Source of the DNA: Salinibacter sp. 10B
Lineage (GTDB): Bacteria; Bacteroidota; Rhodothermia; Rhodothermales; Salinibacteraceae
NCBI RefSeq assembly: GCF_002954405.1
Contig: NZ_MQWC01000004.1
Location: 470,065-534,064 of the forward strand
Direction: 5' to 3'
Length of the DNA stretch: 64,000 bases
Position 1 is the stretch's first letter; each line of letters opens with the position of its first letter. The notes under the pieces are model-generated. The model had not been told where the DNA came from and did not search any database. It saw only the letters and a program-made list of their open reading frames with translations. This document shows positions 1 to 64,000 of the stretch, piece after piece. The position numbers and the translations under genes were made by a program.

Positions 1-1563
1 GTCCGACGTGCACTTCTCTCCGTGTACGACAAAACGGACATCGTTCCGTTCGCCCGGCGCCTCGTGGACCTCGACGTAGAACTCATCTCTACGGGCGGCA
101 CCGCCGCAACGCTGCGAGACGCGGGACTGCCCGTTACGGAGGTCGCCACGGAAACCGGGGTACCGGAAGTCTTGGAGGGCCGCGTAAAGTCCCTTCACCC
201 CGCAATCCACGCGGGCCTTCTCGCTCGTCGGTCCCACGAGCCCGATATGGCGGCCCTAGAGGAACGGGGCTATGAACCGATCGACCTTGTCGTCTGCAAT
301 CTCTACCCATTCGAGCACGTGGTGTCGGATCCGGAAACGGACCGAGAGACTGCGATGGCGAATGTCGACATCGGCGGCCCCACCATGATCCGGGCCGCCG
401 CCAAAAACCACGCGTCTGTCGGGGTCGTGACTACCCCGGACGCCTACGATGCCGTGGCCTCGGAACTGGAAGAAAACGATGGGCATCTCTCCAAACCGAC
501 GCGCAGGGGCCTAGCCACCGACGCCTTTGCTCACACGGCGACGTACGACCAAGCTATTCATCAATATCTATCAGCGACCGAGGACTCGGCGGACACGGAG
601 GCGTCCACGTCTCTTCCCAACCCCCTCCGCCTCTCTCTTCCCCGCGCCGAGTCTCTTCGCTATGGCGAGAACCCGCATCAGGACGGAGCGCTTTACGGCC
701 ACCCCGAACGCTTCTTCGAACAAATTCACGGGGCCGACCTCTCGTACAACAATCTCAACGACATCAGCGCCGCCCTCTCGTTGATCGACGAGTTTCGGGA
801 CGCAGAGCCGACGTGTGCTATCCTCAAGCATACCAATCCCAGTGGGGTAGCTACGGCCGACGCTCTGGAGACGGCCTGGGATCGTGCATTTGCTACGGAC
901 CGGCAATCGCCGTACGGCGGCATCGTGATCGTAAACAACGCCCTGGACCGTGCCACCGCTGAGGCAATCGACGAGATCTTCACTGAGATCATCATCGCGC
1001 CTGAGTTTGAGCCCGGCGTCGTGGATTTCTTGGCCGAAAACGATCGTCGGCGGGTGGTCCGCCACGTAGCGGCGGCTCGCGATACCGACCGGCTCGACGT
1101 GCGCTCGGTTCTCGGTGGTCTGCTTGTGCAGACGCGTGACCCGGTCCTCCCCCCGTTCGACCAAATCGATCACTGGGACGTTGCCACCGACCGCTCCCCT
1201 ACCGACGCCGAGCGGAAGGACCTCGACTTTGCCTGGCGGGTCTGCAAACACGTGAAGAGCAATGCCATCGTGTATGCGCGTGACAGAGCCACCCTCGGAA
1301 TTGGCGCCGGGCAGATGAGCCGGATCGACTCGTCGGAGATTGCGGTCCATAAAGCCGGAAAATCGGAACTTGACCTTAGCGGCTCCGTGGTAGCGTCCGA
1401 TGCATTCTTCCCATTCGCCGACGGGCTGGAAGCCGCAGCGGAGGAAGGGGCCCGTGCAGCCATCCAACCGGGCGGCTCCATCCGAGACGACGAGGTGATC
1501 GACGCCGCTAATGCATACGACGTCGCGATGGTCTTTACCGGTCAGCGCCACTTTCGACACTAG
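1..1563 (+). CDS. purH: Bifunctional AICAR transformylase / IMP cyclohydrolase, 5'-truncated
   Basis: Catalyses the last two steps of IMP synthesis: formylation of AICAR using 10-formyl-THF, then ring closure. The reading frame is open from base 1 ([11 protein letters not shown]), which is the usual PurH N-terminus, so the true start lies just upstream of the window and the GTG at 22 is internal. The N-terminal MGS-like cyclohydrolase domain contains STGGT and the GRVKSLHP stretch. The transformylase domain contains RYGENPHQ and KHTNPSGVA; many homologues have Cys where this one has Ser. The C-terminus ends in GQRHFRH, as is normal for the family, so the 3' end is complete. The protein is cytosolic. 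Identification is secure. Confidence 0.97.
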
Positions 1564-2139
1564 AATCCCCGGATCGGAGTTGGATCCGCTCTGACCTTCA
1601 GCGGTCGATGGCGCGCCTGATCCGCGTCTCGTAATCGGGACGGTCGAACAGACCCCGGAGGCCCTTGTGTAGAAATTCTGACGTCGCAGGCACTGTCCCT
1701 CCAAAACTAGCTGTATTCCCGGACGTTTTGAACGTGGACTCGACTCGATCTCCTTTTTCAGCTGATCGATTGCCGAGCAGCAACGGAGGCTCCCCCTTCT
1801 TGGGGTCGCCCTGTGTTTCCCGTCCCTCTTCCCACCGCTCTCCGATTGTGCCGGACCGTCTTTTCGTGAGCGAAGGGATTCGTCTCTCTTCATCATCCCA
1901 GCGTGTCATACCAACACTACTGCGGCGATGTATCAGGCTCTTGTCGAGATGATGCATCCAAAAACGCGCCGGTCTCCCCTTTGAACATTTGGAGGCGACA
2001 CGAATAGGCCCACTTTTCCACTGCCCGTGACTCCATCCGGAGACTTGGACGCCCGCCCTCTAGCCCATATGATTAAGGACGGGACCTGCCTCTCCCCCGC
2101 TCATTCGTTTTGTGACCGAACACGTACTCCCCAGGATAG
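1564..2139. other. Intergenic region between purH and mreB
   Basis: No convincing gene is seen in these 576 bases. Open frames on both strands have peptide composition unlike the neighbouring acidic proteins. A short dyad, CGGATC-N7-GATCCG at 1570-1588, follows purH closely but has no T-tract, so it is only a weak terminator candidate. The mreB promoter presumably lies in the right half; I cannot place it. Confidence 0.5.
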
Positions 2140-3147
2140 ATGTTTTTCAATTTCTCACAGGACGTGGCCATCGACCTGGGCACGGCCAACACACTGGTCT
2201 ACATCCGCGGCGAAGGTATCGTCCTGAATGAGCCAAGCATCGTGGCCGTGGACCACAACACGCGCGAGGTTCGCGAGCTTGGCTACGAAGCCCTACAGAT
2301 GCATGAGCGTACCCATAAGGACATTGAGACCATCTGGCCACTCAAGGATGGCGTGATTGCCGACTTCAAGGTGGCCGAACAGATGATCCAGGGCCTACTG
2401 AAGAAGGTGAAGAAAAACTGGCTCACGTCCATTCGGAGTATGGTGGTATGCGTGCCGAGCGGGATTACCGAGGTGGAAAAACGGGCCGTACGAGACTCCG
2501 CTGAGCATGCTGGCGCCAAAAAAGTCAACCTCGTGGCCGAGCCGATGGCCGCAGCGATTGGCATCGGCCTCGACATTAGTGAAGCCGTGGGCAACATGGT
2601 CGTCGACATCGGCGGTGGTACCACCGAGATTGCCGTGATTGCCCTTTCCGGCATCGTGATCGATGAGTCGTTGCGCGTCGGGGGGTCGGAGCTCGACAAC
2701 GCCATCATGCAATACTTCAAGCGCAACCACAACCTTCTGATTGGGTCCCGAACGGCCGAGCGTATCAAATGCGAGATTGGTAGTGCCATCGAACTGGATA
2801 CCGAACTGGAGCTGTCGGTGAAAGGACGTGACCTGGTCAGCGGCATTCCGAAGCTGCGAACCATCTCGTCCGTCAACGTGCGAGAAGCCCTCCACGACAA
2901 CCTCGACCAGATTAGTGCGGCTGTACTGCGCGCCCTCGAACGCACGCCGCCGGAGCTCGGGGCCGACGTATTGGAGCGCGGCATCATGATGACGGGCGGT
3001 GGGGCCATGCTCGAAGGCATCGACAAAATGTTGCGCGACCGGGTTGAACTGCCGGTATACGTGGCCGAAGACCCCTTGACGGCCGTGGTACGCGGCACCG
3101 GAGAGGTATTGGAAAACCTCGAAGACTACGAGCGCGTATTGACCTAG
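2140..3147 (+). CDS. mreB: Rod shape-determining protein MreB
   Basis: Actin-like ATPase that polymerises under the inner membrane and guides the elongasome. It is 335 residues, close to the family norm of about 335-350. The phosphate 1 motif (AIDLGTANTLVY) sits at about residues 10-21, the phosphate 2 motif (VVDIGGGTTEIAVI) near 155-168, and the adenosine motif (MMTGGGAMLEGI) near 285-296. The start gives the short amphipathic MFFNFS leader usual for MreB. It is followed on the same strand by mreC and a PBP4-type gene, consistent with a shape/wall cluster. No mreD, pbp2 or rodA is seen next to it. Confidence 0.97.
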   Translation: MFFNFSQDVAIDLGTANTLVYIRGEGIVLNEPSIVAVDHNTREVRELGYEALQMHERTHKDIETIWPLKDGVIADFKVAEQMIQGLLKKVKKNWLTSIRSMVVCVPSGITEVEKRAVRDSAEHAGAKKVNLVAEPMAAAIGIGLDISEAVGNMVVDIGGGTTEIAVIALSGIVIDESLRVGGSELDNAIMQYFKRNHNLLIGSRTAERIKCEIGSAIELDTELELSVKGRDLVSGIPKLRTISSVNVREALHDNLDQISAAVLRALERTPPELGADVLERGIMMTGGGAMLEGIDKMLRDRVELPVYVAEDPLTAVVRGTGEVLENLEDYERVLT

Positions 3148-3440
3148 TGGTCGTGCCCCCCTCACTTTGGCACTTGTGAACGCTATCGGCGACGGTCGAC
3201 GCTCCGGCCCTTTTGGCCCTCCCCCTCAGTCGCAGGCCGCAAGGATCGGAGGAGATCCCGATGTACTATCGACGATCTCTGGGCACTCAGTTGTGCACGC
3301 CCCCTAGCCTAACGCCTGCTGTAGATCGCGACGTACGAGCAGTAAAACGGTGGACCGCAGTTGTTGCCGGTTGGCCGTCTTTGGCGTTCTGTCGACGACC
3401 CTCCCCCATCCTCTTCTCCTCGACAGGCTCTCCCGTTGCG
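3148..3440. other. Spacer between mreB and mreC
   Basis: 293 bases with no separate gene. The mreC frame is open back to 3213, but the extra N-terminus would be a Pro/Arg-rich stretch unlike MreC, so I treat this as untranslated spacer. No clear terminator is visible, so read-through from mreB to mreC is possible. Confidence 0.45.
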
Positions 3441-4262
3441 ATGGACCTCCGATCCCAGCTGCTTGATTGGATCCTGCTTGCGGGACTGCTCTTCCTCTCA
3501 GTCGTCACGATGCTCGGTCAGAATCAACCGTTGAGCCGGGCCCTGCGCGCCCAGGCGCTCGAAGTTACCGCCCAGGTGGAAAATAGCTTTGCCTGGATGG
3601 GGGGCTATCTGCGTGCTCTGGAAGAAAACCAAGAGCTCCGCCGTCGAAACGTCGAATTGTCGAGCAAGGTGGCCCGAACCCGATCGGTCCGGATGCAAAA
3701 CCGAGAGCTGGAACGATTGCTCAACCTCCGGGACAGCAGTTCGGCTCAAATGGTGGCCGCCCGCATCGTTACGAAAGACATTTTCCACCAAGAAAACTTC
3801 TTGACGCTCGACGTCGGAGCAGCGGACGGGGTGAAAGAGGGCATGCCGGTCGTCCACGAAGGCGGCATCGTGGGGACCGTGATGCTCACAAGCGACGACT
3901 ATTCCCGAGTGATGCCGTATTTGAATACGGATTTCCGTGTGCCGGGAACGATCGTTCCCCTCCAAACGGAAGGAATCGTTCGCTGGGAGGGCGAACGTCA
4001 CGACCGCCTCCTCCTCGAACACGTCGTAAAAACAGAGCCGGTCGAAGCCGGTCAGCAGGTCGTCACGAGCGGACACAGCGCTGTCTTCCCCCCCGGCCGG
4101 GCCATCGGCACGGTAGACTCCGTCATAGTGCAGCCGGGCCGAAGCGAGCTTCGAATTTACCTTGAACCTGCCGTCTCTCTTCACGAGATTGGGTATGCCT
4201 TCGTCATCCTGAGCACTCCGGACTCAGCCCGCCGACAGCTCGACTCTCGCTCGATCGGATAG
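3441..4262 (+). CDS. mreC: Rod shape-determining protein MreC
   Basis: Inner-membrane anchored periplasmic scaffold that links MreB to the peptidoglycan synthases. I chose the ATG at 3441 (273 residues) because it puts a short cytoplasmic tail (MDLRSQ) directly before a single membrane helix (about residues 9-28, LDWILLAGLLFLSVVTML); the frame stays open further upstream to 3213 but without MreC-like sequence. After the helix come a coiled coil (about 55-90, EENQELRRRN and ELERLLNL) and the beta-rich MreC core with the usual VDVG-like (LDVGAADGVKEGMPV), GIVG and TSGHSAVFPPG-type motifs. The next gene, dacB, begins 4 bases after the stop, so the two are probably cotranscribed. Confidence 0.93.
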   Translation: MDLRSQLLDWILLAGLLFLSVVTMLGQNQPLSRALRAQALEVTAQVENSFAWMGGYLRALEENQELRRRNVELSSKVARTRSVRMQNRELERLLNLRDSSSAQMVAARIVTKDIFHQENFLTLDVGAADGVKEGMPVVHEGGIVGTVMLTSDDYSRVMPYLNTDFRVPGTIVPLQTEGIVRWEGERHDRLLLEHVVKTEPVEAGQQVVTSGHSAVFPPGRAIGTVDSVIVQPGRSELRIYLEPAVSLHEIGYAFVILSTPDSARRQLDSRSIG

Positions 4263-4266
4263 CCCC

Positions 4267-5811
4267 ATGCTCACGTTCTGTTGTCCCTCCCTCCGCCGTC
4301 CTGTTGCCGCACTCGTCTTCTTTGCGGCCTGTCTTCCCCTGTCTGCCGCCGGCCAGGCCCCGTACTCCGAATCCGCCGCGGCCGAAGAGTTGACGGAGAC
4401 CATCTCCCAAACCCTGGACACTGAACCATTCGAAGGCGCATACTGGGGCGTTCACATCGTCAATCTACGGTCCGGGACCGTCCTGTACTCGAAAAATGCG
4501 CAGAGCAATTTCGTCCCGGCCTCGAACGTGAAGCTGCTCACCACTGCCGCCGCCCTCGACCAACTGACCGCCGACTATCGCTTTCGAACCCGCGTCTACG
4601 CCGACGGTCCTATCGAAGACGGCACGCTGAAGGGAAATCTCATTGTCCGCGGCAGTGGCGATCCCACCATTGGCGGCTACGAGCAACGCGACGATCCTAC
4701 GCGGGTGTTCCGCCAATGGGCCGACTCTCTCAAGGCGCTGGGAATTACTCACATCTCCGGTAACATTATTGGGGACGACAACCGCATGGACGACACGCCC
4801 CTGGGCCACGGCTGGAGTTGGAGCGACATCTCCTACGCGTACGCGGCCGAGATTGGCGGACTGGTCTTCAACGAGAACACCGTCGACCTTCACGTGCTCG
4901 GACAGGAGGTCGGCCAACCTGCCAAAATCACGTGGGAGCCCTTCGACACCGACTACGTGAACGTGGTAAATCGCTCCCGCACCATTCCCTGGCGCACTGA
5001 GGACGACGAGAAGTACCAGCGCATTATGGGAACCAACACGATTCACGTTCGGACGAAAGTCCACCCCAACCGGGAAGAGACTGAATCCATTACCATCACC
5101 AATCCCACGCTGTACTTCGTCCACGTCCTGCGCGAGGTTCTCCTTCGGGAAGGAATTTCGGTGGGCGGCACGCCGGCAGACCTTGACGAAACGGCCACGA
5201 CGGTGCAATACGATTCCGACCTCGTTCGCCCTGTGGCGTCCTACACCTCGAAGCCCCTTCGGCAGATCGTCCGCACGCTCAACCACGAAAGCCAAAACCT
5301 GTACGCGGAGCAAATCCTGCGAACGTTGGCCGTGGAGGTCCCTCCGCAGACAACCGAGGATCTCAAGCCTGGCTCGTCCGCCCTTGGCGTCAAATCAGTT
5401 CGGAAGACGCTCGCAGCAGCACGAGTAGACACGAGCCGTATCCAACTCGTCGATGGGTCCGGCCTCTCCCGTCAAAACCTCGTGCGGCCCCAGTCCATCG
5501 TGCGGCTGCTTCAGTACATGTGGACGCACCCCGCCCCTGCAGCCAGTTCTGCCTTTTACGACTCGCTTCCGAAAGGTGGGCAAGAGGGCACCCTCGAATA
5601 TCGATTTCAGGGAAATGCTCCCGCACACGCAAACGTCCGCGCCAAAACAGGCACCCTCTCTAATACTAGTAGCCTGAGTGGGTACGTTACGTCTGAACGT
5701 GGCACTCCCCTTGCCTTCTCCATTTTCTGCAACCACCACCTTGCCGAGGGAAATCAGGTCCGGTCGGCTCAGGACGTCCTCGTAAATGCTCTTGCGCGCC
5801 TGCCGCTGTAG
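4267..5811 (+). CDS. dacB: D-alanyl-D-alanine carboxypeptidase/endopeptidase, PBP4 (peptidase S13) family
   Basis: Periplasmic penicillin-binding protein that trims or cleaves peptidoglycan cross-links. A Sec signal peptide is visible (hydrophobic core around residues 10-27, then SAAGQAP). The three active-site motifs are present in order: SxxK as SNVK near residue 78, SxN as SQN near residue 340, and KTG (RAKTGTLS) near residue 460. The large insertion between SxxK and SxN, containing GDGDPTIGG-like sequence (RGSGDPTIGG), is typical of class C PBP4 enzymes, and 514 residues fits. It starts 4 bases after mreC, which suggests joint expression of shape and wall-remodelling functions. Confidence 0.95.
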   Translation: MLTFCCPSLRRPVAALVFFAACLPLSAAGQAPYSESAAAEELTETISQTLDTEPFEGAYWGVHIVNLRSGTVLYSKNAQSNFVPASNVKLLTTAAALDQLTADYRFRTRVYADGPIEDGTLKGNLIVRGSGDPTIGGYEQRDDPTRVFRQWADSLKALGITHISGNIIGDDNRMDDTPLGHGWSWSDISYAYAAEIGGLVFNENTVDLHVLGQEVGQPAKITWEPFDTDYVNVVNRSRTIPWRTEDDEKYQRIMGTNTIHVRTKVHPNREETESITITNPTLYFVHVLREVLLREGISVGGTPADLDETATTVQYDSDLVRPVASYTSKPLRQIVRTLNHESQNLYAEQILRTLAVEVPPQTTEDLKPGSSALGVKSVRKTLAAARVDTSRIQLVDGSGLSRQNLVRPQSIVRLLQYMWTHPAPAASSAFYDSLPKGGQEGTLEYRFQGNAPAHANVRAKTGTLSNTSSLSGYVTSERGTPLAFSIFCNHHLAEGNQVRSAQDVLVNALARLPL

Positions 5812-6003
5812 TAGGCGGCAGCAAATGCGTAAAGTTCGACAAATACCGTCCCTACAGCCCCTAAGGCCCCCGAGTAGACGAACTCCCCTTCCGGCCAATC
5901 GTTTTGGGAGAAGAAACCTTTGGTTTTCCTCGTTCGGGAATTCTCGTCGTAGAGAATGATCCCGGTCGCCTTCGTCTCTCCCAACACGCTGTAGTCGATC
6001 TCG

Positions 6004-6567
6004 ATGGGTTCTGCCTCCGACACTCCGCACGGCACTACGGTCCTCGGCGTCCGCCACAACGGGAAAATCGCCCTTGGCTCAGACGGCCAGGCCACTATGG
6101 GCGAAACCGTTATGAAGCACAAGGCGGAAAAGGTACGTGAGCTCTACGGCGGGGACATCATTGCTGGCTTCGCGGGCTCCACGGCAGATGCCTTCACGCT
6201 GTTCGAGCGGTTTGAGGAGAAACTCCAGGAGTACGGCGGAAATGTCACCCGTGCCGCTGTGGAGCTGGCAAAGGAATGGCGCACGGACCGGTACCTCCGA
6301 AAGCTTGAAGCGTTACTGGCAGTGGCTTCCGCCCGACGCCTCCTGCTAATTAGTGGGAGTGGCGACGTGATCGAACCGGACGATAATATTGTAGCCATCG
6401 GCTCTGGAGGACCCTATGCCCTTGCTGCCACGCGCGCTTTCCTGGAAAATGGGGAGAGTTTCTCGGCCCGCGAAATCGTCGAGAAGGGCCTGTCGATTGC
6501 CGCTGACATTTGCATCTATACCAACAGCAATCAGACGATCCTCGAGATTGACGCCGAATCGAATTAG
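6004..6567 (+). CDS. hslV: ATP-dependent protease proteolytic subunit HslV
   Basis: Threonine protease ring of the HslUV (ClpQY) complex, a cytosolic relative of the proteasome beta subunit. The sequence [19 protein letters not shown] is the usual mature N-terminus. Here it begins at Thr11, so a ten-residue propeptide ending in HG must be removed to expose the nucleophile; in many proteobacteria only Met is removed. Lys/Gly motifs ([46 protein letters not shown]-like) and the NxxI C-terminal part are all present. Length 187 is normal. Its partner hslU lies 1.4 kb downstream on the same strand, separated by an NYN-domain gene. Confidence 0.97.
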
Positions 6568-6571
6568 CCCT

Positions 6572-6590
6572 GTCATTGCGGTCCAATGAC
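6572..6590 (+). terminator. Short perfect hairpin just after hslV
   Basis: GTCATTG (6572-6578) and CAATGAC (6584-6590) form a perfect 7 bp stem with a 5-base loop, starting 5 bases after the hslV stop. There is no T-tract behind it, so it may be a weak terminator or only an mRNA-stabilising 3' hairpin. Confidence 0.3.
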
Positions 6591-6764
6591 AACCCAGCTC
6601 CCTCCCACGGAGAGGCATACGAAACGGGAGACGTGTCCCATCTTACTCATCGGCACATTTATGCTCCTCGTCTCCCCCGTCGTACCGGGACCCGAACGAA
6701 TGCACGATGTTCTGCGCCCCCACCGGCGTGCTTTCAGTCCAATACACACTGATAAATACATACA

Positions 6765-7901
6765 ATGACCCACGATCAGACGCACGACCGCTCTGCACAC
6801 GCGGCAATGTTTGTTGACTACGAGAATTTATATTCCGTTCTCACCTCTCAGAGCTCCAAAGACGCAAAGACCAGCGAGTACGCAACAGAGATCCTCGACG
6901 AGGTACAACGCTATCTCGAAGAGGGCGATGATACTCCAACCATTCTCGGCCGTGCCTACGGTCCCTTCGATGTATTGCTCGACACCGAAGATTCTGGCGT
7001 TCCCGCCGAACTTCACCGCCACGGCATCAATCCGGCCTACGTTCCGGCCGCCATGCAGGGCAATACCTCCGAGATCCAGCTTACCATTGAGGTGACCCAG
7101 TTTCTGCAGGAGCGTCCGGATGTGCAAACGGTGGTGATTGTCACGGGCGACCGTCCGTATCTCCCCCTCGTACGGACCATCCGAGAGCACGGACGCCGGG
7201 CTCTCGTTGCTGCCGTCAACCCTCCTCAGACGGACCGATACGTGGAAAGTGGCCTCTACCTCGACGCCCGCAACCTGTTGAGCCCCGATTCACGGGAAGA
7301 CCTCCTGGCCAATGCGCCCAGAAACGGAAAAAGCTACGACGCCTCCTCGTCGAATCAGCGTCACGAGGAGCTCACCGACCCGTCCACCCGCCGGGCAATC
7401 GAAATTACGGAGGAGCACTTTGGCCAATACGAAGAAGTGTACCTAACGCCTCTCCTTCGAAAGCTGTCGGAGATTCTAGGCCCTGATGAAGATCCAAAGG
7501 CACTGGTAAGCGAGTTGGAGGCTGCCGGCGCCGTTCGACTCGAAAAGCGAAGTGGATACCCCTACGACTATACGGTGCTCATTGTCCACGACGACCACCC
7601 CGACGTGCGCGCCATCCAGAACGGGGACCGGACAGCGTCCCGTTCGTCTTCAGATTCCACAGAGCGCTCCTCCTCTGGCTCAACTGCATCCCCTGGGACT
7701 GATGAGGCTCCCACTGAGGCTCCCGATGAGGCCTACGAGCCATACGACTACGACGAATACGCGATCGATGAGGCACTTTCGGCGGATCCCGAGGACTCGA
7801 CCGCCGATGCTGAGCCCGCAATGTCCTCTGAGGGGACCGATGGATCGTCTGCCACAGACGAGGACGCCTCGGCGCCGTCCACGGGGGAGGACTCCCGATA
7901 A
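6765..7901 (+). CDS. NYN-domain (LabA/DUF88-like, PIN-fold) protein with C-terminal winged helix and acidic tail
   Basis: The N-terminal domain (about residues 12-165) matches the NYN/LabA-type PIN-fold, a family of putative metal-dependent ribonucleases. Acidic residues sit at the expected places: D18 in FVDYENL, E103/E109 in SEIQLTIEV, and D129 in VIVTGDRPYLPLV. A second folded region (about 205-280, EITEEHFGQYEEVYLTPLLRKL) resembles a small winged-helix/OST-HTH-like RNA- or DNA-binding module, as often seen C-terminal to NYN domains. The last 90 or so residues are low-complexity and very acidic (Ser, Thr, Asp, Glu), as expected in a salt-in halophile. It lies between hslV and hslU. The substrate is unknown; a role in RNA processing is inference. 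Confidence 0.8.
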   Translation: MTHDQTHDRSAHAAMFVDYENLYSVLTSQSSKDAKTSEYATEILDEVQRYLEEGDDTPTILGRAYGPFDVLLDTEDSGVPAELHRHGINPAYVPAAMQGNTSEIQLTIEVTQFLQERPDVQTVVIVTGDRPYLPLVRTIREHGRRALVAAVNPPQTDRYVESGLYLDARNLLSPDSREDLLANAPRNGKSYDASSSNQRHEELTDPSTRRAIEITEEHFGQYEEVYLTPLLRKLSEILGPDEDPKALVSELEAAGAVRLEKRSGYPYDYTVLIVHDDHPDVRAIQNGDRTASRSSSDSTERSSSGSTASPGTDEAPTEAPDEAYEPYDYDEYAIDEALSADPEDSTADAEPAMSSEGTDGSSATDEDASAPSTGEDSR

Positions 7902-7970
7902 GCCTTTCACCGAGCGGTTCGATCCTCTCCTTCCTGTTCTCTGACCAAATCGTTTTCCGTTCCCCAGTTT

Positions 7971-9410
7971 ATGCCTAGCGCGACCGAGCACGTCGAAGAC
8001 CTGACGCCCCGACAAATTGTTGAGGAGTTGGACAAGTACATCATTGGCCAGGAAGACGCGAAGAAGAACGTCGCCATCGCCCTGCGCAACCGGTGGCGCC
8101 GACAGAACGCGCCCAAGGAGATGCGGGACGAGATCATGCCGAACAACATCATCATGATCGGCCCCACCGGCGTGGGAAAGACTGAGATCGCGCGGCGGCT
8201 CGCGCGGCTGGCCCGGGCGCCGTTCATTAAGGTGGAAGCCTCCAAGTTTACGGAGGTGGGGTATGTGGGGCGTGATGTGGACAGTATGATCCGCGACCTC
8301 ACGGACATTGCCGTAAACATGGTGCAGGAGGAGCACAAGGAAGAAGTGCAGGATCGGGCCCGGGAGCTGGCCGAAGAGCGCATCCTGGATATTCTCATTC
8401 CCCCCCAGGATCAACGTGCCGGCAATGGGGCCTCGGAGAACGATCCTGGATTCCAGGTCGAGCCGTCCACGACTACGGAGTCCTCCTCCGAAAACAGCAG
8501 CCTCCGGCAGCGCACGCGCGAGAAGTTTCGCAACAAGCTGGAGCGCGGCGACCTGGATGACCGCGAAATTGAGATTGAGGTGAGCACCGACTCCTCGTCG
8601 ATGATGCAGGTATTTGGCCCAATGGGCATGGAGGAAATGGGCGTCGACCTGGAGGAGCTCTTTGGCAATCTCGGGGGCGGCGGCAAACAGAAGACACGCC
8701 GGGTTACGGTGGAAGAGGCCCGAGAGATTCTGACCCAGGAGGAGGCCCAAAAGCTGATCGACATGGATCAGGTGAAAGAAGACGCCCTGGAGCGCGTCCA
8801 GCAGGCCGGCATCGTGTTCGTAGACGAGATTGACAAGGTTGCGGCCGGTACTCGTACCCGAGACGATGGAGGCGCGGGACAAGGCGTGTCCCGGCAGGGT
8901 GTACAGCGCGACCTCCTTCCCATCGTGGAGGGGTCAAACGTGCAGACGAAGCACGGCATGGTGAAAACCGACCACATCCTTTTCGTCGCCAGCGGCGCCT
9001 TTCACGCCTCTAAGCCCAGTGATCTCATTCCCGAACTGCAGGGCCGCTTCCCCATTCGGGTCGAACTCAACAACCTCGATGAGGAGGACTTCTATGAGAT
9101 TCTCACCAAACCCAAGAACGCCCTCATCAAACAGTACCGGGCCCTTCTGCGCTCGGAAAACGTGAGCATCGAGTTTGAGGATGACGGCGTACGGGAACTG
9201 GCCAAGATTGCCGCGCAGGTGAATGCCGACGTGGAAAACATCGGTGCACGACGACTCCACACGGTCCTCACCACTCTTTTGGAAGACCTGCTCTTTGACG
9301 TACCGGAAGAGATTCCGCCCGGCAGCAGTGTGACGGTAGACGCGGAGATGGTCAAGGACCGGCTCAGCTCAATTGCTTCCAGCCGCGACTTGAGCCAGTA
9401 CATCCTCTAG
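7971..9410 (+). CDS. hslU: ATP-dependent protease ATPase subunit HslU
   Basis: AAA+ unfoldase that feeds proteins into HslV. The N-terminal [17 protein letters not shown] is the family signature. Walker A GPTGVGKT is at residues 64-71, and the pore-region sequence [19 protein letters not shown] follows. A long charged I-domain (about 110-245) is present, then Walker B (IVFVDEIDK, about 280-288), the sensor region ([11 protein letters not shown]) and the C-terminal small domain ([12 protein letters not shown]). It ends with the compact hydrophobic SQYIL tail that docks into HslV. Length 479 is slightly longer than the usual 440-465, with the extra length in the acidic I-domain. It is cotranscribable with the NYN gene 69 bases upstream. 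Confidence 0.97.
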
Positions 9411-10402
9411 CTCAGCACCGTTGCTCCCCATCCCCCGGAGGACTTCGGGCCCCGTGCCCTTTTCCTCCCAACGGTGTAGTCCCCGTGTGAGGCATCCTGG
9501 GGATCCCGATGCTAATCCTGCATGTCGTTTGGGAAAGCTCGCTTTCATACGAGGTCCGGTTGCAGGCTTCAGGTACGACGAGGCCCTGTCTTGACAGGAG
9601 AGGAAAAGGTCCGTTCCTGCGCTGAATGAAGTGGCCTCGGTAGCGCCCTTGGAGTCCAATGGCGCTACAAACCATTTTCATGGCTGGGAGCAAACTCCCG
9701 GATTTGATATCGGCCCTCTTCTAGGGCATAAGAGCAATCTCACTCGGGCCCCTGCATTTCTACTTCGATACCGCCCCCCGCGCAGGATTCGGGGGGATGA
9801 GGGGGGATCATTCCCGAACGGAGTATGCGGAGCTCGAATGAACCGGCATCTTCTGGAACTCCTGCGGAACGCCCCACGGCTCAAGAGCGAGACGGGTCCT
9901 CGCGAATCTGTGTGCAGCACTGAAGAGGCCCTCCATCACTTGAGAGATCATTGTCGTAGCTCCCCTCCACGACCTTCTCTCGGGAGCATTTTCTCAGCGA
10001 TCGTCGTCGGCTCCAGGAGACTGGAATGCTCACAACAGACGCGCTGCTCCCCCCTGGTATTTCCCTTCGCTCATTCGTTTTGTCCCCAGGAGTCCAGGAA
10101 AAAAAAGACCTCCGTTCGTACCATGTCGGCAATCAATGTAACGGGTTCCAATGCGTAACAACACAAAATAAGCAGACGATTTGGACTCCCCCCGTTCCGT
10201 AGCCCATTAGCGCCCGATCCTGTTTTCCACTCTAGCCCGACACGGGAGACTGGCCCCCTGCTGCATATACGGCACCTGCGAGTGTGGGACAATTCCCTAC
10301 ATGCAAAAGCGCCATATGTGCTATTGTGGCGTTCTCCAATTTCGTGTCATTATATAGTCTCTGATCAGGCGGCCCAGACGTCGCCTTCCGCACATTCTGG
10401 AG
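9411..10402. other. About 1 kb without a recognisable gene after hslU
   Basis: Open frames exist (the longest is 9631-10158 on the plus strand), but their products are Pro/Arg/Ser/His-rich and unlike the acidic proteome around them. I see no tRNA, rRNA, CRISPR repeat or strong terminator. It may hold untranslated or decayed DNA. Confidence 0.4.
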
Positions 10403-10888
10403 ATGACTATTTTCGTCCCCATGCAGGCCCGATTGCCCCACCGCTTTTCCTCTTCGGATGCCCCCTCGTACCAGCTTGCCACATCCCTGTACAATGTGGT
10501 GGAGTCCGTCTTGCCCACGGAATGTGACGAACGGTACGATGCCAGTGTTTTTTGCCAGTGCTTGGCGCTGGACCATGTGGAAGCCACACAGGACACAAGT
10601 GTAATGCGCATGTGTGTCCGTTGCCGTGGCCTGACGAACATGCGCGCTCACATCAAGGTGGAGCAAACGGGCAAACACGCCTTTGACGCTCTGTGCACAG
10701 TTCAGGACGGATCATCCCACCGATTCTCGTACTGTCTGCCCGCACGTGCTGTCTCCAGCACCTCCTGCGCCCCCTACCTGGGACGCGATCTCGCCACATT
10801 CCTGCGAACCGAACTGGAGAATCGCCTCGGCCGTCTGCTCTTGCAGAGCCCGGCACGCCCCCCTACAGGGGCCTCATCACTCGTGTGA
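10403..10888 (+). CDS. Hypothetical Cys-containing protein, 161 aa
   Basis: Not recognised. I keep it because third codon positions are mostly G or C across its length, as in the neighbouring real genes, and because it contains paired cysteines (FCQCL near residue 52 and MCVRCRG near residue 71) with a further CxxxxxxxxxxxC pair later, which could bind zinc. No signal peptide or membrane segment is seen. It is convergent with the phosphodiesterase gene, with only 12 bases between the stops. Composition is less acidic than neighbours, which counts against it. It could be spurious. Confidence 0.4.
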   Translation: MTIFVPMQARLPHRFSSSDAPSYQLATSLYNVVESVLPTECDERYDASVFCQCLALDHVEATQDTSVMRMCVRCRGLTNMRAHIKVEQTGKHAFDALCTVQDGSSHRFSYCLPARAVSSTSCAPYLGRDLATFLRTELENRLGRLLLQSPARPPTGASSLV

Positions 10889-10900
10889 GCCCGCGCCCAT

Positions 10901-11398
10901 TCAGTCTTCAGCGTCGAGATGAATCACCTCCATTTGCTTGGGCGTTCCGTCGCGAATTGTGAGGCGAAGGCAGGTCTTGCGTTCATGGAAGCCGTGTTTG
11001 CCTGCCGCTCCAGGATTAACGAAGAGCATGCCCCCGAGGCGGTCGACCCGTTCGACGCGGAGGATGTGACTGTGGCCACAGATCAAAATATCCGGCGGAT
11101 CTTCCGATAGCTTCTCCCCCATTCCGTTCTGCCAACGTCCGGGTCGGCCTGCAATGTGAGTCATCCACACGTCGAGCCCCTCCACCGTAAACCGCTCGTG
11201 CTCGGAGAGGCGACGCCGACTGCCAGCGTCGTCGATATTGCCCCACACGGCCCGTACGGGCGCCACCGTCCCCAGCCCATCCAAGATTCCGAGGTCGCCT
11301 ACGTCCCCGGCATGAAGGATTAGGTCCACGCCGTCAAGGTCGTCAATGAGCTTGGGATGAAAATAGCCGTGGGTATCTGAAAGGATGCCGATTGTCAC
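10901..11398 (-). CDS. YfcE/MJ0936-type metallophosphoesterase
   Basis: Small calcineurin-like phosphodiesterase, a family that hydrolyses model phosphodiesters or cyclic nucleotides with a dimetal centre. All metal-binding motifs are visible: SDTHG at the N-terminus, GDVGD (HAGDVGDLG), GNID (VWGNIDDAGSR), and GHSH (ICGHSHILRVE), followed by the conserved NPGA. The length of about 165 residues is normal. I chose the GTG at 11398 (VTIGILSDTHG), because the earlier TTG at 11428 falls in the T-tract of the terminator of the upstream gene. The physiological substrate cannot be read from the sequence. Confidence 0.9.
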   Translation of the reverse strand: MTIGILSDTHGYFHPKLIDDLDGVDLILHAGDVGDLGILDGLGTVAPVRAVWGNIDDAGSRRRLSEHERFTVEGLDVWMTHIAGRPGRWQNGMGEKLSEDPPDILICGHSHILRVERVDRLGGMLFVNPGAAGKHGFHERKTCLRLTIRDGTPKQMEVIHLDAED

Positions 11399-11430
11399 AA
11401 GCGCGAGCCAATAGTGAGCAGGAGGCAAAG

Positions 11431-11467
11431 AAAAACACCCGGACTACAACTGGGTGCAGCCCGGGTG
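11431..11467 (-). terminator. Rho-independent terminator after the UPF0173-type hydrolase
   Basis: On the minus strand CACCCGG (11467-11461) pairs with CCGGGTG (11442-11436), immediately followed by five Ts (11435-11431). It lies 22 bases past the hydrolase stop and separates it from the phosphodiesterase gene. Confidence 0.75.
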
Positions 11468-11488
11468 CCGGCGACATAGAAGAATCCC

Positions 11489-12169
11489 TTACAGGGACAA
11501 GGTGGAGTTGGGATCCAACTGGTGGCATGTAACTCCAGCATCCTCAATGCTCTCTGCAACCTCTTCAATATCCACCTGAATGAACGGGAACGTATTGTAG
11601 TGAATGGGCACGACCGCATCAGCATCGGTCATGTCTGCGGCGTGAATCGCCCCGTCTACGCCCATCGTCACCACATCGCCGACCGGAGCAAGCATCAGGT
11701 CGACATCGTACAGATCGCCAATCCACTCCATTTCAGCGAACGGAGCCGTGTCGCCGGCATAGTACACCGTCCGCTCATCAAACTCGAGCACGAATCCTTC
11801 GGGCACCCCGCCGTACGATCCGTCCGGGAAGCTGGACGTGTGACGCGCATGAACGGCCTCGACGGATCCCCACTCAAAGTCCACAGTCCCTCCCTCATTC
11901 AGGGGCTGTACGTTTTCGTGGTCGTAGTCCTCTCCAACCCGAGAGATGATCTCAAAATTACTAAGCACCAGGGGGCCGTCCGGCCCGGCAAAGGCCTCCA
12001 CGTCGGCGTAGTGGTCGAAGTGAGCGTGGGAGACGAGCACAACGTCGGGGGCCAACGCGTCGGGGGTCGTCTCAGTGTGTGGGTTGTCTTCGAAAAAGGG
12101 ATCGAAGAGCAGAGTCGTGCTCTCCGTTTCAATCTGAAAGGTCGAATGCCCAAAGTACGTAAGCTCCAT
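11489..12169 (-). CDS. UPF0173 metal-dependent hydrolase (metallo-beta-lactamase fold, UlaG-like)
   Basis: Cytosolic MBL-fold hydrolase of 226 residues. It shows GHSTF near the N-terminus (YFGHSTFQIE), the hallmark metal motif HxHxDH (SHAHFDHYADV), a third metal His (ARHTSSF), the bridging Asp in YYAGDTAPF, and the final His in VVPIHYNTFP. This set is that of the UPF0173/YtkL family, close to L-ascorbate-6-phosphate lactonase UlaG. The real substrate is not known for the family. The protein is acidic. A clear terminator follows it, so it forms its own unit or the end of one. Confidence 0.92.
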   Translation of the reverse strand: MELTYFGHSTFQIETESTTLLFDPFFEDNPHTETTPDALAPDVVLVSHAHFDHYADVEAFAGPDGPLVLSNFEIISRVGEDYDHENVQPLNEGGTVDFEWGSVEAVHARHTSSFPDGSYGGVPEGFVLEFDERTVYYAGDTAPFAEMEWIGDLYDVDLMLAPVGDVVTMGVDGAIHAADMTDADAVVPIHYNTFPFIQVDIEEVAESIEDAGVTCHQLDPNSTLSL

Positions 12170-12316
12170 GATCTGTCGGATAAAATATCAGTCCCAAAAC
12201 ATACGAGCTAGCTCAGAAAGTCTACGGATGCCCGCCCTGGTGCAGTTTCGGCCCCGGAATGGTCGTGAGACGACATTCTTGTGAGGCATGCCGGCTGCCC
12301 CTCCCAAGTTGATACA

Positions 12317-14044
12317 CTATTTCAGCACGACCATTCGGTGTGAGTCCGTCCCATTCTGCGTTTTCAGGCGCACAAAATATGTCCCGCTCGGAAGATCCTC
12401 CGCACTGAACGATACGTCGTGGTATCCGGGCTCTTTCCTTCCCGTTGCGAGTTCAGCAATACGGTGCCCCTTCAGATTCCACACGGTGAGAGTAACCGTC
12501 TGAGGGGAACGAACATCATAGGCAATCGTCGTCGTCTCGGCAAAAGGATTCGGAAAGTTGCCGATGAGCCTTACTGACGTCTGCTCCTGTGGAACCGCCC
12601 CAAGACCAATTTTAATGGTGCCCGAAAGGCGATCCGATCCATTCCGCCTTTGTTGCCGCACTCGATAATAGACGACCTGGCCGGCCACTTTCGAATCGGT
12701 GTAGACAAATTCGTCCCCTCCCGCGGGAGTCCCCTGAGGAGCCACCGTCACCGTAGAAGGAGAAAGTTCGGCAACGGTCGTGAAATGCTCCCCGTTCGTG
12801 GATCGCTCCACGAGAAATGTGTGTCCCTCCGACGCCTGCGCCTTCCATCGAAGGGTCACCGAACGGCCGTCCGCCTTCGCCCTCAGGTGACGCAGCCCCG
12901 ATTGCAGCGAGAGCGTAACCGGAACGCGCCGGGCCCCGTCGGGCCATGCGTTCACGACCGCTCGCCCCTCTTCTTCAAAACCAAGGCGAACGCGGCGGTC
13001 TTCCTGCTTGTCTGAATTCGGCAGAGGACGGTTCCTCATGCGGCGAAGCATTCGGGGAGACCGAGCTTCCTTCCAGATGCGGAGTTCGTCCAACCGCCCT
13101 GAGTACAAGGGACGTTGCTCCGATTCCGTCATTTCTTTTCGATGCACCCGCCCCCCAAGCGCCATCGGCACTGGACCGGGCGCAACCGGCACCCGACCTT
13201 GCAGAGAATCAGTCGCCGTGCCGTTCACGATCAGTCGCAGCCGAGATCGCTTCGCCTCATAGACCGCTGCGATGTGGTGCCATCTGCCGTCTGCTACAGG
13301 TGTCCCCGAACGCAGAGCCTGATGTTGACCGGGTCGGCCACTGTAGAACCGAAGACGCCCGCTCCGATCTACGATAAACTCGGCAGGATAAGCTACGGCT
13401 TCATTCCCGCTCCACGTCGATAGCACGACCTCATCGAGCCCATTGGTTTGCATCCAAAACTCAATGGTAAATGACGACGCGCGCCCTAGAGGCGGAAGCT
13501 GGCCGGCTCGAAGAAGGAGGGGGGTCGAGGCTCCGCTGAGATCAAGCGCATGGTTGCCTCGTTCGGCGGACGAGACAGCGCGGACGTCCACACGACCTTG
13601 CCGCTCCAGAACCCGGCGCACCTGGCGCTGACTCGCAGGGTCCGCCTTTTTCTCCCAGACGAAGGGACTGAGCGTCCACTCGAAGCGTCCTGTCTGGTCG
13701 GGCAACTGTACGCGAACAATAAATTCGAGAGGCCCCCTGATGGCACGGTCCAGAACGAGCAAATCTCCTCCCGCCTGGTCGCGTGGTCGACGGTCAAAGC
13801 TCACAGGCTCCGTCCCGTACCGGAGCACGCGCACCTCCCGGAGCTCCCATTCCGGCGGGAGCTCTAAGACGGCGCCGTCGATAGACTGACGCGAATCAAT
13901 TGTCTTGAACAAATTTACCGTTTCTCCGGCCTCGCGGACGGTGGATTCCGATAGGCCTTGGGCCTTCGCACAAAGGGACTGGAGGAGTATCAATGCAAGC
14001 GCAACACTCCCCACAACAAACATGTAGTTGCGCCGATAGGACAT
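12317..14044 (-). CDS. Secreted LamG-domain protein with type IX secretion C-terminal domain
   Basis: Start chosen at 14044 because it puts a Sec signal peptide at the N-terminus (MSYRRNYMFVVGSVALALIL, cleavage after AKAQG). The frame stays open further upstream, but without protein-like sequence. Residues about 175-320 form a LamG/concanavalin-like jelly roll (SSFTIEFWMQTN, GRWHHIAAVYE, SGRLDELRIWK), a fold used for sugar or protein binding. A fibronectin-III-like stretch follows (LRWKAQASEGHTFLVERSTNG). The last 80 residues are a T9SS type A sorting domain (GNFPNPFAETTTIAYDV, GYHDVSFSAEDLPSGTYFVRL). It is probably displayed on the surface; the ligand is unknown. Confidence 0.85.
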   Translation of the reverse strand: MSYRRNYMFVVGSVALALILLQSLCAKAQGLSESTVREAGETVNLFKTIDSRQSIDGAVLELPPEWELREVRVLRYGTEPVSFDRRPRDQAGGDLLVLDRAIRGPLEFIVRVQLPDQTGRFEWTLSPFVWEKKADPASQRQVRRVLERQGRVDVRAVSSAERGNHALDLSGASTPLLLRAGQLPPLGRASSFTIEFWMQTNGLDEVVLSTWSGNEAVAYPAEFIVDRSGRLRFYSGRPGQHQALRSGTPVADGRWHHIAAVYEAKRSRLRLIVNGTATDSLQGRVPVAPGPVPMALGGRVHRKEMTESEQRPLYSGRLDELRIWKEARSPRMLRRMRNRPLPNSDKQEDRRVRLGFEEEGRAVVNAWPDGARRVPVTLSLQSGLRHLRAKADGRSVTLRWKAQASEGHTFLVERSTNGEHFTTVAELSPSTVTVAPQGTPAGGDEFVYTDSKVAGQVVYYRVRQQRRNGSDRLSGTIKIGLGAVPQEQTSVRLIGNFPNPFAETTTIAYDVRSPQTVTLTVWNLKGHRIAELATGRKEPGYHDVSFSAEDLPSGTYFVRLKTQNGTDSHRMVVLK

Positions 14045-14209
14045 AGTCAGTCCAGCTGCCCGAAAGGGACCATAACTCAATAGGCCTATGGGCATCTGTC
14101 TCGGATGGTCCGCTGCCCCCCCTCAAAGCCTTCATTGATGAATCATAGTTGGCCCGTATCCTCGCCCGAACGGGCTCGTTATCATACTCCCCCGAGGAGT
14201 GAACCACTA

Positions 14210-14698
14210 ATGACGCCCTTCTGGATATCCATGGACGATCTTCCTGACGACCTCACCTCCGTTGGTTCTCATCACGGCAACCAGCCCCCTACCGAAACGG
14301 GGCAAGAAGTCCGCTCCCCGTCGGGCCCGGATCCCGACTCGACCCCTGCTTCACCGACCCCCGCTCTATTTCAACTTGTCCGGGAGACAGACGCGAACCG
14401 GATCCAGGTTCGGGTCCACTCGGCCCGAGCGCAGGTATCGTCCCCCGAGGCGGAGACAATTGAAGAAGTAGGGCAGTATCGTACCGTTGACGAGCTCCGC
14501 ACTGCCCTTCGCGAGGCACCAATTGAGGGCCGGATTGCTATTTTCGAAGATGCGAAAACCGAGACGGTTCTTACCGACGATGACGCCACCGCCGATCACC
14601 CGTGGATTGGTCAACCTCGCTATGAGCGTATTACGTTTGTGAGCGATGATGCTGCGGTGTCCAACTACGTCAACAGCCTCGACCGTCCCCTGGCTTAG
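14210..14698 (+). CDS. Hypothetical acidic protein, 162 aa
   Basis: Not recognised. The ATG at 14210 is chosen because a purine-rich GAGGAG lies about ten bases upstream; ATG 14231 is an alternative. The first 60 residues are Pro/Ser/Asp-rich and probably disordered. The rest (about 60-162) looks folded and starts with ALFQLVRETDANRIQVRVHS, with a mixed alpha/beta pattern and a conserved-looking ending (RYERITFVSDDAAVSNYVN). There is no signal peptide, so it is likely cytosolic. It is divergent from the LamG gene and upstream of the flavin reductase gene by 154 bases. Confidence 0.6.
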   Translation: MTPFWISMDDLPDDLTSVGSHHGNQPPTETGQEVRSPSGPDPDSTPASPTPALFQLVRETDANRIQVRVHSARAQVSSPEAETIEEVGQYRTVDELRTALREAPIEGRIAIFEDAKTETVLTDDDATADHPWIGQPRYERITFVSDDAAVSNYVNSLDRPLA

Positions 14699-14852
14699 AC
14701 TGTCGTTCTCCCTCCAGCGATTGACGGCTCTCCGCCCCTGCCAGTGCCTGTACGGCCGGCCGGGGAAACTGTGAGACCACGCCGCGTGGGGGCCTTCTCA
14801 CCGAAGGAGTAGATCTCGGAGCGTTAACACAGATTCTCAATTTTCTGCTTCT

Positions 14853-15566
14853 ATGGCCCTCGATCTGCTCAGCGCCACAGTTGCTGCCACCTACTCTCTG
14901 ACCCCACGCGTTCGCCAACTTGTGCTTGAGGTGGATGGACATACCTTCACCCATACGCCCGGCCAGCACGTCAGCGTGCGGTACGAATCTGACCAAGACG
15001 GAGTCGTATACCGCCCCTACTCTCCCGTCAACGGACCCGGAACCGATCGCCTCGTTCTGGCCGTCAAGCAATACGACGGAGGCACCTGTTCGGTGTGGCT
15101 GCATGAACGAACAGTCGGCGATACGATCTCGGTTATGCCCCCCTCCGGCAACCTCCACCTCCGGGATCCAGCTCGTGACGCAGCCTTTCTGGCGACGGGG
15201 ACGGGCCTGACTCCCATGATGGCGATGCTGGAGCAGTATTTAGCTGAGGACTCGGGACATGCCGTACTCCTTTACGGAGAACGATCTCCCGCGGACCTGA
15301 TGTACCGCCCTACACTCGACCGTCTGTCTGCCAGCCATCCCAACCTTACCGTTGAGTATGTTCTGTCCGATACGTCCTGGAATGGGCGTACCGGATACGT
15401 GCAGGACCACCTCGATTCTGCACTCGGTAGCCTGGACGCACCGCACGCTTACATTTGCGGGGTGCCGCAAATGGTCGTCGACACCCAATCAGCGCTTCGG
15501 GACGCCGGCCTGCCAGACGATCACATCTTCAGCGAGGGCTGGGAACAGGGCGCTGTTTCGAACTAA
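14853..15566 (+). CDS. FAD-dependent ferredoxin/flavodoxin-NADP reductase-like oxidoreductase
   Basis: A 237-residue member of the FNR superfamily that moves electrons between NAD(P)H and a flavin-coupled partner. The FAD domain has the RPYSP (RxYS/T) motif near residue 54 and a GGxxSxxL-like GGTCSVWLH near residue 77. The NAD(P) domain has GTGLTPMMAML near residue 115, the YGERSPADLMY loop, and the C-terminal CGVPQMV motif. There is no iron-sulfur Cys cluster, so it is a stand-alone reductase module. The partner protein cannot be told from context. Confidence 0.88.
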   Translation: MALDLLSATVAATYSLTPRVRQLVLEVDGHTFTHTPGQHVSVRYESDQDGVVYRPYSPVNGPGTDRLVLAVKQYDGGTCSVWLHERTVGDTISVMPPSGNLHLRDPARDAAFLATGTGLTPMMAMLEQYLAEDSGHAVLLYGERSPADLMYRPTLDRLSASHPNLTVEYVLSDTSWNGRTGYVQDHLDSALGSLDAPHAYICGVPQMVVDTQSALRDAGLPDDHIFSEGWEQGAVSN

Positions 15567-15710
15567 GCGACTGTTTTGACGTCACTCGTTGGCGTTCGAC
15601 GCCTCGCGAGACTTCTGGGCAATACGGCGCGGCATCGGTAATGAGAACGTTGCCTCCACACTCTCTCCCCGCTCTGGAAGATCTCGGGGCCGCTTTCGGG
15701 CTCTCTCCGC

Positions 15711-16286
15711 TCAATACTCCATTCGCTTACAGAGATGTCCTCGAAGCTGCTTCCGGGCTCGGTGAAGCCGAACGCGTACATTGACTTCCGTAAGTCCAAG
15801 CCGCTCGGCGGTCTCCGTGGTTGACTTCTCTTCGAGGTCCCTGAGTTGTACCACGCGCCGGTAATGCTCCGGCAGTTCCTGGAGAGCGTCGTGCACAATC
15901 CGCTTGCGCTCCGCGGTCTCCACCGCCTTCTCTGTCACAGTCGTTCCCTCATTCTGTTCTGCCTGCAAGAACTCGAGGATTTCGTGCTCCTTGTAATTGT
16001 GACGCTTCGACTTCCGCACGTGACCGTACGCCAGATGCCGGGCAATTGAAAATAGCCACGTGGACACCTTCGCCTCCCCTCGAAATGAGTCAATCTGTCG
16101 GTAGGCTTCGGCAAAGGCTTCCTGGACAATGTTCTCGGCCTCATCAGCATCGCCCACAATTTTCCAAACGAAATTGTGAAGGCGCTCCCGTTCCTGTTCA
16201 AAAAGACAGCGAAACGCGTGCTCACTTCCGGCTTTGAGCGCATCAACCTTCGGGTCCTCTGCGGTGCAGGGCTGGGGCATTTCCAT
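15711..16286 (-). CDS. RNA polymerase sigma factor, ECF family
   Basis: 191-residue ECF sigma factor. Region 2 is clear (LHNFVWKIVGDADEAENIVQ and AYRQIDSFRGEAKVSTWLF, the helix that melts the -10 element), with RHLAYGHVRKSKRHN after it. Region 4 shows the usual LPEHYRRVVQLRDLEEKSTTETAERLGLTEVNVRVRLHRARKQLR helix-turn-helix. The start at 16286 (MEMPQPCTAED) avoids a short unlikely extension. No anti-sigma factor is visible next to it, which is unusual for the family, so its control is unclear. It is convergent with the flavin reductase gene. Confidence 0.92.
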   Translation of the reverse strand: MEMPQPCTAEDPKVDALKAGSEHAFRCLFEQERERLHNFVWKIVGDADEAENIVQEAFAEAYRQIDSFRGEAKVSTWLFSIARHLAYGHVRKSKRHNYKEHEILEFLQAEQNEGTTVTEKAVETAERKRIVHDALQELPEHYRRVVQLRDLEEKSTTETAERLGLTEVNVRVRLHRARKQLRGHLCKRMEY

Positions 16287-16458
16287 GGCGACTGTGGAAT
16301 GAGGTAAACATTCAAGAGGATTGGACTCCCTCGTCCTTACTATCATCCTCGTGTACCTTCACATGCGCTACATGTTATCACAAAAGTATAACAGGGGAAT
16401 AAGATTTTCCTCTCCCCAACAACGCCCCCTTTAACCTCTAGCGCCTGCGCACGAGCCC

Positions 16459-16710
16459 ATGCCCAACGAACGCACGTCCCCCTCCGACAATACTCCCGAC
16501 GACGATGAACAGATTGAAACAACATTTCGCCGACTCCGACGCGACGGCCACTCGCGCCTCGAAGCGGTGCAACTGATCCTCGATACCCTCGACGTATCCC
16601 TCGCCGAAGCCAAACAACTCCTCCTCACCCACAACACTTGGGCAGAAGCCCGCAGTGCAACGGACTCTGATGCGTCGTCTGGGACCTCTGTGCCCCCAGC
16701 CCCCGGTTAA
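16459..16710 (+). CDS. Small hypothetical protein, 83 aa
   Basis: Not recognised. The protein is acidic, with a predicted helical middle (residues about 18-62, IETTFRRLRRDGHSRLEAVQ and LDVSLAEAKQLLLTHNTWAEA) that looks like a short three-helix bundle, and disordered ends. The composition matches the proteome of this genome. It is divergent from the ECF sigma gene with about 170 bases between the starts. Confidence 0.55.
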   Translation: MPNERTSPSDNTPDDDEQIETTFRRLRRDGHSRLEAVQLILDTLDVSLAEAKQLLLTHNTWAEARSATDSDASSGTSVPPAPG

Positions 16711-16827
16711 GAACCGAATTCGTCACACGACCCTCACCTCAAGAGGCAATCCCACTTCGTCCTGATCGGTACCATGGGTCATAGATACTCGCCTCACGGC
16801 CTTTCGAAATAACCCTCCCGCACGATC

Positions 16828-17547
16828 ATGGACTTGAGCGACGCCGTCGCTGTCGTTACTGGGGCCAGCAGCGGCCTCGGGACGCACTTTGCTAACTCAT
16901 TGATTGGACGAGGAGCCGTCGTGTACGGCCTCGCTCGGAGTTCCGACAAATTGAACGCCCTGCAGAACGATTTCGGCGACGCATTTCGCCCCCTTCCGTG
17001 TGATGTACGTGACGAAGAGCAGGTGGCCGATGCCTTCGAGACCGTTCGCGAGGAAAGCGACCGAATCGACGTACTTCTCAACAACGCCGGGCTCGGCCAG
17101 TTCGGCCCTGTCGATGATCTGCCGGTTGAGGATTGGGACGTGCAGATGGAGACAAACCTGCGCGGCGTCTTCCTCTGCACCCGAGAGGTCGTACCCACCA
17201 TGCGCTCACAGAACGAGGATTCGGGCTTCGGAGGCCACATCGTGAACATAGCCTCCATCGCCGGTCTGCTCGGCAATCCCAACCTCACAGCGTACAACGC
17301 AAGCAAATTCGGAGTGCGCGGCTTTAGCGAGTCGCTCATGAAGGAAGTGCGCGACGATGGCATCCGCGTCACGTGTATCTATCCCGGCTCCACGGAAACC
17401 AACTTCTTCGATGTAGCAGGGGTCGACATGACGGATAACCCCCTCCAGCCCGAAGATCTAGCCGCCACCGTCGTGCACGTACTGGAGTCGCCGGCCAACC
17501 ATCTCATCTCCGAACTGGTGGTCCGCCCCCTCCGTCCTCGGGGCTGA
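16828..17547 (+). CDS. Short-chain dehydrogenase/reductase (SDR, classical)
   Basis: 239-residue NAD(P)-dependent oxidoreductase with Rossmann fold. Motifs in order: TGASSGLG (cofactor binding, near residue 12), a D-V stretch in PCDVRD, NNAG (LLNNAGLGQFG), the catalytic Ser in NIASIAG, and YNASK (Tyr and Lys). The following PGSTETNF region is also typical. The Arg after the second strand (LARSSDKL) favours NADP(H), which is inference. The substrate is not deducible. It lies upstream of groES, but separated by 247 bases and a CIRCE operator, so it is not in the chaperonin operon. Confidence 0.92.
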   Translation: MDLSDAVAVVTGASSGLGTHFANSLIGRGAVVYGLARSSDKLNALQNDFGDAFRPLPCDVRDEEQVADAFETVREESDRIDVLLNNAGLGQFGPVDDLPVEDWDVQMETNLRGVFLCTREVVPTMRSQNEDSGFGGHIVNIASIAGLLGNPNLTAYNASKFGVRGFSESLMKEVRDDGIRVTCIYPGSTETNFFDVAGVDMTDNPLQPEDLAATVVHVLESPANHLISELVVRPLRPRG

Positions 17548-17708
17548 CGCACTGCTGCTGGCCGGAAGGAAGGTGTCCTTTTTCCAAATACAGGAAGCCG
17601 TCACAGAACCACTGTGATCAGGAGAAGATCGTCGCACTAAAGGATCTTCACCACAACCCCTTCCGGCAGCGGAAACATAGACGGAAATGGGCCTGTTGGG
17701 TATGACGC

Positions 17709-17743
17709 GTTGTTATCACTCACCACTGGCGAGTGATAACAAC
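17709..17743 (+). promoter_or_regulatory. CIRCE operator (HrcA site) upstream of groES
   Basis: A perfect inverted repeat, GTTGTTATCACTC - 9 bases - GAGTGATAACAAC. The core TTATCACTC-N9-GAGTGATAA fits the CIRCE pattern (TTAGCACTC-N9-GAGTGCTAA) with one symmetric change in each arm, and the arms extend to 13 bp. It lies 51 bases before the groES start, so HrcA repression of the chaperonin operon is expected. Confidence 0.9.
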
Positions 17744-17794
17744 AATGAAGAATCCTACCGCACATCACTCACAAGAAGTCAGTCTGAACCGATC

Positions 17795-18085
17795 ATGACG
17801 AGCATCAAACCTCTTGGCGACCGCGTCGTCGTCCAGCCGAAGCCGGCCGATGATAAGACCGAAAGTGGTCTGTACATTCCGGATTCGGCAAAGGAGAAGC
17901 CCCAGGAAGGCACGGTCGTCGCAATCGGTCCGGGCCGCGTGGAAAACGGCAACCGGATCGAGATGACCGTCGAAGAGGGCGATCAGGTCCTCTATGGAAA
18001 GTATGCGGGCACTGAAGTTACCCTCGATGGGGACGAGTACCTCATCATGCGCGAGAGCGACATCTTCGGAGTTGTCGAAGGATAG
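17795..18085 (+). CDS. groES: Co-chaperonin GroES
   Basis: Ten-kilodalton lid of the GroEL folding chamber. The ATG at 17795 gives [15 protein letters not shown], the usual N-terminus; the frame stays open upstream through the CIRCE site, so the longer version is not real. The mobile loop ([22 protein letters not shown]) and the roof/beta-barrel segments ([27 protein letters not shown]) are all present. Length 96 is normal. groEL follows after 95 bases and both are expected to be under the CIRCE/HrcA operator. Confidence 0.97.
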
Positions 18086-18144
18086 CACTGTGCCCCTCGC
18101 GGCGGAGGAGGATTCTCCCACCCGCGGTCGCACACGACTACTGA

Positions 18145-19869
<1,725 letters not shown>

Positions 19870-19921
19870 CCCATCCATCCGCGCGTGCCCTCGCGGCACA
19901 CGCCGATGCACGAAACGAAAG

Positions 19922-19959
19922 GGCTGCCTTCTCCGGCGACGGAGAGGGCAGCCTTTTTT
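19922..19959 (+). terminator. Rho-independent terminator after groEL
   Basis: GGCTGCC at 19922-19928 pairs with GGCAGCC at 19947-19953; CTCC and GGAG extend the stem inside. Six Ts follow directly. It lies about 50 bases after the groEL stop. Confidence 0.9.
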
Positions 19960-20199
19960 CTTTTTGGGGCGGTGTTACTTGGTCTGTTTATCCCCCTAGT
20001 GCGATTGTATCTTGATTTCGGCTACTCATTTTCAAAGCAGACAGGACGAATGCATTCTCCCTTTCCTCATCTTTCTTGTGTAAGGCACGCCGCCGATTAG
20101 GCAGGTTGAGTTGAAGAGTTGGAATTGTTGGCTCAGATTGGAAGTCTCTTGCCTCTGTATTGGCCTCCTCCCTCTTTTCTGTAGTCCATTTGCCACTGG

Positions 20200-21129
20200 C
20201 TACTCCCGAGCTTCGATGGGAACCCGTACAGTGTCGGTGTAAATCGACCCGACGAATCCGTGCCCCCCTTTTACGTTTGAGAATGTGTCGGGGCGCGCCA
20301 GGTTGTCGAGGGATGCTTCTCTCCACTGGGGCCAGTCCGGGCCTCCAGCCGCGACCACGACCGTCGCGAACGGATGCACAAACGCAGAGCGCGGCACGCA
20401 CCGGTTCTCTGTCCCTCGAAACAGAGCATGCAAATCCTGACCGTAAAAAATGGGAAGCCGGTATCCCTCCCCGTCACGATGCTCCGCTTCGTCAAGGTAG
20501 TCAATGCCTCCCGCCCCCTCGGGTGCACTGTTCGACCGGCCCAGTGGATAGTAGACCTTGACGGCCGCTAGATGGTCGAGGTGTTTGGCCCTCACGGAAA
20601 ACGTATTCTGTCGCTCCGCTGGATTTCCTTGAGCGTCAAATTCACAGGGAAGCAGGAACGGTTGCGTTTCTCCCTCAACAGAATGAAGGAGCGTGGGAGG
20701 CCGCTTTGGGGTCGTGGTCGTGGCCGTTGTGACGGGCTTGCCCTTCTTCTGAACAATGAGACGGTATGACGTGCCCGCCTGAAGTGCGTGAGTTGTTCGA
20801 AAGTTGTGCACCGTTGCCACCTGTCCTACGGTCTCGTAGGTGTCCTGCAGGCGCACCTGTGTACCGGTATCGAGATTCTTGAGAAGGACGCGGGCCTCTA
20901 ATTCAGGAGGGCTTCCGACCTGCGTCGTGTCACCAATGGGCTCAACGCGCACCACCTGTGTATCGGCGGCCACGTTGAGCGCGGCAAAGAGACTGTACTG
21001 GTACTGCTCGGAGGGCTCCAAAACGTCCACAGTGGGATCACACCCCTCAAGGAGAAAGAGGCCCCCTAGAAGAAGCATTCCCCAAACCAAACACTGACGG
21101 GTGGATGGTACCATATGAACGCCATTCAT
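20200..21129 (-). CDS. DUF4249-type outer-membrane lipoprotein
   Basis: 309-residue lipoprotein. The N-terminus has a hydrophobic signal ending in a lipobox (LFLLEGC, Cys near residue 30), so it is lipidated and exported. The body resembles the DUF4249 family, which in Bacteroidota is usually encoded just after a TonB-dependent receptor; here the receptor gene ends 46 bases upstream on the same strand. It is probably a periplasm- or surface-exposed partner of that receptor. The ligand is unknown. A second ATG at 21114 is an equally possible start. Confidence 0.75.
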   Translation of the reverse strand: MNGVHMVPSTRQCLVWGMLLLGGLFLLEGCDPTVDVLEPSEQYQYSLFAALNVAADTQVVRVEPIGDTTQVGSPPELEARVLLKNLDTGTQVRLQDTYETVGQVATVHNFRTTHALQAGTSYRLIVQKKGKPVTTATTTTPKRPPTLLHSVEGETQPFLLPCEFDAQGNPAERQNTFSVRAKHLDHLAAVKVYYPLGRSNSAPEGAGGIDYLDEAEHRDGEGYRLPIFYGQDLHALFRGTENRCVPRSAFVHPFATVVVAAGGPDWPQWREASLDNLARPDTFSNVKGGHGFVGSIYTDTVRVPIEARE

Positions 21130-21175
21130 GAACGTGAACCTGAGACGCCAAAATAAACTTCAGGTCCCGCTCCGT

Positions 21176-23500
21176 CTATTGGATGTCGATCTTCACTGAG
21201 ACGTACGGGAGAAGCGGCAGCTGATCAACACGGTTGAGCGTGAATATGTCAACGTAGAACACATTGGCGCGATTGTATACATTGATGGCTCCTGCCTCAG
21301 CGGTAACCCCTACTTCTGAGCTCACATCGAAGGTTTTTCGAAGGGACACATCAAGCCGATGGTAGGCGGGGAGCCGAGCATCGTACGGCCGATCGTAAAA
21401 GGTCCGCGGGATTCCAACCACCTCCTCGGGAGATTCCCGAAGCCCTCGAATTTCGAGGAGTGTATCATATCCATATACCTGCGTGTAGGGACCGCCGGTG
21501 CTGTATTGCCACCGAAGATTGGCCTGGACCCACCCCGTACGGAAACTGGTAGTCAGCCCAACCTTATGCCGAATATCGTGTGGAGGGGTATACTCAACGA
21601 GGTCCTGTCCCCCCCACGCCCCGAGTCGCTCCCTTCCGGATCGATAGGTAACCGTACCATAACCGTACTGAGCATTTATCCGGAGCGGATCGGCATCATA
21701 GACCAGCGAAACATCGGCTCCGTAGGCCGTCCCCTCCGCCCGGGTAAGCTCAGTGTTAAACCGGACGATGGGCGTCCACCGTGGTACAGGCAAATCTCGA
21801 AATTGCTTGTACCATCCCTCCACTGAAAAGCGGAGAGCCGAAAGCAGCTGGTGCTTCCAGCCAAGGAGGGCGTGTTGTGCTTCAAGCGGGGTGTTCTCGA
21901 ATGGAGAGGGCAGCCAAACCTGAAACGAGGACCCAGCATCACGCTCGTCCGTGATCCCAGCCGCAAATTGATGGTAGAGTCCAGCCGCGGCGGTGATCTT
22001 CATCGTGTTGCTCCCCCCAGGCCGATACGAGAATCGAAGTCGAGGATCAATAGAAAGACCGTCCCAGGCAAACAAGGCCTGAGTACCAACGCTTGGCTGC
22101 AGGGTTAGGCGATCGTTCCAGGTCCAACTGCCCCCTACGTGCGTCGACGCGCTCATCAGAAATCGATCCTTCTGCGCGGTCGCGAGTCCTAAAAAGGGCT
22201 CATTCAGCTTAAGGGCATACTTGTCAGCATGGACTGCTCCCCCCCACTGCAGAGTTCCATCGAGCAATGGCTGGGCAAGCTGCCATCGGCCATGTACTTT
22301 CCAGGTTCCAGCAGTGCGCACCGTTCCGTCCGATGATCGGACCGTATTATTGAAGTGACTCGTCCCGAAACTCACGTCGAGCGTTTGTGCCGATTGCCCC
22401 GAAAAGAGAAGGCAATCGCCTCCAACACTGGTGTTGTCCCAGCGGATTGAGGCCTTTTGGTCCGGATCGATTCGCCCTCGATCATAGGTACGCAGTCCCA
22501 TAAATGAACACTGACTCGACCCTCCCTGGGTCTGGACCTTCGCCACGACATCGTAAAATCGATACGGGGTCTCTTCCCCAGTCAGCGAAGGACCCGCATA
22601 TTCTACCACAGAATGCCGTGCATGGACGAGAAAGGACTTGGCCCCCGTCTCAAGAGGACCCTCCGCGTGCGCCGTCGCCAAAAAAGGCCCGATACCGATG
22701 CTCCCCTCATATTCTTTTGTATTCCCAGAGCGGAACTGAACGTCGAGGACTGACGAAATACGCCCCATATGCTCTGCACCAAACCCGCCTGCGTAAAAGT
22801 CTGCACTCGAGACCAATTCGCTCGGAAATGCCGAATAGAACCCGATGATGTGAAAGGGCTTGTAAACGGGAATGCCATCAACAAGCACAAGATTTTGTGA
22901 GGGCCTCCCTCCTCTCACGAAGAGTCGTCCACCCCGATCTCCTATTGCGGTGACCCCTGGCAAACGCCGCAGGTACGAAGCCAAATCCCCACCTGGACCC
23001 GGAGTGGGAACCCTCTCGATCTCAGCCCTCCGGATTTCCTGAAGTCCAGCCTCTGACTCTTCAACTCCCGCCCGGCCACGAATGGTTACTTCATCGAGAC
23101 GACGTGGCTGCTGCTTTAATGCAATCGATATGGTTTGACGCGAGCCGGCACTCAACTGTAGCGTATCTTGATAAGCTCGATAACCGACGAAGCTGATCGT
23201 CAGTTGGTACTGTCCCGGTGCAATCCCAGACATCTGGTAAAACCCACGTCCATTGGTGGTTGCTGCTTCCTCCACCACACCGGAAGGCGACCGGATGGCG
23301 ACGTTGGCTCCTTGCAACGATTGCCCATCTGCCACGTCGCGAACGAAGCCCTGAACCACAACGTCTTGCCCTCCCTGTTGTCCCCAGACCGGAGGAACCC
23401 ACGCCAACATGCTTCCGACAACCAGTAGAGCAATCAGTGTCCAACATGGCCCCCGCTGCCGTTCTTTGAGCCTCCCGTGACAGGGCACGAACGAGGACAT
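21176..23500 (-). CDS. TonB-dependent outer-membrane receptor with carboxypeptidase-like regulatory domain
   Basis: I chose the ATG at 23500 because it gives a Sec signal peptide (hydrophobic WTLIALLVVGSMLAWVPPVWG, then QQ); the frame is open further upstream to 23728, and ATG 23533 is an alternative. After the signal come a CarboxypepD_reg beta-sandwich (VVQGFVRDVADGQSLQGANV, GFYQMSGIAPGQYQLTISFVGY), a plug domain (RRLPGVTAIGDRGGRLFVRGG, LVLVDGIPVY) and a 22-strand-type barrel. It is close to TBDRs paired with DUF4249 lipoproteins. The substrate is unknown; uptake driven by TonB is expected. Confidence 0.88.
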   Translation of the reverse strand: MSSFVPCHGRLKERQRGPCWTLIALLVVGSMLAWVPPVWGQQGGQDVVVQGFVRDVADGQSLQGANVAIRSPSGVVEEAATTNGRGFYQMSGIAPGQYQLTISFVGYRAYQDTLQLSAGSRQTISIALKQQPRRLDEVTIRGRAGVEESEAGLQEIRRAEIERVPTPGPGGDLASYLRRLPGVTAIGDRGGRLFVRGGRPSQNLVLVDGIPVYKPFHIIGFYSAFPSELVSSADFYAGGFGAEHMGRISSVLDVQFRSGNTKEYEGSIGIGPFLATAHAEGPLETGAKSFLVHARHSVVEYAGPSLTGEETPYRFYDVVAKVQTQGGSSQCSFMGLRTYDRGRIDPDQKASIRWDNTSVGGDCLLFSGQSAQTLDVSFGTSHFNNTVRSSDGTVRTAGTWKVHGRWQLAQPLLDGTLQWGGAVHADKYALKLNEPFLGLATAQKDRFLMSASTHVGGSWTWNDRLTLQPSVGTQALFAWDGLSIDPRLRFSYRPGGSNTMKITAAAGLYHQFAAGITDERDAGSSFQVWLPSPFENTPLEAQHALLGWKHQLLSALRFSVEGWYKQFRDLPVPRWTPIVRFNTELTRAEGTAYGADVSLVYDADPLRINAQYGYGTVTYRSGRERLGAWGGQDLVEYTPPHDIRHKVGLTTSFRTGWVQANLRWQYSTGGPYTQVYGYDTLLEIRGLRESPEEVVGIPRTFYDRPYDARLPAYHRLDVSLRKTFDVSSEVGVTAEAGAINVYNRANVFYVDIFTLNRVDQLPLLPYVSVKIDIQ

Positions 23501-23702
23501 CCCAACGACTATGAAGGTAGAGGGGGGATTCATCGTTAGGTGCTCTACACAAGGCGTGCGGACGAGAGTAGAATATTCTCGTGTGACCATCTCTTCCCCC
23601 CGAAACTGCTTGGGGAATTGACGTGACTCCCAAGTCATAGGGGGCGAAATCGCTAAAAAGTGCCGAAATAAATCTCCTGGCGAATGCAAAAGACATGGCG
23701 CA

Positions 23703-23727
23703 TGGACTCCCCGACAGTCGGAGTCCA
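23703..23727 (-). terminator. Hairpin between the small lipoprotein gene and the TonB receptor gene
   Basis: TGGACTCC (23703-23710) and GGAGTCCA (23720-23727) form an 8 bp perfect stem with a 9-base loop, 20 bases after the upstream gene's stop. It has only a weak T stretch behind it, so it may be a terminator or an mRNA 3' hairpin. Confidence 0.45.
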
Positions 23728-23747
23728 CAGAATGCCCGTCCGACTTC

Positions 23748-24305
23748 TTAGGAACGTGCCCCGACAGAATCAGCTGGTACTTGCTCCAAACGAGAAAGAA
23801 GAGAACGAATTGGAGCTCGATTTTCGTGCGAGATGCTAAAACTATTCCCTCCTACAGAGCCCGATACAGTGGACACGTTTCCGATTGTCGATAGTTGACG
23901 CCCCGATACGTCGACCTTTGCGAAGGTACCACTCCGCACTGTTGACGTCTGCGTGACCTCCCGGGTCTGCGGATCATTCCACTTGATGGTCTCCGTGCCA
24001 ACCGTGAGCGATAAAGTGCGTGCTTCAAGATTGACAGGTTGTGGACCCCGCTTCACAAAATGAAGATCATACGTCGACGGTACACAACCTTCTCCCTTAC
24101 AGCGTCCAACAACCTGCATGTAAAACCGATTTCGCTTCTGAAGCCCCGACGTCAACTCCAGACCATTCAGGCGCATCTCGCCGGTTTCGTACGTCGTACG
24201 ATTCGACGTGGAATCATAGGTCGTAGTTACCGGCTGAGAAGAAGTTGCACAACTAGCAAAAAGAAACCCAAGGGAGAGAAGGCCAAAAATCGCGGATCTC
24301 ATCAT
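23748..24305 (-). CDS. Small hypothetical lipoprotein, 185 aa
   Basis: Not recognised beyond being a lipoprotein. The signal (AIFGLLSLGFLFASC) ends in the lipobox LFASC, giving lipidation at about residue 19. The mature part looks beta-rich with alternating polar and hydrophobic residues, and has two cysteines (RCKGEGCVP) that could form a disulfide. It sits between the FAS1/DUF7282 lipoprotein gene and the TonB receptor gene on the same strand, so it is likely part of the envelope cluster, but its role cannot be read from sequence. Confidence 0.7.
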   Translation of the reverse strand: MMRSAIFGLLSLGFLFASCATSSQPVTTTYDSTSNRTTYETGEMRLNGLELTSGLQKRNRFYMQVVGRCKGEGCVPSTYDLHFVKRGPQPVNLEARTLSLTVGTETIKWNDPQTREVTQTSTVRSGTFAKVDVSGRQLSTIGNVSTVSGSVGGNSFSISHENRAPIRSLLSRLEQVPADSVGARS

Positions 24306-24492
24306 GATGTCAACCTGGTTGTCGAATGATCGGAATAGATGACACTGTCTCTCTACCCAAACAACGAGGACGGCGGATCCTCCAACCTGACAGAACGCAA
24401 CAGAACAGAAGCCCTCTTCAAGCCCAATGCTCCTGAACTGAGTCCCTCGTGTTCACAAACGACGAATGGGGTCTATTCCTCGCACAAACCGA

Positions 24493-24527
24493 GAAGGCCG
24501 GCTTCCCCAGAGGGCAAGCCGACCTTC
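24493..24527 (-). terminator. Strong hairpin after the FAS1/DUF7282 lipoprotein gene
   Basis: GAAGGCCGGCTT (24493-24504) and AAGCCGACCTTC (24516-24527) form a 12-pair stem. Transcribed leftward, the one mismatch becomes a G-U pair, so the stem is complete only in minus-strand RNA. It lies 31 bases after the gene's stop. There is no long T-tract. Confidence 0.55.
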
Positions 24528-24558
24528 CGCGGTACCTTCTATCGTAGACACGAGCCGA

Positions 24559-25833
24559 TCAGTTCGACCCAACCGGCTCTACTGTAATTTCAGCGTAGTC
24601 GATTACCGTATTCCCTTCCAACTGGTACGGAGTGTCGTTTCCCGTCAACACTCCTTGAGGAGTGGCAAAATCATACTGCTGATTATCATTCGAGTCCTTG
24701 TGAGGCATGGCCCCGAGGGTTACGTCCCCGCTCAATTCCTCGTCGAGAGCAATTTTCACTTCATTAGCGACCGTGGGTCCCTCTATGTAGTCAGAAACCC
24801 CCACAGTACTCGCCACTGCGCCTGCACTTTGCATTTCGCTCTTGTCGTGTAGGACAACGAACCCCCCGTCCGCGGGCATATATACCCCGTCCACGACGAG
24901 TGTATCTCCCTGAGCGACCGATGTATCCGGCAGTGCACGATCCGTGAAGTCCGCCGACGCAACCGGAGGCAGGAGCGGCGTATTAAGCTCATGGATGACA
25001 CCGTTCGTCGCCGGAATATCAGCATCCGACACCATGCTTTCGTCCACCGACACCGTTGTATTTCCGAGCAACGTCTCAACATTGGATACCGGCAGGTCCT
25101 CCGATGTGAATGAATTTCCTTGCACGGCATGATACTTCACAAGGTCGGCCCGGACGCTTGACGTTCTTGGCTCATCCGCATCCACGGCCTGTGTGGGAAC
25201 TCCCCCAATCGCTCCGGCCACCTCACCACCAGAGGCGAGAGACGCATTAGAGGGGCCAAAGAGCGTAAAGGTAGACTGGGTTTGTCCGAGGATGCCCGCG
25301 ATTCCGGAGGGAACGGCCAATGTCGCGAGGGTGGAAAAGGACCCAATCCGGGCCACCTGGCCCCCAATGCTATCCCGAACCGCCGCTTCCACCTCAATCG
25401 TCTCGGCATTGATATCGTCCGGACTTGCATTCACAGAGATTGAAACCGTACTGGGATCGGACGTAGCGGTGGTCGACGCAATCGGATCGTCCGCCGTGTA
25501 CATCACCGTGATGAACTCGCCCCCTCGACTTTCCCATCGGTACGTCTGCTCGGAATTACTAGCAGTAGGGAGATCCGAGTCGTTTACCGACCAGGTATAG
25601 CTTTTGTCGACTGTGTATCCTTGCACGTAGTAATCGACCGTGTCGGGCACACTGACCTCATTCGCTCCCGAGAACGACCCGGTTGCTGCGTCTCCAGCCG
25701 ACGTTCCTCCCTGCTTAATGATATAACGGTTGGCGTTCTCCGGATCTGCCTTCTGTGCGCTCTGGTCGCAGCCGGCCAGGACAAAGGCGACCGCCAGACA
25801 GAAGAAAAGAAGCGTTTGATATCGATGTCTCAT
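24559..25833 (-). CDS. Lipoprotein with fasciclin (FAS1) domain and C-terminal DUF7282-like domain
   Basis: Start at 25833 gives a clean lipoprotein signal (TLLFFCLAVAFVLAGC). Residues about 165-290 fit a FAS1 adhesion fold: FSTLATLAVPSGIAGIL, STFTLFGPSNASL, LVKYHAVQGNSFTSEDL and NGVIHELNTPLLPP correspond to the H1/H2-type segments. The last 125 residues (DTLVVDGVYMPADGGFVVLHD, VSDYIEGPTVANEVKIAL, TLGAMPHKDSNDNQQYDFAT) resemble DUF7282, a domain I know mainly from haloarchaeal surface proteins. It is a likely surface adhesin, encoded behind SusC and SusD on the same strand. The domain calls come from pattern recall, not a search. Confidence 0.75.
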   Translation of the reverse strand: MRHRYQTLLFFCLAVAFVLAGCDQSAQKADPENANRYIIKQGGTSAGDAATGSFSGANEVSVPDTVDYYVQGYTVDKSYTWSVNDSDLPTASNSEQTYRWESRGGEFITVMYTADDPIASTTATSDPSTVSISVNASPDDINAETIEVEAAVRDSIGGQVARIGSFSTLATLAVPSGIAGILGQTQSTFTLFGPSNASLASGGEVAGAIGGVPTQAVDADEPRTSSVRADLVKYHAVQGNSFTSEDLPVSNVETLLGNTTVSVDESMVSDADIPATNGVIHELNTPLLPPVASADFTDRALPDTSVAQGDTLVVDGVYMPADGGFVVLHDKSEMQSAGAVASTVGVSDYIEGPTVANEVKIALDEELSGDVTLGAMPHKDSNDNQQYDFATPQGVLTGNDTPYQLEGNTVIDYAEITVEPVGSN

Positions 25834-25889
25834 AGTACCGTAACTGTTTCGAAGTTGACGCATGAAATATGCGGTTCAGCAGAAAAGCA

Positions 25890-25924
25890 AGAGCTCCCCT
25901 ACCCAATCTCCAGAGGGGAGCTCT
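25890..25924 (-). terminator. Hairpin after the SusD-like gene
   Basis: AGAGCTCCCCT (25890-25900) and AGGGGAGCTCT (25914-25924) form a perfect 11 bp stem with a 13-base loop. On the minus strand it is followed by TGCTTTTC. It begins 6 bases past the SusD stop and could end the transcript or act as a partial terminator before the FAS1 lipoprotein gene. Confidence 0.6.
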
Positions 25925-25929
25925 CTGCC

Positions 25930-27510
25930 TTAGTTAGCATGTGCGTCCGAAGGAGGCCCTTCCATATCCCACCACATTTGGCAGGCCTCATCCTCTTGTT
26001 CGACCCCGCCACACATGTTCTCTGCGGCCGACCTCACATTTCTCTCATTGAGGTTGTATTCGGAGTCTGGATAATCAACGCGAAGCGGCGCGTAGGCATC
26101 AAATCCGCCGGCCACCCCGCCTACCGGAGAACCAAGCACTCCTTCGAAGTCAAATCGACGCCAGGTTGACCACCCCTGGATGTTGTGCATGTAGAAGGAG
26201 ATGTAGCGCTGCTCACCGATCACCTGCATTGGGGCGGAGGAGAATTCGCTCTGCACCGCTGAGATGTACCCTTGCGTAGCACTCCCCGAAGCCGAAATGT
26301 CCGCATCCGTCTGGCTGGCGTAAAACCCTACGGAGGCCCTAATGGCCTGCGCAATTAGCTGCTGCGGATTTCCGCTAATCAGCCCCTTCTCAGCGGCCCA
26401 GGCCTTCGTGAGAAGGACTTCGTCGTAGTACATCATTGGTGCAAAAGCGTCACCGTTACCACTGGGCCCATTTGGAAACCACGCCTCCGGACGGGAAAAC
26501 ACACAGGTCGGATTCGCGCCGTACAGGCTCTGCGCACTTCCTTGCTCCTGCGCAAAGGGAAATCCTTTGTACTCCCCACTTCCATCCTCACAGGGACGGT
26601 TGCTGTTGGAGGTCTGCTCGAAGTAGGCATCCAGTCGTGGATCCGCCGAGCCATAGCCTGACTTCAGAAACTCAATGAATCGTTCTGAACCATCAAAGTC
26701 GTCTCGAAAGTCGACCTCCCGGTTCACGTAGTAGCTGTTTCGGTGGTCCGAGCTGGTCCCGAATTGGAAGTAGACGTTGTCGTCATTGCTCTGAAGGGCC
26801 TTGCCATTCGCGGAGGTAACGGCCTGTTCGGCCCAGCTTCCGCTCCCGGCTGCGTCGTAGGCCCGCAGTCCGATGCGCATCTTCAAGCCATTGGCAAACC
26901 GCTTCCACATCCTCATGTCCCCCCCATTCACGAGGTCTCCGGACGGGCCTTCCCCGTCCACACTAATTCGGCTTAGAGCGGTGTTTAGGCTATCAACCAG
27001 CACCGGATAAATTTCGGACTGTGACGTGTAGGATGGGGAGCGATTTTCTCGTCCCTGAAGCGCCTGCCCAAAAAAGGGGATGTCCCCGTACGCATCGGTC
27101 AGAATCTGGAAGGCCCACACCTGCATAATTGTGGCCACAGCCTGAAAGTTGTCCTGATTTCGGACCGTATTCGGACGCTCTCGGGCAATCTTTTTGGCGG
27201 CCCGAAGATCATTCAGTCGGTTGTAAATCCCTCCCCACGCGTAATCAACCGGGGAGTATCTGCTTTCCGACGGATAAAAGTTCTGGGTCGTGTACTGCGC
27301 CCAGACGTTTGCCCGGCGCATGGTCCGAGTTCCCCCGAACACCTCCTCCGAGATGTACCGCTGGGCGTTGCTAAGAAGGTTGTTCGGATTGGCAGAAGAC
27401 GCCTGATTCGGATTCTCGTTGTAACTGGAGAGGCTATCGCATCCCCCCAGCGCGAGGAGCAGGGAAAGTCCCCCAGCAAGGAGGAGTACAAGTGTAGCGT
27501 GACGTCTCAT
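25930..27510 (-). CDS. SusD/RagB-family outer-membrane lipoprotein
   Basis: Surface lipoprotein that captures a nutrient and sits as a lid on its SusC partner. The signal ends in LALGGC (Cys near residue 24). The mature start (DSLSSYNENPNQASSANPNN), the TPR-rich helices and the stretch MQVWAFQILTDAYGDIPFFGQAL are typical of the SusD-like_2 group. Length 526 is normal. The SusC partner ends 98 bases upstream on the same strand. The ligand cannot be told: no glycoside hydrolase or peptidase gene is linked. Confidence 0.9.
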   Translation of the reverse strand: MRRHATLVLLLAGGLSLLLALGGCDSLSSYNENPNQASSANPNNLLSNAQRYISEEVFGGTRTMRRANVWAQYTTQNFYPSESRYSPVDYAWGGIYNRLNDLRAAKKIARERPNTVRNQDNFQAVATIMQVWAFQILTDAYGDIPFFGQALQGRENRSPSYTSQSEIYPVLVDSLNTALSRISVDGEGPSGDLVNGGDMRMWKRFANGLKMRIGLRAYDAAGSGSWAEQAVTSANGKALQSNDDNVYFQFGTSSDHRNSYYVNREVDFRDDFDGSERFIEFLKSGYGSADPRLDAYFEQTSNSNRPCEDGSGEYKGFPFAQEQGSAQSLYGANPTCVFSRPEAWFPNGPSGNGDAFAPMMYYDEVLLTKAWAAEKGLISGNPQQLIAQAIRASVGFYASQTDADISASGSATQGYISAVQSEFSSAPMQVIGEQRYISFYMHNIQGWSTWRRFDFEGVLGSPVGGVAGGFDAYAPLRVDYPDSEYNLNERNVRSAAENMCGGVEQEDEACQMWWDMEGPPSDAHAN

Positions 27511-27566
27511 ATCAGAGAATCAGTCAACTGTTGGAAATGATCGCAAGCCCGGTAACATACCCGTTC

Positions 27567-27589
27567 CCCCCGGTGGACAGCACCGGGGG
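27567..27589 (-). terminator. GC-rich hairpin between susC-like and susD-like genes
   Basis: CCCCCGGTG (27567-27575) and CACCGGGGG (27581-27589), with a 5-base loop, form a perfect 9 bp stem. It has no T-tract, so an mRNA-stabilising or partial-termination role between the two genes is more likely than full termination. Confidence 0.5.
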
Positions 27590-27608
27590 ACGGACAACCA
27601 TCAGCACA

Positions 27609-30600
27609 CTAGAAATTCAGGTTCACGCGGAAGGTGAACTGACGCTGGGGTGGAATATTGGCGGCCTCAACCCCTTGAATGTTGCCGGACCCTAGAGTAA
27701 CCGAAGGGTCCACATTTGGGGCTTTCTTGTAGAGGAACATGAGGTTGCTCCCTGTTACCGAGACGCTGGCCCGTCGAAGGGCAAACTCATTGAACCAACT
27801 CTGCGGAAGGCTATAGGTCAGCACCACCTCTTGCAGCTTCGCATACGTCGCGTCGTAGATGAACCGATCGCCGCCTCCGGCTGCAAACCAGTTCTTCCAG
27901 TAGCTAGCGGCGGGGATGCGCCCCACGGCTTCTCCGAAGTCAATTCCTTGCACCTGAGACGCGTTAGAGGGATCGGTGCCTTCCGGCAACACAACACCTT
28001 CCGGAATGACGCCGGTCTCCCGCTGGTTGTCGGCAATCGTGGACTCAAGCAGGCCACTATAGGTGCCGAACTTATTGGACAGCGAATAGATCTCGCCTCC
28101 CATCTGCCCATCGATCAAGGCACTCAACGTAATCCCTTTGTACGAAAGGGTGGTTGAGAGTCCGCCTTTCCAATCCGGCACGTAGCTTCCCAGCACCTGG
28201 GGCTGCGAGGTCGTCAGTGGAATTCCATCCCGGTTGAACACGATGTCGCCGTCTTTATCCCGACGGAGTGCCGGCTGCACAAGCGCTCCGAATTCAGCTC
28301 CTTCTCGCGCCTGAACCTCCGGCCCAAACACCACACCGCCATCGGAGATCGTGTAGGTTCGAAGGCCTGCTGCAAGCTCTTCAACCGTGTTGACGTTTTT
28401 GTTGAAGTTGGCCGTGACGTCCCACTGAAATCCTTCCGTGAGCACGGGTGTGACCGTGAGGCTCGCCTCCAAACCACGGTTTACCACCTTTCCGGCGTTG
28501 AGCAGCGACGAGTTCAAACCTGATGCACTAGAGACGTCAACGGCGAGAATCTGATCTCGCGTTACATCTCGGTAGTACGTGGTATTCAGGTTGACTCGAT
28601 CATTGAAGAAGCGCAGGTTGGCCCCGAATTCAATCCCGGTGGTCAGTTCTCGCTCCAGTTCCGGGTTATTAGCGGACCGCTGCAACTGTTGAAGCGGCTG
28701 CCCCTGAAAGGGCACGTTGCCCGGATATGTAAGCCCCAGCCGGTACGGGCTCGTGTCTTGGCCCACCTGCGCCCAACTCGCACGCACTTTTCCGAACGAC
28801 AGGATGTCCTGCCCCTGCAGTGCATCCAAGCTGGTGAAGATGAAGTTTGCCGAGATCGACGGATAGAGATACGAGTTGTTGTCTGCCGGCAGGGTCGAGG
28901 ACCAGTCGTTTCGAAGTGTCCCTTCGAGATAGACCATGTCGTTGTACCCCAGACTCACAAGCCCGTAGGTACTGTAGACCATTTGCTCCTCAAAGTAGTC
29001 GTCCACAGTCGGGCGTCCCACGGAATTCCCGACCGTGTATACTCCCGGCGCCGCCAGACCATTGTTGGTTGACGACTCATTCTCCTCGTAGGTCGAGTAC
29101 CGTACCTTTCCGGCCACAAACGAGGAGAAATCAATGCTCTCCGTAAGTGTCCCGGAGTAATCGAAGCGGAGCTCAGAGCTCGTCTCTTGCTCCTCAATGA
29201 TGTCCTCACTATAACCAGCCGGGGCTCCAGTCGAGATTCCCGACCGCCGGTCGCCAAACCGATGACTCCGGTAATCGGTCGACACGGCGAAAGTCCCCGT
29301 CAGGTCCTGTATGATGTCGTACGCGACTTCGGCCTTCCCAATCAGACGCTGTTCATCGTCCTGCTGGAAGTTTTCGTATCGATTCACGTACGGATTGTCC
29401 GTATACTGAAACTGCGTGACTGGGCCTTGCGCCCCCGAAACGCCTGCATAGTTCCAGCCTCGCTGCTGGCCGTTTGGGCGCTGGTAATCCCGCATGTAGC
29501 TGTCCGGCCCGTAATTGAGCTGTCGCTGCGTGAAGGTGTTGAACGCAGCGAAGGGGTTTTCTTCAAATCCATAGCCCATGCCTGAGCGGCCCTTCACGTT
29601 GGTGTAGCTGTACTTCGCAAACGCGGTCGCCCTCAGTTCTTCACTGAGATCTGCCGACCCGTTGAAGTTTACCTGATATCGGTCCATTGAACCGTTCGGC
29701 ATCACACCTCCCTGGTTTCGAGTGTTGAGGCTCAGCCGGTAATTCAGGAAGTCGGTCTGCTGAGACAAGGCGATGTTGTTGGTATAAACCGTTCCTGTCC
29801 GCAGAAAGTCCTTCACAGCATCGGGATGCGCGACCCAGGGCGTCGCCTCGCCTTCGAGTCCATTCACGTTGTCCCAGCTATACCACTGTCGGACTGGACG
29901 ACCGTCAAGACGGGGTCCCCACGATTCATCTACCGCGTACTGTGCTACATAGTGATCGCTCTCACTCTGCTGCTTGTAGTCCCCGTCGAGCGTCGAGAAC
30001 GTCGATCCGGGGGGACCTCCTCCGTACTGGTTCTGGTAGTCCATGAACTCGTACGGCTGGCTCAAGGACACACTCGAGGAAAAGGACACACCGAGCTCCC
30101 CCTCAAGATTGGCCCCGCTTTTGGTCGTGATCTGAATGACGCCGTTCGCCCCCCGGGAACCATAGAGCGCGGCGGCGGACGGTCCCTTCAAAACAGAGAC
30201 GGACTTGATATTATTCGGGTTGAGGGACTGAGCTGCATTTCCAAAGTCGAATCCGCCATTCCCCTCAACGGTCCCATCGCCCGTCTGGCGACTTCGGTTT
30301 GAGACCACCACGCCGTCAATCACAATGAGCGGCTGATTGTCCCCACTGATGGAGCTATACCCGCGAAGAATGATGTTTGACGAACCTCCCATCGTACTGG
30401 AGGATCGAATGCTCGCCCCCGCAATCTTTCCCTTCAGGGAGTTTATAAAGTTCTCGCTGTTCGTCGCATCGAGCTCCGCTCCCCCAACCTGCTGGACAGA
30501 CGTCGTCACAGCGCGCTCCTCGCGCTCAACGCCAAGAGCGGTTACGACGACATTGTCAATCCCGACCGTTTCGGTGGCCAATTGAATTCGGAGGTTGGTC

Positions 30601-30887
30601 GTGGAATTCGCTTCGACCTGAACCGTCCGTCTCTTCTGTTGATATCCCACAAAAGAAACGTTGAGGACGTACTCTCCAGCGGGAATGCCCGTGATCCGAA
30701 AGGATCCATCCGATCTGGTCGCAGCACCTCGGTTCAAAGCCTGGACGACGACGTTTACTCCAGGAAGGCTCTCAGAAGTGGTGCTGTCCACGACGGTCCC
30801 GGCAATCGTTCCGGTCTCCTGGGCGAAGACACTCCCCGGAACCGCCAGTAATACTCCTACCAAGGCAGCGAGTATCGTTCGGTACAT
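27609..30887 (-). CDS. SusC/RagA-family TonB-linked outer-membrane transporter
   Basis: TonB-dependent channel paired with the SusD-like lipoprotein. ATG at 30887 gives a Sec signal (TILAALVGVLLAVPGSVFAQ). Next come the CarboxypepD_reg domain (GTIAGTVVDSTTSESLPGVN, GYQQKRRTVQV), the SusC signature near residue 105 (IDNVVVTALGVEREERA), and a plug with the RGYSSISGDNQPLIVIDGV motif. The barrel runs to a C-terminal aromatic-ended strand (RQFTFRVNLNF). The mature length of about 1090 is typical. Substrate unknown. Confidence 0.95.
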   Translation of the reverse strand: MYRTILAALVGVLLAVPGSVFAQETGTIAGTVVDSTTSESLPGVNVVVQALNRGAATRSDGSFRITGIPAGEYVLNVSFVGYQQKRRTVQVEANSTTNLRIQLATETVGIDNVVVTALGVEREERAVTTSVQQVGGAELDATNSENFINSLKGKIAGASIRSSSTMGGSSNIILRGYSSISGDNQPLIVIDGVVVSNRSRQTGDGTVEGNGGFDFGNAAQSLNPNNIKSVSVLKGPSAAALYGSRGANGVIQITTKSGANLEGELGVSFSSSVSLSQPYEFMDYQNQYGGGPPGSTFSTLDGDYKQQSESDHYVAQYAVDESWGPRLDGRPVRQWYSWDNVNGLEGEATPWVAHPDAVKDFLRTGTVYTNNIALSQQTDFLNYRLSLNTRNQGGVMPNGSMDRYQVNFNGSADLSEELRATAFAKYSYTNVKGRSGMGYGFEENPFAAFNTFTQRQLNYGPDSYMRDYQRPNGQQRGWNYAGVSGAQGPVTQFQYTDNPYVNRYENFQQDDEQRLIGKAEVAYDIIQDLTGTFAVSTDYRSHRFGDRRSGISTGAPAGYSEDIIEEQETSSELRFDYSGTLTESIDFSSFVAGKVRYSTYEENESSTNNGLAAPGVYTVGNSVGRPTVDDYFEEQMVYSTYGLVSLGYNDMVYLEGTLRNDWSSTLPADNNSYLYPSISANFIFTSLDALQGQDILSFGKVRASWAQVGQDTSPYRLGLTYPGNVPFQGQPLQQLQRSANNPELERELTTGIEFGANLRFFNDRVNLNTTYYRDVTRDQILAVDVSSASGLNSSLLNAGKVVNRGLEASLTVTPVLTEGFQWDVTANFNKNVNTVEELAAGLRTYTISDGGVVFGPEVQAREGAEFGALVQPALRRDKDGDIVFNRDGIPLTTSQPQVLGSYVPDWKGGLSTTLSYKGITLSALIDGQMGGEIYSLSNKFGTYSGLLESTIADNQRETGVIPEGVVLPEGTDPSNASQVQGIDFGEAVGRIPAASYWKNWFAAGGGDRFIYDATYAKLQEVVLTYSLPQSWFNEFALRRASVSVTGSNLMFLYKKAPNVDPSVTLGSGNIQGVEAANIPPQRQFTFRVNLNF

Positions 30888-31444
30888 GATAGATGGTGTA
30901 CTAGACGTAAGGGATGCGCAAATGAGACGCTTACTGTGCGGCAAGCACTGCCAGGCAACGACTCTTTCGATAACACCGTCGTCGCGGTCTTATCTGATTG
31001 CATTTTGGAAGCGCTTCCACACCAGGGACTCTACTTTTCGGGGCAGGCTCCTCTGTTCACCTGAGTCTACCCTATCACCGATTTTAGGTTATGGGCAGGT
31101 TCGCTTAATGTCAAGGAAACCAGTACTTCTTCCTTCTTCATTCCGGGGACTCATGCACCTCAGACTTGAAAACTTCGTCTGACTGAGAAGAATTCAAGGA
31201 GAACCCCCTTATCTATGGTCGCTGAATATGTGGCGTGGTGGGGACATCTTCGCTGTTCTCTGTACCTGGTCCCCTTTTCGCCCGAAAGGACTTCTCTACT
31301 CGCTTCGTAGTATCCCCACAACCAACGCCTCTAATTTTTCTTTCAGAGCAGATGACCCGCCTCCATCGGAGGAGTGTGATGTTCAACGACAGAGCTTTTC
31401 GGCGAAGAAGCATTCTGCACCTGGTACATCTTGCGATCGGTTTC
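30888..31444. other. Intergenic region upstream of the susC-like gene
   Basis: 557 bases with no supported gene. It should carry the promoter of the leftward SusC/SusD/FAS1 operon and the 3' region of the T9SS surface-protein gene. I see no clear -10/-35 pair or terminator. Confidence 0.4.
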
Positions 31445-33667
31445 CTACCGTACTACCGTGAGCTTTCGGGTCTTGACCTCGTGTCCAGCCCGTAGTCGTA
31501 GAACGTAGACTCCGCTGGAGAGGCCGTCGACGTCCATCACCACCTCATGCCGTCCCCCCTCTGCCTCCCCCGCAACCGTGCGCACTCGCCGCCCCATCAC
31601 ATCGAAGAGCTGCAGGGTCACGGCCGTCGCCCGTTTTTGCGGGACCGCGTAGCGAATGATCGCCCGCTCCCGTACCGGGTTTGGATAGGTGTCCACCAAC
31701 CGTACCTGGTTCGGTCCCTCGCGGGCCACGACGACGGAGGCCGTATACGAGGTGGTGCCGTCGGTATCCACCTGCTCCAGCCGGTAGCGTACTGAGTCAG
31801 TCGCGTACGGCACCTCCCGATCCGTAAATCGATAGTGTTGCGGCTTCGAGGTCGTCCCGCCTCCGTCTACGAAGCCGAGATCTGTCCAAGCCTCTACCGT
31901 TCTCTCACGTCGTTGCACCCGAAATCCGACATTCTCCGCTTCCGAAGCGGTTTGCCATTGTAGTTGCACACCGGCCTTCATGGTCGTCCCCTCGAAAGAC
32001 GCCATCTCGACCGGCAGGTCCGTCGACCCATTTGAGAGTGGAAGCCCGGAAAAGCTCGTCTTATCGTTCCCATTGACCGAGCCGATCTGCGCCCCGAGAA
32101 TGGAGAGGTCCTCCGGCTGCGCCAATTCAAACCGGACCCCCGAGGCGGAGGCTCCTGTCTCGACGTCAATTGCAACGATCAATGCATGGGCCGTCGGGGG
32201 TACCGATTGGTGAAACCCGGTAAACGTGATGGTGGCGGGCGCGCTGTCGACGTCGGTCGTCTGTGCGTCCAGTTCCGTATCCGTCCCCACATTCAGGTCG
32301 AGATCGTTCGACCAGAAGAGCCGAGCAGCACTGATGCCGGCCACGCCCGGGGCCTGATTTGTCACTGTAATCTCGTGGATCGTGGCTCCTGTCTGCCCGG
32401 CAGACAGTTTCAGCACCCCAATTGCATTGTTGGACGTCCCGGGAGAAACCTCCGCTGTAAAGTCGACTCCACTGCTCGATCCATCGGTAAGGGCCAATGT
32501 CGCATTCGTCCGCTGAACAAAGCGAAGTCCATTTGCATCGGCCTCAACGTCGCTAAAGGTAAGATCGGGATCTGCATCGCCATCCATATCCTGAGAAAAG
32601 GTGTTAGCCCCTACCCGAAGAGCAGGAACCGCGGCTCCACCGTCAAACGGACTGGAGCTCCCTGTCTCCTCCACAAAGCTCCCTGCTCCATCTCCGTCGT
32701 AGTACCGCTGCGTGCCGTCATGATACGTGATGAGATCGAGAGCACCATCAAGATCGAAGTCCCCTGTTTCGAGGGCTACGCTTTTTGCAGTGGCGTCGGC
32801 CGCCACGTCGCTCAACGGATGCGAGGCATCTGACTGCACTGCGTACCCAGTGTCGGTATCATCCAGATAGGTCCAGTTTGTGGCATCGCCAGTCCCATCG
32901 CGCGAAGCAAGTTCCACGACATCGTCGCCGTCAAAGTCGCGTACGAGGGTCGTGGTGTTGGTCCAAAATGGCTGCGAGATTCCATCGAACGGATTCGCAG
33001 CACCCGTCGTCTCAGAAAAAGACGCTTCGGAGCCCGAAGTGTCGTTCTGATAGTAATGAGTACTGCTGCCGTCGTAGACGAGGAGATCCGGGTCTCCATC
33101 ATGGTCAAAGTCGCCCATGATGGCGTCCACAGTGGACTGGTTGCCGCTGACGGTAATGCCGTCGAACGGATTGTCGGTGCCAGTCCGCCGCGCGTAAGTC
33201 GAACCGTCGGTATTTTCGACAAAGGCAAGTGTGCCGGTCCCGCTCTCGGTATAATCGAAGGGCACCACGTCGAGGTCTCCGTCCGAATCTACGTCTCGAA
33301 GAAAGGTGCGCCCTCGCGTACCGAAGATCTGGCCAATTCCATTGAACGGATTCTCTGGGCCGGTCGTCGCCGAGAACGTCCCGCTGCCGTCGTTCGCAAA
33401 GAAGATTTCCGAAGAGCCGTCGTAGGCGAGGAGGTCCACGTCCCCGTCGGTGTCGAAGTCGCCCGCAAGGGCATCGACGGCAGCCGGGGTCGACGTAGCA
33501 GAAAGGCCGTCGAAGGGATTGTCACTCCCCGTTTGCTCGGCATACTGCGCCTGTGCGAGACGGGGGAAAGCGAGAAATCCGACAACAAGCAAACCGATAA
33601 ACAACAGAGCGCGCCTCTGAAAGCTGACAAATCGAACAGAACGGGCAGACAAAGGGGTCAACAGCAT
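31445..33667 (-). CDS. Secreted FG-GAP/VCBS-like repeat protein with type IX sorting domain
   Basis: 740-residue exported protein. A long signal peptide is present (RRALLFIGLLVVGFLAFPRL, cleavage near AQAQ). Residues about 43-390 contain five or six repeats, each with a D-x-D-x-D-G-x-x-D calcium-loop-like motif (FDTDGDVDLL, VDSDGDLDVV, FDHDGDPDLL, FDLDGALDLI, MDGDADPDLT) and a TGxxNPFDG segment, as in FG-GAP/VCBS propellers. Residues about 395-560 form a beta-rich domain, and a T9SS sorting domain follows after a LQWQTASEAENVGF segment (TYPNPVRERAIIRYAV to the C-terminus). It is probably surface-bound; the function is unknown. Confidence 0.82.
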   Translation of the reverse strand: MLLTPLSARSVRFVSFQRRALLFIGLLVVGFLAFPRLAQAQYAEQTGSDNPFDGLSATSTPAAVDALAGDFDTDGDVDLLAYDGSSEIFFANDGSGTFSATTGPENPFNGIGQIFGTRGRTFLRDVDSDGDLDVVPFDYTESGTGTLAFVENTDGSTYARRTGTDNPFDGITVSGNQSTVDAIMGDFDHDGDPDLLVYDGSSTHYYQNDTSGSEASFSETTGAANPFDGISQPFWTNTTTLVRDFDGDDVVELASRDGTGDATNWTYLDDTDTGYAVQSDASHPLSDVAADATAKSVALETGDFDLDGALDLITYHDGTQRYYDGDGAGSFVEETGSSSPFDGGAAVPALRVGANTFSQDMDGDADPDLTFSDVEADANGLRFVQRTNATLALTDGSSSGVDFTAEVSPGTSNNAIGVLKLSAGQTGATIHEITVTNQAPGVAGISAARLFWSNDLDLNVGTDTELDAQTTDVDSAPATITFTGFHQSVPPTAHALIVAIDVETGASASGVRFELAQPEDLSILGAQIGSVNGNDKTSFSGLPLSNGSTDLPVEMASFEGTTMKAGVQLQWQTASEAENVGFRVQRRERTVEAWTDLGFVDGGGTTSKPQHYRFTDREVPYATDSVRYRLEQVDTDGTTSYTASVVVAREGPNQVRLVDTYPNPVRERAIIRYAVPQKRATAVTLQLFDVMGRRVRTVAGEAEGGRHEVVMDVDGLSSGVYVLRLRAGHEVKTRKLTVVR

Positions 33668-33721
33668 AGGATCACGGATCTGAGAAACGCGGGAGACTGG
33701 ATTCGAAGGCCCTATCCATAT

Positions 33722-34726
33722 TTAACTCCGACTCGGGTAGATGCCGATCGTAGCGATAATGAAATTGACCGCCAAGTATGGCTGCACGTTACCATGGGCC
33801 TGCCCGCCCCCCGCGTTGCTGCTATTCACCGACATCGACCCGTCGGTTGAGCCCGTACTGTAGACCGGCACTGTTCCGCGTGCATCGGGCTGCGCTCCGA
33901 GAGCATTGCCCTCCGGTGTCGTGGCATCGGCCTCGTTTGAACTCACCGGAAGAGAGGGACCATGCGTATGACTCGGCATCTCTTGCGCTCCCAGCGTCAC
34001 CTGCTCTGCTCCCCCATTCTCTCCAAGAGTCCGAGGAGTAAGTCCCGATCCCTGCCCAGTTCCCATCGGGACACGTCCTCGCAGGTCCGGTAAAGCAAAG
34101 GTGCTCCGTCCGTCGCCGCCGTATGTAGTGCCAAGAATGGAGAAAAGAGCCGTATTCGAACTGATGGGAAGTAATTGTCCATTACAGAAGGCCCAGTTCT
34201 GCGGGGCAAAATTCCCTCCGAACATAGCAATGGTGCCAATCATGCTCTTGTCTTGACTTGCCATTCCTCCGGTCGCACTCGTCCCTGCCCTTGCATCGAC
34301 TGACCCGAACACGCCTCCAAGGAGCCCGGCCCCACCAAGGGCTGCCGCCACCTTCCCAAAAAACCCCCGTCGTGACGATTTCTCTCCCCGAAATGAGCGA
34401 TCCGGCTCCCGATTGGGGACATGGCGCGCAAAGGTGGCCTGGTAGTGCATCGCGTCGGAGTCCGGATCAACGACGCACACCGGGCGCACGTCCGTGTCAA
34501 AGTCGTCGAGGCGCGGATGAGAAAAGCGGTGAATGCCGGCCTCAAACTGCTCCTCCGCGGGACCGCGAAAAAGAAGCGTAAAGTTCTCCCAATCCCTCGT
34601 GGTGTTGCAGGAGCGATCTACTTCGTCGAGGACGAGCGTAGCGTCATCAGCCGTACGAACGGTGAAGGTTGAGCCCTCGGCACCGGCGAAGGCGTGGAGA
34701 TCGGGCGCGTCGATGAGTTCTCGCAT
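33722..34726 (-). CDS. Phage tail-collar (MdpB-like) protein with N-terminal DUF6916-like domain and internal Tat-like signal
   Basis: 334 residues in three parts. Residues 1-105 (FTLLFRGPAEEQFEAGIHRF, ending MHYQATFARH) resemble DUF6916, which is usually found next to tail-collar proteins. Residues 116-142 have a twin-arginine signal-like stretch (KSSRRGFFGKVAAALGGAG). Residues 160-334 form a tail-collar domain as in microcystin-dependent protein: MIGTIAMFGGNFAPQNWAFC, LPISSNTALFSILGTTYGGD, FALPDLRGRVPMG and an ending on IGIYPSRS. The Tat-like segment should be at an N-terminus; an internal Met93 could start a shorter exported form. No phage genes flank it, so it is probably a domesticated or contractile-structure component. 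Confidence 0.7.
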   Translation of the reverse strand: MRELIDAPDLHAFAGAEGSTFTVRTADDATLVLDEVDRSCNTTRDWENFTLLFRGPAEEQFEAGIHRFSHPRLDDFDTDVRPVCVVDPDSDAMHYQATFARHVPNREPDRSFRGEKSSRRGFFGKVAAALGGAGLLGGVFGSVDARAGTSATGGMASQDKSMIGTIAMFGGNFAPQNWAFCNGQLLPISSNTALFSILGTTYGGDGRSTFALPDLRGRVPMGTGQGSGLTPRTLGENGGAEQVTLGAQEMPSHTHGPSLPVSSNEADATTPEGNALGAQPDARGTVPVYSTGSTDGSMSVNSSNAGGGQAHGNVQPYLAVNFIIATIGIYPSRS

Positions 34727-35779
34727 AACGGGATGTGGTACAATGGTGGTGAATCAAAACAGCGGGTCGTGCCCTCTCAGTTCAACACTCCGAACAGTGA
34801 ACAACGCTTTCTCCTCCCTTCCGCTCATGTCAATTCCTTGCCGCCCGCGTGCTGAAATGCTCGGAACGACATTGTTGGGAATAACCACCATTTTGGAAAC
34901 GTGCTTACACTCACGTTTCAAATCCTTTGACATATGTTGCACTAACCCATATTCACTCCAACTTCACAATATAATTGAGACAAAACCCCACTACGCGTAT
35001 CCTTACGACCATAGCGCATCTGCACGGGCGCAGTCCGAACCTACGCTGGTAGATGCATGCTCCCGGCCGGTACCTTCCTCCTGCCGGAACCGCCTCTCCA
35101 CACGGCAATCGCGTGAAACGACCGCTCGGCGCACGTACCCGAAAGCCGATGACGGAAGGCCCACGCGCTCGGCCCGATCCGCTCGCCGCTCAATTCAGAT
35201 CTGCTCTGCCCTGCTCGAGGTGCGTGTTCGACCCACCGTCGTGTAGTTCAACGAATTCGAGACCGGATCCAGCGCCTGAATGTTCAGAGGACCCGTCTCC
35301 GTGTCGAGTGGTCATTCCCAAAACAAGCCTCTCTCCCCTCGACGTCCCATTCCGAACGGCCAATCAGCGACAGCGAGGGAAGTGAGCACAGCGTGTACGG
35401 GCTATGGCGACCCTTCCCAGAGAAGCTCGTCCACACAAACAGTGCCTTCGTCCGCTAGTAGTCAGTCAAGCGGAGGGCGTCGGGTGCTCATTTGAACACG
35501 CAGTGTTGCATCCGGCATTCAGCAGCCTGAGTACTGTCCACAAGTCAGTGTTCTACCCGACATGGAAAACATGACGCACCACTAGGCCCTCGAGATGGCA
35601 TACGGGCCCGAAGCAAAATGGAGGATCCTTGGAGTACGATACGGCAGTTGGGCCTTTATGAACGTCTATGAGATCGTCGGGGACGGTCCTGCCTCCACAA
35701 CTGCAAGGCTGAAACCGATCTCCGTGCTATCACAGAGGATATTCCCCGATGATCGAGTTGAAGGCACTCAGTGGCGAGA
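34727..35779. other. About 1 kb without a recognisable gene
   Basis: Open frames here give Pro/Arg/Ser-rich peptides unlike the proteome. I found no RNA gene, repeat or strong terminator. It separates the tail-collar gene from the acyl-CoA synthetase gene, which both point leftward, so it must contain the promoter of the tail-collar gene and the 3' region of the synthetase gene. Confidence 0.35.
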
Positions 35780-38542
35780 TCAGTCTCGAAGCGTTCTGAC
35801 CGCCTTCACCATGTCCTCGTCCGGGTCGGAGCTATGAACGAGTTCGAAGTCGAGTTTTTCACACACGCGCTGCATGGCCCGATTCTGCTCCAGAATATCG
35901 GCAGTGATACGGTCGAGCCCCTCATCTTCTCCCACCTGCACGAGACGACGCAGGAGTTCAGTTCCGATGCCTTCTTCCTGGAACTCGTCGATCACCAGCA
36001 TGCCAAACTCTGCCTCATTGCGACCGGGCTGTTGCGTGAGGCGGCCCACCCCAATGATCTGCTCCTCCCCATCCGCGTCCGTACGTTCGGCTACCAGGGC
36101 CATCTCTCGGTCGTAGTCGATAAAGCAAATGCGCGCCAGGCGATCGTGGGCCACCCGCTGCTCCAACTTCATGAGGCTGGCGTACCGTAGATACACACTT
36201 CGCTCCGAAAGTCGCTCGTGGAACGTCACCAGCTTGGGCTCATCCTCCGGGCGGATGGGACGAATGGTGACCTCCTCCCCATTGCGCATGACCTGGGTGC
36301 CGATATACTGGCGCGGATAGGGCCGAATGGCAGGAGTCGGAAGCTCCTCCTCATCGGTCGTGTAGGGGTGTAGCACCACTCGCGCGTCAAGTGCCAGGAG
36401 GCCGTCCTCACCGGGCCGGGCCAGAAGCGGATTCACATCGATCTCCTTCACACGCGGCTGCTCCACCACCAGCTGACTAAAGCGCACGAGGAGCGTTTCC
36501 AGGGCGTCCATATCGACCGGGTCGCGGCCTCGGACTCCCTTCAGAGCCTCGTAGATCTTGGTTTGCTCCATCATGCGACGGGCCAGTGTCGTGTTCAAGG
36601 GGGGCAGGCCAAGGGCCCGGTCCTTATACACCTCAACCAACTGGCCGCCGGATCCAAAGAGCAGGACCGGGCCAAATTGCTGATCCATGCTGCTCCCGAT
36701 GATGAGTTCATACCCGTCACTCCGATCAATCATCGGCTGGACCGTCACTCCATCGAAGCCCTCCCCCACGATGTTGTCGTCGATGCGCTCAAATGCCGTC
36801 TTGACGTCTTCGTCGCTCGTGAGTTCAAGATGCACTCCACCGACATCCGACTTGTGCGTGATTGACGTGGAGTGAAGCTTCACGGCCACCGGATAGCCAA
36901 TCTCTTGGGCCGCCGCCACGGCCTCATGGGGCGTTTCAGCAATCTTCGTCTCCACCGTGGGGATTCCGTACGCTGACAGCAGCTGCTTTGACCCGTACTC
37001 CGTCATCAGCACACGGCCCGACTGATGGGTCTCCTCCACGATAGCAGCGGCAGCATCTCGATCCGGAATGCCCTCTTCGTCTTCCGGCAGGCTGGGCGTC
37101 TCGTACAGGGCCTTCAGATTGTAGCTGTACCGCCACATGTTGTTGAAGACGCGCGCCGCCGTGTCCGGGTAGGCAAACGTCGGAAGCCCAGCCTCATTGA
37201 GAATGTTTTCGCCCGGTGCCACCGAGTCGCCCCCCATCCAGCTGGCAAGAACCGGCTTCCGGTTGTCACGAGCATAGGGTCGGAGATGCTCGGCCGTTTT
37301 GGTCGGCTCGGTCATGGCCTGCGGCGTAAGGACAACGAGCAGGCCGTCGCTGTTTTCGTCGTTTGCCGCCACTTCCAGCGACTTGGCATAGCGCTCCGGA
37401 TCGGCGTCTCCGAGAATGTCGACGGGATTGCTGTGGCTCCAGGCCGGAGGCAGAATCTCGTCGAAGTCCTCCAGCGCCTCTTCAGACAATGGAGTGAGTT
37501 CTCCTCCCCCGTCAATGAGGGCATCGGTCGCAAGAACACCCGGTCCCCCCGCATTCGTGAGAATGGTGAGGTTCGGTCCTTCCGGCCGCGGCTGTTTGCC
37601 CAGCACCTCAGCCATGTAAAAGAGATCATTGATGTCGTCGACCCGGAGCACCCCGGACCGGCGAAAGGCCGCATTCAGAACCGCGTCGCTGCCGGTAAGG
37701 GTGCCGGTGTGAGAAGCCGCCGCTTCTGCCGCCGCCTGCGTGCGCCCGGCCTTGATCACGATGATGGGCTTGCTCTGCGCCACGTCCCGGGCCGCTGACA
37801 GGAACGAGCGTGCGTTCCCAATCGACTCCATGTAAAGGACGATGCTGTCGGTCTTCGGGTCGTCGCCCAGATAGGTAATCATGTCGCCCCAGTCCACGTC
37901 TAGCATCGACCCGATGGAGACGAACGAACTGAAGCCGACGTTCTCGCGGAAGCTCCAATCGAGAATGGACGTAAGAAGCGCCCCACTCTGGCTGACGAAG
38001 GCCACATTGCCCTCCTGGGCCATCGATCCTGCGAAGGTCGCGTTGAGCCCGTCCGGGGGACGCATCACGCCGAGGCAGTTCGGCCCCACGATGCGGATGT
38101 TGTACTCACGCGCAATCTCTTTAATTTCGCGTTCGAGCTCGGCGCCTTCTTCCCCAACCTCTCGAAAACCTGCCGACACGATGACGAGACCCTGCACGCC
38201 AGCCTCTCCGCACTCTTCCACGATGGTCGGCACCGTGGGAGCCGGCGTCGCGATCACCGCCAGATCCACATCCGCCTCCACGTCCTGGATGCTGCTGTAC
38301 GCCTCAATGCCGAGAACGCTGTTGCGCTTCGGGTTTACCGGAAAGATCGTACCGCCGAAGGGATTGCTCACAAGATTCCAGAGCAGCGTGCGCCCCACAC
38401 TGCCGGGCGATTCGCTGGCGCCGATCACCGCCACATTATCGGGCGTAAAGATGGCATCAAGCGGCTGGCGCCCCGACGAGATGAGATCGTACGACGGATC
38501 GCTGGTGGGTGTAGAGTTGGGGGACGTTTCGGGATCGGCCAT
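35780..38542 (-). CDS. Acyl-CoA synthetase (NDP-forming)-like protein with C-terminal GNAT domain (Pat/PatZ-like)
   Basis: A fusion of an NDP-forming acyl-CoA synthetase and a GNAT acetyltransferase. Start at 38542 ([10 protein letters not shown]). Domains: CoA-binding Rossmann (about 30-150, [17 protein letters not shown]), succinyl-CoA-synthetase-like flavodoxin domains with [12 protein letters not shown] and the active-site His region [11 protein letters not shown], an ATP-grasp domain (about 480-710, [20 protein letters not shown]), and GNAT (about 760-920, [12 protein letters not shown] and [19 protein letters not shown]). This domain order matches the lysine acetyltransferases PatZ/Pat. 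Whether it keeps ligase activity, regulates acetyl-CoA synthetase, or both is not visible. The length of 920 fits. Confidence 0.9.
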
Positions 38543-38960
38543 AAAAGCAGACAGGGGAGGAGATGTGTGGGCGGAGTCCAACGCGGACATTGCTTGTCGT
38601 GCATCCCTAAAGTACTGGGAGCACGCTGCCATTTCAACGGGGACCGGTTCCACACTCGGATTTCGCGGAGCCTCCGAAATTATTGTCTTTCCGACTTGAG
38701 ACTACTACCGAGGAAATGCAGAAGGATCTCCTCTTCGATCCTTTCGCCAGTGCCCTCCCTTCTCTCGGGCCAGTTCGCCCAGAGATTGCGTTTCTCTTGC
38801 GCCGTAATACGCTCTTCGTCTCGAATAATCCGCGACACTTCGGCGCTCCTCCGGATGCACCGATGGTCCCTATGATCGACCCACCGGGAGATTGGCCGGT
38901 CCCGTTCACGAAATGAACAGAAGCGGGACGAGCGCAGAAAGGGGCAAGAAAGAATCAAAC
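38543..38960. other. Spacer between the synthetase gene and the tRNA-Asn terminator
   Basis: 418 bases with no supported gene. Small open frames on both strands have unlikely composition. It should hold the promoter of the leftward synthetase gene. Confidence 0.4.
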
Positions 38961-38992
38961 AAAAAAAGCCCACCTGAGGGATTCAGGCGGGC
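38961..38992 (-). terminator. Rho-independent terminator after tRNA-Asn
   Basis: On the minus strand GCCC(GCCTGAA) pairs with (TTCAGGTG)GGGC over the core of the stem at 38968-38992, followed by seven Ts (38967-38961). It begins within 10 bases of the tRNA 3' end. Confidence 0.8.
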
Positions 38993-38998
38993 ATCGTG

Positions 38999-39070
38999 CT
39001 CCCCGGGCTGGATTCGAACCAGCAGCCCTGCGGTTAACAGCCGCATGCTCTACCGTTGAGCTACCGAGGA
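38999..39070 (-). tRNA. tRNA-Asn (GTT)
   Basis: Reading leftward from 39070, the acceptor arms TCCTCGG and CCGGGGA pair with one G-U. The D-arm has GTAGCTCAACGGTAGAGC, the anticodon loop is CTGTTAA with anticodon GTT, and the T-arm has GGTTCGAATCC. CCA is not encoded. A terminator follows directly. Confidence 0.95.
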
Positions 39071-39208
39071 ATCTCAAATGTGCGTCTCCCGTCTCAGGAA
39101 TCGGAAAAACCCAAAGCCCCGTCGGGAGGTTCCGAACGGCTGCCTCCTTCCGTCCGCAACAAACGGTACAGGATATCCCCCCTCTGTGTCAAGGCGTTGA
39201 TTCGCTTT

Positions 39209-41191
39209 TCACGGTTTCACCGAAGCGTCTACCTCCTGCCGTGTCCACTCGTCGTTGCTCCGATCCACATCCGGAAGCGTGTGCCCGGGATTGAGGGTCA
39301 CCTGCGTAACAGTGCCCTCCTCAAGCCGCACTTCGACGGTGCGCTTCCCATCGAGCCAAGGATCAACCCCGACGCGGCGCTCAACGGTACGGCCATCGGC
39401 GTACGCCGCCTCCAGAAAAACGGGCATAACCAACTGTCCCTGGTCGGCCACGGTGACAACTACGCCCTCGTCCGTCTGCTCCACGGACTGTACCGCATGA
39501 TCCATCGTCCAGGACTCGTAAAAGGCCCCGCGCCAGAACCAGTCCAACTCCCGGCCGGCAACATCCTCAAAGGTATTAAAGAAATCGTACGGCGTCGGGT
39601 GCTTATAAGCCCAGCGTTGGGCAAACGTGCGATAGGCCTCAAAAAACGTCTCGTCTCCCACCACACTGCGGAGGGCGTGTAGCATGACCCCGGGTTTGTC
39701 GTACGACGCCACGTAGCGGGCCGGCCCCTCCACCGGATAGCGGTCAGCGTGGCGCATCGACGGCACGTCGACCGAGGTTGCAAAACGGTAATAGTAGTGC
39801 TCTGACCGTGCCCAGGCATCCTGATCCGGATAGAAGTCGTCGCGCCCTTCCGTTTCGTTGAAGGTCGTCGTCCCTTCATCAAGCCAGGCGTACGCCTTTT
39901 CGTTGGTTCCCACCACCATCGGAAACCACATGTGACTGATTTCATGATAGGTGACCCCGAAGAGCGCCTCCGACGAGGAGGGGTCTCCAATCAGCGTGAT
40001 CATCGGATACTCCATGCCGCCCCCAATCGGCCCCTCGACCGTGGTCATCTGCGGATAGGGATAGGGCATGATCATATCCGAGAGGTGCTCGATCGAATAC
40101 TGAGCAAACTCCGCCGATCGGCGCCAGGTCTCCTTCTCGGGCCGGTAGAAGGCGTGAATCATGCTGCGCCCCTCTCCGGTCGCTGCCGAGGTGGCGTCCC
40201 AGACGAAGTCGTCGGACGTGCCAAACGCGACGTCACGCGCCTGCTCAGCGGAGAACTGCCAGGTGAGGGTGCTGTCGGCATCGGAGGCCGCTACGGTAGC
40301 CGTCCCGACGCCGCGGGCACTGCTATCAACAATGGCAATAACCTCATCCGTCGTCGATGCCCGATCGAGACGCGCCTGCACCGAGTCGGTCAGTACCTCT
40401 TCTGGATTCTGGAGCGTGCCCGTCGCTCCCACGAGCCACCCCTCCGGGACTGTGATGGACACCTCATAGTCGGCGTACCCCATATAAAACTCCCCGTCGC
40501 CCTGATAGGGCTCCGCCTTCCAGCCCTCCACATCGTCGTAGACGGCCATCTGCGGATACCAGTAGCCAAGGTAGTACACCTCTCCGTCCTGCCCCATCCG
40601 AAAATTATCCGCCCCGGGAATGTCGAAATGCCAGCGCACGTTCACCGTGGCTGTATCCTTGGGCTCAAGGGGCTGGGGCGGAAACACAATGAGTCGCGTA
40701 TCCTGCACCACGTAGCCCTGTCCGAGCCGCTGAAGCTGTTGTCGGGACTGCACGCGACGCAAGGAGTCGGCCCCACCGAGCCCCAGCCGGTCGAGCGTCA
40801 TGCCCCCTGTGATCTCGGCCGGACGGTTCCGAAAGGTTCCTTTTTTGTGGATGTTCTGCCGGAGATGCACGACCAACTGCCGCAGGGTGTCCGGAGAGTT
40901 GTTGCGGTAGCGAATCGTCCCTCGGCCGCGCAACACGTTCGCGGTGGGATTTACCCGAGCGGACAGATCATAGGTAGCAGTGTTGGTCCAGTAGTTTGGT
41001 CCCGGCTTTCCAGACCGAGTGCGCGTTCCCTCTTCGAGGGCCTGTTGGAAACCGCGATCGGGCGTGATGGGATACGGAAGGGGCCGCCGCTGTTCCAGGG
41101 TGGTGTCGGACGTAGCAGCAGGCTGAGCCGTCGCCCCGAATGATCCGACACTTCCCAAAAGCAGAACAAGAAACCAGACGCGGACACGCAT
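39209..41191 (-). CDS. Exported M1-family zinc metallopeptidase
   Basis: Start at 41191 gives a Sec signal peptide (RVWFLVLLLGSVGSFGATAQ). Mature residues contain the aminopeptidase N-like beta-domain, the substrate motif GGMEYP and the zinc site HEISH followed 18 residues later by a Glu in AWLDEGTTTF, which are the M1 hallmarks. The C-terminal region keeps the catalytic Tyr-type context (VASYDKPGVMLHALR). The length of 660 is shorter than full aminopeptidase N (about 850), as in the Bacteroidota secreted M1 group. It is encoded behind an S9 peptidase gene on the same strand, suggesting a peptide-scavenging role in the periplasm or outside. Confidence 0.92.
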   Translation of the reverse strand: MRVRVWFLVLLLGSVGSFGATAQPAATSDTTLEQRRPLPYPITPDRGFQQALEEGTRTRSGKPGPNYWTNTATYDLSARVNPTANVLRGRGTIRYRNNSPDTLRQLVVHLRQNIHKKGTFRNRPAEITGGMTLDRLGLGGADSLRRVQSRQQLQRLGQGYVVQDTRLIVFPPQPLEPKDTATVNVRWHFDIPGADNFRMGQDGEVYYLGYWYPQMAVYDDVEGWKAEPYQGDGEFYMGYADYEVSITVPEGWLVGATGTLQNPEEVLTDSVQARLDRASTTDEVIAIVDSSARGVGTATVAASDADSTLTWQFSAEQARDVAFGTSDDFVWDATSAATGEGRSMIHAFYRPEKETWRRSAEFAQYSIEHLSDMIMPYPYPQMTTVEGPIGGGMEYPMITLIGDPSSSEALFGVTYHEISHMWFPMVVGTNEKAYAWLDEGTTTFNETEGRDDFYPDQDAWARSEHYYYRFATSVDVPSMRHADRYPVEGPARYVASYDKPGVMLHALRSVVGDETFFEAYRTFAQRWAYKHPTPYDFFNTFEDVAGRELDWFWRGAFYESWTMDHAVQSVEQTDEGVVVTVADQGQLVMPVFLEAAYADGRTVERRVGVDPWLDGKRTVEVRLEEGTVTQVTLNPGHTLPDVDRSNDEWTRQEVDASVKP

Positions 41192-41221
41192 TCGAACAAG
41201 ACTTGGTAGATGCAACAAGAT

Positions 41222-41275
41222 GAAGACCCCGGGCCTGTACGCCGACCGAATTCTGCAGATCCGACCCGGGGCTTC
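41222..41275 (-). terminator. Hairpin between the S9 and M1 peptidase genes
   Basis: GAAGACCCCGGG (41222-41233) and CCCGGGGCTTC (41265-41275) form an 11 bp stem with one bulged base and a long loop, 11 bases past the S9 stop. There is no T-tract, so partial termination or RNA stabilisation is as likely as termination. Confidence 0.4.
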
Positions 41276-41286
41276 CTGTCCGGAGA

Positions 41287-43356
41287 TCACTCCTCATTCG
41301 GTGACGTGCCCCCGTGCCGCTGGAACCACTCCAGTACGTGAGCCGCCTTCGCCGCGAGGTGACTGGGACGTGCCGCGATGCCATGCGACGCCCCCGGCAC
41401 CCGCACAAGGGCTGTCTTTACCTCTCGTAGCTTTAACGCCTGGTAGAATTGCTCCGCCTCCGACATCGGCGTGCGATAATCCTCCGTTCCCGTCATCAGC
41501 ATGGTGGGCGTGGACACCTCATCAACATACGTCAGCGGCGAACGGTCCATGTAATGATCGCGGTGATTCCACGGCATCCCGGGAAACCAATACTTGGCCC
41601 CGTACGGATACATGTCGGCCGTAAGCACCCAACTGTACCAGTTGATGACCGGCTTCGCCGCCACAGCTGCGCGGAACCGATCCGTGTGACCGACAATCCA
41701 GGACGTGAGCACCCCGCCTCCGCTCCCCCCCGTCACAAAGAGTCGATCCGCATCCACGTACCCGCGCTCTAAAACCGCATCCACACCGGACATCAGATCA
41801 TCGTAGTCGTGTCCCGGGTAGTCATGATGAATCGCATTCCCGAACGACTGCCCGTAGCTAGTGGAGCCGCGTGGATTCGTGTAGAGGACGACGTACCCTG
41901 CTGCGGCGTAGAGTTGCACCTCCGCCGAGAAGTACGGCCCGTAAGCCGCAAACGGCCCCCCATGGATCTCAAGGATGAGGGGGTAGTCCTTTGACGCATC
42001 AAAGTTGGGCGGTTTCACGATCCACCCCTCGATCGTTTTTCCGTCGTACGAGGACTCGTAGGTAAACTCCTCCACACGTCCAGTTTTGATCTGCCCAAAG
42101 AGGTCGTCGTTGAGGGAGGTGAGCACGCGGGGCTCTTGCCCCGGCTGAGCCACCGCTACATCCGCCGGTCGTTGAGGCGTCGCATGCGTGTAAGCAACGC
42201 GGCCATTCGAGGCCATACTAAAGGACCCGCTCGTGTAGGGACGCCCGATCGAGGTGCCCCCAACATTGGTGGCCACGACACTTCGCTCCCCGTCCATCGT
42301 TACCCGACCAATCTTCGTCGAGCCCTCGTCATCGTACTGAAAAACAATGCTGTTGCCGTCCGCCGTAAAGGTCGGATTCTGCACATCCCGGCCGAAGCCC
42401 TCCGTGAGGAGACGGGAATCGCTGCCGTCTCGGTCCATTACATAGAGCTTCGTCACTTGATAGCCCTGCTCCCGGTCGTCAAAGCCCGTGTAGGCGACCT
42501 GCTCCCCATCGGGCGAGACCGCGACATCGCCGTCCGGCCCCTGACGGCTGGTCAGCGGCGTCACCGACCCGCTTTCAACATCGATCGCGTAGACCTCAGT
42601 GTTGAGCGGATCGAGACGCCAGTCCTCGTGTCGATTCGCGCTAAGAAGAAGCGTCTCGCCATCCGGCGTCCACTTGGGGGTGCCCCCGTGGTCATACGGC
42701 GCACTCGTGATCTGTCGGGGCGTGCCCCCGGACGCCGGGAGTGTAAAGACCTGTGTGTATCCCTTTTCCGTGTATCCGCCCCCATCCGATCGATAGTACG
42801 TCTGCGTGACAACGTCGGGCCGCTCCGCCCAGTCAGCTCCCTCTGGTGGACTCGGCATTTTCGCAAACGGCTTGTCCTGGGCCTCAACAAACATCGTAAA
42901 CGCCAGGCGCTCCCCATCGGGCCCCCACGAGAGCCCCCCAGGAGACTGCTCCAACTGAGTGAGACGGGCCGTCTGCCCTGAATCCATCCAGCGCACATAG
43001 ATTTCGGCGCCATCCTCTGTGGCGGCCACGTACGCCACCCGGTCCCCACTGGGCGACCACCGGGGCTGGGACGCCCTCGTGTCCGGATCCGTGATCGGAC
43101 GATGGCCTGTCCCATCCGTCCCCACCATCCAGAGGCGCGTCGACCGGCGGTCGGCCCTCTTGTCCATGAAGGTTCGAGCATAAACCACGTGATTCCCGTC
43201 GGACGAAAGTTGCGGGTCGGTGGCGTACTCGAGATCAAAGACGTGTTCAAGATCAAAGTTCAGCGAATCCTGGGCGTACTGCGCAGAAGCAGCGTGCGGC
43301 CCCAGCACGCCAAGCAGAACGAAGAGACCAACGAGTAGGCGTCGAGCAGTGCGCAT
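41287..43356 (-). CDS. Exported S9-family serine peptidase (acylaminoacyl/dipeptidyl peptidase type)
   Basis: Start at 43356 (MRTARRLLVGLFVLLGV) gives a signal peptide ending near AASAQ. The N-terminal half is a WD40-like/PD40 beta-propeller (repeats such as QPRWSPSGDRVAYVA, PKWTPDGETLLLSA, VSPDGEQVAYTG). The C-terminal alpha/beta hydrolase has the nucleophile motif GGSGGG, the charge-relay Asp in TGTEDYRTP and the His in PGASHGIAARP. The oxyanion region HGGPFAAYG is also seen. 689 residues is normal. It cleaves short peptides; specificity is not readable. The M1 peptidase gene follows. Confidence 0.93.
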   Translation of the reverse strand: MRTARRLLVGLFVLLGVLGPHAASAQYAQDSLNFDLEHVFDLEYATDPQLSSDGNHVVYARTFMDKRADRRSTRLWMVGTDGTGHRPITDPDTRASQPRWSPSGDRVAYVAATEDGAEIYVRWMDSGQTARLTQLEQSPGGLSWGPDGERLAFTMFVEAQDKPFAKMPSPPEGADWAERPDVVTQTYYRSDGGGYTEKGYTQVFTLPASGGTPRQITSAPYDHGGTPKWTPDGETLLLSANRHEDWRLDPLNTEVYAIDVESGSVTPLTSRQGPDGDVAVSPDGEQVAYTGFDDREQGYQVTKLYVMDRDGSDSRLLTEGFGRDVQNPTFTADGNSIVFQYDDEGSTKIGRVTMDGERSVVATNVGGTSIGRPYTSGSFSMASNGRVAYTHATPQRPADVAVAQPGQEPRVLTSLNDDLFGQIKTGRVEEFTYESSYDGKTIEGWIVKPPNFDASKDYPLILEIHGGPFAAYGPYFSAEVQLYAAAGYVVLYTNPRGSTSYGQSFGNAIHHDYPGHDYDDLMSGVDAVLERGYVDADRLFVTGGSGGGVLTSWIVGHTDRFRAAVAAKPVINWYSWVLTADMYPYGAKYWFPGMPWNHRDHYMDRSPLTYVDEVSTPTMLMTGTEDYRTPMSEAEQFYQALKLREVKTALVRVPGASHGIAARPSHLAAKAAHVLEWFQRHGGTSPNEE

Positions 43357-43498
43357 GGGCGAACGGAGGGTGTGGAAGAGCGAGTGTGCAATCAAACATA
43401 AGAAACGTGAAGGACAGCATGCGAACACGACCTGTGCGTCAATTTCAAGGAACACACGGACCGGCTTCGCACGTAGACCGAAGTGCACTTACTGAGAT

Positions 43499-43586
43499 GC
43501 CCGAGTGGCGGAATTGGTAGACGCGCGTGATTCAGGGTCACGTGGCCGTTATGGCCGTGGAGGTTCGAGTCCTCTCTCGGGCACCA
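43499..43586 (+). tRNA. tRNA-Leu (CAG)
   Basis: The acceptor stem GCCCGAG/CTCGGGC is perfect, with discriminator A and encoded CCA (43584-43586). The anticodon stem CGTGA/TCACG encloses TTCAGGG, so the anticodon is CAG. The long variable arm (TGGCCGTTATGGCCG) is the class II form expected for Leu. The T-arm is GGTTCGAGTCC. It lies at the left edge of the integrase-bearing region, so its 3' end is the likely attachment site. Confidence 0.95.
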
Positions 43587-43594
43587 GCAAAAAC

Positions 43595-43634
43595 GCCCCT
43601 CAGCGCCTGCAGACGGCGATCTGAGGGGCTTTTT
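43595..43634 (+). terminator. Rho-independent terminator after tRNA-Leu
   Basis: GCCCCTCAG (43595-43603) and CTGAGGGGC (43621-43629) form a 9 bp stem, followed by five Ts (43630-43634). It starts 8 bases after the encoded CCA of the tRNA. Confidence 0.85.
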
Positions 43635-43689
43635 CTATTTGTCCCTTTTCGGTCGTTCTCGAAAGAAATAGAAGGAGATGGAAGATTTA

Positions 43690-43719
43690 TGGGGACGCTG
43701 TGGGGACGAGATGGGGACG
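43690..43719 (+). repeat. Three direct repeats TGGGGACG with 11-base period
   Basis: Copies at 43690-43697, 43701-43708 and 43712-43719, start to start exactly 11 bases. They lie about 105 bases past the tRNA-Leu 3' end and just before the PIN gene. Short phased direct repeats next to an attachment site are typical of integrase arm-type sites; that role is inference. Confidence 0.7.
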
Positions 43720-43733
43720 AATGAGAAGTGACC

Positions 43734-45122
43734 TCAGTCGCTTCCTTCCTCAATGACCACGTGCAAGCTACCAGTTATTGGATTGGGGACGTTCGCCGCG
43801 GTCATTTCGTAGTTGATTTCGAAGTTTTTAGTTGCGCCAGGGGGCGAAAAAATCGCATAGATAGAGGAAAGTGATCTTCCCTGATTATGCTTGAGCTTGG
43901 TCACGTGGTATTTAGCTATGGAAATATCTTCGTTTCGATTTTCGACTATTGGACTTGATCCAGTCCGCAGCTGCGGCTGAAGTAACTCGGCCCCCTGAAT
44001 TGGTTTCGGTGAGATCAAGGCAGCTTGCGAAGCAGTGCCCCCCAATCCCCTGTCGCCGACGAGATCACCGAATGTCTTTGGAGGGGTGGGTGGCTCTGGC
44101 CTTGACGGCTCTTCCAAATCGGACACTGGGTCTTCATTAAAGAGATGAACAGCCTCCGGGAACCGAAGCACGATATCAATGTCTTCACCCGGTGTTGTAC
44201 CGTCGTTTACCATCTTTAGATTTATATCGATTATCATATTTTCTATAATTGAGTTTTCCCTTTTGTCTTCTAAGTAAGACGCATAATCTTCATAGAAATT
44301 TTCTAAATCACTATTATATCTTTCGTACTCTTCCTTCGGTATAGTAGACCTGACTTTTTCATTTTCTACCTCCTCCCCTATTTTCTTTTTTATACTTGAG
44401 TTAATGGATGACTTCAGGTCATCCATAGAGGCGCAGTCTTCTGGATATTCTTTAGGGGGGAATTGTTGTTTTACGTTCGACATTTCAGACTTTATCTCTT
44501 CGGATGAAATAACCCTATCTCGGTCCAGCCCCACTTCAAGGTGATCTTTTCCGTTATCGAATCGAAGCCCGAGGTCGGGCATTGTGCCTTCCAATCGCTG
44601 CTTTTCATGTCGAAGCCGGGCTATCTCCTTTTCAAGTTCGCTTTTGGGATTTGGTAGTCGAAGATGTTCTGGAGGTTTTTCTGTGTTCACATTCCGAGGT
44701 TCAGCGGATAGCCGCGGCCCTATATCGTTCGTCACTATCAGCACACGGCTTTCGCTGTCATTGGTATTTTCCTTAATATGTAAAGCTGTAGCAACGAGAT
44801 GGTCGTCTGGGGTGTCTCGGTCAAGGTCTTTAGAGTTAAAATATTTCTCAGGTAATTTTCGATAGTGATCGAGCAGCACCGAACTTTGAATCTCGTTTGT
44901 ATCGTTTTCGAATAGGTACTGCTCGATATTTCCTTGGGCTTTTCTCGCTCGGTCTCGGAGCTTTTCCGAAGATCCTTCATCTTTCTTTTCGTCCAACTCC
45001 TCTATCATTCGTCGAGGAATAACAAGCTTTACGCTATCGGCATCGAGCATCTCCCTCCAATCTACGTCTTCTATTTGCTTGAAGTGGAGGAAAAAGTTGG
45101 TATCTAAAATAGCGTATGTCAT
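43734..45122 (-). CDS. PIN-domain protein with long C-terminal extension
   Basis: Start at 45122 (MTYAILDTNFFLHF). The first ~145 residues form a PIN nuclease fold: Asp in ILDTNFFL, Glu in RRMIEELD, Asp pair in TPDDHLVATAL and the Asp of IVTNDIGPRLSA match the four acidic positions. Residues about 160-200 are coiled-coil (KSELEKEIARLRHEKQRLEG). The rest (about 200-462) is unrecognised. The DNA is visibly richer in A and T than its neighbours, with AT-rich codons, which suggests recent transfer. It sits between the tRNA attachment site and the integrase gene, a common cargo position. A toxin or antiphage RNase role is inference. Confidence 0.75.
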   Translation of the reverse strand: MTYAILDTNFFLHFKQIEDVDWREMLDADSVKLVIPRRMIEELDEKKDEGSSEKLRDRARKAQGNIEQYLFENDTNEIQSSVLLDHYRKLPEKYFNSKDLDRDTPDDHLVATALHIKENTNDSESRVLIVTNDIGPRLSAEPRNVNTEKPPEHLRLPNPKSELEKEIARLRHEKQRLEGTMPDLGLRFDNGKDHLEVGLDRDRVISSEEIKSEMSNVKQQFPPKEYPEDCASMDDLKSSINSSIKKKIGEEVENEKVRSTIPKEEYERYNSDLENFYEDYASYLEDKRENSIIENMIIDINLKMVNDGTTPGEDIDIVLRFPEAVHLFNEDPVSDLEEPSRPEPPTPPKTFGDLVGDRGLGGTASQAALISPKPIQGAELLQPQLRTGSSPIVENRNEDISIAKYHVTKLKHNQGRSLSSIYAIFSPPGATKNFEINYEMTAANVPNPITGSLHVVIEEGSD

Positions 45123-45171
45123 CGATCGGCTTTGGTGCGTTTCCAAAGTTTAATTTGTGGCAGTTGCATAA

Positions 45172-46287
45172 TTAAGCGACATCGCCGAATGTCTCATCCA
45201 TCGCCCGCTCCATTACCTCGGGCTGTAGGTGACTGTACTTCTCAGTGACCTGCGTGCTTGAATGACCGAGGATCTCCGAAATCACGCGGAGCGGCACGCC
45301 TTGCATCGAGAGCCACGAGCCAGTCGTGTGCCGGCATGAGTGGAACGACAACTCCTCCCGGTCTTCGAGTTTCGCCTTTCGTACGTAGAACTTGAACCGC
45401 TTGCTTACCCGATCAGGCTTCGGCGGATCGTCGTTCGCATCCAGAAACACCGGATCACCCGGAATCGGCTGCCGCTCGTCATACACCGATTGGAGAACAT
45501 TGAGTGCATCCCCTCTGAGAGGCACGACCCGTTCCCGCCCATTCTTCGCGGTGAAGTCTTCCCGGTGCCGAACGATAAGCTGACCTTCTTCGAGATCAAT
45601 ATCAGCCCACCGAAGATTCAGCAGCTCTCCACGACGCAGACCAGTGCCTACTGCAACGCGGATCATGTTTTTCAGCCACGTGTCGTGGGGCGTTGGGCCG
45701 GGCTCTCCCTCCAGCATTTCCCGATGGGCATCTATCGCACGAAGAAGCGTTTTGATGTCCTCTGGATCGAGAAATGCTTGCTTCGTCTCCTCCTTCCGAG
45801 GCTGCTTCAGATCCTGAATGGGACTGTCGTCTGCAAGGCCTCGCTCGACGGCCCACGAGAAGAAGGCTCGCACGTGCCGATAGCGGCTTCGCTGCGTGGC
45901 GTTGGATACTTCAGCACTGTGGATGTACGGGCGTAGGTGACCCGAGGTGACATGGCGGACCATCAATCCCGGTGGGAGTTCATCGACAAGGGCTCCCAGT
46001 TTGTAGCGGTAAGAATCGATCGAGCTCTGCTGGAGACCCTCCTTTTCCTTGATATCGAGGAAGAGGTCAACGGCATCCGACACCGTCTCATTATCTACGA
46101 GCCAACCGCCGGCCCAAGGATCGAATGTACCGTCGGCCCATCCCTCTTCCATTCGGCGGAGCTTCTTTTTCGCAACGCTTTTCCGCGTAGTGTAGAGGGC
46201 CAGTTCTTTTCGCTTAGGGCGCTGTTTCTTGTCGTAGAATCGGGCGTAGTACTTGTCGCGTTTCTTGCGAAGTGAAGCTGATCCCAT
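45172..46287 (-). CDS. Tyrosine recombinase / phage-type integrase
   Basis: 371 residues. The N-terminal AP2-like arm-binding segment (YYARFYDKKQRPKRKELALY) and the SAM-like core-binding domain (about 68-165) precede the catalytic domain. Catalytic residues are visible: Arg in GTGLRRGEL (about R218), Lys about 248, His and Arg in HSCRHT (H316, R319), His in EILGHSS (H342) and Tyr351 in EKYSHL. It probably integrates and excises this element at the tRNA-Leu 3' end. The excisionase-like gene lies immediately upstream on the same strand. Confidence 0.95.
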   Translation of the reverse strand: MGSASLRKKRDKYYARFYDKKQRPKRKELALYTTRKSVAKKKLRRMEEGWADGTFDPWAGGWLVDNETVSDAVDLFLDIKEKEGLQQSSIDSYRYKLGALVDELPPGLMVRHVTSGHLRPYIHSAEVSNATQRSRYRHVRAFFSWAVERGLADDSPIQDLKQPRKEETKQAFLDPEDIKTLLRAIDAHREMLEGEPGPTPHDTWLKNMIRVAVGTGLRRGELLNLRWADIDLEEGQLIVRHREDFTAKNGRERVVPLRGDALNVLQSVYDERQPIPGDPVFLDANDDPPKPDRVSKRFKFYVRKAKLEDREELSFHSCRHTTGSWLSMQGVPLRVISEILGHSSTQVTEKYSHLQPEVMERAMDETFGDVA

Positions 46288-46326
46288 AGGAGTGTGTGCT
46301 GAAAATATGTGAAGTAATGTGAAGTA

Positions 46327-46566
46327 CTACCCTTCTTCAGCGTCGCCTCGCTCCGATTCTTCCTGAAGCTTCTGCACCCGACCTCCCTTCCATTCGGGTT
46401 CAAACGTTCGGTATGACTTGTCTTGCAGAAGCATCCGGCGACCTCCAACCTCCACGGCATTAAGCCTTCCGTCAGAGATCGCACGATATAGGGTGGTCCG
46501 AGAGCATCCTTTCTGCTCAGCGGCGGCGCTGATTGTAATGAGATCGTCGGTATTTATGCTCGGCAT
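46327..46566 (-). CDS. Excisionase-type helix-turn-helix protein (MerR-like fold)
   Basis: 79-residue DNA-binding protein. The HTH_17/excisionase pattern is clear: DLITISAAAEQKGCSRTTLYRAISDGRLNAVEVGGRRMLL, where the helix-turn-helix is followed by a beta wing. The C-terminal tail is polar. It lies 39 bases upstream of the integrase gene, on the same strand, the usual place for a recombination directionality factor. Whether it acts as Xis or as a repressor cannot be told. Confidence 0.82.
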   Translation of the reverse strand: MPSINTDDLITISAAAEQKGCSRTTLYRAISDGRLNAVEVGGRRMLLQDKSYRTFEPEWKGGRVQKLQEESERGDAEEG

Positions 46567-46590
46567 ACCAGTAAAGTGATTTAGAGAAGA

Positions 46591-46652
46591 GCACTTGAGT
46601 GCACACTCTACGGAACAGCGTGTTTCGAAGAGATGTGTATTAATTGTGCACA
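46591..46652. promoter_or_regulatory. Candidate operator between divergent genes: dyad plus repeated GTGCACA
   Basis: GCACT-TG-AGTGC (46591-46602) is a 12-base dyad. The 7-mer GTGCACA occurs at 46599-46605 and 46646-46652, 47 bases apart. The site lies between the excisionase-like gene (leftward) and the unknown gene (rightward), so it may be a control region for the element. The binding protein is not known. Confidence 0.4.
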
Positions 46653-46677
46653 GACCTGAACTGATCGCCGGGAGGTT

Positions 46678-47619
46678 ATGAACGACTTCGATGAGTGGAA
46701 TGAGTGGCTTGGTAAACGGGGCGACGGACCGGTACCGACCATCATGGGCAGTCGCTACTTCTCAGACCCGTCTCGGTCGCCGGAGCAGTGGCGTCGCGAC
46801 ACTATGGAGTTTGTGAAAGAGGTGGAGGCTGAAGCCGAACAGATCTTCGAAGACGACGGCATCAGGGGGTTAAGAGAAGAACGTGACCTGATCGAGGAGC
46901 ACGTCCAGTCCAAGTTAGCTGAACGCAACCAAGTGAGTACTACATCGACCGTTTATCACCTCATGAGAACAAGCCTCGGCCGTTATGACGAAACCGATTT
47001 AGTTGCCGAGGATGTGCCATCAGGACCAAGTGCAGCTACGGTCACAATCGAAGATGGAGAATATTGGGGCCCCTTCGTTCTACGACCTACTGGTACGGCA
47101 TCGAGAATAATCTTGGAGTTGTCCTTACCCGAATTGAAAATGCACAACCTCCCTACTGATCAACAGGCCTATCTTGATCTCGGAGTAGAGCTCGCGGAAG
47201 ATGCAACCTGGAAGGATGCGGAACGAGCAGTTCGGGAGAAAATCGACCAGTGGAAAGAGGTTTGGAAGAAGAAGGACAACCGCCTCGCTTACTACCAAGC
47301 ACGTCTCGGGGTATACGAAAATCTACTGGAGCGACGGGCTATGGGGAAATCCATGCCTTGGGAAACGAGTGACGAAGACACCGAAGACGCTGAGCTCCGT
47401 CGGAAACTTTCGGATGACAGTGCTCGACTCGAATGGATTGGCGAATATCTGAATCCCAAGCGCAACAGTGAAGGCTGGACATGGGAGGACTGCTACCAAC
47501 ACTACCGGGACCTGTGTGACGACCTGGATGTGGAATGCAGCTACTCTTCCGCCGATTCGATGGCCCGCTCCTATCGGCAGTACCACAAACGGAATGGCAT
47601 TGACCAAGAAACGGAATAG
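46678..47619 (+). CDS. Hypothetical protein, 313 aa
   Basis: Not recognised. It is acidic, with no signal peptide or membrane segment. It has a helical, charged N-terminal third (SPEQWRRDTMEFVKEVEAEA), a possible beta-rich centre (TVTIEDGEYWGPFVLRPTGT) and a C-terminal third with Trp/Tyr-rich helical sequence (EGWTWEDCYQHYRDLCDDL). This last part resembles a small winged-helix-like or DNA-binding module, but I am not sure. It is divergent from the excisionase/integrase genes and lies before the structured region. An element-specific replication or regulatory role is possible. Confidence 0.7.
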   Translation: MNDFDEWNEWLGKRGDGPVPTIMGSRYFSDPSRSPEQWRRDTMEFVKEVEAEAEQIFEDDGIRGLREERDLIEEHVQSKLAERNQVSTTSTVYHLMRTSLGRYDETDLVAEDVPSGPSAATVTIEDGEYWGPFVLRPTGTASRIILELSLPELKMHNLPTDQQAYLDLGVELAEDATWKDAERAVREKIDQWKEVWKKKDNRLAYYQARLGVYENLLERRAMGKSMPWETSDEDTEDAELRRKLSDDSARLEWIGEYLNPKRNSEGWTWEDCYQHYRDLCDDLDVECSYSSADSMARSYRQYHKRNGIDQETE

Positions 47620-47694
47620 TGTTCCGTTGTTAGTGCGAGGGTTTGCTTGGATACTTGGAGAGTACGGGACGGACACTGATCGCATAACATTCGA

Positions 47695-47835
47695 ACCGCC
47701 GCTCCCGGCGGTCTGCGCACACGGGGGCACCCTTCGTCCGTCCCGGGACTGGGTGTCCCCGTTCGTGTATGGCCAAAGAAAAAGCCCGCCTCGTGCTGGA
47801 TACACGAGACGGGCGCAAAGTGCCGAGAGCGGCAC
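47695..47835. ncRNA. Cluster of four consecutive stem-loops (structured RNA or origin-like region)
   Basis: Four stems in 141 bases: ACCGCCG/CGGCGGT (47695-47712, 7 bp, 4-base loop); ACGGGGGCACCC/GGGTGTCCCCGT (47721-47762, 12 pairs with one G-U when read rightward, with the palindrome GTCCCGGGAC in its loop); GCCCGCCTCGTG/CACGAGACGGGC (47784-47814, 12 pairs with one G-U when read leftward, plus a T-rich run TTTTTCTTT on that strand, like a minus-strand terminator); and GTGCCG-AGAG-CGGCAC (47820-47835). No minus-strand gene lies nearby to be terminated. It may be a structured RNA, an attenuator, or an ssDNA origin of the element. Confidence 0.55.
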
Positions 47836-47852
47836 AGGTCTAACTACTCTCC

Positions 47853-48194
47853 ATGGTATCAACTACAGGAAACGAAAGCAATAGCGATCCGCCGGAACAG
47901 GACCTTCGCACTCAGCTCCGTGAGCTTGTAGCTGGATTGAGAAGAGAGGTAGAAGCCCTTCGCGAGGAGATTACGGCCCTTCGACGCAAAGAAGCTCCAG
48001 AGGGTGCAGATTCTCTTCTCACGCGAGAGGAGGCCGCTGAGAGACTCCGGATCTCGACACGCACCCTCCACGACCTGGCCGACGCCGGCGAAATTCAGCC
48101 GGTTCGGGTGCGTGGCCGTGTCCTCTACCACCCCGACACCCTTGAGGCATACATTCGGCAGCAGGCGCGCCGGGAGGACGGCCGTCGTGGATAA
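47853..48194 (+). CDS. Helix-turn-helix domain protein with N-terminal coiled coil
   Basis: 113 residues. Residues about 18-46 are a heptad-like coiled coil (LRTQLRELVAGLRREVEALR). Residues about 53-105 form an excisionase/MerR-type HTH (LLTREEAAERLRISTRTLHD, followed by AGEIQPVRVRGRVLYHPDTL). It starts 17 bases after the last stem-loop of the structured region. Its stop overlaps the GTG of the next gene by 8 bases, so they are translationally coupled. It could be a repressor or a replication accessory factor of the element. Confidence 0.8.
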   Translation: MVSTTGNESNSDPPEQDLRTQLRELVAGLRREVEALREEITALRRKEAPEGADSLLTREEAAERLRISTRTLHDLADAGEIQPVRVRGRVLYHPDTLEAYIRQQARREDGRRG

Positions 48195-48441
48195 TCTGAT
48201 TACCGACTCCCAGCGCTACAGCCTGCGACCAGCCCAGGTCGAACGCCTACTTGATGTCGTCCGCGATCTCGCACGCGAGCAACCGGCGGGTCAGCCGGGC
48301 GAAACGACGATTCCTGCCCAAAAGGCTGCCCGGATGTTTGCGACCGCGCTTGAGGAGAACCCATACCTCGTGCTTCGCAACCTCATTTTTGCTCTGGAAG
48401 AGGTCGGTCATCGTGCCGCCGGGGGTGGTGAGAATGAATAG
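48187..48441 (+). CDS. Small hypothetical protein, 84 aa, in the HTH-DUF3987 operon
   Basis: Not recognised. The GTG at 48187 is chosen because it overlaps the upstream stop (GTGGATAA), a standard coupling arrangement, and because the frame upstream would read through the HTH gene. The sequence looks helical (SLRPAQVERLLDVVRDLAREQ and MFATALEENPYLVLRNLIFA). Its last codons overlap the ATG of the DUF3987 gene at 48434, so the three genes are one operon. It may bridge the HTH and DUF3987 proteins; this is inference. Confidence 0.65.
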   Translation: MDNLITDSQRYSLRPAQVERLLDVVRDLAREQPAGQPGETTIPAQKAARMFATALEENPYLVLRNLIFALEEVGHRAAGGGENE

Positions 48442-50029
48442 TCCATCACCCTCTCAGAACGGGAATCCATCTGATCACGAGTTTCTCGCGAACGCCTCCG
48501 AGGAGATTCGGAAACTTAGGGACGAGCTCGAACGAGCCAGATCCGAATGTGCGGACTGGAAAGCTCGCGCCGAGGAGCTGCAATCACAGCTTGCTGAAGA
48601 ACCAGCAGGAACGGCCGACGAGCAGCGTCCCGCAGATACTGCGCCCCTTCCTGACGTTTTCGATGACCTGCCTGCGTTCCTTCCCAAAGCGGGAGCAACG
48701 TTCGAGCAGCGTCGCGAACGCGACGTTTTCCTGACGGCGGCGCTCCCGGTACTGGCCGCCTGCATGCCTAACGTCCGCGGTAACTACGGACACATTCCAG
48801 AGCCCCTCTCTCCAGACTTATTCGCGTCGATCGTAGCGGGCGCCGCCGGAGGAAAAGGGGCTGTCAAGTGGTCGAGGCGTCTGGGGGCGAAAACGGACGA
48901 GCGGATCAGAGCGCAGAGCGAGAAGGCACGGGAGAAATGGAAGGAGCGGAAGGAGGAGCATGAGTCTGCCTCCGAAGGAGATGATGGAAGCGACCCCTTC
49001 AGTGAGCCGAAACCTCCGAAAAGGAGTCTGCTTCTTCCAGCCAACTCCAGTGCTGCGACGTTCCACCGAGGACTGAAGGACCGAGATGAGCGAGCACTGG
49101 TGGTAGAGACCGAAATTGACACGCTCACGAATGCACTGGGACAGGAGTGGGGAAAGTTTGACGATACCCTGCGGAAGGCCTATCACCACGAACCGGTTTC
49201 GTACCGGCGGAAGAACGAGGGGAGTGTAGAACTGGAGAGCCCTCAACTTTCGGTGGTGTTATCAGGCACGCCTGGGCAGTACGCTGAGCTCATGGGCACG
49301 ACCGAGAACGGCCTCTACAGCCGCTTCGCGGTGTACTACTTCGAAGACGTGCCAATGTGGAAGTCTCAACGGCCGTCGAAGAGTGCCCTTGACGCTCGTG
49401 ACCGATTCGAGGAGGTTTACGCCGAGGCCGTATCGGACATACATAGAGTTCTGAATAATCGCACAGAGCCGCTTCAATTCCGACTTTCAACCGCGCAGTG
49501 GAAGCTACACGGGAAGGCCTTCCGGGAGCTCTTACACAAGGCTGTTTCTGAAGGACGGAGTCACCTGGCCGATGTATACAAGCGTGCGGGTCTGATCGCT
49601 TTTCGTATCGCGATGGTGCTCACTGTCCTTCGGGCTCACGACAATGGCGTGCCACTGCAGCGAGCCGACGAGTTGGAGGCAGAGTCGAATGATGTGAATA
49701 CGGCCATAGACCTTGCAGCGCGGTACGCGTCGCACGCGGCCGCTTTTGCAGAGGACCACCTGGACGGCGAGGTACCACCCGATGCCTCTGGCCGCCGAAT
49801 AGCGGTGATGCTGGAGGGCGTGGACGACCGATTCTCAAGCGGCGAGGCCTACACCGCCGCCGGAGAGAACGGGATTCAGGTCACGGATAAGACGTTGCGA
49901 AAGGACCTGGAGCGGGCCGAGCGCCAGGGGCTCATCCAGCGACTCACCGATAACGGCCGATGGGAAAAGGTGGGGACAGACGCCGTTTCGGATTCCTCCG
50001 ATAGTTCGGATCCAACCAAGAAACCGTGA
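48434..50029 (+). CDS. DUF3987-domain protein of mobile elements
   Basis: 531 residues from ATG 48434, which overlaps the stop of the previous gene. After a short coiled-coil N-terminus (EEIRKLRDELERARSEC) comes the DUF3987 core: NYGHIPEPLSPDLFASIVAG, SLLLPANSSAATFHRGL, LVVETEIDTLTNALGQEWG, LSVVLSGTPGQYAELM and NGLYSRFAVYYFEDVPMW. This domain is common in Bacteroidota integrative and mobilizable elements, often near primase-like genes. It is thought to be an ATPase/helicase-like replication factor, but this is not established. No complete Walker A is obvious in this copy. The Ser/Asp-rich C-terminus is disordered. Confidence 0.82.
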   Translation: MNSPSPSQNGNPSDHEFLANASEEIRKLRDELERARSECADWKARAEELQSQLAEEPAGTADEQRPADTAPLPDVFDDLPAFLPKAGATFEQRRERDVFLTAALPVLAACMPNVRGNYGHIPEPLSPDLFASIVAGAAGGKGAVKWSRRLGAKTDERIRAQSEKAREKWKERKEEHESASEGDDGSDPFSEPKPPKRSLLLPANSSAATFHRGLKDRDERALVVETEIDTLTNALGQEWGKFDDTLRKAYHHEPVSYRRKNEGSVELESPQLSVVLSGTPGQYAELMGTTENGLYSRFAVYYFEDVPMWKSQRPSKSALDARDRFEEVYAEAVSDIHRVLNNRTEPLQFRLSTAQWKLHGKAFRELLHKAVSEGRSHLADVYKRAGLIAFRIAMVLTVLRAHDNGVPLQRADELEAESNDVNTAIDLAARYASHAAAFAEDHLDGEVPPDASGRRIAVMLEGVDDRFSSGEAYTAAGENGIQVTDKTLRKDLERAERQGLIQRLTDNGRWEKVGTDAVSDSSDSSDPTKKP

Positions 50030-50265
50030 AACTACACACCTCCTTCATTCGATCAGAAGTATACGAACCATCCGAATTGTCGCTTGCGTCAACAAACCTC
50101 GTTGCCGTAGAAGCTCTCGACCATTGATCACTGAACACGCCTTCTGAAAGCTCACTCCGAAGACCTGACAACTGCAAGCGGCGCCCGGCCGGTACTTCAG
50201 CCGTTCTTGGTAGCGTACTGGCTGGTAGCGACAGGGGCGTGCGCGCCCGCATGATGGGTTGACGA

Positions 50266-50523
50266 TTACTTGTTATCGACCGCGTCATCACGCTTCCCTG
50301 GAGAGCGGCCGTTCCTGTGACGACCAGCCGCTACTTCCGGATGGACGCCGTTATCGAACCAGGCCCTGATTTCGTCCTCACTCACGGAAGGATTGGGAAA
50401 GCCCTCCGACAGGACATCTCGGAATCGTTCCACATACCAGTCCCAGCGGTGACCGGCCTCATTGTATTCAGTATCCTCCCGACCGGGCTCGTCACGAAAG
50501 TATGGAGCTTGAGGTTCGGACAT
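50266..50523 (-). CDS. Small hypothetical protein after the giant helicase gene
   Basis: Not recognised. 85 residues from ATG 50523 (MSEPQAPYFRDEPG). The middle looks folded (RWDWYVERFRDVLSEGFPNP and EDEIRAWFDNGVHPEVAA); the tail is Arg/Lys/Asp-rich. It begins 85 bases after the helicase stop on the same strand, so it may be cotranscribed with it. Weakly supported. Confidence 0.4.
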   Translation of the reverse strand: MSEPQAPYFRDEPGREDTEYNEAGHRWDWYVERFRDVLSEGFPNPSVSEDEIRAWFDNGVHPEVAAGRHRNGRSPGKRDDAVDNK

Positions 50524-50608
50524 GAGTGCTCCGAATCGGTAGTGAAAGGGAAGACGAAGCGCTGCTCTGCAGACAGTGCCAACAATGACCTGGCATGCAT
50601 CGAGACAT

Positions 50609-53600
50609 TCACAGTTTTGCACGCAGGCTGTCCAGGTCTCCCGAATCGCTGATCACGGTTACGCGATAGTTCAGCCGCTTGAGGCGCATTCGCTTCTGCC
50701 GATCGGCCGCCTCGATGTAGTCTTTGTAGTGAGGCGACCCGTCCACGAAGACCGGAATCTTCGGCTCGTAGTAGAAGTCGGCCTCCGCAATGGGCTCGTC
50801 CCCGTCGTAGATTGTCTTCTGTGCGGCGTCCGGGAGTCGAAGATCTCGGCTGCTGATCTCGCGCAGAACCTGCCGCTCGAAGTCGGACTGGCACTGCTCC
50901 AGGAGAGCCACCAACCGGTCCGGCGATCCTGACTGCCGACCTTCGATCTCCAAGTCGCCGAGCTCCTGAAGGAATGGGAGGACGAGCGTGCGGTCGAGGA
51001 CATCGTGGTCCCGCTGGTTGTAGAACGTGCAGAGGCATTCGTAGCAGGCCTTCTCGCAACCCTCTTCCCCTTCGTGCAGGACCTCACGAGCGCTCTGGAG
51101 CACCGCCCGCAGTCGAGGCGCCTCGGTGAGCGATTGTACGGCCCCGATTCCTCCTTCCGCCGTTTCGTAAATCACGATCCGCCGACGATCCGGGTCCTCC
51201 GGAATTTCGTTGATGAAGCCGCTGAGCTCACTCTCGTCGAGCTCCATCGTCACAGAGATGGCCTGCTCCAGCGTGTACCGAAGCGTCTTGTAGAAGCCTT
51301 CGACATCGTCGACGCCCTCGGGAAGGGGGCAGTCGATCGTGATGACATCGTTCTGCGTCTCCGTGAAGAGGTGGATGCCCCGTAGAAGCTCATCGGCTCG
51401 CGCATTCTGTGGACACTTTCCGTCCTCGTCGTCCCCGCCGACGTGGTTGTCGAGGGCGTTCTCGCTTACGAGCCACCGATTGCAGGCCCGGCAGTAGCCA
51501 AACCCCATCGCCTCGTCGTCCTCTTCGGCCTGCCGCGGGCCACGATTCACGTTGATGACTTGTCCGTTGTGCTCGTACGTCAGCGTGAACGCATCTTCCT
51601 CACCGTCGCTTACGGCATACGATTCGGCGGCCCGGCTGAGCTGGTAATGGATCTCCATCTCGTAGCCCTTCCGCATCCGCTCCTCCTCGTCGGCCGTGAT
51701 GGACGCCCGGGGCTGCGCCACCATGTCGGGCATCGGCAGGGCCTTCTCGTTGGCGTGGGTCCCCTTCAGGGACGTCTCGCAGTATTGGCACGCGGCTCGT
51801 TTCACGCTGTCCTCCCCGAGATAAGCGGTGTTGCACTCTGGGCAGACGAGAAGCTTCTCGAATGCGAGAGCATCATCGCCTCTCGTTTGCGGCCGGCCGT
51901 ACACGACCTCGTATCGATTCCCGCTGTAGTAGATGAAGTTGCCGGGTGCGTACTCGCGAAGGGCAAGAACGGGGTCGCGGCTGAGCTTGTCGTCCTTGTC
52001 GTAGAACGTCGTCGAGACCGAATCACGGGGGAACGCGTAGTTCGGAAGAAAGCCCTGACTGCCCAGGTACCGGTAGGTGTAAAACTCTCCTTCTCCGCTG
52101 CGCATGGAGTCGAGTCGATCCCCAATGACGCCGTATCGCATGCGCTGGGAATAGTCTCCTCCCTCCCGCTCGATGATCCGGTTGATCTCCCGAAGCTCCT
52201 GAACGAGGTCGCTGTACTCTTCCCGCCAGCTCTCAAACGTCCGATCCAGTGCAAGGGGGAATTGCTGAATCGTATCCCGGATAAACGACTCCGTCAGCCA
52301 GTCGAACCGCTCCATCTCTCGACTGAACGCGGTCTGGACAGCTTCCTCGATCTCCCCGCGGTACGTGGACACGGCCTCCTCAAATTCCCGCTGTAGGTCC
52401 TCGAACATCGGATACCCCTCCGTGTCGATGTCCAGAATCTGGGCGGGCCTCGGGGGGAGCTTCACTTCGGCCTTATGGGCCAGCGCCTCCAGCACGAGGG
52501 AGTGGATGTGCGTCTTGATGAGTCGCTCGTTGTCAAGCAGGAAACGCGGCGGGCTAATCTCTCCGGCGATAATCTTCTCCGGATTGCGATAGAAGTACTG
52601 GTCGTGGGGACCGCGGTAGCTGCCTGCCCCGCAGAATACAGTAATGAGCGACGGTTGCCCTTTCCGACCGGCCCGGCCCGCACGCTGTGCGTAGTTCGAG
52701 GGACTGGGCGGTACATTGCGCATGTAGACGGTCGAGAGGTCCCCGATGTCGATCCCCAGCTCCATCGTCGGCGTGCAGACGATTACGTTCAGATCGTCAT
52801 CCGGATCGCGGAAGTTCTCCTCGGTCTGGCGCCGCTCCTGCCCCGGCACCTGTCCGCTGTGCTCGGCGGCCTGTACCCGAACGACATCCTCCAGGTCTCG
52901 CTTGTACTCCCGGCGGAAATAGTTCTCCGAGAGGTCGACGCCGGTCTCAATCTGATCGCAGCTTTTCTCGGTGCAGACCTCCAGGGAGCGAAAGTGGTGG
53001 ACCGTTCCGCACTCTGGACAGACTTGATGGGTCGATTCTCCGGTGACGGAAAGCTGGAGGAGATCCGCCGGAAGCATGTAGAGGTCGCCGGCATACTGGA
53101 TGTGCTCCCGTTCCAGAAATCGCACGTCCCCGCTGGCAAGCGTGTCGACGACGGCCGGGATGATCTCCTCTGACTGGCCGTAGTCGACGTTCAGAGCACG
53201 CCTCGTCCAGGCCACCACTGTCGTGGAGGGATGCACAAAACGTCGGACATCGGCCCGATATGCGTCCGTGTTGGCCTCGTCGCTGAACCCTGTCGGATTC
53301 AACCAGTCGATGTCCTCGATAAAGACCTCCTCGTTCAATTCAGCGAGGACTTCTCGCTTGAATCGCTGGAAGCGCAGAAGATCGGAATGGCGAATCGCGA
53401 GCCGCTTCCGCATGATGTCGAGAAAGCCCCGGAGGTAATCGTACCGGATGTCTTCGCTCACCTCCTGGAGGAGGGGTACGTCCCGCCAGATGTCGGAGGC
53501 TGCAGCCAATTGATTGAGGCCGTCGTACGTGACCTCCAGGAGTCCCGTGTCTTCGAGGTTCTGGTGGATGCGTCGGCTCGTTCGCTCCAGGTCCTGAAGG

Positions 53601-55813
53601 AGGGCAAACTCCAAGTACTGCTGATACTTTTCTTCTCCCCCTCGGCTTGACCGAAAACGTCCTGTTTCCTGCTGATATGGCGGGAGTGCGTTTGCCTCCT
53701 CCATCGCGTCGAAAATCTTGAGGCCCATGTCTCCGAGTCTCTGCGGCCGCCGGGCGTCTTGGAGTGCTCGGTAGACGGCCCGCCGGAAATGGAGTCTACG
53801 TTGCAGGTTGTTGAAGTGGGCGGCCTGCAACGCCGTGTCCTGCCGATTGTCCGAGAAGGCAATCACCTTCCGCTCGTCCTTCGGCGCGGAGGTGAGTTTG
53901 TTAGACACCAGGACGTCTGTCGCCGTCGAGCGCCCGACCGTGCCAAACGTAAACAGCTTATTGAACTCGCGTGGACGACGGGTGTGGACGATGCTGCATT
54001 CCGAGCAAAGCAGGAATGGCACCTGAATGACTGCCACGTCGATTTGGGGATGCTCGCATCCGGCGCCGAGCTGATTGCATTTCGGGCAGTAGGTGGTGTT
54101 TTCCGGAACGGCGTCGCTGTACTTGCTCTTGACGTTTCCGGCCTTCGTGAGCCAGTTATCCGGAATAGGGGTGGCCTGAAAGTCATGGTGCTCCGGGTAG
54201 ATGTAGGCCGGGGCGCCCTCGCCTTCCTCGCTTCCGAGATCCCGAGGGAGGACCGTGCCGTCTTCCAGCACGGAGACGCCGTAGTACTCCTGCCCACACG
54301 CCCGGCAAAAGTTCAGTGGGAGCGCAATCCGTTCGCGACCGTGCTGCTCCTTGCAGGTCGGGCAGACCCGCTCGCCGCGATCGTTCAGATGTGGTCCTTC
54401 TCGCGTGAGACAGGTCGTGATGCCGCGGCCCTGCGAGAAGAACGCGTGCAGCTTGGGGATGAGCCGGGAGTCCAGCTCGTCGGTCCCGTTCCGCCGGACC
54501 ATTGGGGCACTCCCAACCAGGAGCGCCGCCGTGAGCTCGCGCAGTGCGTCCTGCCGGCTGGCCCCCGGCCGATAGGCCTCCTGGTACTCCTCCACAATAT
54601 CAGGAAGGCTTCGGGTCCCCTCTCCAAGCTTCTCCTCCAAAAAGTAGAGCGTGGCCTGTCGGCTGAGCGCCTCCCCAAGCGCCTCTCCCTTCTTCTCGTC
54701 AGGCCCCAACTCGCGGCCTAAGAGCGCCTCGGCAATGGTGGTCACCTGCCCCTCGTCTCCGTCAAACCCCTCAATCATCTCGTCGGTGACCTCGATGCTC
54801 GGGGCCAGGTCTCCATCGCCTTGCCCGTAGGTCGGGAGGTGGGTCTCCCCGATCACGTGGTCTCGGTCGAACGTCTCGCCGAAGAGCTTCGTCGCAAAGT
54901 CCGAGATGAGCTTCTTCGGGTCCTCCTCTTCCCCGCTCTGCACCGTAGCGCTCGTGGCAATGCAGCGGAGCTCGCCAGTCGTGCCAGTATGCTGCTTGAG
55001 GCGGCGAATTAGGCAGGCCACGTCCGAGCCGCGGTTGCCGGTGTACGTGTGGACCTCGTCGAGAACGAGATACTGGAGAATCCCCTCGTCTTCGGAAGGG
55101 AAGAGAACCCGGTCCTCGAACCGGGTGAGGAGGAGCTCCAGCATGACGTAGTTCGTCATGAGGATGTCCGGCGGCGACTCCTTGATCTGCTGCCGGCTGA
55201 TGACCTCGCTGTCGAAGGGCTGCTCGCGGCCGGTCACTTCTCGGAAGGCCTGTAGGGCCTCCTCCTCGCGTTCGAAGGTGTCGCCTGTGTAGCGGGCCAG
55301 TTTGAGGCCAGAGCCCTGCAGACGGCGGGCAAAGTCGTCATACTGGGAGTTGGCCAGGGCATTCATCGGGTACACGATGACCGCCTTGATGCCCGTCGTC
55401 CCTTGCTCGCGGGCCCGGAGGCACTCGCTCACGATTGGGATGCCGAAGGCGAAGGACTTGCCTGACCCAGTGCCGGTGGCAACAATCGTGTTGTTGCCGG
55501 TCTGGATCGAGCGAATGGCCTCCGATTGGTGCTTGTACGGCCGGATCGGCTCGGCCTGCCGATCGCCGGCTTCGGTTGTGAAGCACTTCGGCGTGTCCGG
55601 GTGGATATGTCCCTCCTCCACGAGATCGCTGAGCTCAGCACCGCGCTCGAAGCGGCGGTCGAGCTGAACGAACGGGTCCCTCCACAGAAGCGTCCCCTCG
55701 TCGATCCGCTCGCCGACCCATTCCTCGATCTGGGGATTTCGGAATTGCTGGAAGGTGTGGACATATGTCCGATAGGCGTCCTGAACGTCGGAGAGGACGT
55801 GGAAGGGATTCAT
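50609..55813 (-). CDS. Giant DEVH helicase with zinc-binding clusters, DUF1998-like region and C-terminal Vsr/DUF559-like nuclease domain
   Basis: 1734 residues. Helicase core: Walker A ATGTGSGKS (112-120), DEVH (252-255), SAT (288-290) and motif VI in YAQRAGRAGRKGQ. At least seven Cys pairs are spread along it (CPTC, CRAC, CPKC, CSEC, CPEC, CQYC, CRAC), indicating zinc ribbons. A DUF1998/MZB-like Cys cluster (CEKACYECLC) lies near the end. The last ~115 residues (SDFERQVLREISSRD, EADFYYEPKIPVFVDGSPH, DRQKRMRLKRLNYRVTVI) have the E...D...(V)DG...R layout of Vsr/DUF559-type PD-(D/E)xK nucleases. Similar large DUF1998 helicases occur in Druantia (DruE), DISARM and MrfA relatives; I cannot choose among them. 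Probably a DNA-acting defense protein. Confidence 0.85.
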   Translation of the reverse strand: MNPFHVLSDVQDAYRTYVHTFQQFRNPQIEEWVGERIDEGTLLWRDPFVQLDRRFERGAELSDLVEEGHIHPDTPKCFTTEAGDRQAEPIRPYKHQSEAIRSIQTGNNTIVATGTGSGKSFAFGIPIVSECLRAREQGTTGIKAVIVYPMNALANSQYDDFARRLQGSGLKLARYTGDTFEREEEALQAFREVTGREQPFDSEVISRQQIKESPPDILMTNYVMLELLLTRFEDRVLFPSEDEGILQYLVLDEVHTYTGNRGSDVACLIRRLKQHTGTTGELRCIATSATVQSGEEEDPKKLISDFATKLFGETFDRDHVIGETHLPTYGQGDGDLAPSIEVTDEMIEGFDGDEGQVTTIAEALLGRELGPDEKKGEALGEALSRQATLYFLEEKLGEGTRSLPDIVEEYQEAYRPGASRQDALRELTAALLVGSAPMVRRNGTDELDSRLIPKLHAFFSQGRGITTCLTREGPHLNDRGERVCPTCKEQHGRERIALPLNFCRACGQEYYGVSVLEDGTVLPRDLGSEEGEGAPAYIYPEHHDFQATPIPDNWLTKAGNVKSKYSDAVPENTTYCPKCNQLGAGCEHPQIDVAVIQVPFLLCSECSIVHTRRPREFNKLFTFGTVGRSTATDVLVSNKLTSAPKDERKVIAFSDNRQDTALQAAHFNNLQRRLHFRRAVYRALQDARRPQRLGDMGLKIFDAMEEANALPPYQQETGRFRSSRGGEEKYQQYLEFALLQDLERTSRRIHQNLEDTGLLEVTYDGLNQLAAASDIWRDVPLLQEVSEDIRYDYLRGFLDIMRKRLAIRHSDLLRFQRFKREVLAELNEEVFIEDIDWLNPTGFSDEANTDAYRADVRRFVHPSTTVVAWTRRALNVDYGQSEEIIPAVVDTLASGDVRFLEREHIQYAGDLYMLPADLLQLSVTGESTHQVCPECGTVHHFRSLEVCTEKSCDQIETGVDLSENYFRREYKRDLEDVVRVQAAEHSGQVPGQERRQTEENFRDPDDDLNVIVCTPTMELGIDIGDLSTVYMRNVPPSPSNYAQRAGRAGRKGQPSLITVFCGAGSYRGPHDQYFYRNPEKIIAGEISPPRFLLDNERLIKTHIHSLVLEALAHKAEVKLPPRPAQILDIDTEGYPMFEDLQREFEEAVSTYRGEIEEAVQTAFSREMERFDWLTESFIRDTIQQFPLALDRTFESWREEYSDLVQELREINRIIEREGGDYSQRMRYGVIGDRLDSMRSGEGEFYTYRYLGSQGFLPNYAFPRDSVSTTFYDKDDKLSRDPVLALREYAPGNFIYYSGNRYEVVYGRPQTRGDDALAFEKLLVCPECNTAYLGEDSVKRAACQYCETSLKGTHANEKALPMPDMVAQPRASITADEEERMRKGYEMEIHYQLSRAAESYAVSDGEEDAFTLTYEHNGQVINVNRGPRQAEEDDEAMGFGYCRACNRWLVSENALDNHVGGDDEDGKCPQNARADELLRGIHLFTETQNDVITIDCPLPEGVDDVEGFYKTLRYTLEQAISVTMELDESELSGFINEIPEDPDRRRIVIYETAEGGIGAVQSLTEAPRLRAVLQSAREVLHEGEEGCEKACYECLCTFYNQRDHDVLDRTLVLPFLQELGDLEIEGRQSGSPDRLVALLEQCQSDFERQVLREISSRDLRLPDAAQKTIYDGDEPIAEADFYYEPKIPVFVDGSPHYKDYIEAADRQKRMRLKRLNYRVTVISDSGDLDSLRAKL

Positions 55814-55919
55814 ACGCTACAGGAAGACTTATTGCTATTCGTCGGTATATCAGATTTGCCAGCAGGATTGGCTACCTGTAAACTATACCCTCTCTATCGT
55901 ATGAGCAATCAAAAAGATC

Positions 55920-56945
55920 ATGCTCGCAGTTCCAGGCTTTTCTTCTCCATGGCCGAATGCAGTTGAGGCCAAGGTGGAAGAATTTGATTGTCTCTTTGGC
56001 GCTGCATTCGACTACTACTTCCGCCAAAGCACTTCCGGAAATCCTCCGGAGGAGGTGCCCCTATTCCGCTCCATGCAGGACGCCTTCGAGCGAATGAGCA
56101 GGCACTTTTATGTGGAGGAATACCACGGCCAAGTGTCGCAGGTCGAATTTGCCCCGCCTACTCATGACGAGTACGATTGGGCTCGATCGTCTCCTCAATG
56201 TGAGCTTGCAGATCTTCTGATTGTAGCTTTTCGGACGGGGAAAAATCCTTCGATTCGACTAACTTTGCTCCAGGCAAAATCAGAACGAAATCGCAGAACT
56301 CCACACCTCGATGATCGACCTTGGTTCAAGGCGAATATGGAACAGTGGGATTTGCTTTCCAGACGGCCACCAATCGAGGGGGCTTTCAGTACATTCAATC
56401 CACCAAGGTCTCTGCTTGCCGACGCCCTCCTTCCTTCCGTCGGAACCTTTGGTTTTTTCTACAGGAACCACGGACAAGATGACTACCACTTATACTATGG
56501 AAGGGCTGAGAGCTTCAACCCCACCTACAATTACTCAACCCGATACGGCGGACGTCTGAAGGTCAGCAATACACAGCTTGCCGCTCAAAAACATGGGTTC
56601 ACGGAGGCGTGCCTGGCACCAGACACTCCGGAGTTTGGTGCATTAATGAACGCCCAGCTAATTGGCACGCCCATTCACGCTGAAGCAGATCCGTATAGCA
56701 GTACTTCTTGGATCGTTCGGCGATGGTTGCTCAGTCTCGTCCGTTCAGCGGTGGAGGAGCGAAGACGTGAAATTGGGGACGAAGGTATTGAGGTTGGAGA
56801 ATTCTTTTTGGAGACCTTCGGGGATGGGGAAGACATTATTGAGGATGAAATTCGTCGGTTCGCGCCTGGTACTAAATCATTGGTGTTGATCAAAACCAAC
56901 GGGAAATTCCGAACCCTACCTCCGGAGATTTTAGCACGCCTGTAG
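55920..56945 (+). CDS. Unknown protein with PD-(D/E)xK-like motif
   Basis: Not recognised as a named family. Residues 95-120 (E95-L-A-D98-L-L-I-V ... L-L-Q118-A-K120) follow the E/D...D...(E/Q)xK layout of restriction-like nucleases, with the acidic residue and a Gln in the usual Glu position. An aromatic-rich region (SVGTFGFFYRNHGQDDYHLYYGR) and a helical C-terminus follow. It is the only plus-strand gene in this part; it diverges from the giant helicase gene (starts 107 bases apart) and converges on the SF2 ATPase gene with a 38-base gap. It may be the nuclease part of the neighbouring module. The motif reading is inference. Confidence 0.6.
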   Translation: MLAVPGFSSPWPNAVEAKVEEFDCLFGAAFDYYFRQSTSGNPPEEVPLFRSMQDAFERMSRHFYVEEYHGQVSQVEFAPPTHDEYDWARSSPQCELADLLIVAFRTGKNPSIRLTLLQAKSERNRRTPHLDDRPWFKANMEQWDLLSRRPPIEGAFSTFNPPRSLLADALLPSVGTFGFFYRNHGQDDYHLYYGRAESFNPTYNYSTRYGGRLKVSNTQLAAQKHGFTEACLAPDTPEFGALMNAQLIGTPIHAEADPYSSTSWIVRRWLLSLVRSAVEERRREIGDEGIEVGEFFLETFGDGEDIIEDEIRRFAPGTKSLVLIKTNGKFRTLPPEILARL

Positions 56946-56983
56946 ACGTACTTGCCCAATTCTCGAGTTCCATTCAGGTGTCA

Positions 56984-58387
56984 TCACTCCTCACCGAAGC
57001 CGTACTGCCCCAAGAGGGTGTTTTCGCCATCCACTGTCTCTGCCCTGTCGCGGAGAACATACGTTGAAAGTGTATCGCCCTCATCTGGAAGTACTGCCGC
57101 CTTGCGCTGCTGCATTGACCCGGTCTGCATAGGAAGGTCAAAGTGGACTACAGCATTGGCCTCTATTAGCCCGAGATCTGGGAGAACGTCATCGGAGACA
57201 AGAAGCACACCGCCGTGCTCCTGGAAGTCACCCACGAGTTCTTCGCGCTCATCTATGCTAAGTTTATCGTGGAGGCGGTAGACGGAAACGTTCGTCTCTT
57301 CCAAACTCACCTTGAGATACTTCAGCGTATGTATATCGAATGTCATGCACGTGACGTGTGATGGCGCGCTGTCATCCAGAAAGTGCTTCAAGCACTCCAA
57401 CTTTGCATCCGTCTCAACTTCAGCCATCAGATCAAGAAGGCCGTTAATCCATTTCCTGGCCTCTTCGACCTGCATCCATAGTGAATCGAGGTTTTCGATT
57501 CCCTCCCAGAACTCGGAATCTTCTGTGCGTCCCCCAAAAGGGTTCGTCGAGTGAGCAAATTCACTTGCATCGACGAGTCGCTTCAGAGCGTAGAGCCACT
57601 GATCAACGGAATATAAACTTGAAATCTGAGCTTCAAACGTTCGTCGGATCAAACCTGCTGACTGCCTCGCGTCCGGAGATAGGTATTCACCAATTCGATC
57701 TAACTCGGTATGGAAAGCTTGCTCCCTCTCCGTCCGCTCGTACTCAAGAACAGAGCGCTCGAAATCAACACCCTGTGCCTCCACAACAGCATGGTCCTGC
57801 TTGAAGACGGTTAGAGGTTTTGAGAACGGTTGATGGACCTCTCGACTGAGAGCAAGGAACCGATCACACTTGTCTGTTATCAGAAGACGTTCCAGAGCAA
57901 AGCGAAGGGAGGGCTCATCGTTCTGGAGTTTCTCCCTCACGACCAGATCCAAATCATCTACCACGCCGAGATCCCAAGAAACGTCTTGGAGGGACTCCTC
58001 CGCCGAGGGTCGCTGCAGGAGTGACGAATCGAACACGTATGTTGTCCCTCCACCCCAGATATCAGCACTGTCAGCAGATTTCGACTTTTGACGACGGTAC
58101 CAAGAGGGAGAGGCTAAGTGTACCTTCTCCTCGAAATCCCAGCGGCGGAGGCGTTCAACAAAGTGTCCGGCCTTAGCTGATGAAGGAGCAGCGCAGAACA
58201 TCCGTGCATCTGAATTGCGCTGCCGCATCCGTGCGAGGATAATAAAGGCAAGAAAGGTCTTACCTGCGCCCGCGGGAGCAGCAACTAACCACCGGCCAGA
58301 GTCACTCTCCGAGACATTTTCGGCGACCCTATGTTGCCAAGATGTGGCTTCGTACTCGAACGTTTGCCCCGTTTCTCTTTCAGTCAT
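56984..58387 (-). CDS. Small SF2-type ATPase/helicase
   Basis: 467 residues from ATG 58387. The N-terminal RecA-like domain has Walker A (APAGAGKT, residues 37-44) and a Walker B-like VVDDLD (142-147), so motif II is DDLD rather than DEAD/DEAH. The C-terminal half has a second RecA-like fold (VTCMTFDIHTLKYLKVSL, YRLHDKLSIDEREELVGDF, GVLLVSDDVLPDLGL, SMQQRKAAVLPDEG) that resembles helicase motifs IV-VI in weak form; the usual motif VI QxxGRxGR is replaced by MQQRKA. It may translocate on nucleic acid or act only as a switch. Its start overlaps the CBS-HEPN stop (ATGA), so the two are coupled. Confidence 0.7.
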   Translation of the reverse strand: MTERETGQTFEYEATSWQHRVAENVSESDSGRWLVAAPAGAGKTFLAFIILARMRQRNSDARMFCAAPSSAKAGHFVERLRRWDFEEKVHLASPSWYRRQKSKSADSADIWGGGTTYVFDSSLLQRPSAEESLQDVSWDLGVVDDLDLVVREKLQNDEPSLRFALERLLITDKCDRFLALSREVHQPFSKPLTVFKQDHAVVEAQGVDFERSVLEYERTEREQAFHTELDRIGEYLSPDARQSAGLIRRTFEAQISSLYSVDQWLYALKRLVDASEFAHSTNPFGGRTEDSEFWEGIENLDSLWMQVEEARKWINGLLDLMAEVETDAKLECLKHFLDDSAPSHVTCMTFDIHTLKYLKVSLEETNVSVYRLHDKLSIDEREELVGDFQEHGGVLLVSDDVLPDLGLIEANAVVHFDLPMQTGSMQQRKAAVLPDEGDTLSTYVLRDRAETVDGENTLLGQYGFGEE

Positions 58388-59217
58388 CCTTCGTCCTCTT
58401 GCGTCTGTACATTGGCATTGGCTTGGACCGATTCTCGCCGTTCCCGAATCCAAGTCCGGGTTTCGCGAAGCGTGTCGATCTCGTCTTCGTCGAGAGAGCG
58501 TTTCAAGTGAAAAACAGTGTTTCGTAGTTCCCGAATGTCATCAAGGCGCGTCTCTACGATCCCTCGCTGGAGATCATTTCCTGAAGCCGAAAACGCGTCG
58601 CCAAAGTGGGTATTCCAATTATCGCCGTGTCGAACTATCCCGACAAGATCTCCCATCGACATTTCGGTGAGTTCTACGGGCACATCTTCCTCATCCTGAT
58701 ACGGACTTTCGTGAAGGGCTCGCACCGCACACTCTTCGAGTTCATCTTCATCCACACACGAGTCGATAACTTCGCGAGCGTGTCGCTCGATTTCTGCTAT
58801 CAGAACAAACGGCTGAGCGACCGAATGCAGGTGATGGAGTACGTCCATCGCCGTAAGGATTCCAGTGAGATTGGTTCGAGACTCAACGAGAACGGCATCA
58901 TGCCGGTCCAAATCCTCGAACACCTCTTCGGGATCTCGCTCGACCGAGCGAAATGGAGGTTGGTTCATTAACGCCCCAACCGTAAGCTCGTCCTCAGAAG
59001 GGTTTTGCTCCAGGAGGTCAAGGATACCTTCAGTGAAGGAGCGATACGAAAAGATTCCCATTACGCGCTCATCGTCCACCACCGGCAATTGGGAGTAATT
59101 TTCCTCCCTCATGATCTCAACGGCATCAGCAACAGGTGTGTCTGGAGAAACAGTCTGAACCTGCTGATCATCGGGCAGTACGTCGCTGATCGACTGATAA
59201 AATTGACGATCCTCCAT
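58384..59217 (-). CDS. CBS-pair protein fused to a HEPN-like domain
   Basis: 277 residues. Two CBS motifs: residues about 14-65 (TPVADAVEIMREENYSQLPVVDDERVMG) and about 78-132 (FEDLDRHDAVLVESRTNLTGILTAMD). CBS pairs bind adenosyl nucleotides. Residues about 137-255 are helical and resemble the Swt1-type HEPN group; they include R232-N-T-V-F-H237, an Rx4H motif with the typical Asn after Arg, the active site of HEPN RNases. A sensor plus ribonuclease design is suggested. The stop overlaps the start of the SF2 ATPase gene. The gene begins 151 bases downstream of the DarG stop, on the same strand. Confidence 0.72.
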   Translation of the reverse strand: MEDRQFYQSISDVLPDDQQVQTVSPDTPVADAVEIMREENYSQLPVVDDERVMGIFSYRSFTEGILDLLEQNPSEDELTVGALMNQPPFRSVERDPEEVFEDLDRHDAVLVESRTNLTGILTAMDVLHHLHSVAQPFVLIAEIERHAREVIDSCVDEDELEECAVRALHESPYQDEEDVPVELTEMSMGDLVGIVRHGDNWNTHFGDAFSASGNDLQRGIVETRLDDIRELRNTVFHLKRSLDEDEIDTLRETRTWIRERRESVQANANVQTQEDEG

Positions 59218-59368
59218 GATCGCTGAGACCCTTCAATTCAATTGTCGATTGGAGACCTGCACAATCTGAGCTGAATAAACGATATCTTCCGAGCAAAAAT
59301 TGGGTTGACAGAACACAGCCGGACCGTTCAACCGGTATACATTCATCCCGGGGTTGAAAGCCGTTTTC

Positions 59369-60514
59369 TCAACCGCTCACTTTGGGCTGGGGCTCCTCAT
59401 CATCCTCGGTCCCAAACAACTCATCGTCCATGAGCTCTGGACTGAACTCCGCATCAATCCATCCGAGCATGTTCAGATTCCGAATGGTTGAGGCAATTTC
59501 CTCTTCGTCGAACGACCGGTCCTGCTTCCACGACTGCACGGCCTCCAAAACATCCATCTCCGAAGGGTGATCGTCCTCCACAAGACGAGTGGCCGCGAAA
59601 TGTACGGTAGCGGCCACCTCCGACTCTTGCGTGTCCATCCGCAGAAAGAGGTCCGTCACCCGATTCAATTCGTCGGACCAATCTCCAAGCTGATCTCGGA
59701 AAAGCTCAAGGGCGTCATTGAACGCCGGTCCCGGCTTCTTTCGCAGCATCTGTCCCTGCCTCCGTTCAGTGAGCACCTCGTTGTTCTGGAGACGGCCAAA
59801 TACCTTTTTTAGATCGTCCGCGTACGGGCCGTACGATCCTTTTCGAAACTCCAGACCCGTCGGAATACCGGCCTCTGTTGCAAAGTATGCGAGCTTCTGA
59901 AAGCGCGTGCGACCGACCGGATGACGGTAGCGCTGTCGTTCGATCTTGGCGACCATCGCCGCGAGAGCGAACGTGCCAGCGTCGATTTCCTCTTTCGATC
60001 GAATCGACTGAATGTCATCAGAAGTGATTTCCTGTCGCTCCAGAAATGCATGGTCCAGCTGTTCATCCGGTGTCTCGAACGGAGCGTATAGCTCAACCGG
60101 AATGTTCATCTCGCTCAAGTATCGATAGAGGGTAGGCCCTACCACACGCCAGTCGAGCTGTCCATTTCCGCAGCCGAGTGGAGGCACGGCAAGCGACTCG
60201 ATCCCCCATTCCTTGTATTTGTCGAGGACGTGCTCCATGCCGCGACGAATGTCGGACAGGTTGGAGACGGCCCGCCAGTGCCCTTTCGTCGGAAAATTGA
60301 GAACCCAGGGCTCCTCATCTCGCCGGTAGAGATAGGGACGCCCTCGCTGTACGTCTCCGTTCTCGCAGCGCTCGACGTAATCTTCGTACATTTCGGGAAA
60401 CCGCTTCTTGAACTGCTCGGCAATGCCTTTCCCCATCACGCCAACACAGTTCACCGTATTGGTGAGCGTCTGCGCGTCGGACTCGAAAATGTTGCCAATG
60501 AGAATGTTAACCAT
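59369..60514 (-). CDS. darG: DarG antitoxin: macro-domain DNA ADP-ribosylglycohydrolase
   Basis: 381 residues. N-terminal macro domain (1-155): GNIFESDAQTLTNTVNCVGV and GKGIAEQFKKRFPEM bind ADP-ribose, and VPPLGCGNGQLDW is the usual glycine-rich loop. DarG removes ADP-ribose from DNA bases modified by DarT and also binds DarT. The C-terminal part (about 190-380, HPVGRTRFQKLAYFATEAGI, GSYGPYADDLKKVF) is the winged-helix domain found in DarG proteins. The start overlaps the darT stop by 8 bases, the standard toxin-antitoxin coupling. Confidence 0.92.
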   Translation of the reverse strand: MVNILIGNIFESDAQTLTNTVNCVGVMGKGIAEQFKKRFPEMYEDYVERCENGDVQRGRPYLYRRDEEPWVLNFPTKGHWRAVSNLSDIRRGMEHVLDKYKEWGIESLAVPPLGCGNGQLDWRVVGPTLYRYLSEMNIPVELYAPFETPDEQLDHAFLERQEITSDDIQSIRSKEEIDAGTFALAAMVAKIERQRYRHPVGRTRFQKLAYFATEAGIPTGLEFRKGSYGPYADDLKKVFGRLQNNEVLTERRQGQMLRKKPGPAFNDALELFRDQLGDWSDELNRVTDLFLRMDTQESEVAATVHFAATRLVEDDHPSEMDVLEAVQSWKQDRSFDEEEIASTIRNLNMLGWIDAEFSPELMDDELFGTEDDEEPQPKVSG

Positions 60515-61109
60515 GGCCCTGCTGGAAAAAGAGATCGGAATGAACTTTCACCTCCAGGTCCTCGACAATCCCCTTCACTCTCTCTTTGCTTTCTTCACAT
60601 GATACGAATATACGTCTCATATGTGTCGGAGCCACATGATCAGGAATGAGGACTTCAGCACACTTGACCGACCTATGTTCCATATAAGCGATTCGACTCG
60701 GGTGTGTCCAGTCCCGTGCGTAGACCCACTGATCATCCAAGATCTCAAGATCGTCAGCGCCCCGACCAAATCGGACGTATTTACTTGACGCATTGCGGTC
60801 TGCGATTACGACTCCCTCCTGCTTCAATATCCTTTTGTGTACGCTCAATACACACAGATCTTCGTGCTGCCCCCTTCGCTTGTACATCATCGGATTCCGG
60901 GCGTGGAAGTAGAGATTCACGTACTCATGAAGGGGCCGCCCCTCCGGTACTCGTTTTTCGGCACGGCGCTCCTGAACCTCCGAATCCGCAACTGATTCGT
61001 GGTCGATCTCCTCCACACGAGCATGAGACAAAATCCCGTGCTCGAGGATTGACGGAAGATTTTCGATCGGCGTGATGTAATGAAGTCCGGGTAGGTCGTC
61101 GTACGTCAC
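60507..61109 (-). CDS. darT: DarT toxin: DNA thymidine ADP-ribosyltransferase (DUF4433)
   Basis: 200 residues starting at GTG 61109 (MTYDDLPGLHYITPIENLPS). Matches the DarT family: HYITPIENLPSILEHGILSH near the N-terminus (NAD and substrate region), NPMMYKRRGQHEDLCVLSV, ADRNASSKYVRF (family motif), and the catalytic Glu (E152) in CAEVLIPDHV. DarT attaches ADP-ribose to thymidine in single-stranded DNA, blocking replication. It is paired with DarG downstream. It begins 17 bases after the methylase stop on the same strand, so methylase, DarT and DarG may form one transcript. Confidence 0.93.
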   Translation of the reverse strand: MTYDDLPGLHYITPIENLPSILEHGILSHARVEEIDHESVADSEVQERRAEKRVPEGRPLHEYVNLYFHARNPMMYKRRGQHEDLCVLSVHKRILKQEGVVIADRNASSKYVRFGRGADDLEILDDQWVYARDWTHPSRIAYMEHRSVKCAEVLIPDHVAPTHMRRIFVSCEESKERVKGIVEDLEVKVHSDLFFQQGHG

Positions 61110-61126
61110 TTCATCAACGTAGGAAA

Positions 61127-64000
61127 TTAAGTAGACGTGTGCAGCGAGTGCTCATCAGTCGGAGTGGCTTCCTCTCTGAGCATCTCTGAACCATCCAACT
61201 CGTCGTACGCCTCCAGCACCAGCCGCTTCGTCCGGTACTCCCCGTAGTCTTCTTTGTCCTCCCGCTCCACGATCGGGAAGGTGTCAAGGATGTAGGCCAG
61301 TTCCTCGCGTTCCAATCCATAGAGGTGGCCGTATAGGCCGTCGAGGTCGGCGCGGAGCTGGGCGCGGCGCTCCTCGTCCCACATGAACGGTGGATGTGGA
61401 AACTTCTCATCCGCATGATCGGAGTGCTCGACCCACTCGGGCGGGGTGGCACCGTGATGGCCGCCGTCGGTAGCGCGGACGTTCGCCTGCCACTGCGCCC
61501 TGATGACGGATTGGAGGGCGTCGTCGGATTCACTCCACACGTCATCCACGAATGCGGCCAGGTCCCACGCTGTGTATGTCAACTCAAGAACCCGTGGGAC
61601 GATGTACTCCAATAACTCCGACGTATAAGCTCCAGGAGGGTGAACAGGGAGCTGCTTTACGATATAGAAGTTGAGTGAAACTCCTCCAACTTTTTGTCGG
61701 ACTGAGAAGTCGAAAGGAAAGGAGTTGAGTTCGCCAAAAAGTGCGGCCGCTTTTTTGGTATCGACTGTTTCCCACGAGAGAATCGGAGCCTTATTGCTTA
61801 CTCCAGACCACGAGATCAGGCTAAAGATTCCAGTCCTTTCATCAGTGGTTCGGGCAATGTCCCTAAAAACCAAGAACTGCGACTGACGAGTTTCCTGTTC
61901 TTCCTCCACTTCAGTCTCGTCCACCCAGAACCAGGGCTCAGGCGTATATCTCGGATTCGAATGTTGCTCAGCGGAAGCTTTGGAAAGCTGAACATTAGTC
62001 CGATTCTCCGACTCAGCAAAGCTTCCATATCGATGATCGAACTGGTGAAACATTTTCGCCTCGTATAATGGCAGGTACGTATCTTCCTCATTCACAAATC
62101 GATTGCCCCGGAGCTCAAATCCCTCCGTCTCCATGTCCTCCCGTGTATAGAAGAGATCGCTATCACTCGACATGTTGAAATGTCCTTGCTTGAACGACAC
62201 GCCCCACGGATTTTCATTCTCCTCCTCATTGATGAGTACGGGCGCGGCCCGGTAAAGCTTTTTCGTAAGCTTTGCGTCTTGCTTCGATCGGAAGGTCGGA
62301 CAGGTACCAGTATTCGGGTTGATCGTGTACAACTCCTTGCGCGTGAGCGTGAAGTGCCGGTCCTCCTCTGATAGCTGCTCCGGCTGCGTCAGGAAGAAGG
62401 CGAAGTCGATCTCCCGCTCTGGCGCACCCAGTCCCGTCAGCGTGAGAAGACAGAACTTCATGCGACTGTCAACACCGTAGAAGAGCTGCTCTCGATTAGC
62501 GAAGTCGAAGAGACTCACAAGCTCCCGATTATCTACAATCGCGTTGAAGTAGTCCTGCGTGTAGTAGTCCGTTGCGATCCCGCTCGGCACAATGACGCCC
62601 GACCGTCCCTCTGGATCGACAACCTGTCGTACCAGCCCAGCGAAAATCTGGTACACGTTGATCCGGCCCACAGCTGTGAGATCATACCTTCCACTCTTCT
62701 TCAGGTAATCTCCCAAGGCGTTGCTGAAATGCTGGGCCTGCTGGTACTCGTCGTAGAGAGGATCACCTTTTTCCTTCAGGTCCTCAATCATTCCCTTTCG
62801 CTTAGCAGCCGTATCCGCACCAGCGATTGCCGGTGCCTTCATCGCAAAGAACTCCTTCTCTTCCAACTGAATTTGCTCCCACGGCGGATTGCCGACCACC
62901 ACATCGAACCCACCGTCGCCGTTCTCGCCGAAGACCTCTGGAAACTCCAGGTGCCAATGAAAGAAGTTGTATTCCTCGGCCATTTCCTCAACGCGAGCCC
63001 GCTGCTCGTCAGGGATCGCGTTAGGCCCCTGCCGCTGCACGCGAAACAGCTCCCCGTAGGTCGGCGCCCAGTCGGTGCCCTCTGGCATCGGCCAGAAAAA
63101 GGCGGCGGTGTACATGTCTGCCTCCAACTTCGCCTGCCGCCGCTCCTCATCATTTAAGTACTCGGCGTAGATCTGTCGGGCCTGTTTCGGCTTCTCCTGC
63201 GCCACCTGTTCGAAATCTCCGGCCTCGTAAGCTACGCGCGGCTCGGTCGTCACCGCACTCTCGAAGGCGCCCATCTGCACGCCCTGCCCTTCTTTGCTTT
63301 CTCTCCGTTCCGTCTTGGTCTTCTCCCGAAAGGCCTTCGAGGTCTCTCCATCATCACCGGATCGACTCTTGCTTTTCGTGGGAAAGGCCTCATACGGAAT
63401 CCCATCGTCCAAAAGCTCGGGGGTGGCACCAATCAGTGAGTTTCCCTGCTTGATGTGGTGATCGAGGAAGCTGAGCGGCCGGTCCTGAACGCTCGCATTT
63501 ATCCAGAGACTCACCTTGCAGAGCTCCACGGCCATCGGGTTGAGGTCAACCGCATAGATACAGCGGGCCAGCACCGCTCGCTTCGCCTGGCGCACGGCCC
63601 GCTCGGTCGGGTACTCGTCGCCGCTCCGCAGCCGAGCCACCTCCGCCCCCATCACGTCATTGGCCTTCACGAGGAAGTGTCCGCTCCCGGCCGCTGGATC
63701 TACCACGTCCATCGACAATATCGCCTCTTCGCCCGCCTCACGCTCCCCATCGGACAGGTTGGCATACTCCTCCAGAAGACCCGTCGTCACCTCCCCGAGG
63801 TCGTCCTCATCGACCACAGGCAAGCCGCTATCCTGGAGCCGATCTCGCATCACAGGGAGCAGGGCACTTTTCACGAGCTCGTTCACCAGCGAGTCCGGCG
63901 TGTAGTAGGAGCCGCTCTGCTTGCGCTCCAGTCCTCGCGGGTCAAGAATGAACTCGTTCGCCGACACCTCTCGGTCCTCGATCGTCTCCGGGTCCTCCGT
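61127..64000 (-). CDS. Eco57I-type adenine-specific DNA methylase, N-terminus off the window
   Basis: The reading frame is open to the right edge (codons before the GTG at 63967 read T-E-D-P-E-T-I-E-D-R-E), so the start lies outside and the product is longer than 957 residues. Counting from that GTG: methylase motif I DPAAGSGHFLVKA (90-102), an ERKQSGSYYTPDSLV segment before it, and motif IV NPPW (360-363), followed by a long target-recognition-type region. Sequence around NPPW (FHWHLEFPEVF) is typical of Eco57I-like and DISARM/BREX-type methylases. It methylates N6 of adenine. It is followed after 17 bases by darT, with the CBS-HEPN and giant helicase genes further along the strand. Nuclease content of the missing N-terminus is unknown. 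Confidence 0.88.
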   Translation of the reverse strand, partial: TEDPETIEDREVSANEFILDPRGLERKQSGSYYTPDSLVNELVKSALLPVMRDRLQDSGLPVVDEDDLGEVTTGLLEEYANLSDGEREAGEEAILSMDVVDPAAGSGHFLVKANDVMGAEVARLRSGDEYPTERAVRQAKRAVLARCIYAVDLNPMAVELCKVSLWINASVQDRPLSFLDHHIKQGNSLIGATPELLDDGIPYEAFPTKSKSRSGDDGETSKAFREKTKTERRESKEGQGVQMGAFESAVTTEPRVAYEAGDFEQVAQEKPKQARQIYAEYLNDEERRQAKLEADMYTAAFFWPMPEGTDWAPTYGELFRVQRQGPNAIPDEQRARVEEMAEEYNFFHWHLEFPEVFGENGDGGFDVVVGNPPWEQIQLEEKEFFAMKAPAIAGADTAAKRKGMIEDLKEKGDPLYDEYQQAQHFSNALGDYLKKSGRYDLTAVGRINVYQIFAGLVRQVVDPEGRSGVIVPSGIATDYYTQDYFNAIVDNRELVSLFDFANREQLFYGVDSRMKFCLLTLTGLGAPEREIDFAFFLTQPEQLSEEDRHFTLTRKELYTINPNTGTCPTFRSKQDAKLTKKLYRAAPVLINEEENENPWGVSFKQGHFNMSSDSDLFYTREDMETEGFELRGNRFVNEEDTYLPLYEAKMFHQFDHRYGSFAESENRTNVQLSKASAEQHSNPRYTPEPWFWVDETEVEEEQETRQSQFLVFRDIARTTDERTGIFSLISWSGVSNKAPILSWETVDTKKAAALFGELNSFPFDFSVRQKVGGVSLNFYIVKQLPVHPPGAYTSELLEYIVPRVLELTYTAWDLAAFVDDVWSESDDALQSVIRAQWQANVRATDGGHHGATPPEWVEHSDHADEKFPHPPFMWDEERRAQLRADLDGLYGHLYGLEREELAYILDTFPIVEREDKEDYGEYRTKRLVLEAYDELDGSEMLREEATPTDEHSLHTST

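Follow-up and report, generated by a model that had tools for sequence, protein, structure and literature searches.

Three neighbouring genes in Salinibacter sp. 10B raise the question whether they form an undescribed anti-phage module or combine parts of known kinds. They occupy positions 55920 to 59217 of the window, i.e., the whole stretch of 64,000 nucleotides analysed here (contig NZ_MQWC01000004.1, 470,065 to 534,064). The initial annotation had described a CBS pair fused to a HEPN-like RNase domain, coupled to a small SF2 ATPase and flanked by a nuclease-like gene within defence-type surroundings. It knew of no named system with this set.

The CBS-HEPN protein

The CBS-HEPN gene (59217..58384, minus strand) encodes 277 aa. 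As annotated, it contains a CBS pair, with two stretches matching Pfam PF00571 (E 1.5e-17), and this pair is followed by R232-N-T-V-F-H237, the R-x4-H motif of HEPN domains. In contrast to the claim of a set without a name, such CBS-HEPN fusions were noted in 2013 by Anantharaman et al. (PMC3710099), and the window protein has the same architecture. A one-gene system consisting of CBS and HEPN domains, DS-11, was published and validated as an anti-phage system in 2026 (PMC13092281). The corresponding model, NCBIfam NF053863.1, matches residues 6-256 of the window protein with an E of 4.2e-31. The score of 108.2 bits stays below the curated cut-off of 260, and the protein is therefore filed as a distant DS-11 relative and not as DS-11. 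The same model matches 40 of 40 scanned members of the family alignment A3, which was built from 39 of the 58 genome loci, without plasmid rows, at E <= 1e-10.

In DS-11, defence is abolished by changes at Y157, an aromatic residue in contact with the ligand, or at the HEPN catalytic residues (PMC13092281). We infer that the tested protein is the 365-aa E. coli protein which NCBI names 'CBS domain-containing anti-phage protein' and which has a Tyr at 157. In the alignment Y157 corresponds to Y41 of the window protein, and R330/H335 correspond to R232/H237. The Y157/Y41 column holds F, Y or W in 64 of 69 members. R, N and H of the RNx3H motif are each conserved in 68/69, the window protein included, which rules out a chance occurrence of Rx4H and substantiates the annotated motif. 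At position 108 the window protein has Ala where 61/69 members have Tyr; its second CBS site may thus be changed. In all, the protein resembles DS-11 in having a CBS pair ahead of a HEPN domain with RNx3H and in keeping the equivalents of Y157 and of the HEPN R and H. It differs in length (277 aa, some 90 fewer than the 365 of the E. coli protein) and in its coupling to a second gene.

The AlphaFold2 model of the protein has a pLDDT of 90. Its CBS half matches solved CBS proteins with Z up to 17.3; the C-terminal half is helical. The structure-match (VIA) rows span residues 1-142 only, the Foldseek list is filled by CBS proteins, and the one BFVD match at E <= 0.001 is again a CBS protein; as the lists were taken up by CBS matches, the lack of HEPN rows in them carries no weight. 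HEPN_Swt1 (Pfam PF18731) matches 13/40 family members at E <= 0.5 (best 3.5e-4). For the window protein no HEPN profile match is significant, its C-terminal part reaching PF18729 at E 0.078, and when a profile of this part was run against PDB none of the seven chains at E <= 10 was HEPN-named.

In a family tree from which 17 of 69 CBS-HEPN rows had been removed beforehand as >90% identical, the window protein has the longest branch (4.06); its highest identity to any member is 30%. It groups with seven haloarchaeal proteins (a set of eight rows, SH-aLRT 99), a placement which the long branch renders unsure. The short CBS-HEPN proteins of Halobaculum, Haloarcula, Halorubrum, Natronococcus and others are similar in length and nearest in the tree, yet identity is about 30% and their genes adjoin no SF2-like homologue. 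Within the phylum the DS-11 model finds matches at E <= 1e-10 in eight of 296 genomes, none above the cut-off. The window's match alone runs on into the HEPN end, to model position 304; the remaining seven end at 189-205, i.e., with the CBS part. In a search of 100 relatives with the CBS-HEPN protein 74 have a match, and among the matches listed those other than to the window's gene are confined to the CBS part. Judged by profile, architecture and residues, the CBS-HEPN protein belongs to a kind already described, as a distant DS-11 relative.

The overlapping SNF2/RapA-like gene

The second gene (58387..56984, minus strand, 467 aa) shares a 4-nt ATGA overlap with the CBS-HEPN gene at 58384-58387, exactly as annotated. 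Its likely start is the ATG at 58387; the listed TTG start at 58453 falls within the upstream gene. Directly 5' of the ATG lies a purine-rich stretch, GAGGACGAAGG, which resembles a ribosome site and is located inside the end of the CBS-HEPN gene. By the region's gene list, 1- or 4-nt overlaps occur in two of 33 co-directional neighbour pairs, and this pair is one of the two. A promoter/terminator scan gave no excess over shuffled sequences. Adjacency and a 4-nt overlap are no proof of a complex.

The 467-aa protein has a two-RecA layout, with Pfam matches to Helicase_C (4.4e-6) and DEAD (8.1e-6) and PADLOC matches of the BrxHI, Cas3 and DrmD types. Aligned with 13 SNF2/RapA-type helicases it displays an intact Walker A (PAGAGKT), whereas motifs II, III, V and VI are degenerate: DDLD stands in place of DEAH and the catalytic Glu of DExH/D is missing, TAT is replaced by SRE, TDxxSEGxNLQ is lost, and QRKAAVLPDE replaces QRxGRxxR with loss of the GRxxR arginines. 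It thus shares RecA1/RecA2 and Walker A with ArmA, DrmD, BrxHI and RapA, and differs from them in these motifs and in its mere 467 aa. Given the motif loss, a working SF2 motor is unlikely and was rejected. The annotated DDLD and weak motif VI are correct, and of the SF2 ATPase only the SNF2/RapA-type core and the Walker A stand; the protein is probably an ATP-binding pseudo-helicase.

Do the two genes belong together, or does the overlap merely join independent cargo, with a DS-11-like toxin that acts alone and, behind it, a helicase fragment that is unrelated and decaying? Several motifs are indeed lost, and no relative in the CBS-HEPN family has this neighbour: phmmer detected no homologue of the SF2-like protein or of the third, 341-aa reading frame in 75 other family loci (10 plasmid, 58 genome, 7 viral; flanks up to about 5-7 kb, some ended by a contig edge; 10 of 11 plasmid records were opened, the eleventh being a second record of one strain). 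Nor was a close SF2-like relative found in viral contigs, plasmids, genome contigs and 394 phylum genomes, or in 10, and then 242, genomes of a haloarchaeal class. The searches returned the protein itself and weak, partial matches to generic helicases, in frames of 367-1140 aa with 23-31% identity and E from 2e-4 to 4e-9. Pattern scans have little power for a lone sequence, and so the absence of relatives, also for the 341-aa frame, is not a strong argument. Against independent cargo, the frame is open across 467 aa with GC1/2/3 of 0.63/0.40/0.55, GC3 is alike in both genes, and the ribosome-site-like stretch is embedded in the upstream gene. The gene could be decaying even so. On balance we regard incidental overlap as unlikely. 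The pair is made of parts of known kinds; their coupling was detected in none of the other loci examined and was seen only once.

The ARMADA-like operon and its cargo

The pair resides in an island of about 29 kb inserted in a tRNA-Leu gene (anticodon cag; 43499..43586, plus strand). The 3' part of this gene, from about 43526, forms the left attachment repeat, which recurs past the window at about 72801 with 2 mismatches in 60 nt. The island has its own tyrosine integrase (45172..46287, minus strand; phrog_1 integrase, 2.8e-68) and carries an ARMADA Type I-like operon. As in ARMADA Type I (PMC12458937), a BrxHII/RapA-like helicase, a PglX-like methyltransferase and a YprA-like helicase follow one another as A-B-C, the order reported from archaea and cyanobacteria; unlike there, accessory genes occupy two gaps in the operon. 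The 1400-aa ArmB-like (PglX/DrmMI-like) methyltransferase (61127..64000, minus strand, extending to 65329 past the window) matches PADLOC DrmMI (2.4e-78) and Pfam Eco57I. The 1734-aa ArmC-like, YprA-type helicase (50609..55813, minus strand) has DEAD, Helicase_C and MZB domains and shares 47.9% identity, over 99%, with a protein of a Natrinema plasmid. The YprA protein of ARMADA Type I bears a Vsr-type nuclease domain at its C-terminus; here the last 163 residues have no Pfam match and look Vsr-like by eye only. The best full-length matches of the core genes are in haloarchaeal plasmids.

Between the B and C genes are located the CBS-HEPN gene, the SF2-like gene, the 341-aa reading frame and a DarTG pair; the annotated defence-type surroundings are supported. 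DarG, the macro-domain antitoxin (59369..60514, minus strand), matches PADLOC DarG at 1.7e-92 and NCBIfam NF048014 above its cut-off. DarT, the toxin (60507..61109, minus strand), matches Pfam PF14487 at 9.7e-47, above the Pfam cut-off and below that of NCBIfam (126.7 vs 150). GC3 is 0.73-0.785 in the ARMADA-like core, 0.52-0.57 in the SF2-like, CBS-HEPN, 341-aa and DarT genes, 0.66 in DarG and 0.68 in a host sample.

Varied cargo at this position is found in most ARMADA-like operons surveyed. A gap >400 nt separates B and C in 15/20 loci and A and B in 4/19 (Fisher p 0.0012, which is only a guide because the loci are chosen top matches and not random, and the Thermus and cyanobacterial ones are related). 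The survey drew on 16 records from 75 listed matches and on five genome stretches, of which 19 loci were kept in addition to the window; two were excluded, one because its YprA gene comes first and the other because its stretch has no methyltransferase. Where core genes are divided into two parts (four loci), the parts were counted together, and one locus shows no A gene. Scanned were 43 gap reading frames, five of them the window's, with some small ones omitted. A comparable insertion is that of DarTG2 between hsdS and hsdR of a type I R-M operon (PMC12255303). Here, too, DarTG lies inside another defence operon; this operon is ARMADA-like and houses in addition the DS-11-like pair.

The proximity of DarTG suggests that the adjoining pair might itself be a toxin-antitoxin system, the SNF2/RapA-like partner restraining the HEPN RNase until the partner, or its ATP state, is lost on infection. 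The toxin-first order, the ATGA coupling and the catalytically dead appearance of the partner would fit. Yet E. coli DS-11 works as one gene, and a partner homologue occurs in 0/75 other family loci; such a toxin, then, does not generally need a partner. We consider an antitoxin role unlikely.

The convergent reading frame

The 341-aa reading frame (55920..56945, plus strand) and the SF2-like gene are convergent, 38 nt separating the two. The nuclease-like D98...Q118-A-K120 pattern is present and weak: written after seeing the sequence, it occurs in 20/550 reading frames of 200-500 aa and in 24/2000 shuffles of the protein. Four family libraries gave no match to the frame, and two PDB matches are at chance level (E 9). 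The predicted model (pLDDT 32) is too poor to judge the fold. Plasmids, viral contigs and phages yielded no relatives, and in 394 phylum genomes the frame matched only itself. It is an orphan here, and its PD-(D/E)xK assignment is unproven. An undescribed three-gene defence module of CBS-HEPN protein, working SF2 motor and nuclease, as initially proposed from adjacency and this pattern, is very improbable and was rejected, for the 75 other loci show no synteny, the motor motifs are degenerate, and the third gene lies on the opposite strand with the weak pattern as its only nuclease sign.

Proposed function of the pair

With moderate confidence we favour as the best overall explanation a DS-11-like, adenine-nucleotide-gated RNase toxin with a pseudo-ATPase regulatory subunit, accessory to the ARMADA-like operon. 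By analogy with DS-11, the CBS-HEPN protein would act against phages. In the resting cell an adenine compound would be bound by the CBS pair and the HEPN dimer kept closed; infection would alter the CBS ligand, the dimer would open, RNA would be cut and growth would stop. The co-translated partner retains an ATP-binding loop without the motor parts and is therefore probably a regulatory subunit, perhaps also nucleic-acid-binding, and not a helicase. The pair may back up the DNA-targeting ARMADA-like system as a second layer. This recalls the 2013 proposal (PMC3710099) that toxins of the HEPN type, where linked to R-M helicases, act once the R-M system is overcome; unlike in that linkage, the helicase-like protein here seems dead, stands as a separate protein and is coupled through gene overlap. 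A more specific version is doubtful: a dead SNF2-type ATPase as sensor and regulator of a DS-11-like RNase, the two forming a two-protein sensor and both binding adenine nucleotides, a unit which guards the ARMADA operon from inside and fires when the ARMADA helicases are blocked.

These data add a divergent form with two genes to the recently proven defence family of CBS-HEPN proteins. The B-C gap of ARMADA Type I-like operons emerges as a recurrent site for accessory toxin and nuclease genes and as a place to seek defence modules. For the question how toxins of this type are restrained and set free, the pair is a natural test case.

An ARMADA-like operon with variable cargo

The Salinibacter CBS-HEPN gene (59217-58384, minus strand, 277 aa) lies inside an operon of ARMADA Type I layout. 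The core consists of a YprA-type helicase (50609-55813, minus strand; DEAD, Helicase_C and MZB domains) and, identified by family models, a PglX/DrmMI-like methyltransferase (61127-65329, minus strand) and a BrxHII/DrmD-like helicase beyond the window (69039-71918). As far as the available text of PMC12458937 goes, these three genes form the ARMADA Type I set, arranged in the order that is reported from many archaea and cyanobacteria. On haloarchaeal plasmids the YprA protein has relatives with 46-48% identity, and on one such plasmid (L103) the three core genes directly abut.

Among 20 loci in which the methyltransferase gene precedes the YprA gene on one strand, 15 have more than 400 nt between the two; the interval that separates the first helicase from the methyltransferase is this long in 4 of 19. 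According to record annotations and family scans of 43 gap ORFs the content varies. In the window it comprises DarTG, encoded on the same strand as the CBS-HEPN gene on its upstream side, and CBS-HEPN itself; elsewhere we find DUF2887/Rpn with Uma2, PIN and other toxin-antitoxin genes, TumE, Fic, type III CRISPR genes, a UvrD helicase and radical SAM. The gap at L115:4587-17389, in an ARMADA-like operon, measures 12.8 kb, and type III CRISPR (Cas10/Cmr) and Fic matches were placed there by ORF size and number. In an ARMADA-like operon of Nostoc (L110:17523-19627) the gap holds annotated AAA ATPase and radical SAM genes. The helicase-methyltransferase gap of Salinibacter contains a 373-aa ORF (65375-66496; L018:5375-6496), PD-(D/E)xK-like by eye (ESKFW..Q..Y) and devoid of a significant family match, and an SF1 helicase with an MkoA-like core (66454-68982; L018:6454-8982), whose MTES_1575-type nuclease end scores under the Pfam cut-off.

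Embedding as such is known, because a type I R-M operon that harbours DarTG is already on record (PMC12255303, available part). None of 'accessory', 'HEPN', 'DarT' and 'CBS' appears in the accessible main text of PMC12458937, and no title on cargo in the methyltransferase-YprA gap was among the literature matches listed, which is not proof of absence.

The whole is flanked by 60-nt repeats with 2 mismatches, located in the 3' part of a tRNA-Leu (43526) and at 72801. The island carries an integrase (45172-46287), an excisionase-like gene and a DUF3987 protein. A PIN_4 domain protein (43734-45146) adjoins the tRNA-Leu attachment site and has the lowest GC3 of the listed island genes (0.459); a 313-aa island gene (46678-47619) has no match in PADLOC, Pfam or PHROGs. 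GC3 is 0.73-0.785 in the ARMADA-like core, 0.518 in the 341-aa ORF, 0.553 in the SF2-like gene, 0.529 in CBS-HEPN, 0.567 in DarT and 0.662 in DarG; ten host genes average 0.684. This spread suggests a mosaic.

The CBS-HEPN protein is a distant relative of DS-11

The best NCBIfam match of the CBS-HEPN protein is the DS-11 model NF053863.1, 'DS11_antiphage' (E 4.2e-31; 108 bits at a cut-off of 260). In the part of PMC13092281 available, DS-11 is a one-protein CBS+HEPN system discovered via DefensePredictor, whose defence is abolished by altering Y157 in the CBS part or the HEPN catalytic residues. The E. coli member (365 aa; present in 127 of 5426 E. coli genomes, and labelled 'CBS domain-containing anti-phage protein' in one among ten records listed) has a Tyr at 157 which aligns with window Y41, and its R330/H335 align with R232/H237.

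Relatives were gathered from 10 plasmid loci (10 of 11 records), 58 genome loci and 7 viral-contig loci. Across the 69 aligned sequences (window, plasmid and genome members) each of the three RNx3H residues (R, N, H) is conserved in 68, one member (L070) being without the motif. In 64 of 69 an aromatic residue (F, Y or W) occupies the column of Y41; position 108 is Ala in the window protein versus Tyr in 61 of 69. The CBS pair is recognised by Pfam. For an AlphaFold2 model from 40 sequences (pLDDT 90, pTM 0.80), structure search confirms the CBS half, to which its matches are limited (best Z 17.3, rmsd 1.9, 123 aligned). For the window protein itself no HEPN match is significant (PF18729 at 0.078). 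The putative HEPN assignment rests on RNx3H and on PF18731 (Swt1-like HEPN), matched by 13 of 40 relatives (best E 3.5e-4). In a scan of genomes of the phylum, the DS-11 model match at this gene sets in from model position 27, ahead of the annotated ATG (59218-59322), and crosses one TGA; this weak signal is possibly a remnant of an N-terminus as long as that seen elsewhere in the family.

The window protein groups in the tree with seven haloarchaeal members (8 rows, SH-aLRT 99), a placement which is unsure because its branch measures 4.06. Two other members, L059 and L086, join at SH-aLRT 90, below the 95 mark. The former lies 24 nt downstream of a type ISP methyltransferase with an SNF2 helicase further upstream; the latter (L086:4117-8114) lies 20 nt upstream of a UvrD-type helicase. 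The N-terminal part of this helicase gives a weak ParE-like match (E 0.0084), and the locus recalls the RelE-helicase fusion ArmD of ARMADA Type II. Such ATP-dependent defence-type neighbours fit a remark of 2013 on HEPN domains, which have been linked to R-M helicases again and again and may come into play once R-M is overcome (PMC3710099, available part). The link to defence genes is not general across the family, since the remaining close neighbours look like housekeeping genes; examples are an acetyl-CoA synthetase-type gene before the L038 member and a mechanosensitive-channel-type gene after that of L049.

A coupled, probably inactive ATPase

The genes of the initial annotation are real and their domains were well read: ATGA overlap, CBS pair, RNx3H and DDLD are all present. 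The ATG of the SF2-like gene (58387-56984, minus strand, 467 aa) overlaps the stop of the CBS-HEPN gene. Its SNF2/RapA-like product gives weak DEAD and Helicase_C matches; PADLOC models of BrxHI, Cas3 and DrmD type also match. In a motif alignment against five ArmA-type and eight other helicases Walker A is intact, DEAH is changed to DDLD and TATPH to SREVH, TDxxSEGxNLQ is gone, and QRxGRxxR reads QRKAAVLPDE. Judged by these motifs the protein probably binds ATP and is no motor. Searches of viral contigs, plasmids and genomes for its relatives returned itself and weak, partial generic-helicase matches only.

The proposal of an undescribed three-gene module did not hold, because an SF2-like homologue is absent from the 75 other CBS-HEPN loci within reach of their stretches (phmmer, E 0.01 for 68 loci and E 1e-3 for 7). 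The third gene, the 341-aa ORF (55920-56945, plus strand), is convergent with the SF2-like gene. It has zero matches in PADLOC, Pfam, NCBIfam and PHROGs, and two PDB matches only (E 9); plasmids, viral contigs and phages yield nothing, and among 394 genomes of the phylum it finds itself only. Its sole nuclease sign, D98..Q118xK120, is a pattern also met in 20 of 550 ORFs and 24 of 2000 shuffles; fold prediction was unsuccessful (pLDDT 32).

What remains new here is the coupled pseudo-ATPase and its position within an ARMADA-like operon. Most likely, the CBS-HEPN protein would act as a nucleotide-gated RNase which shuts down the infected cell, and the co-translated dead ATPase would be its regulatory partner.
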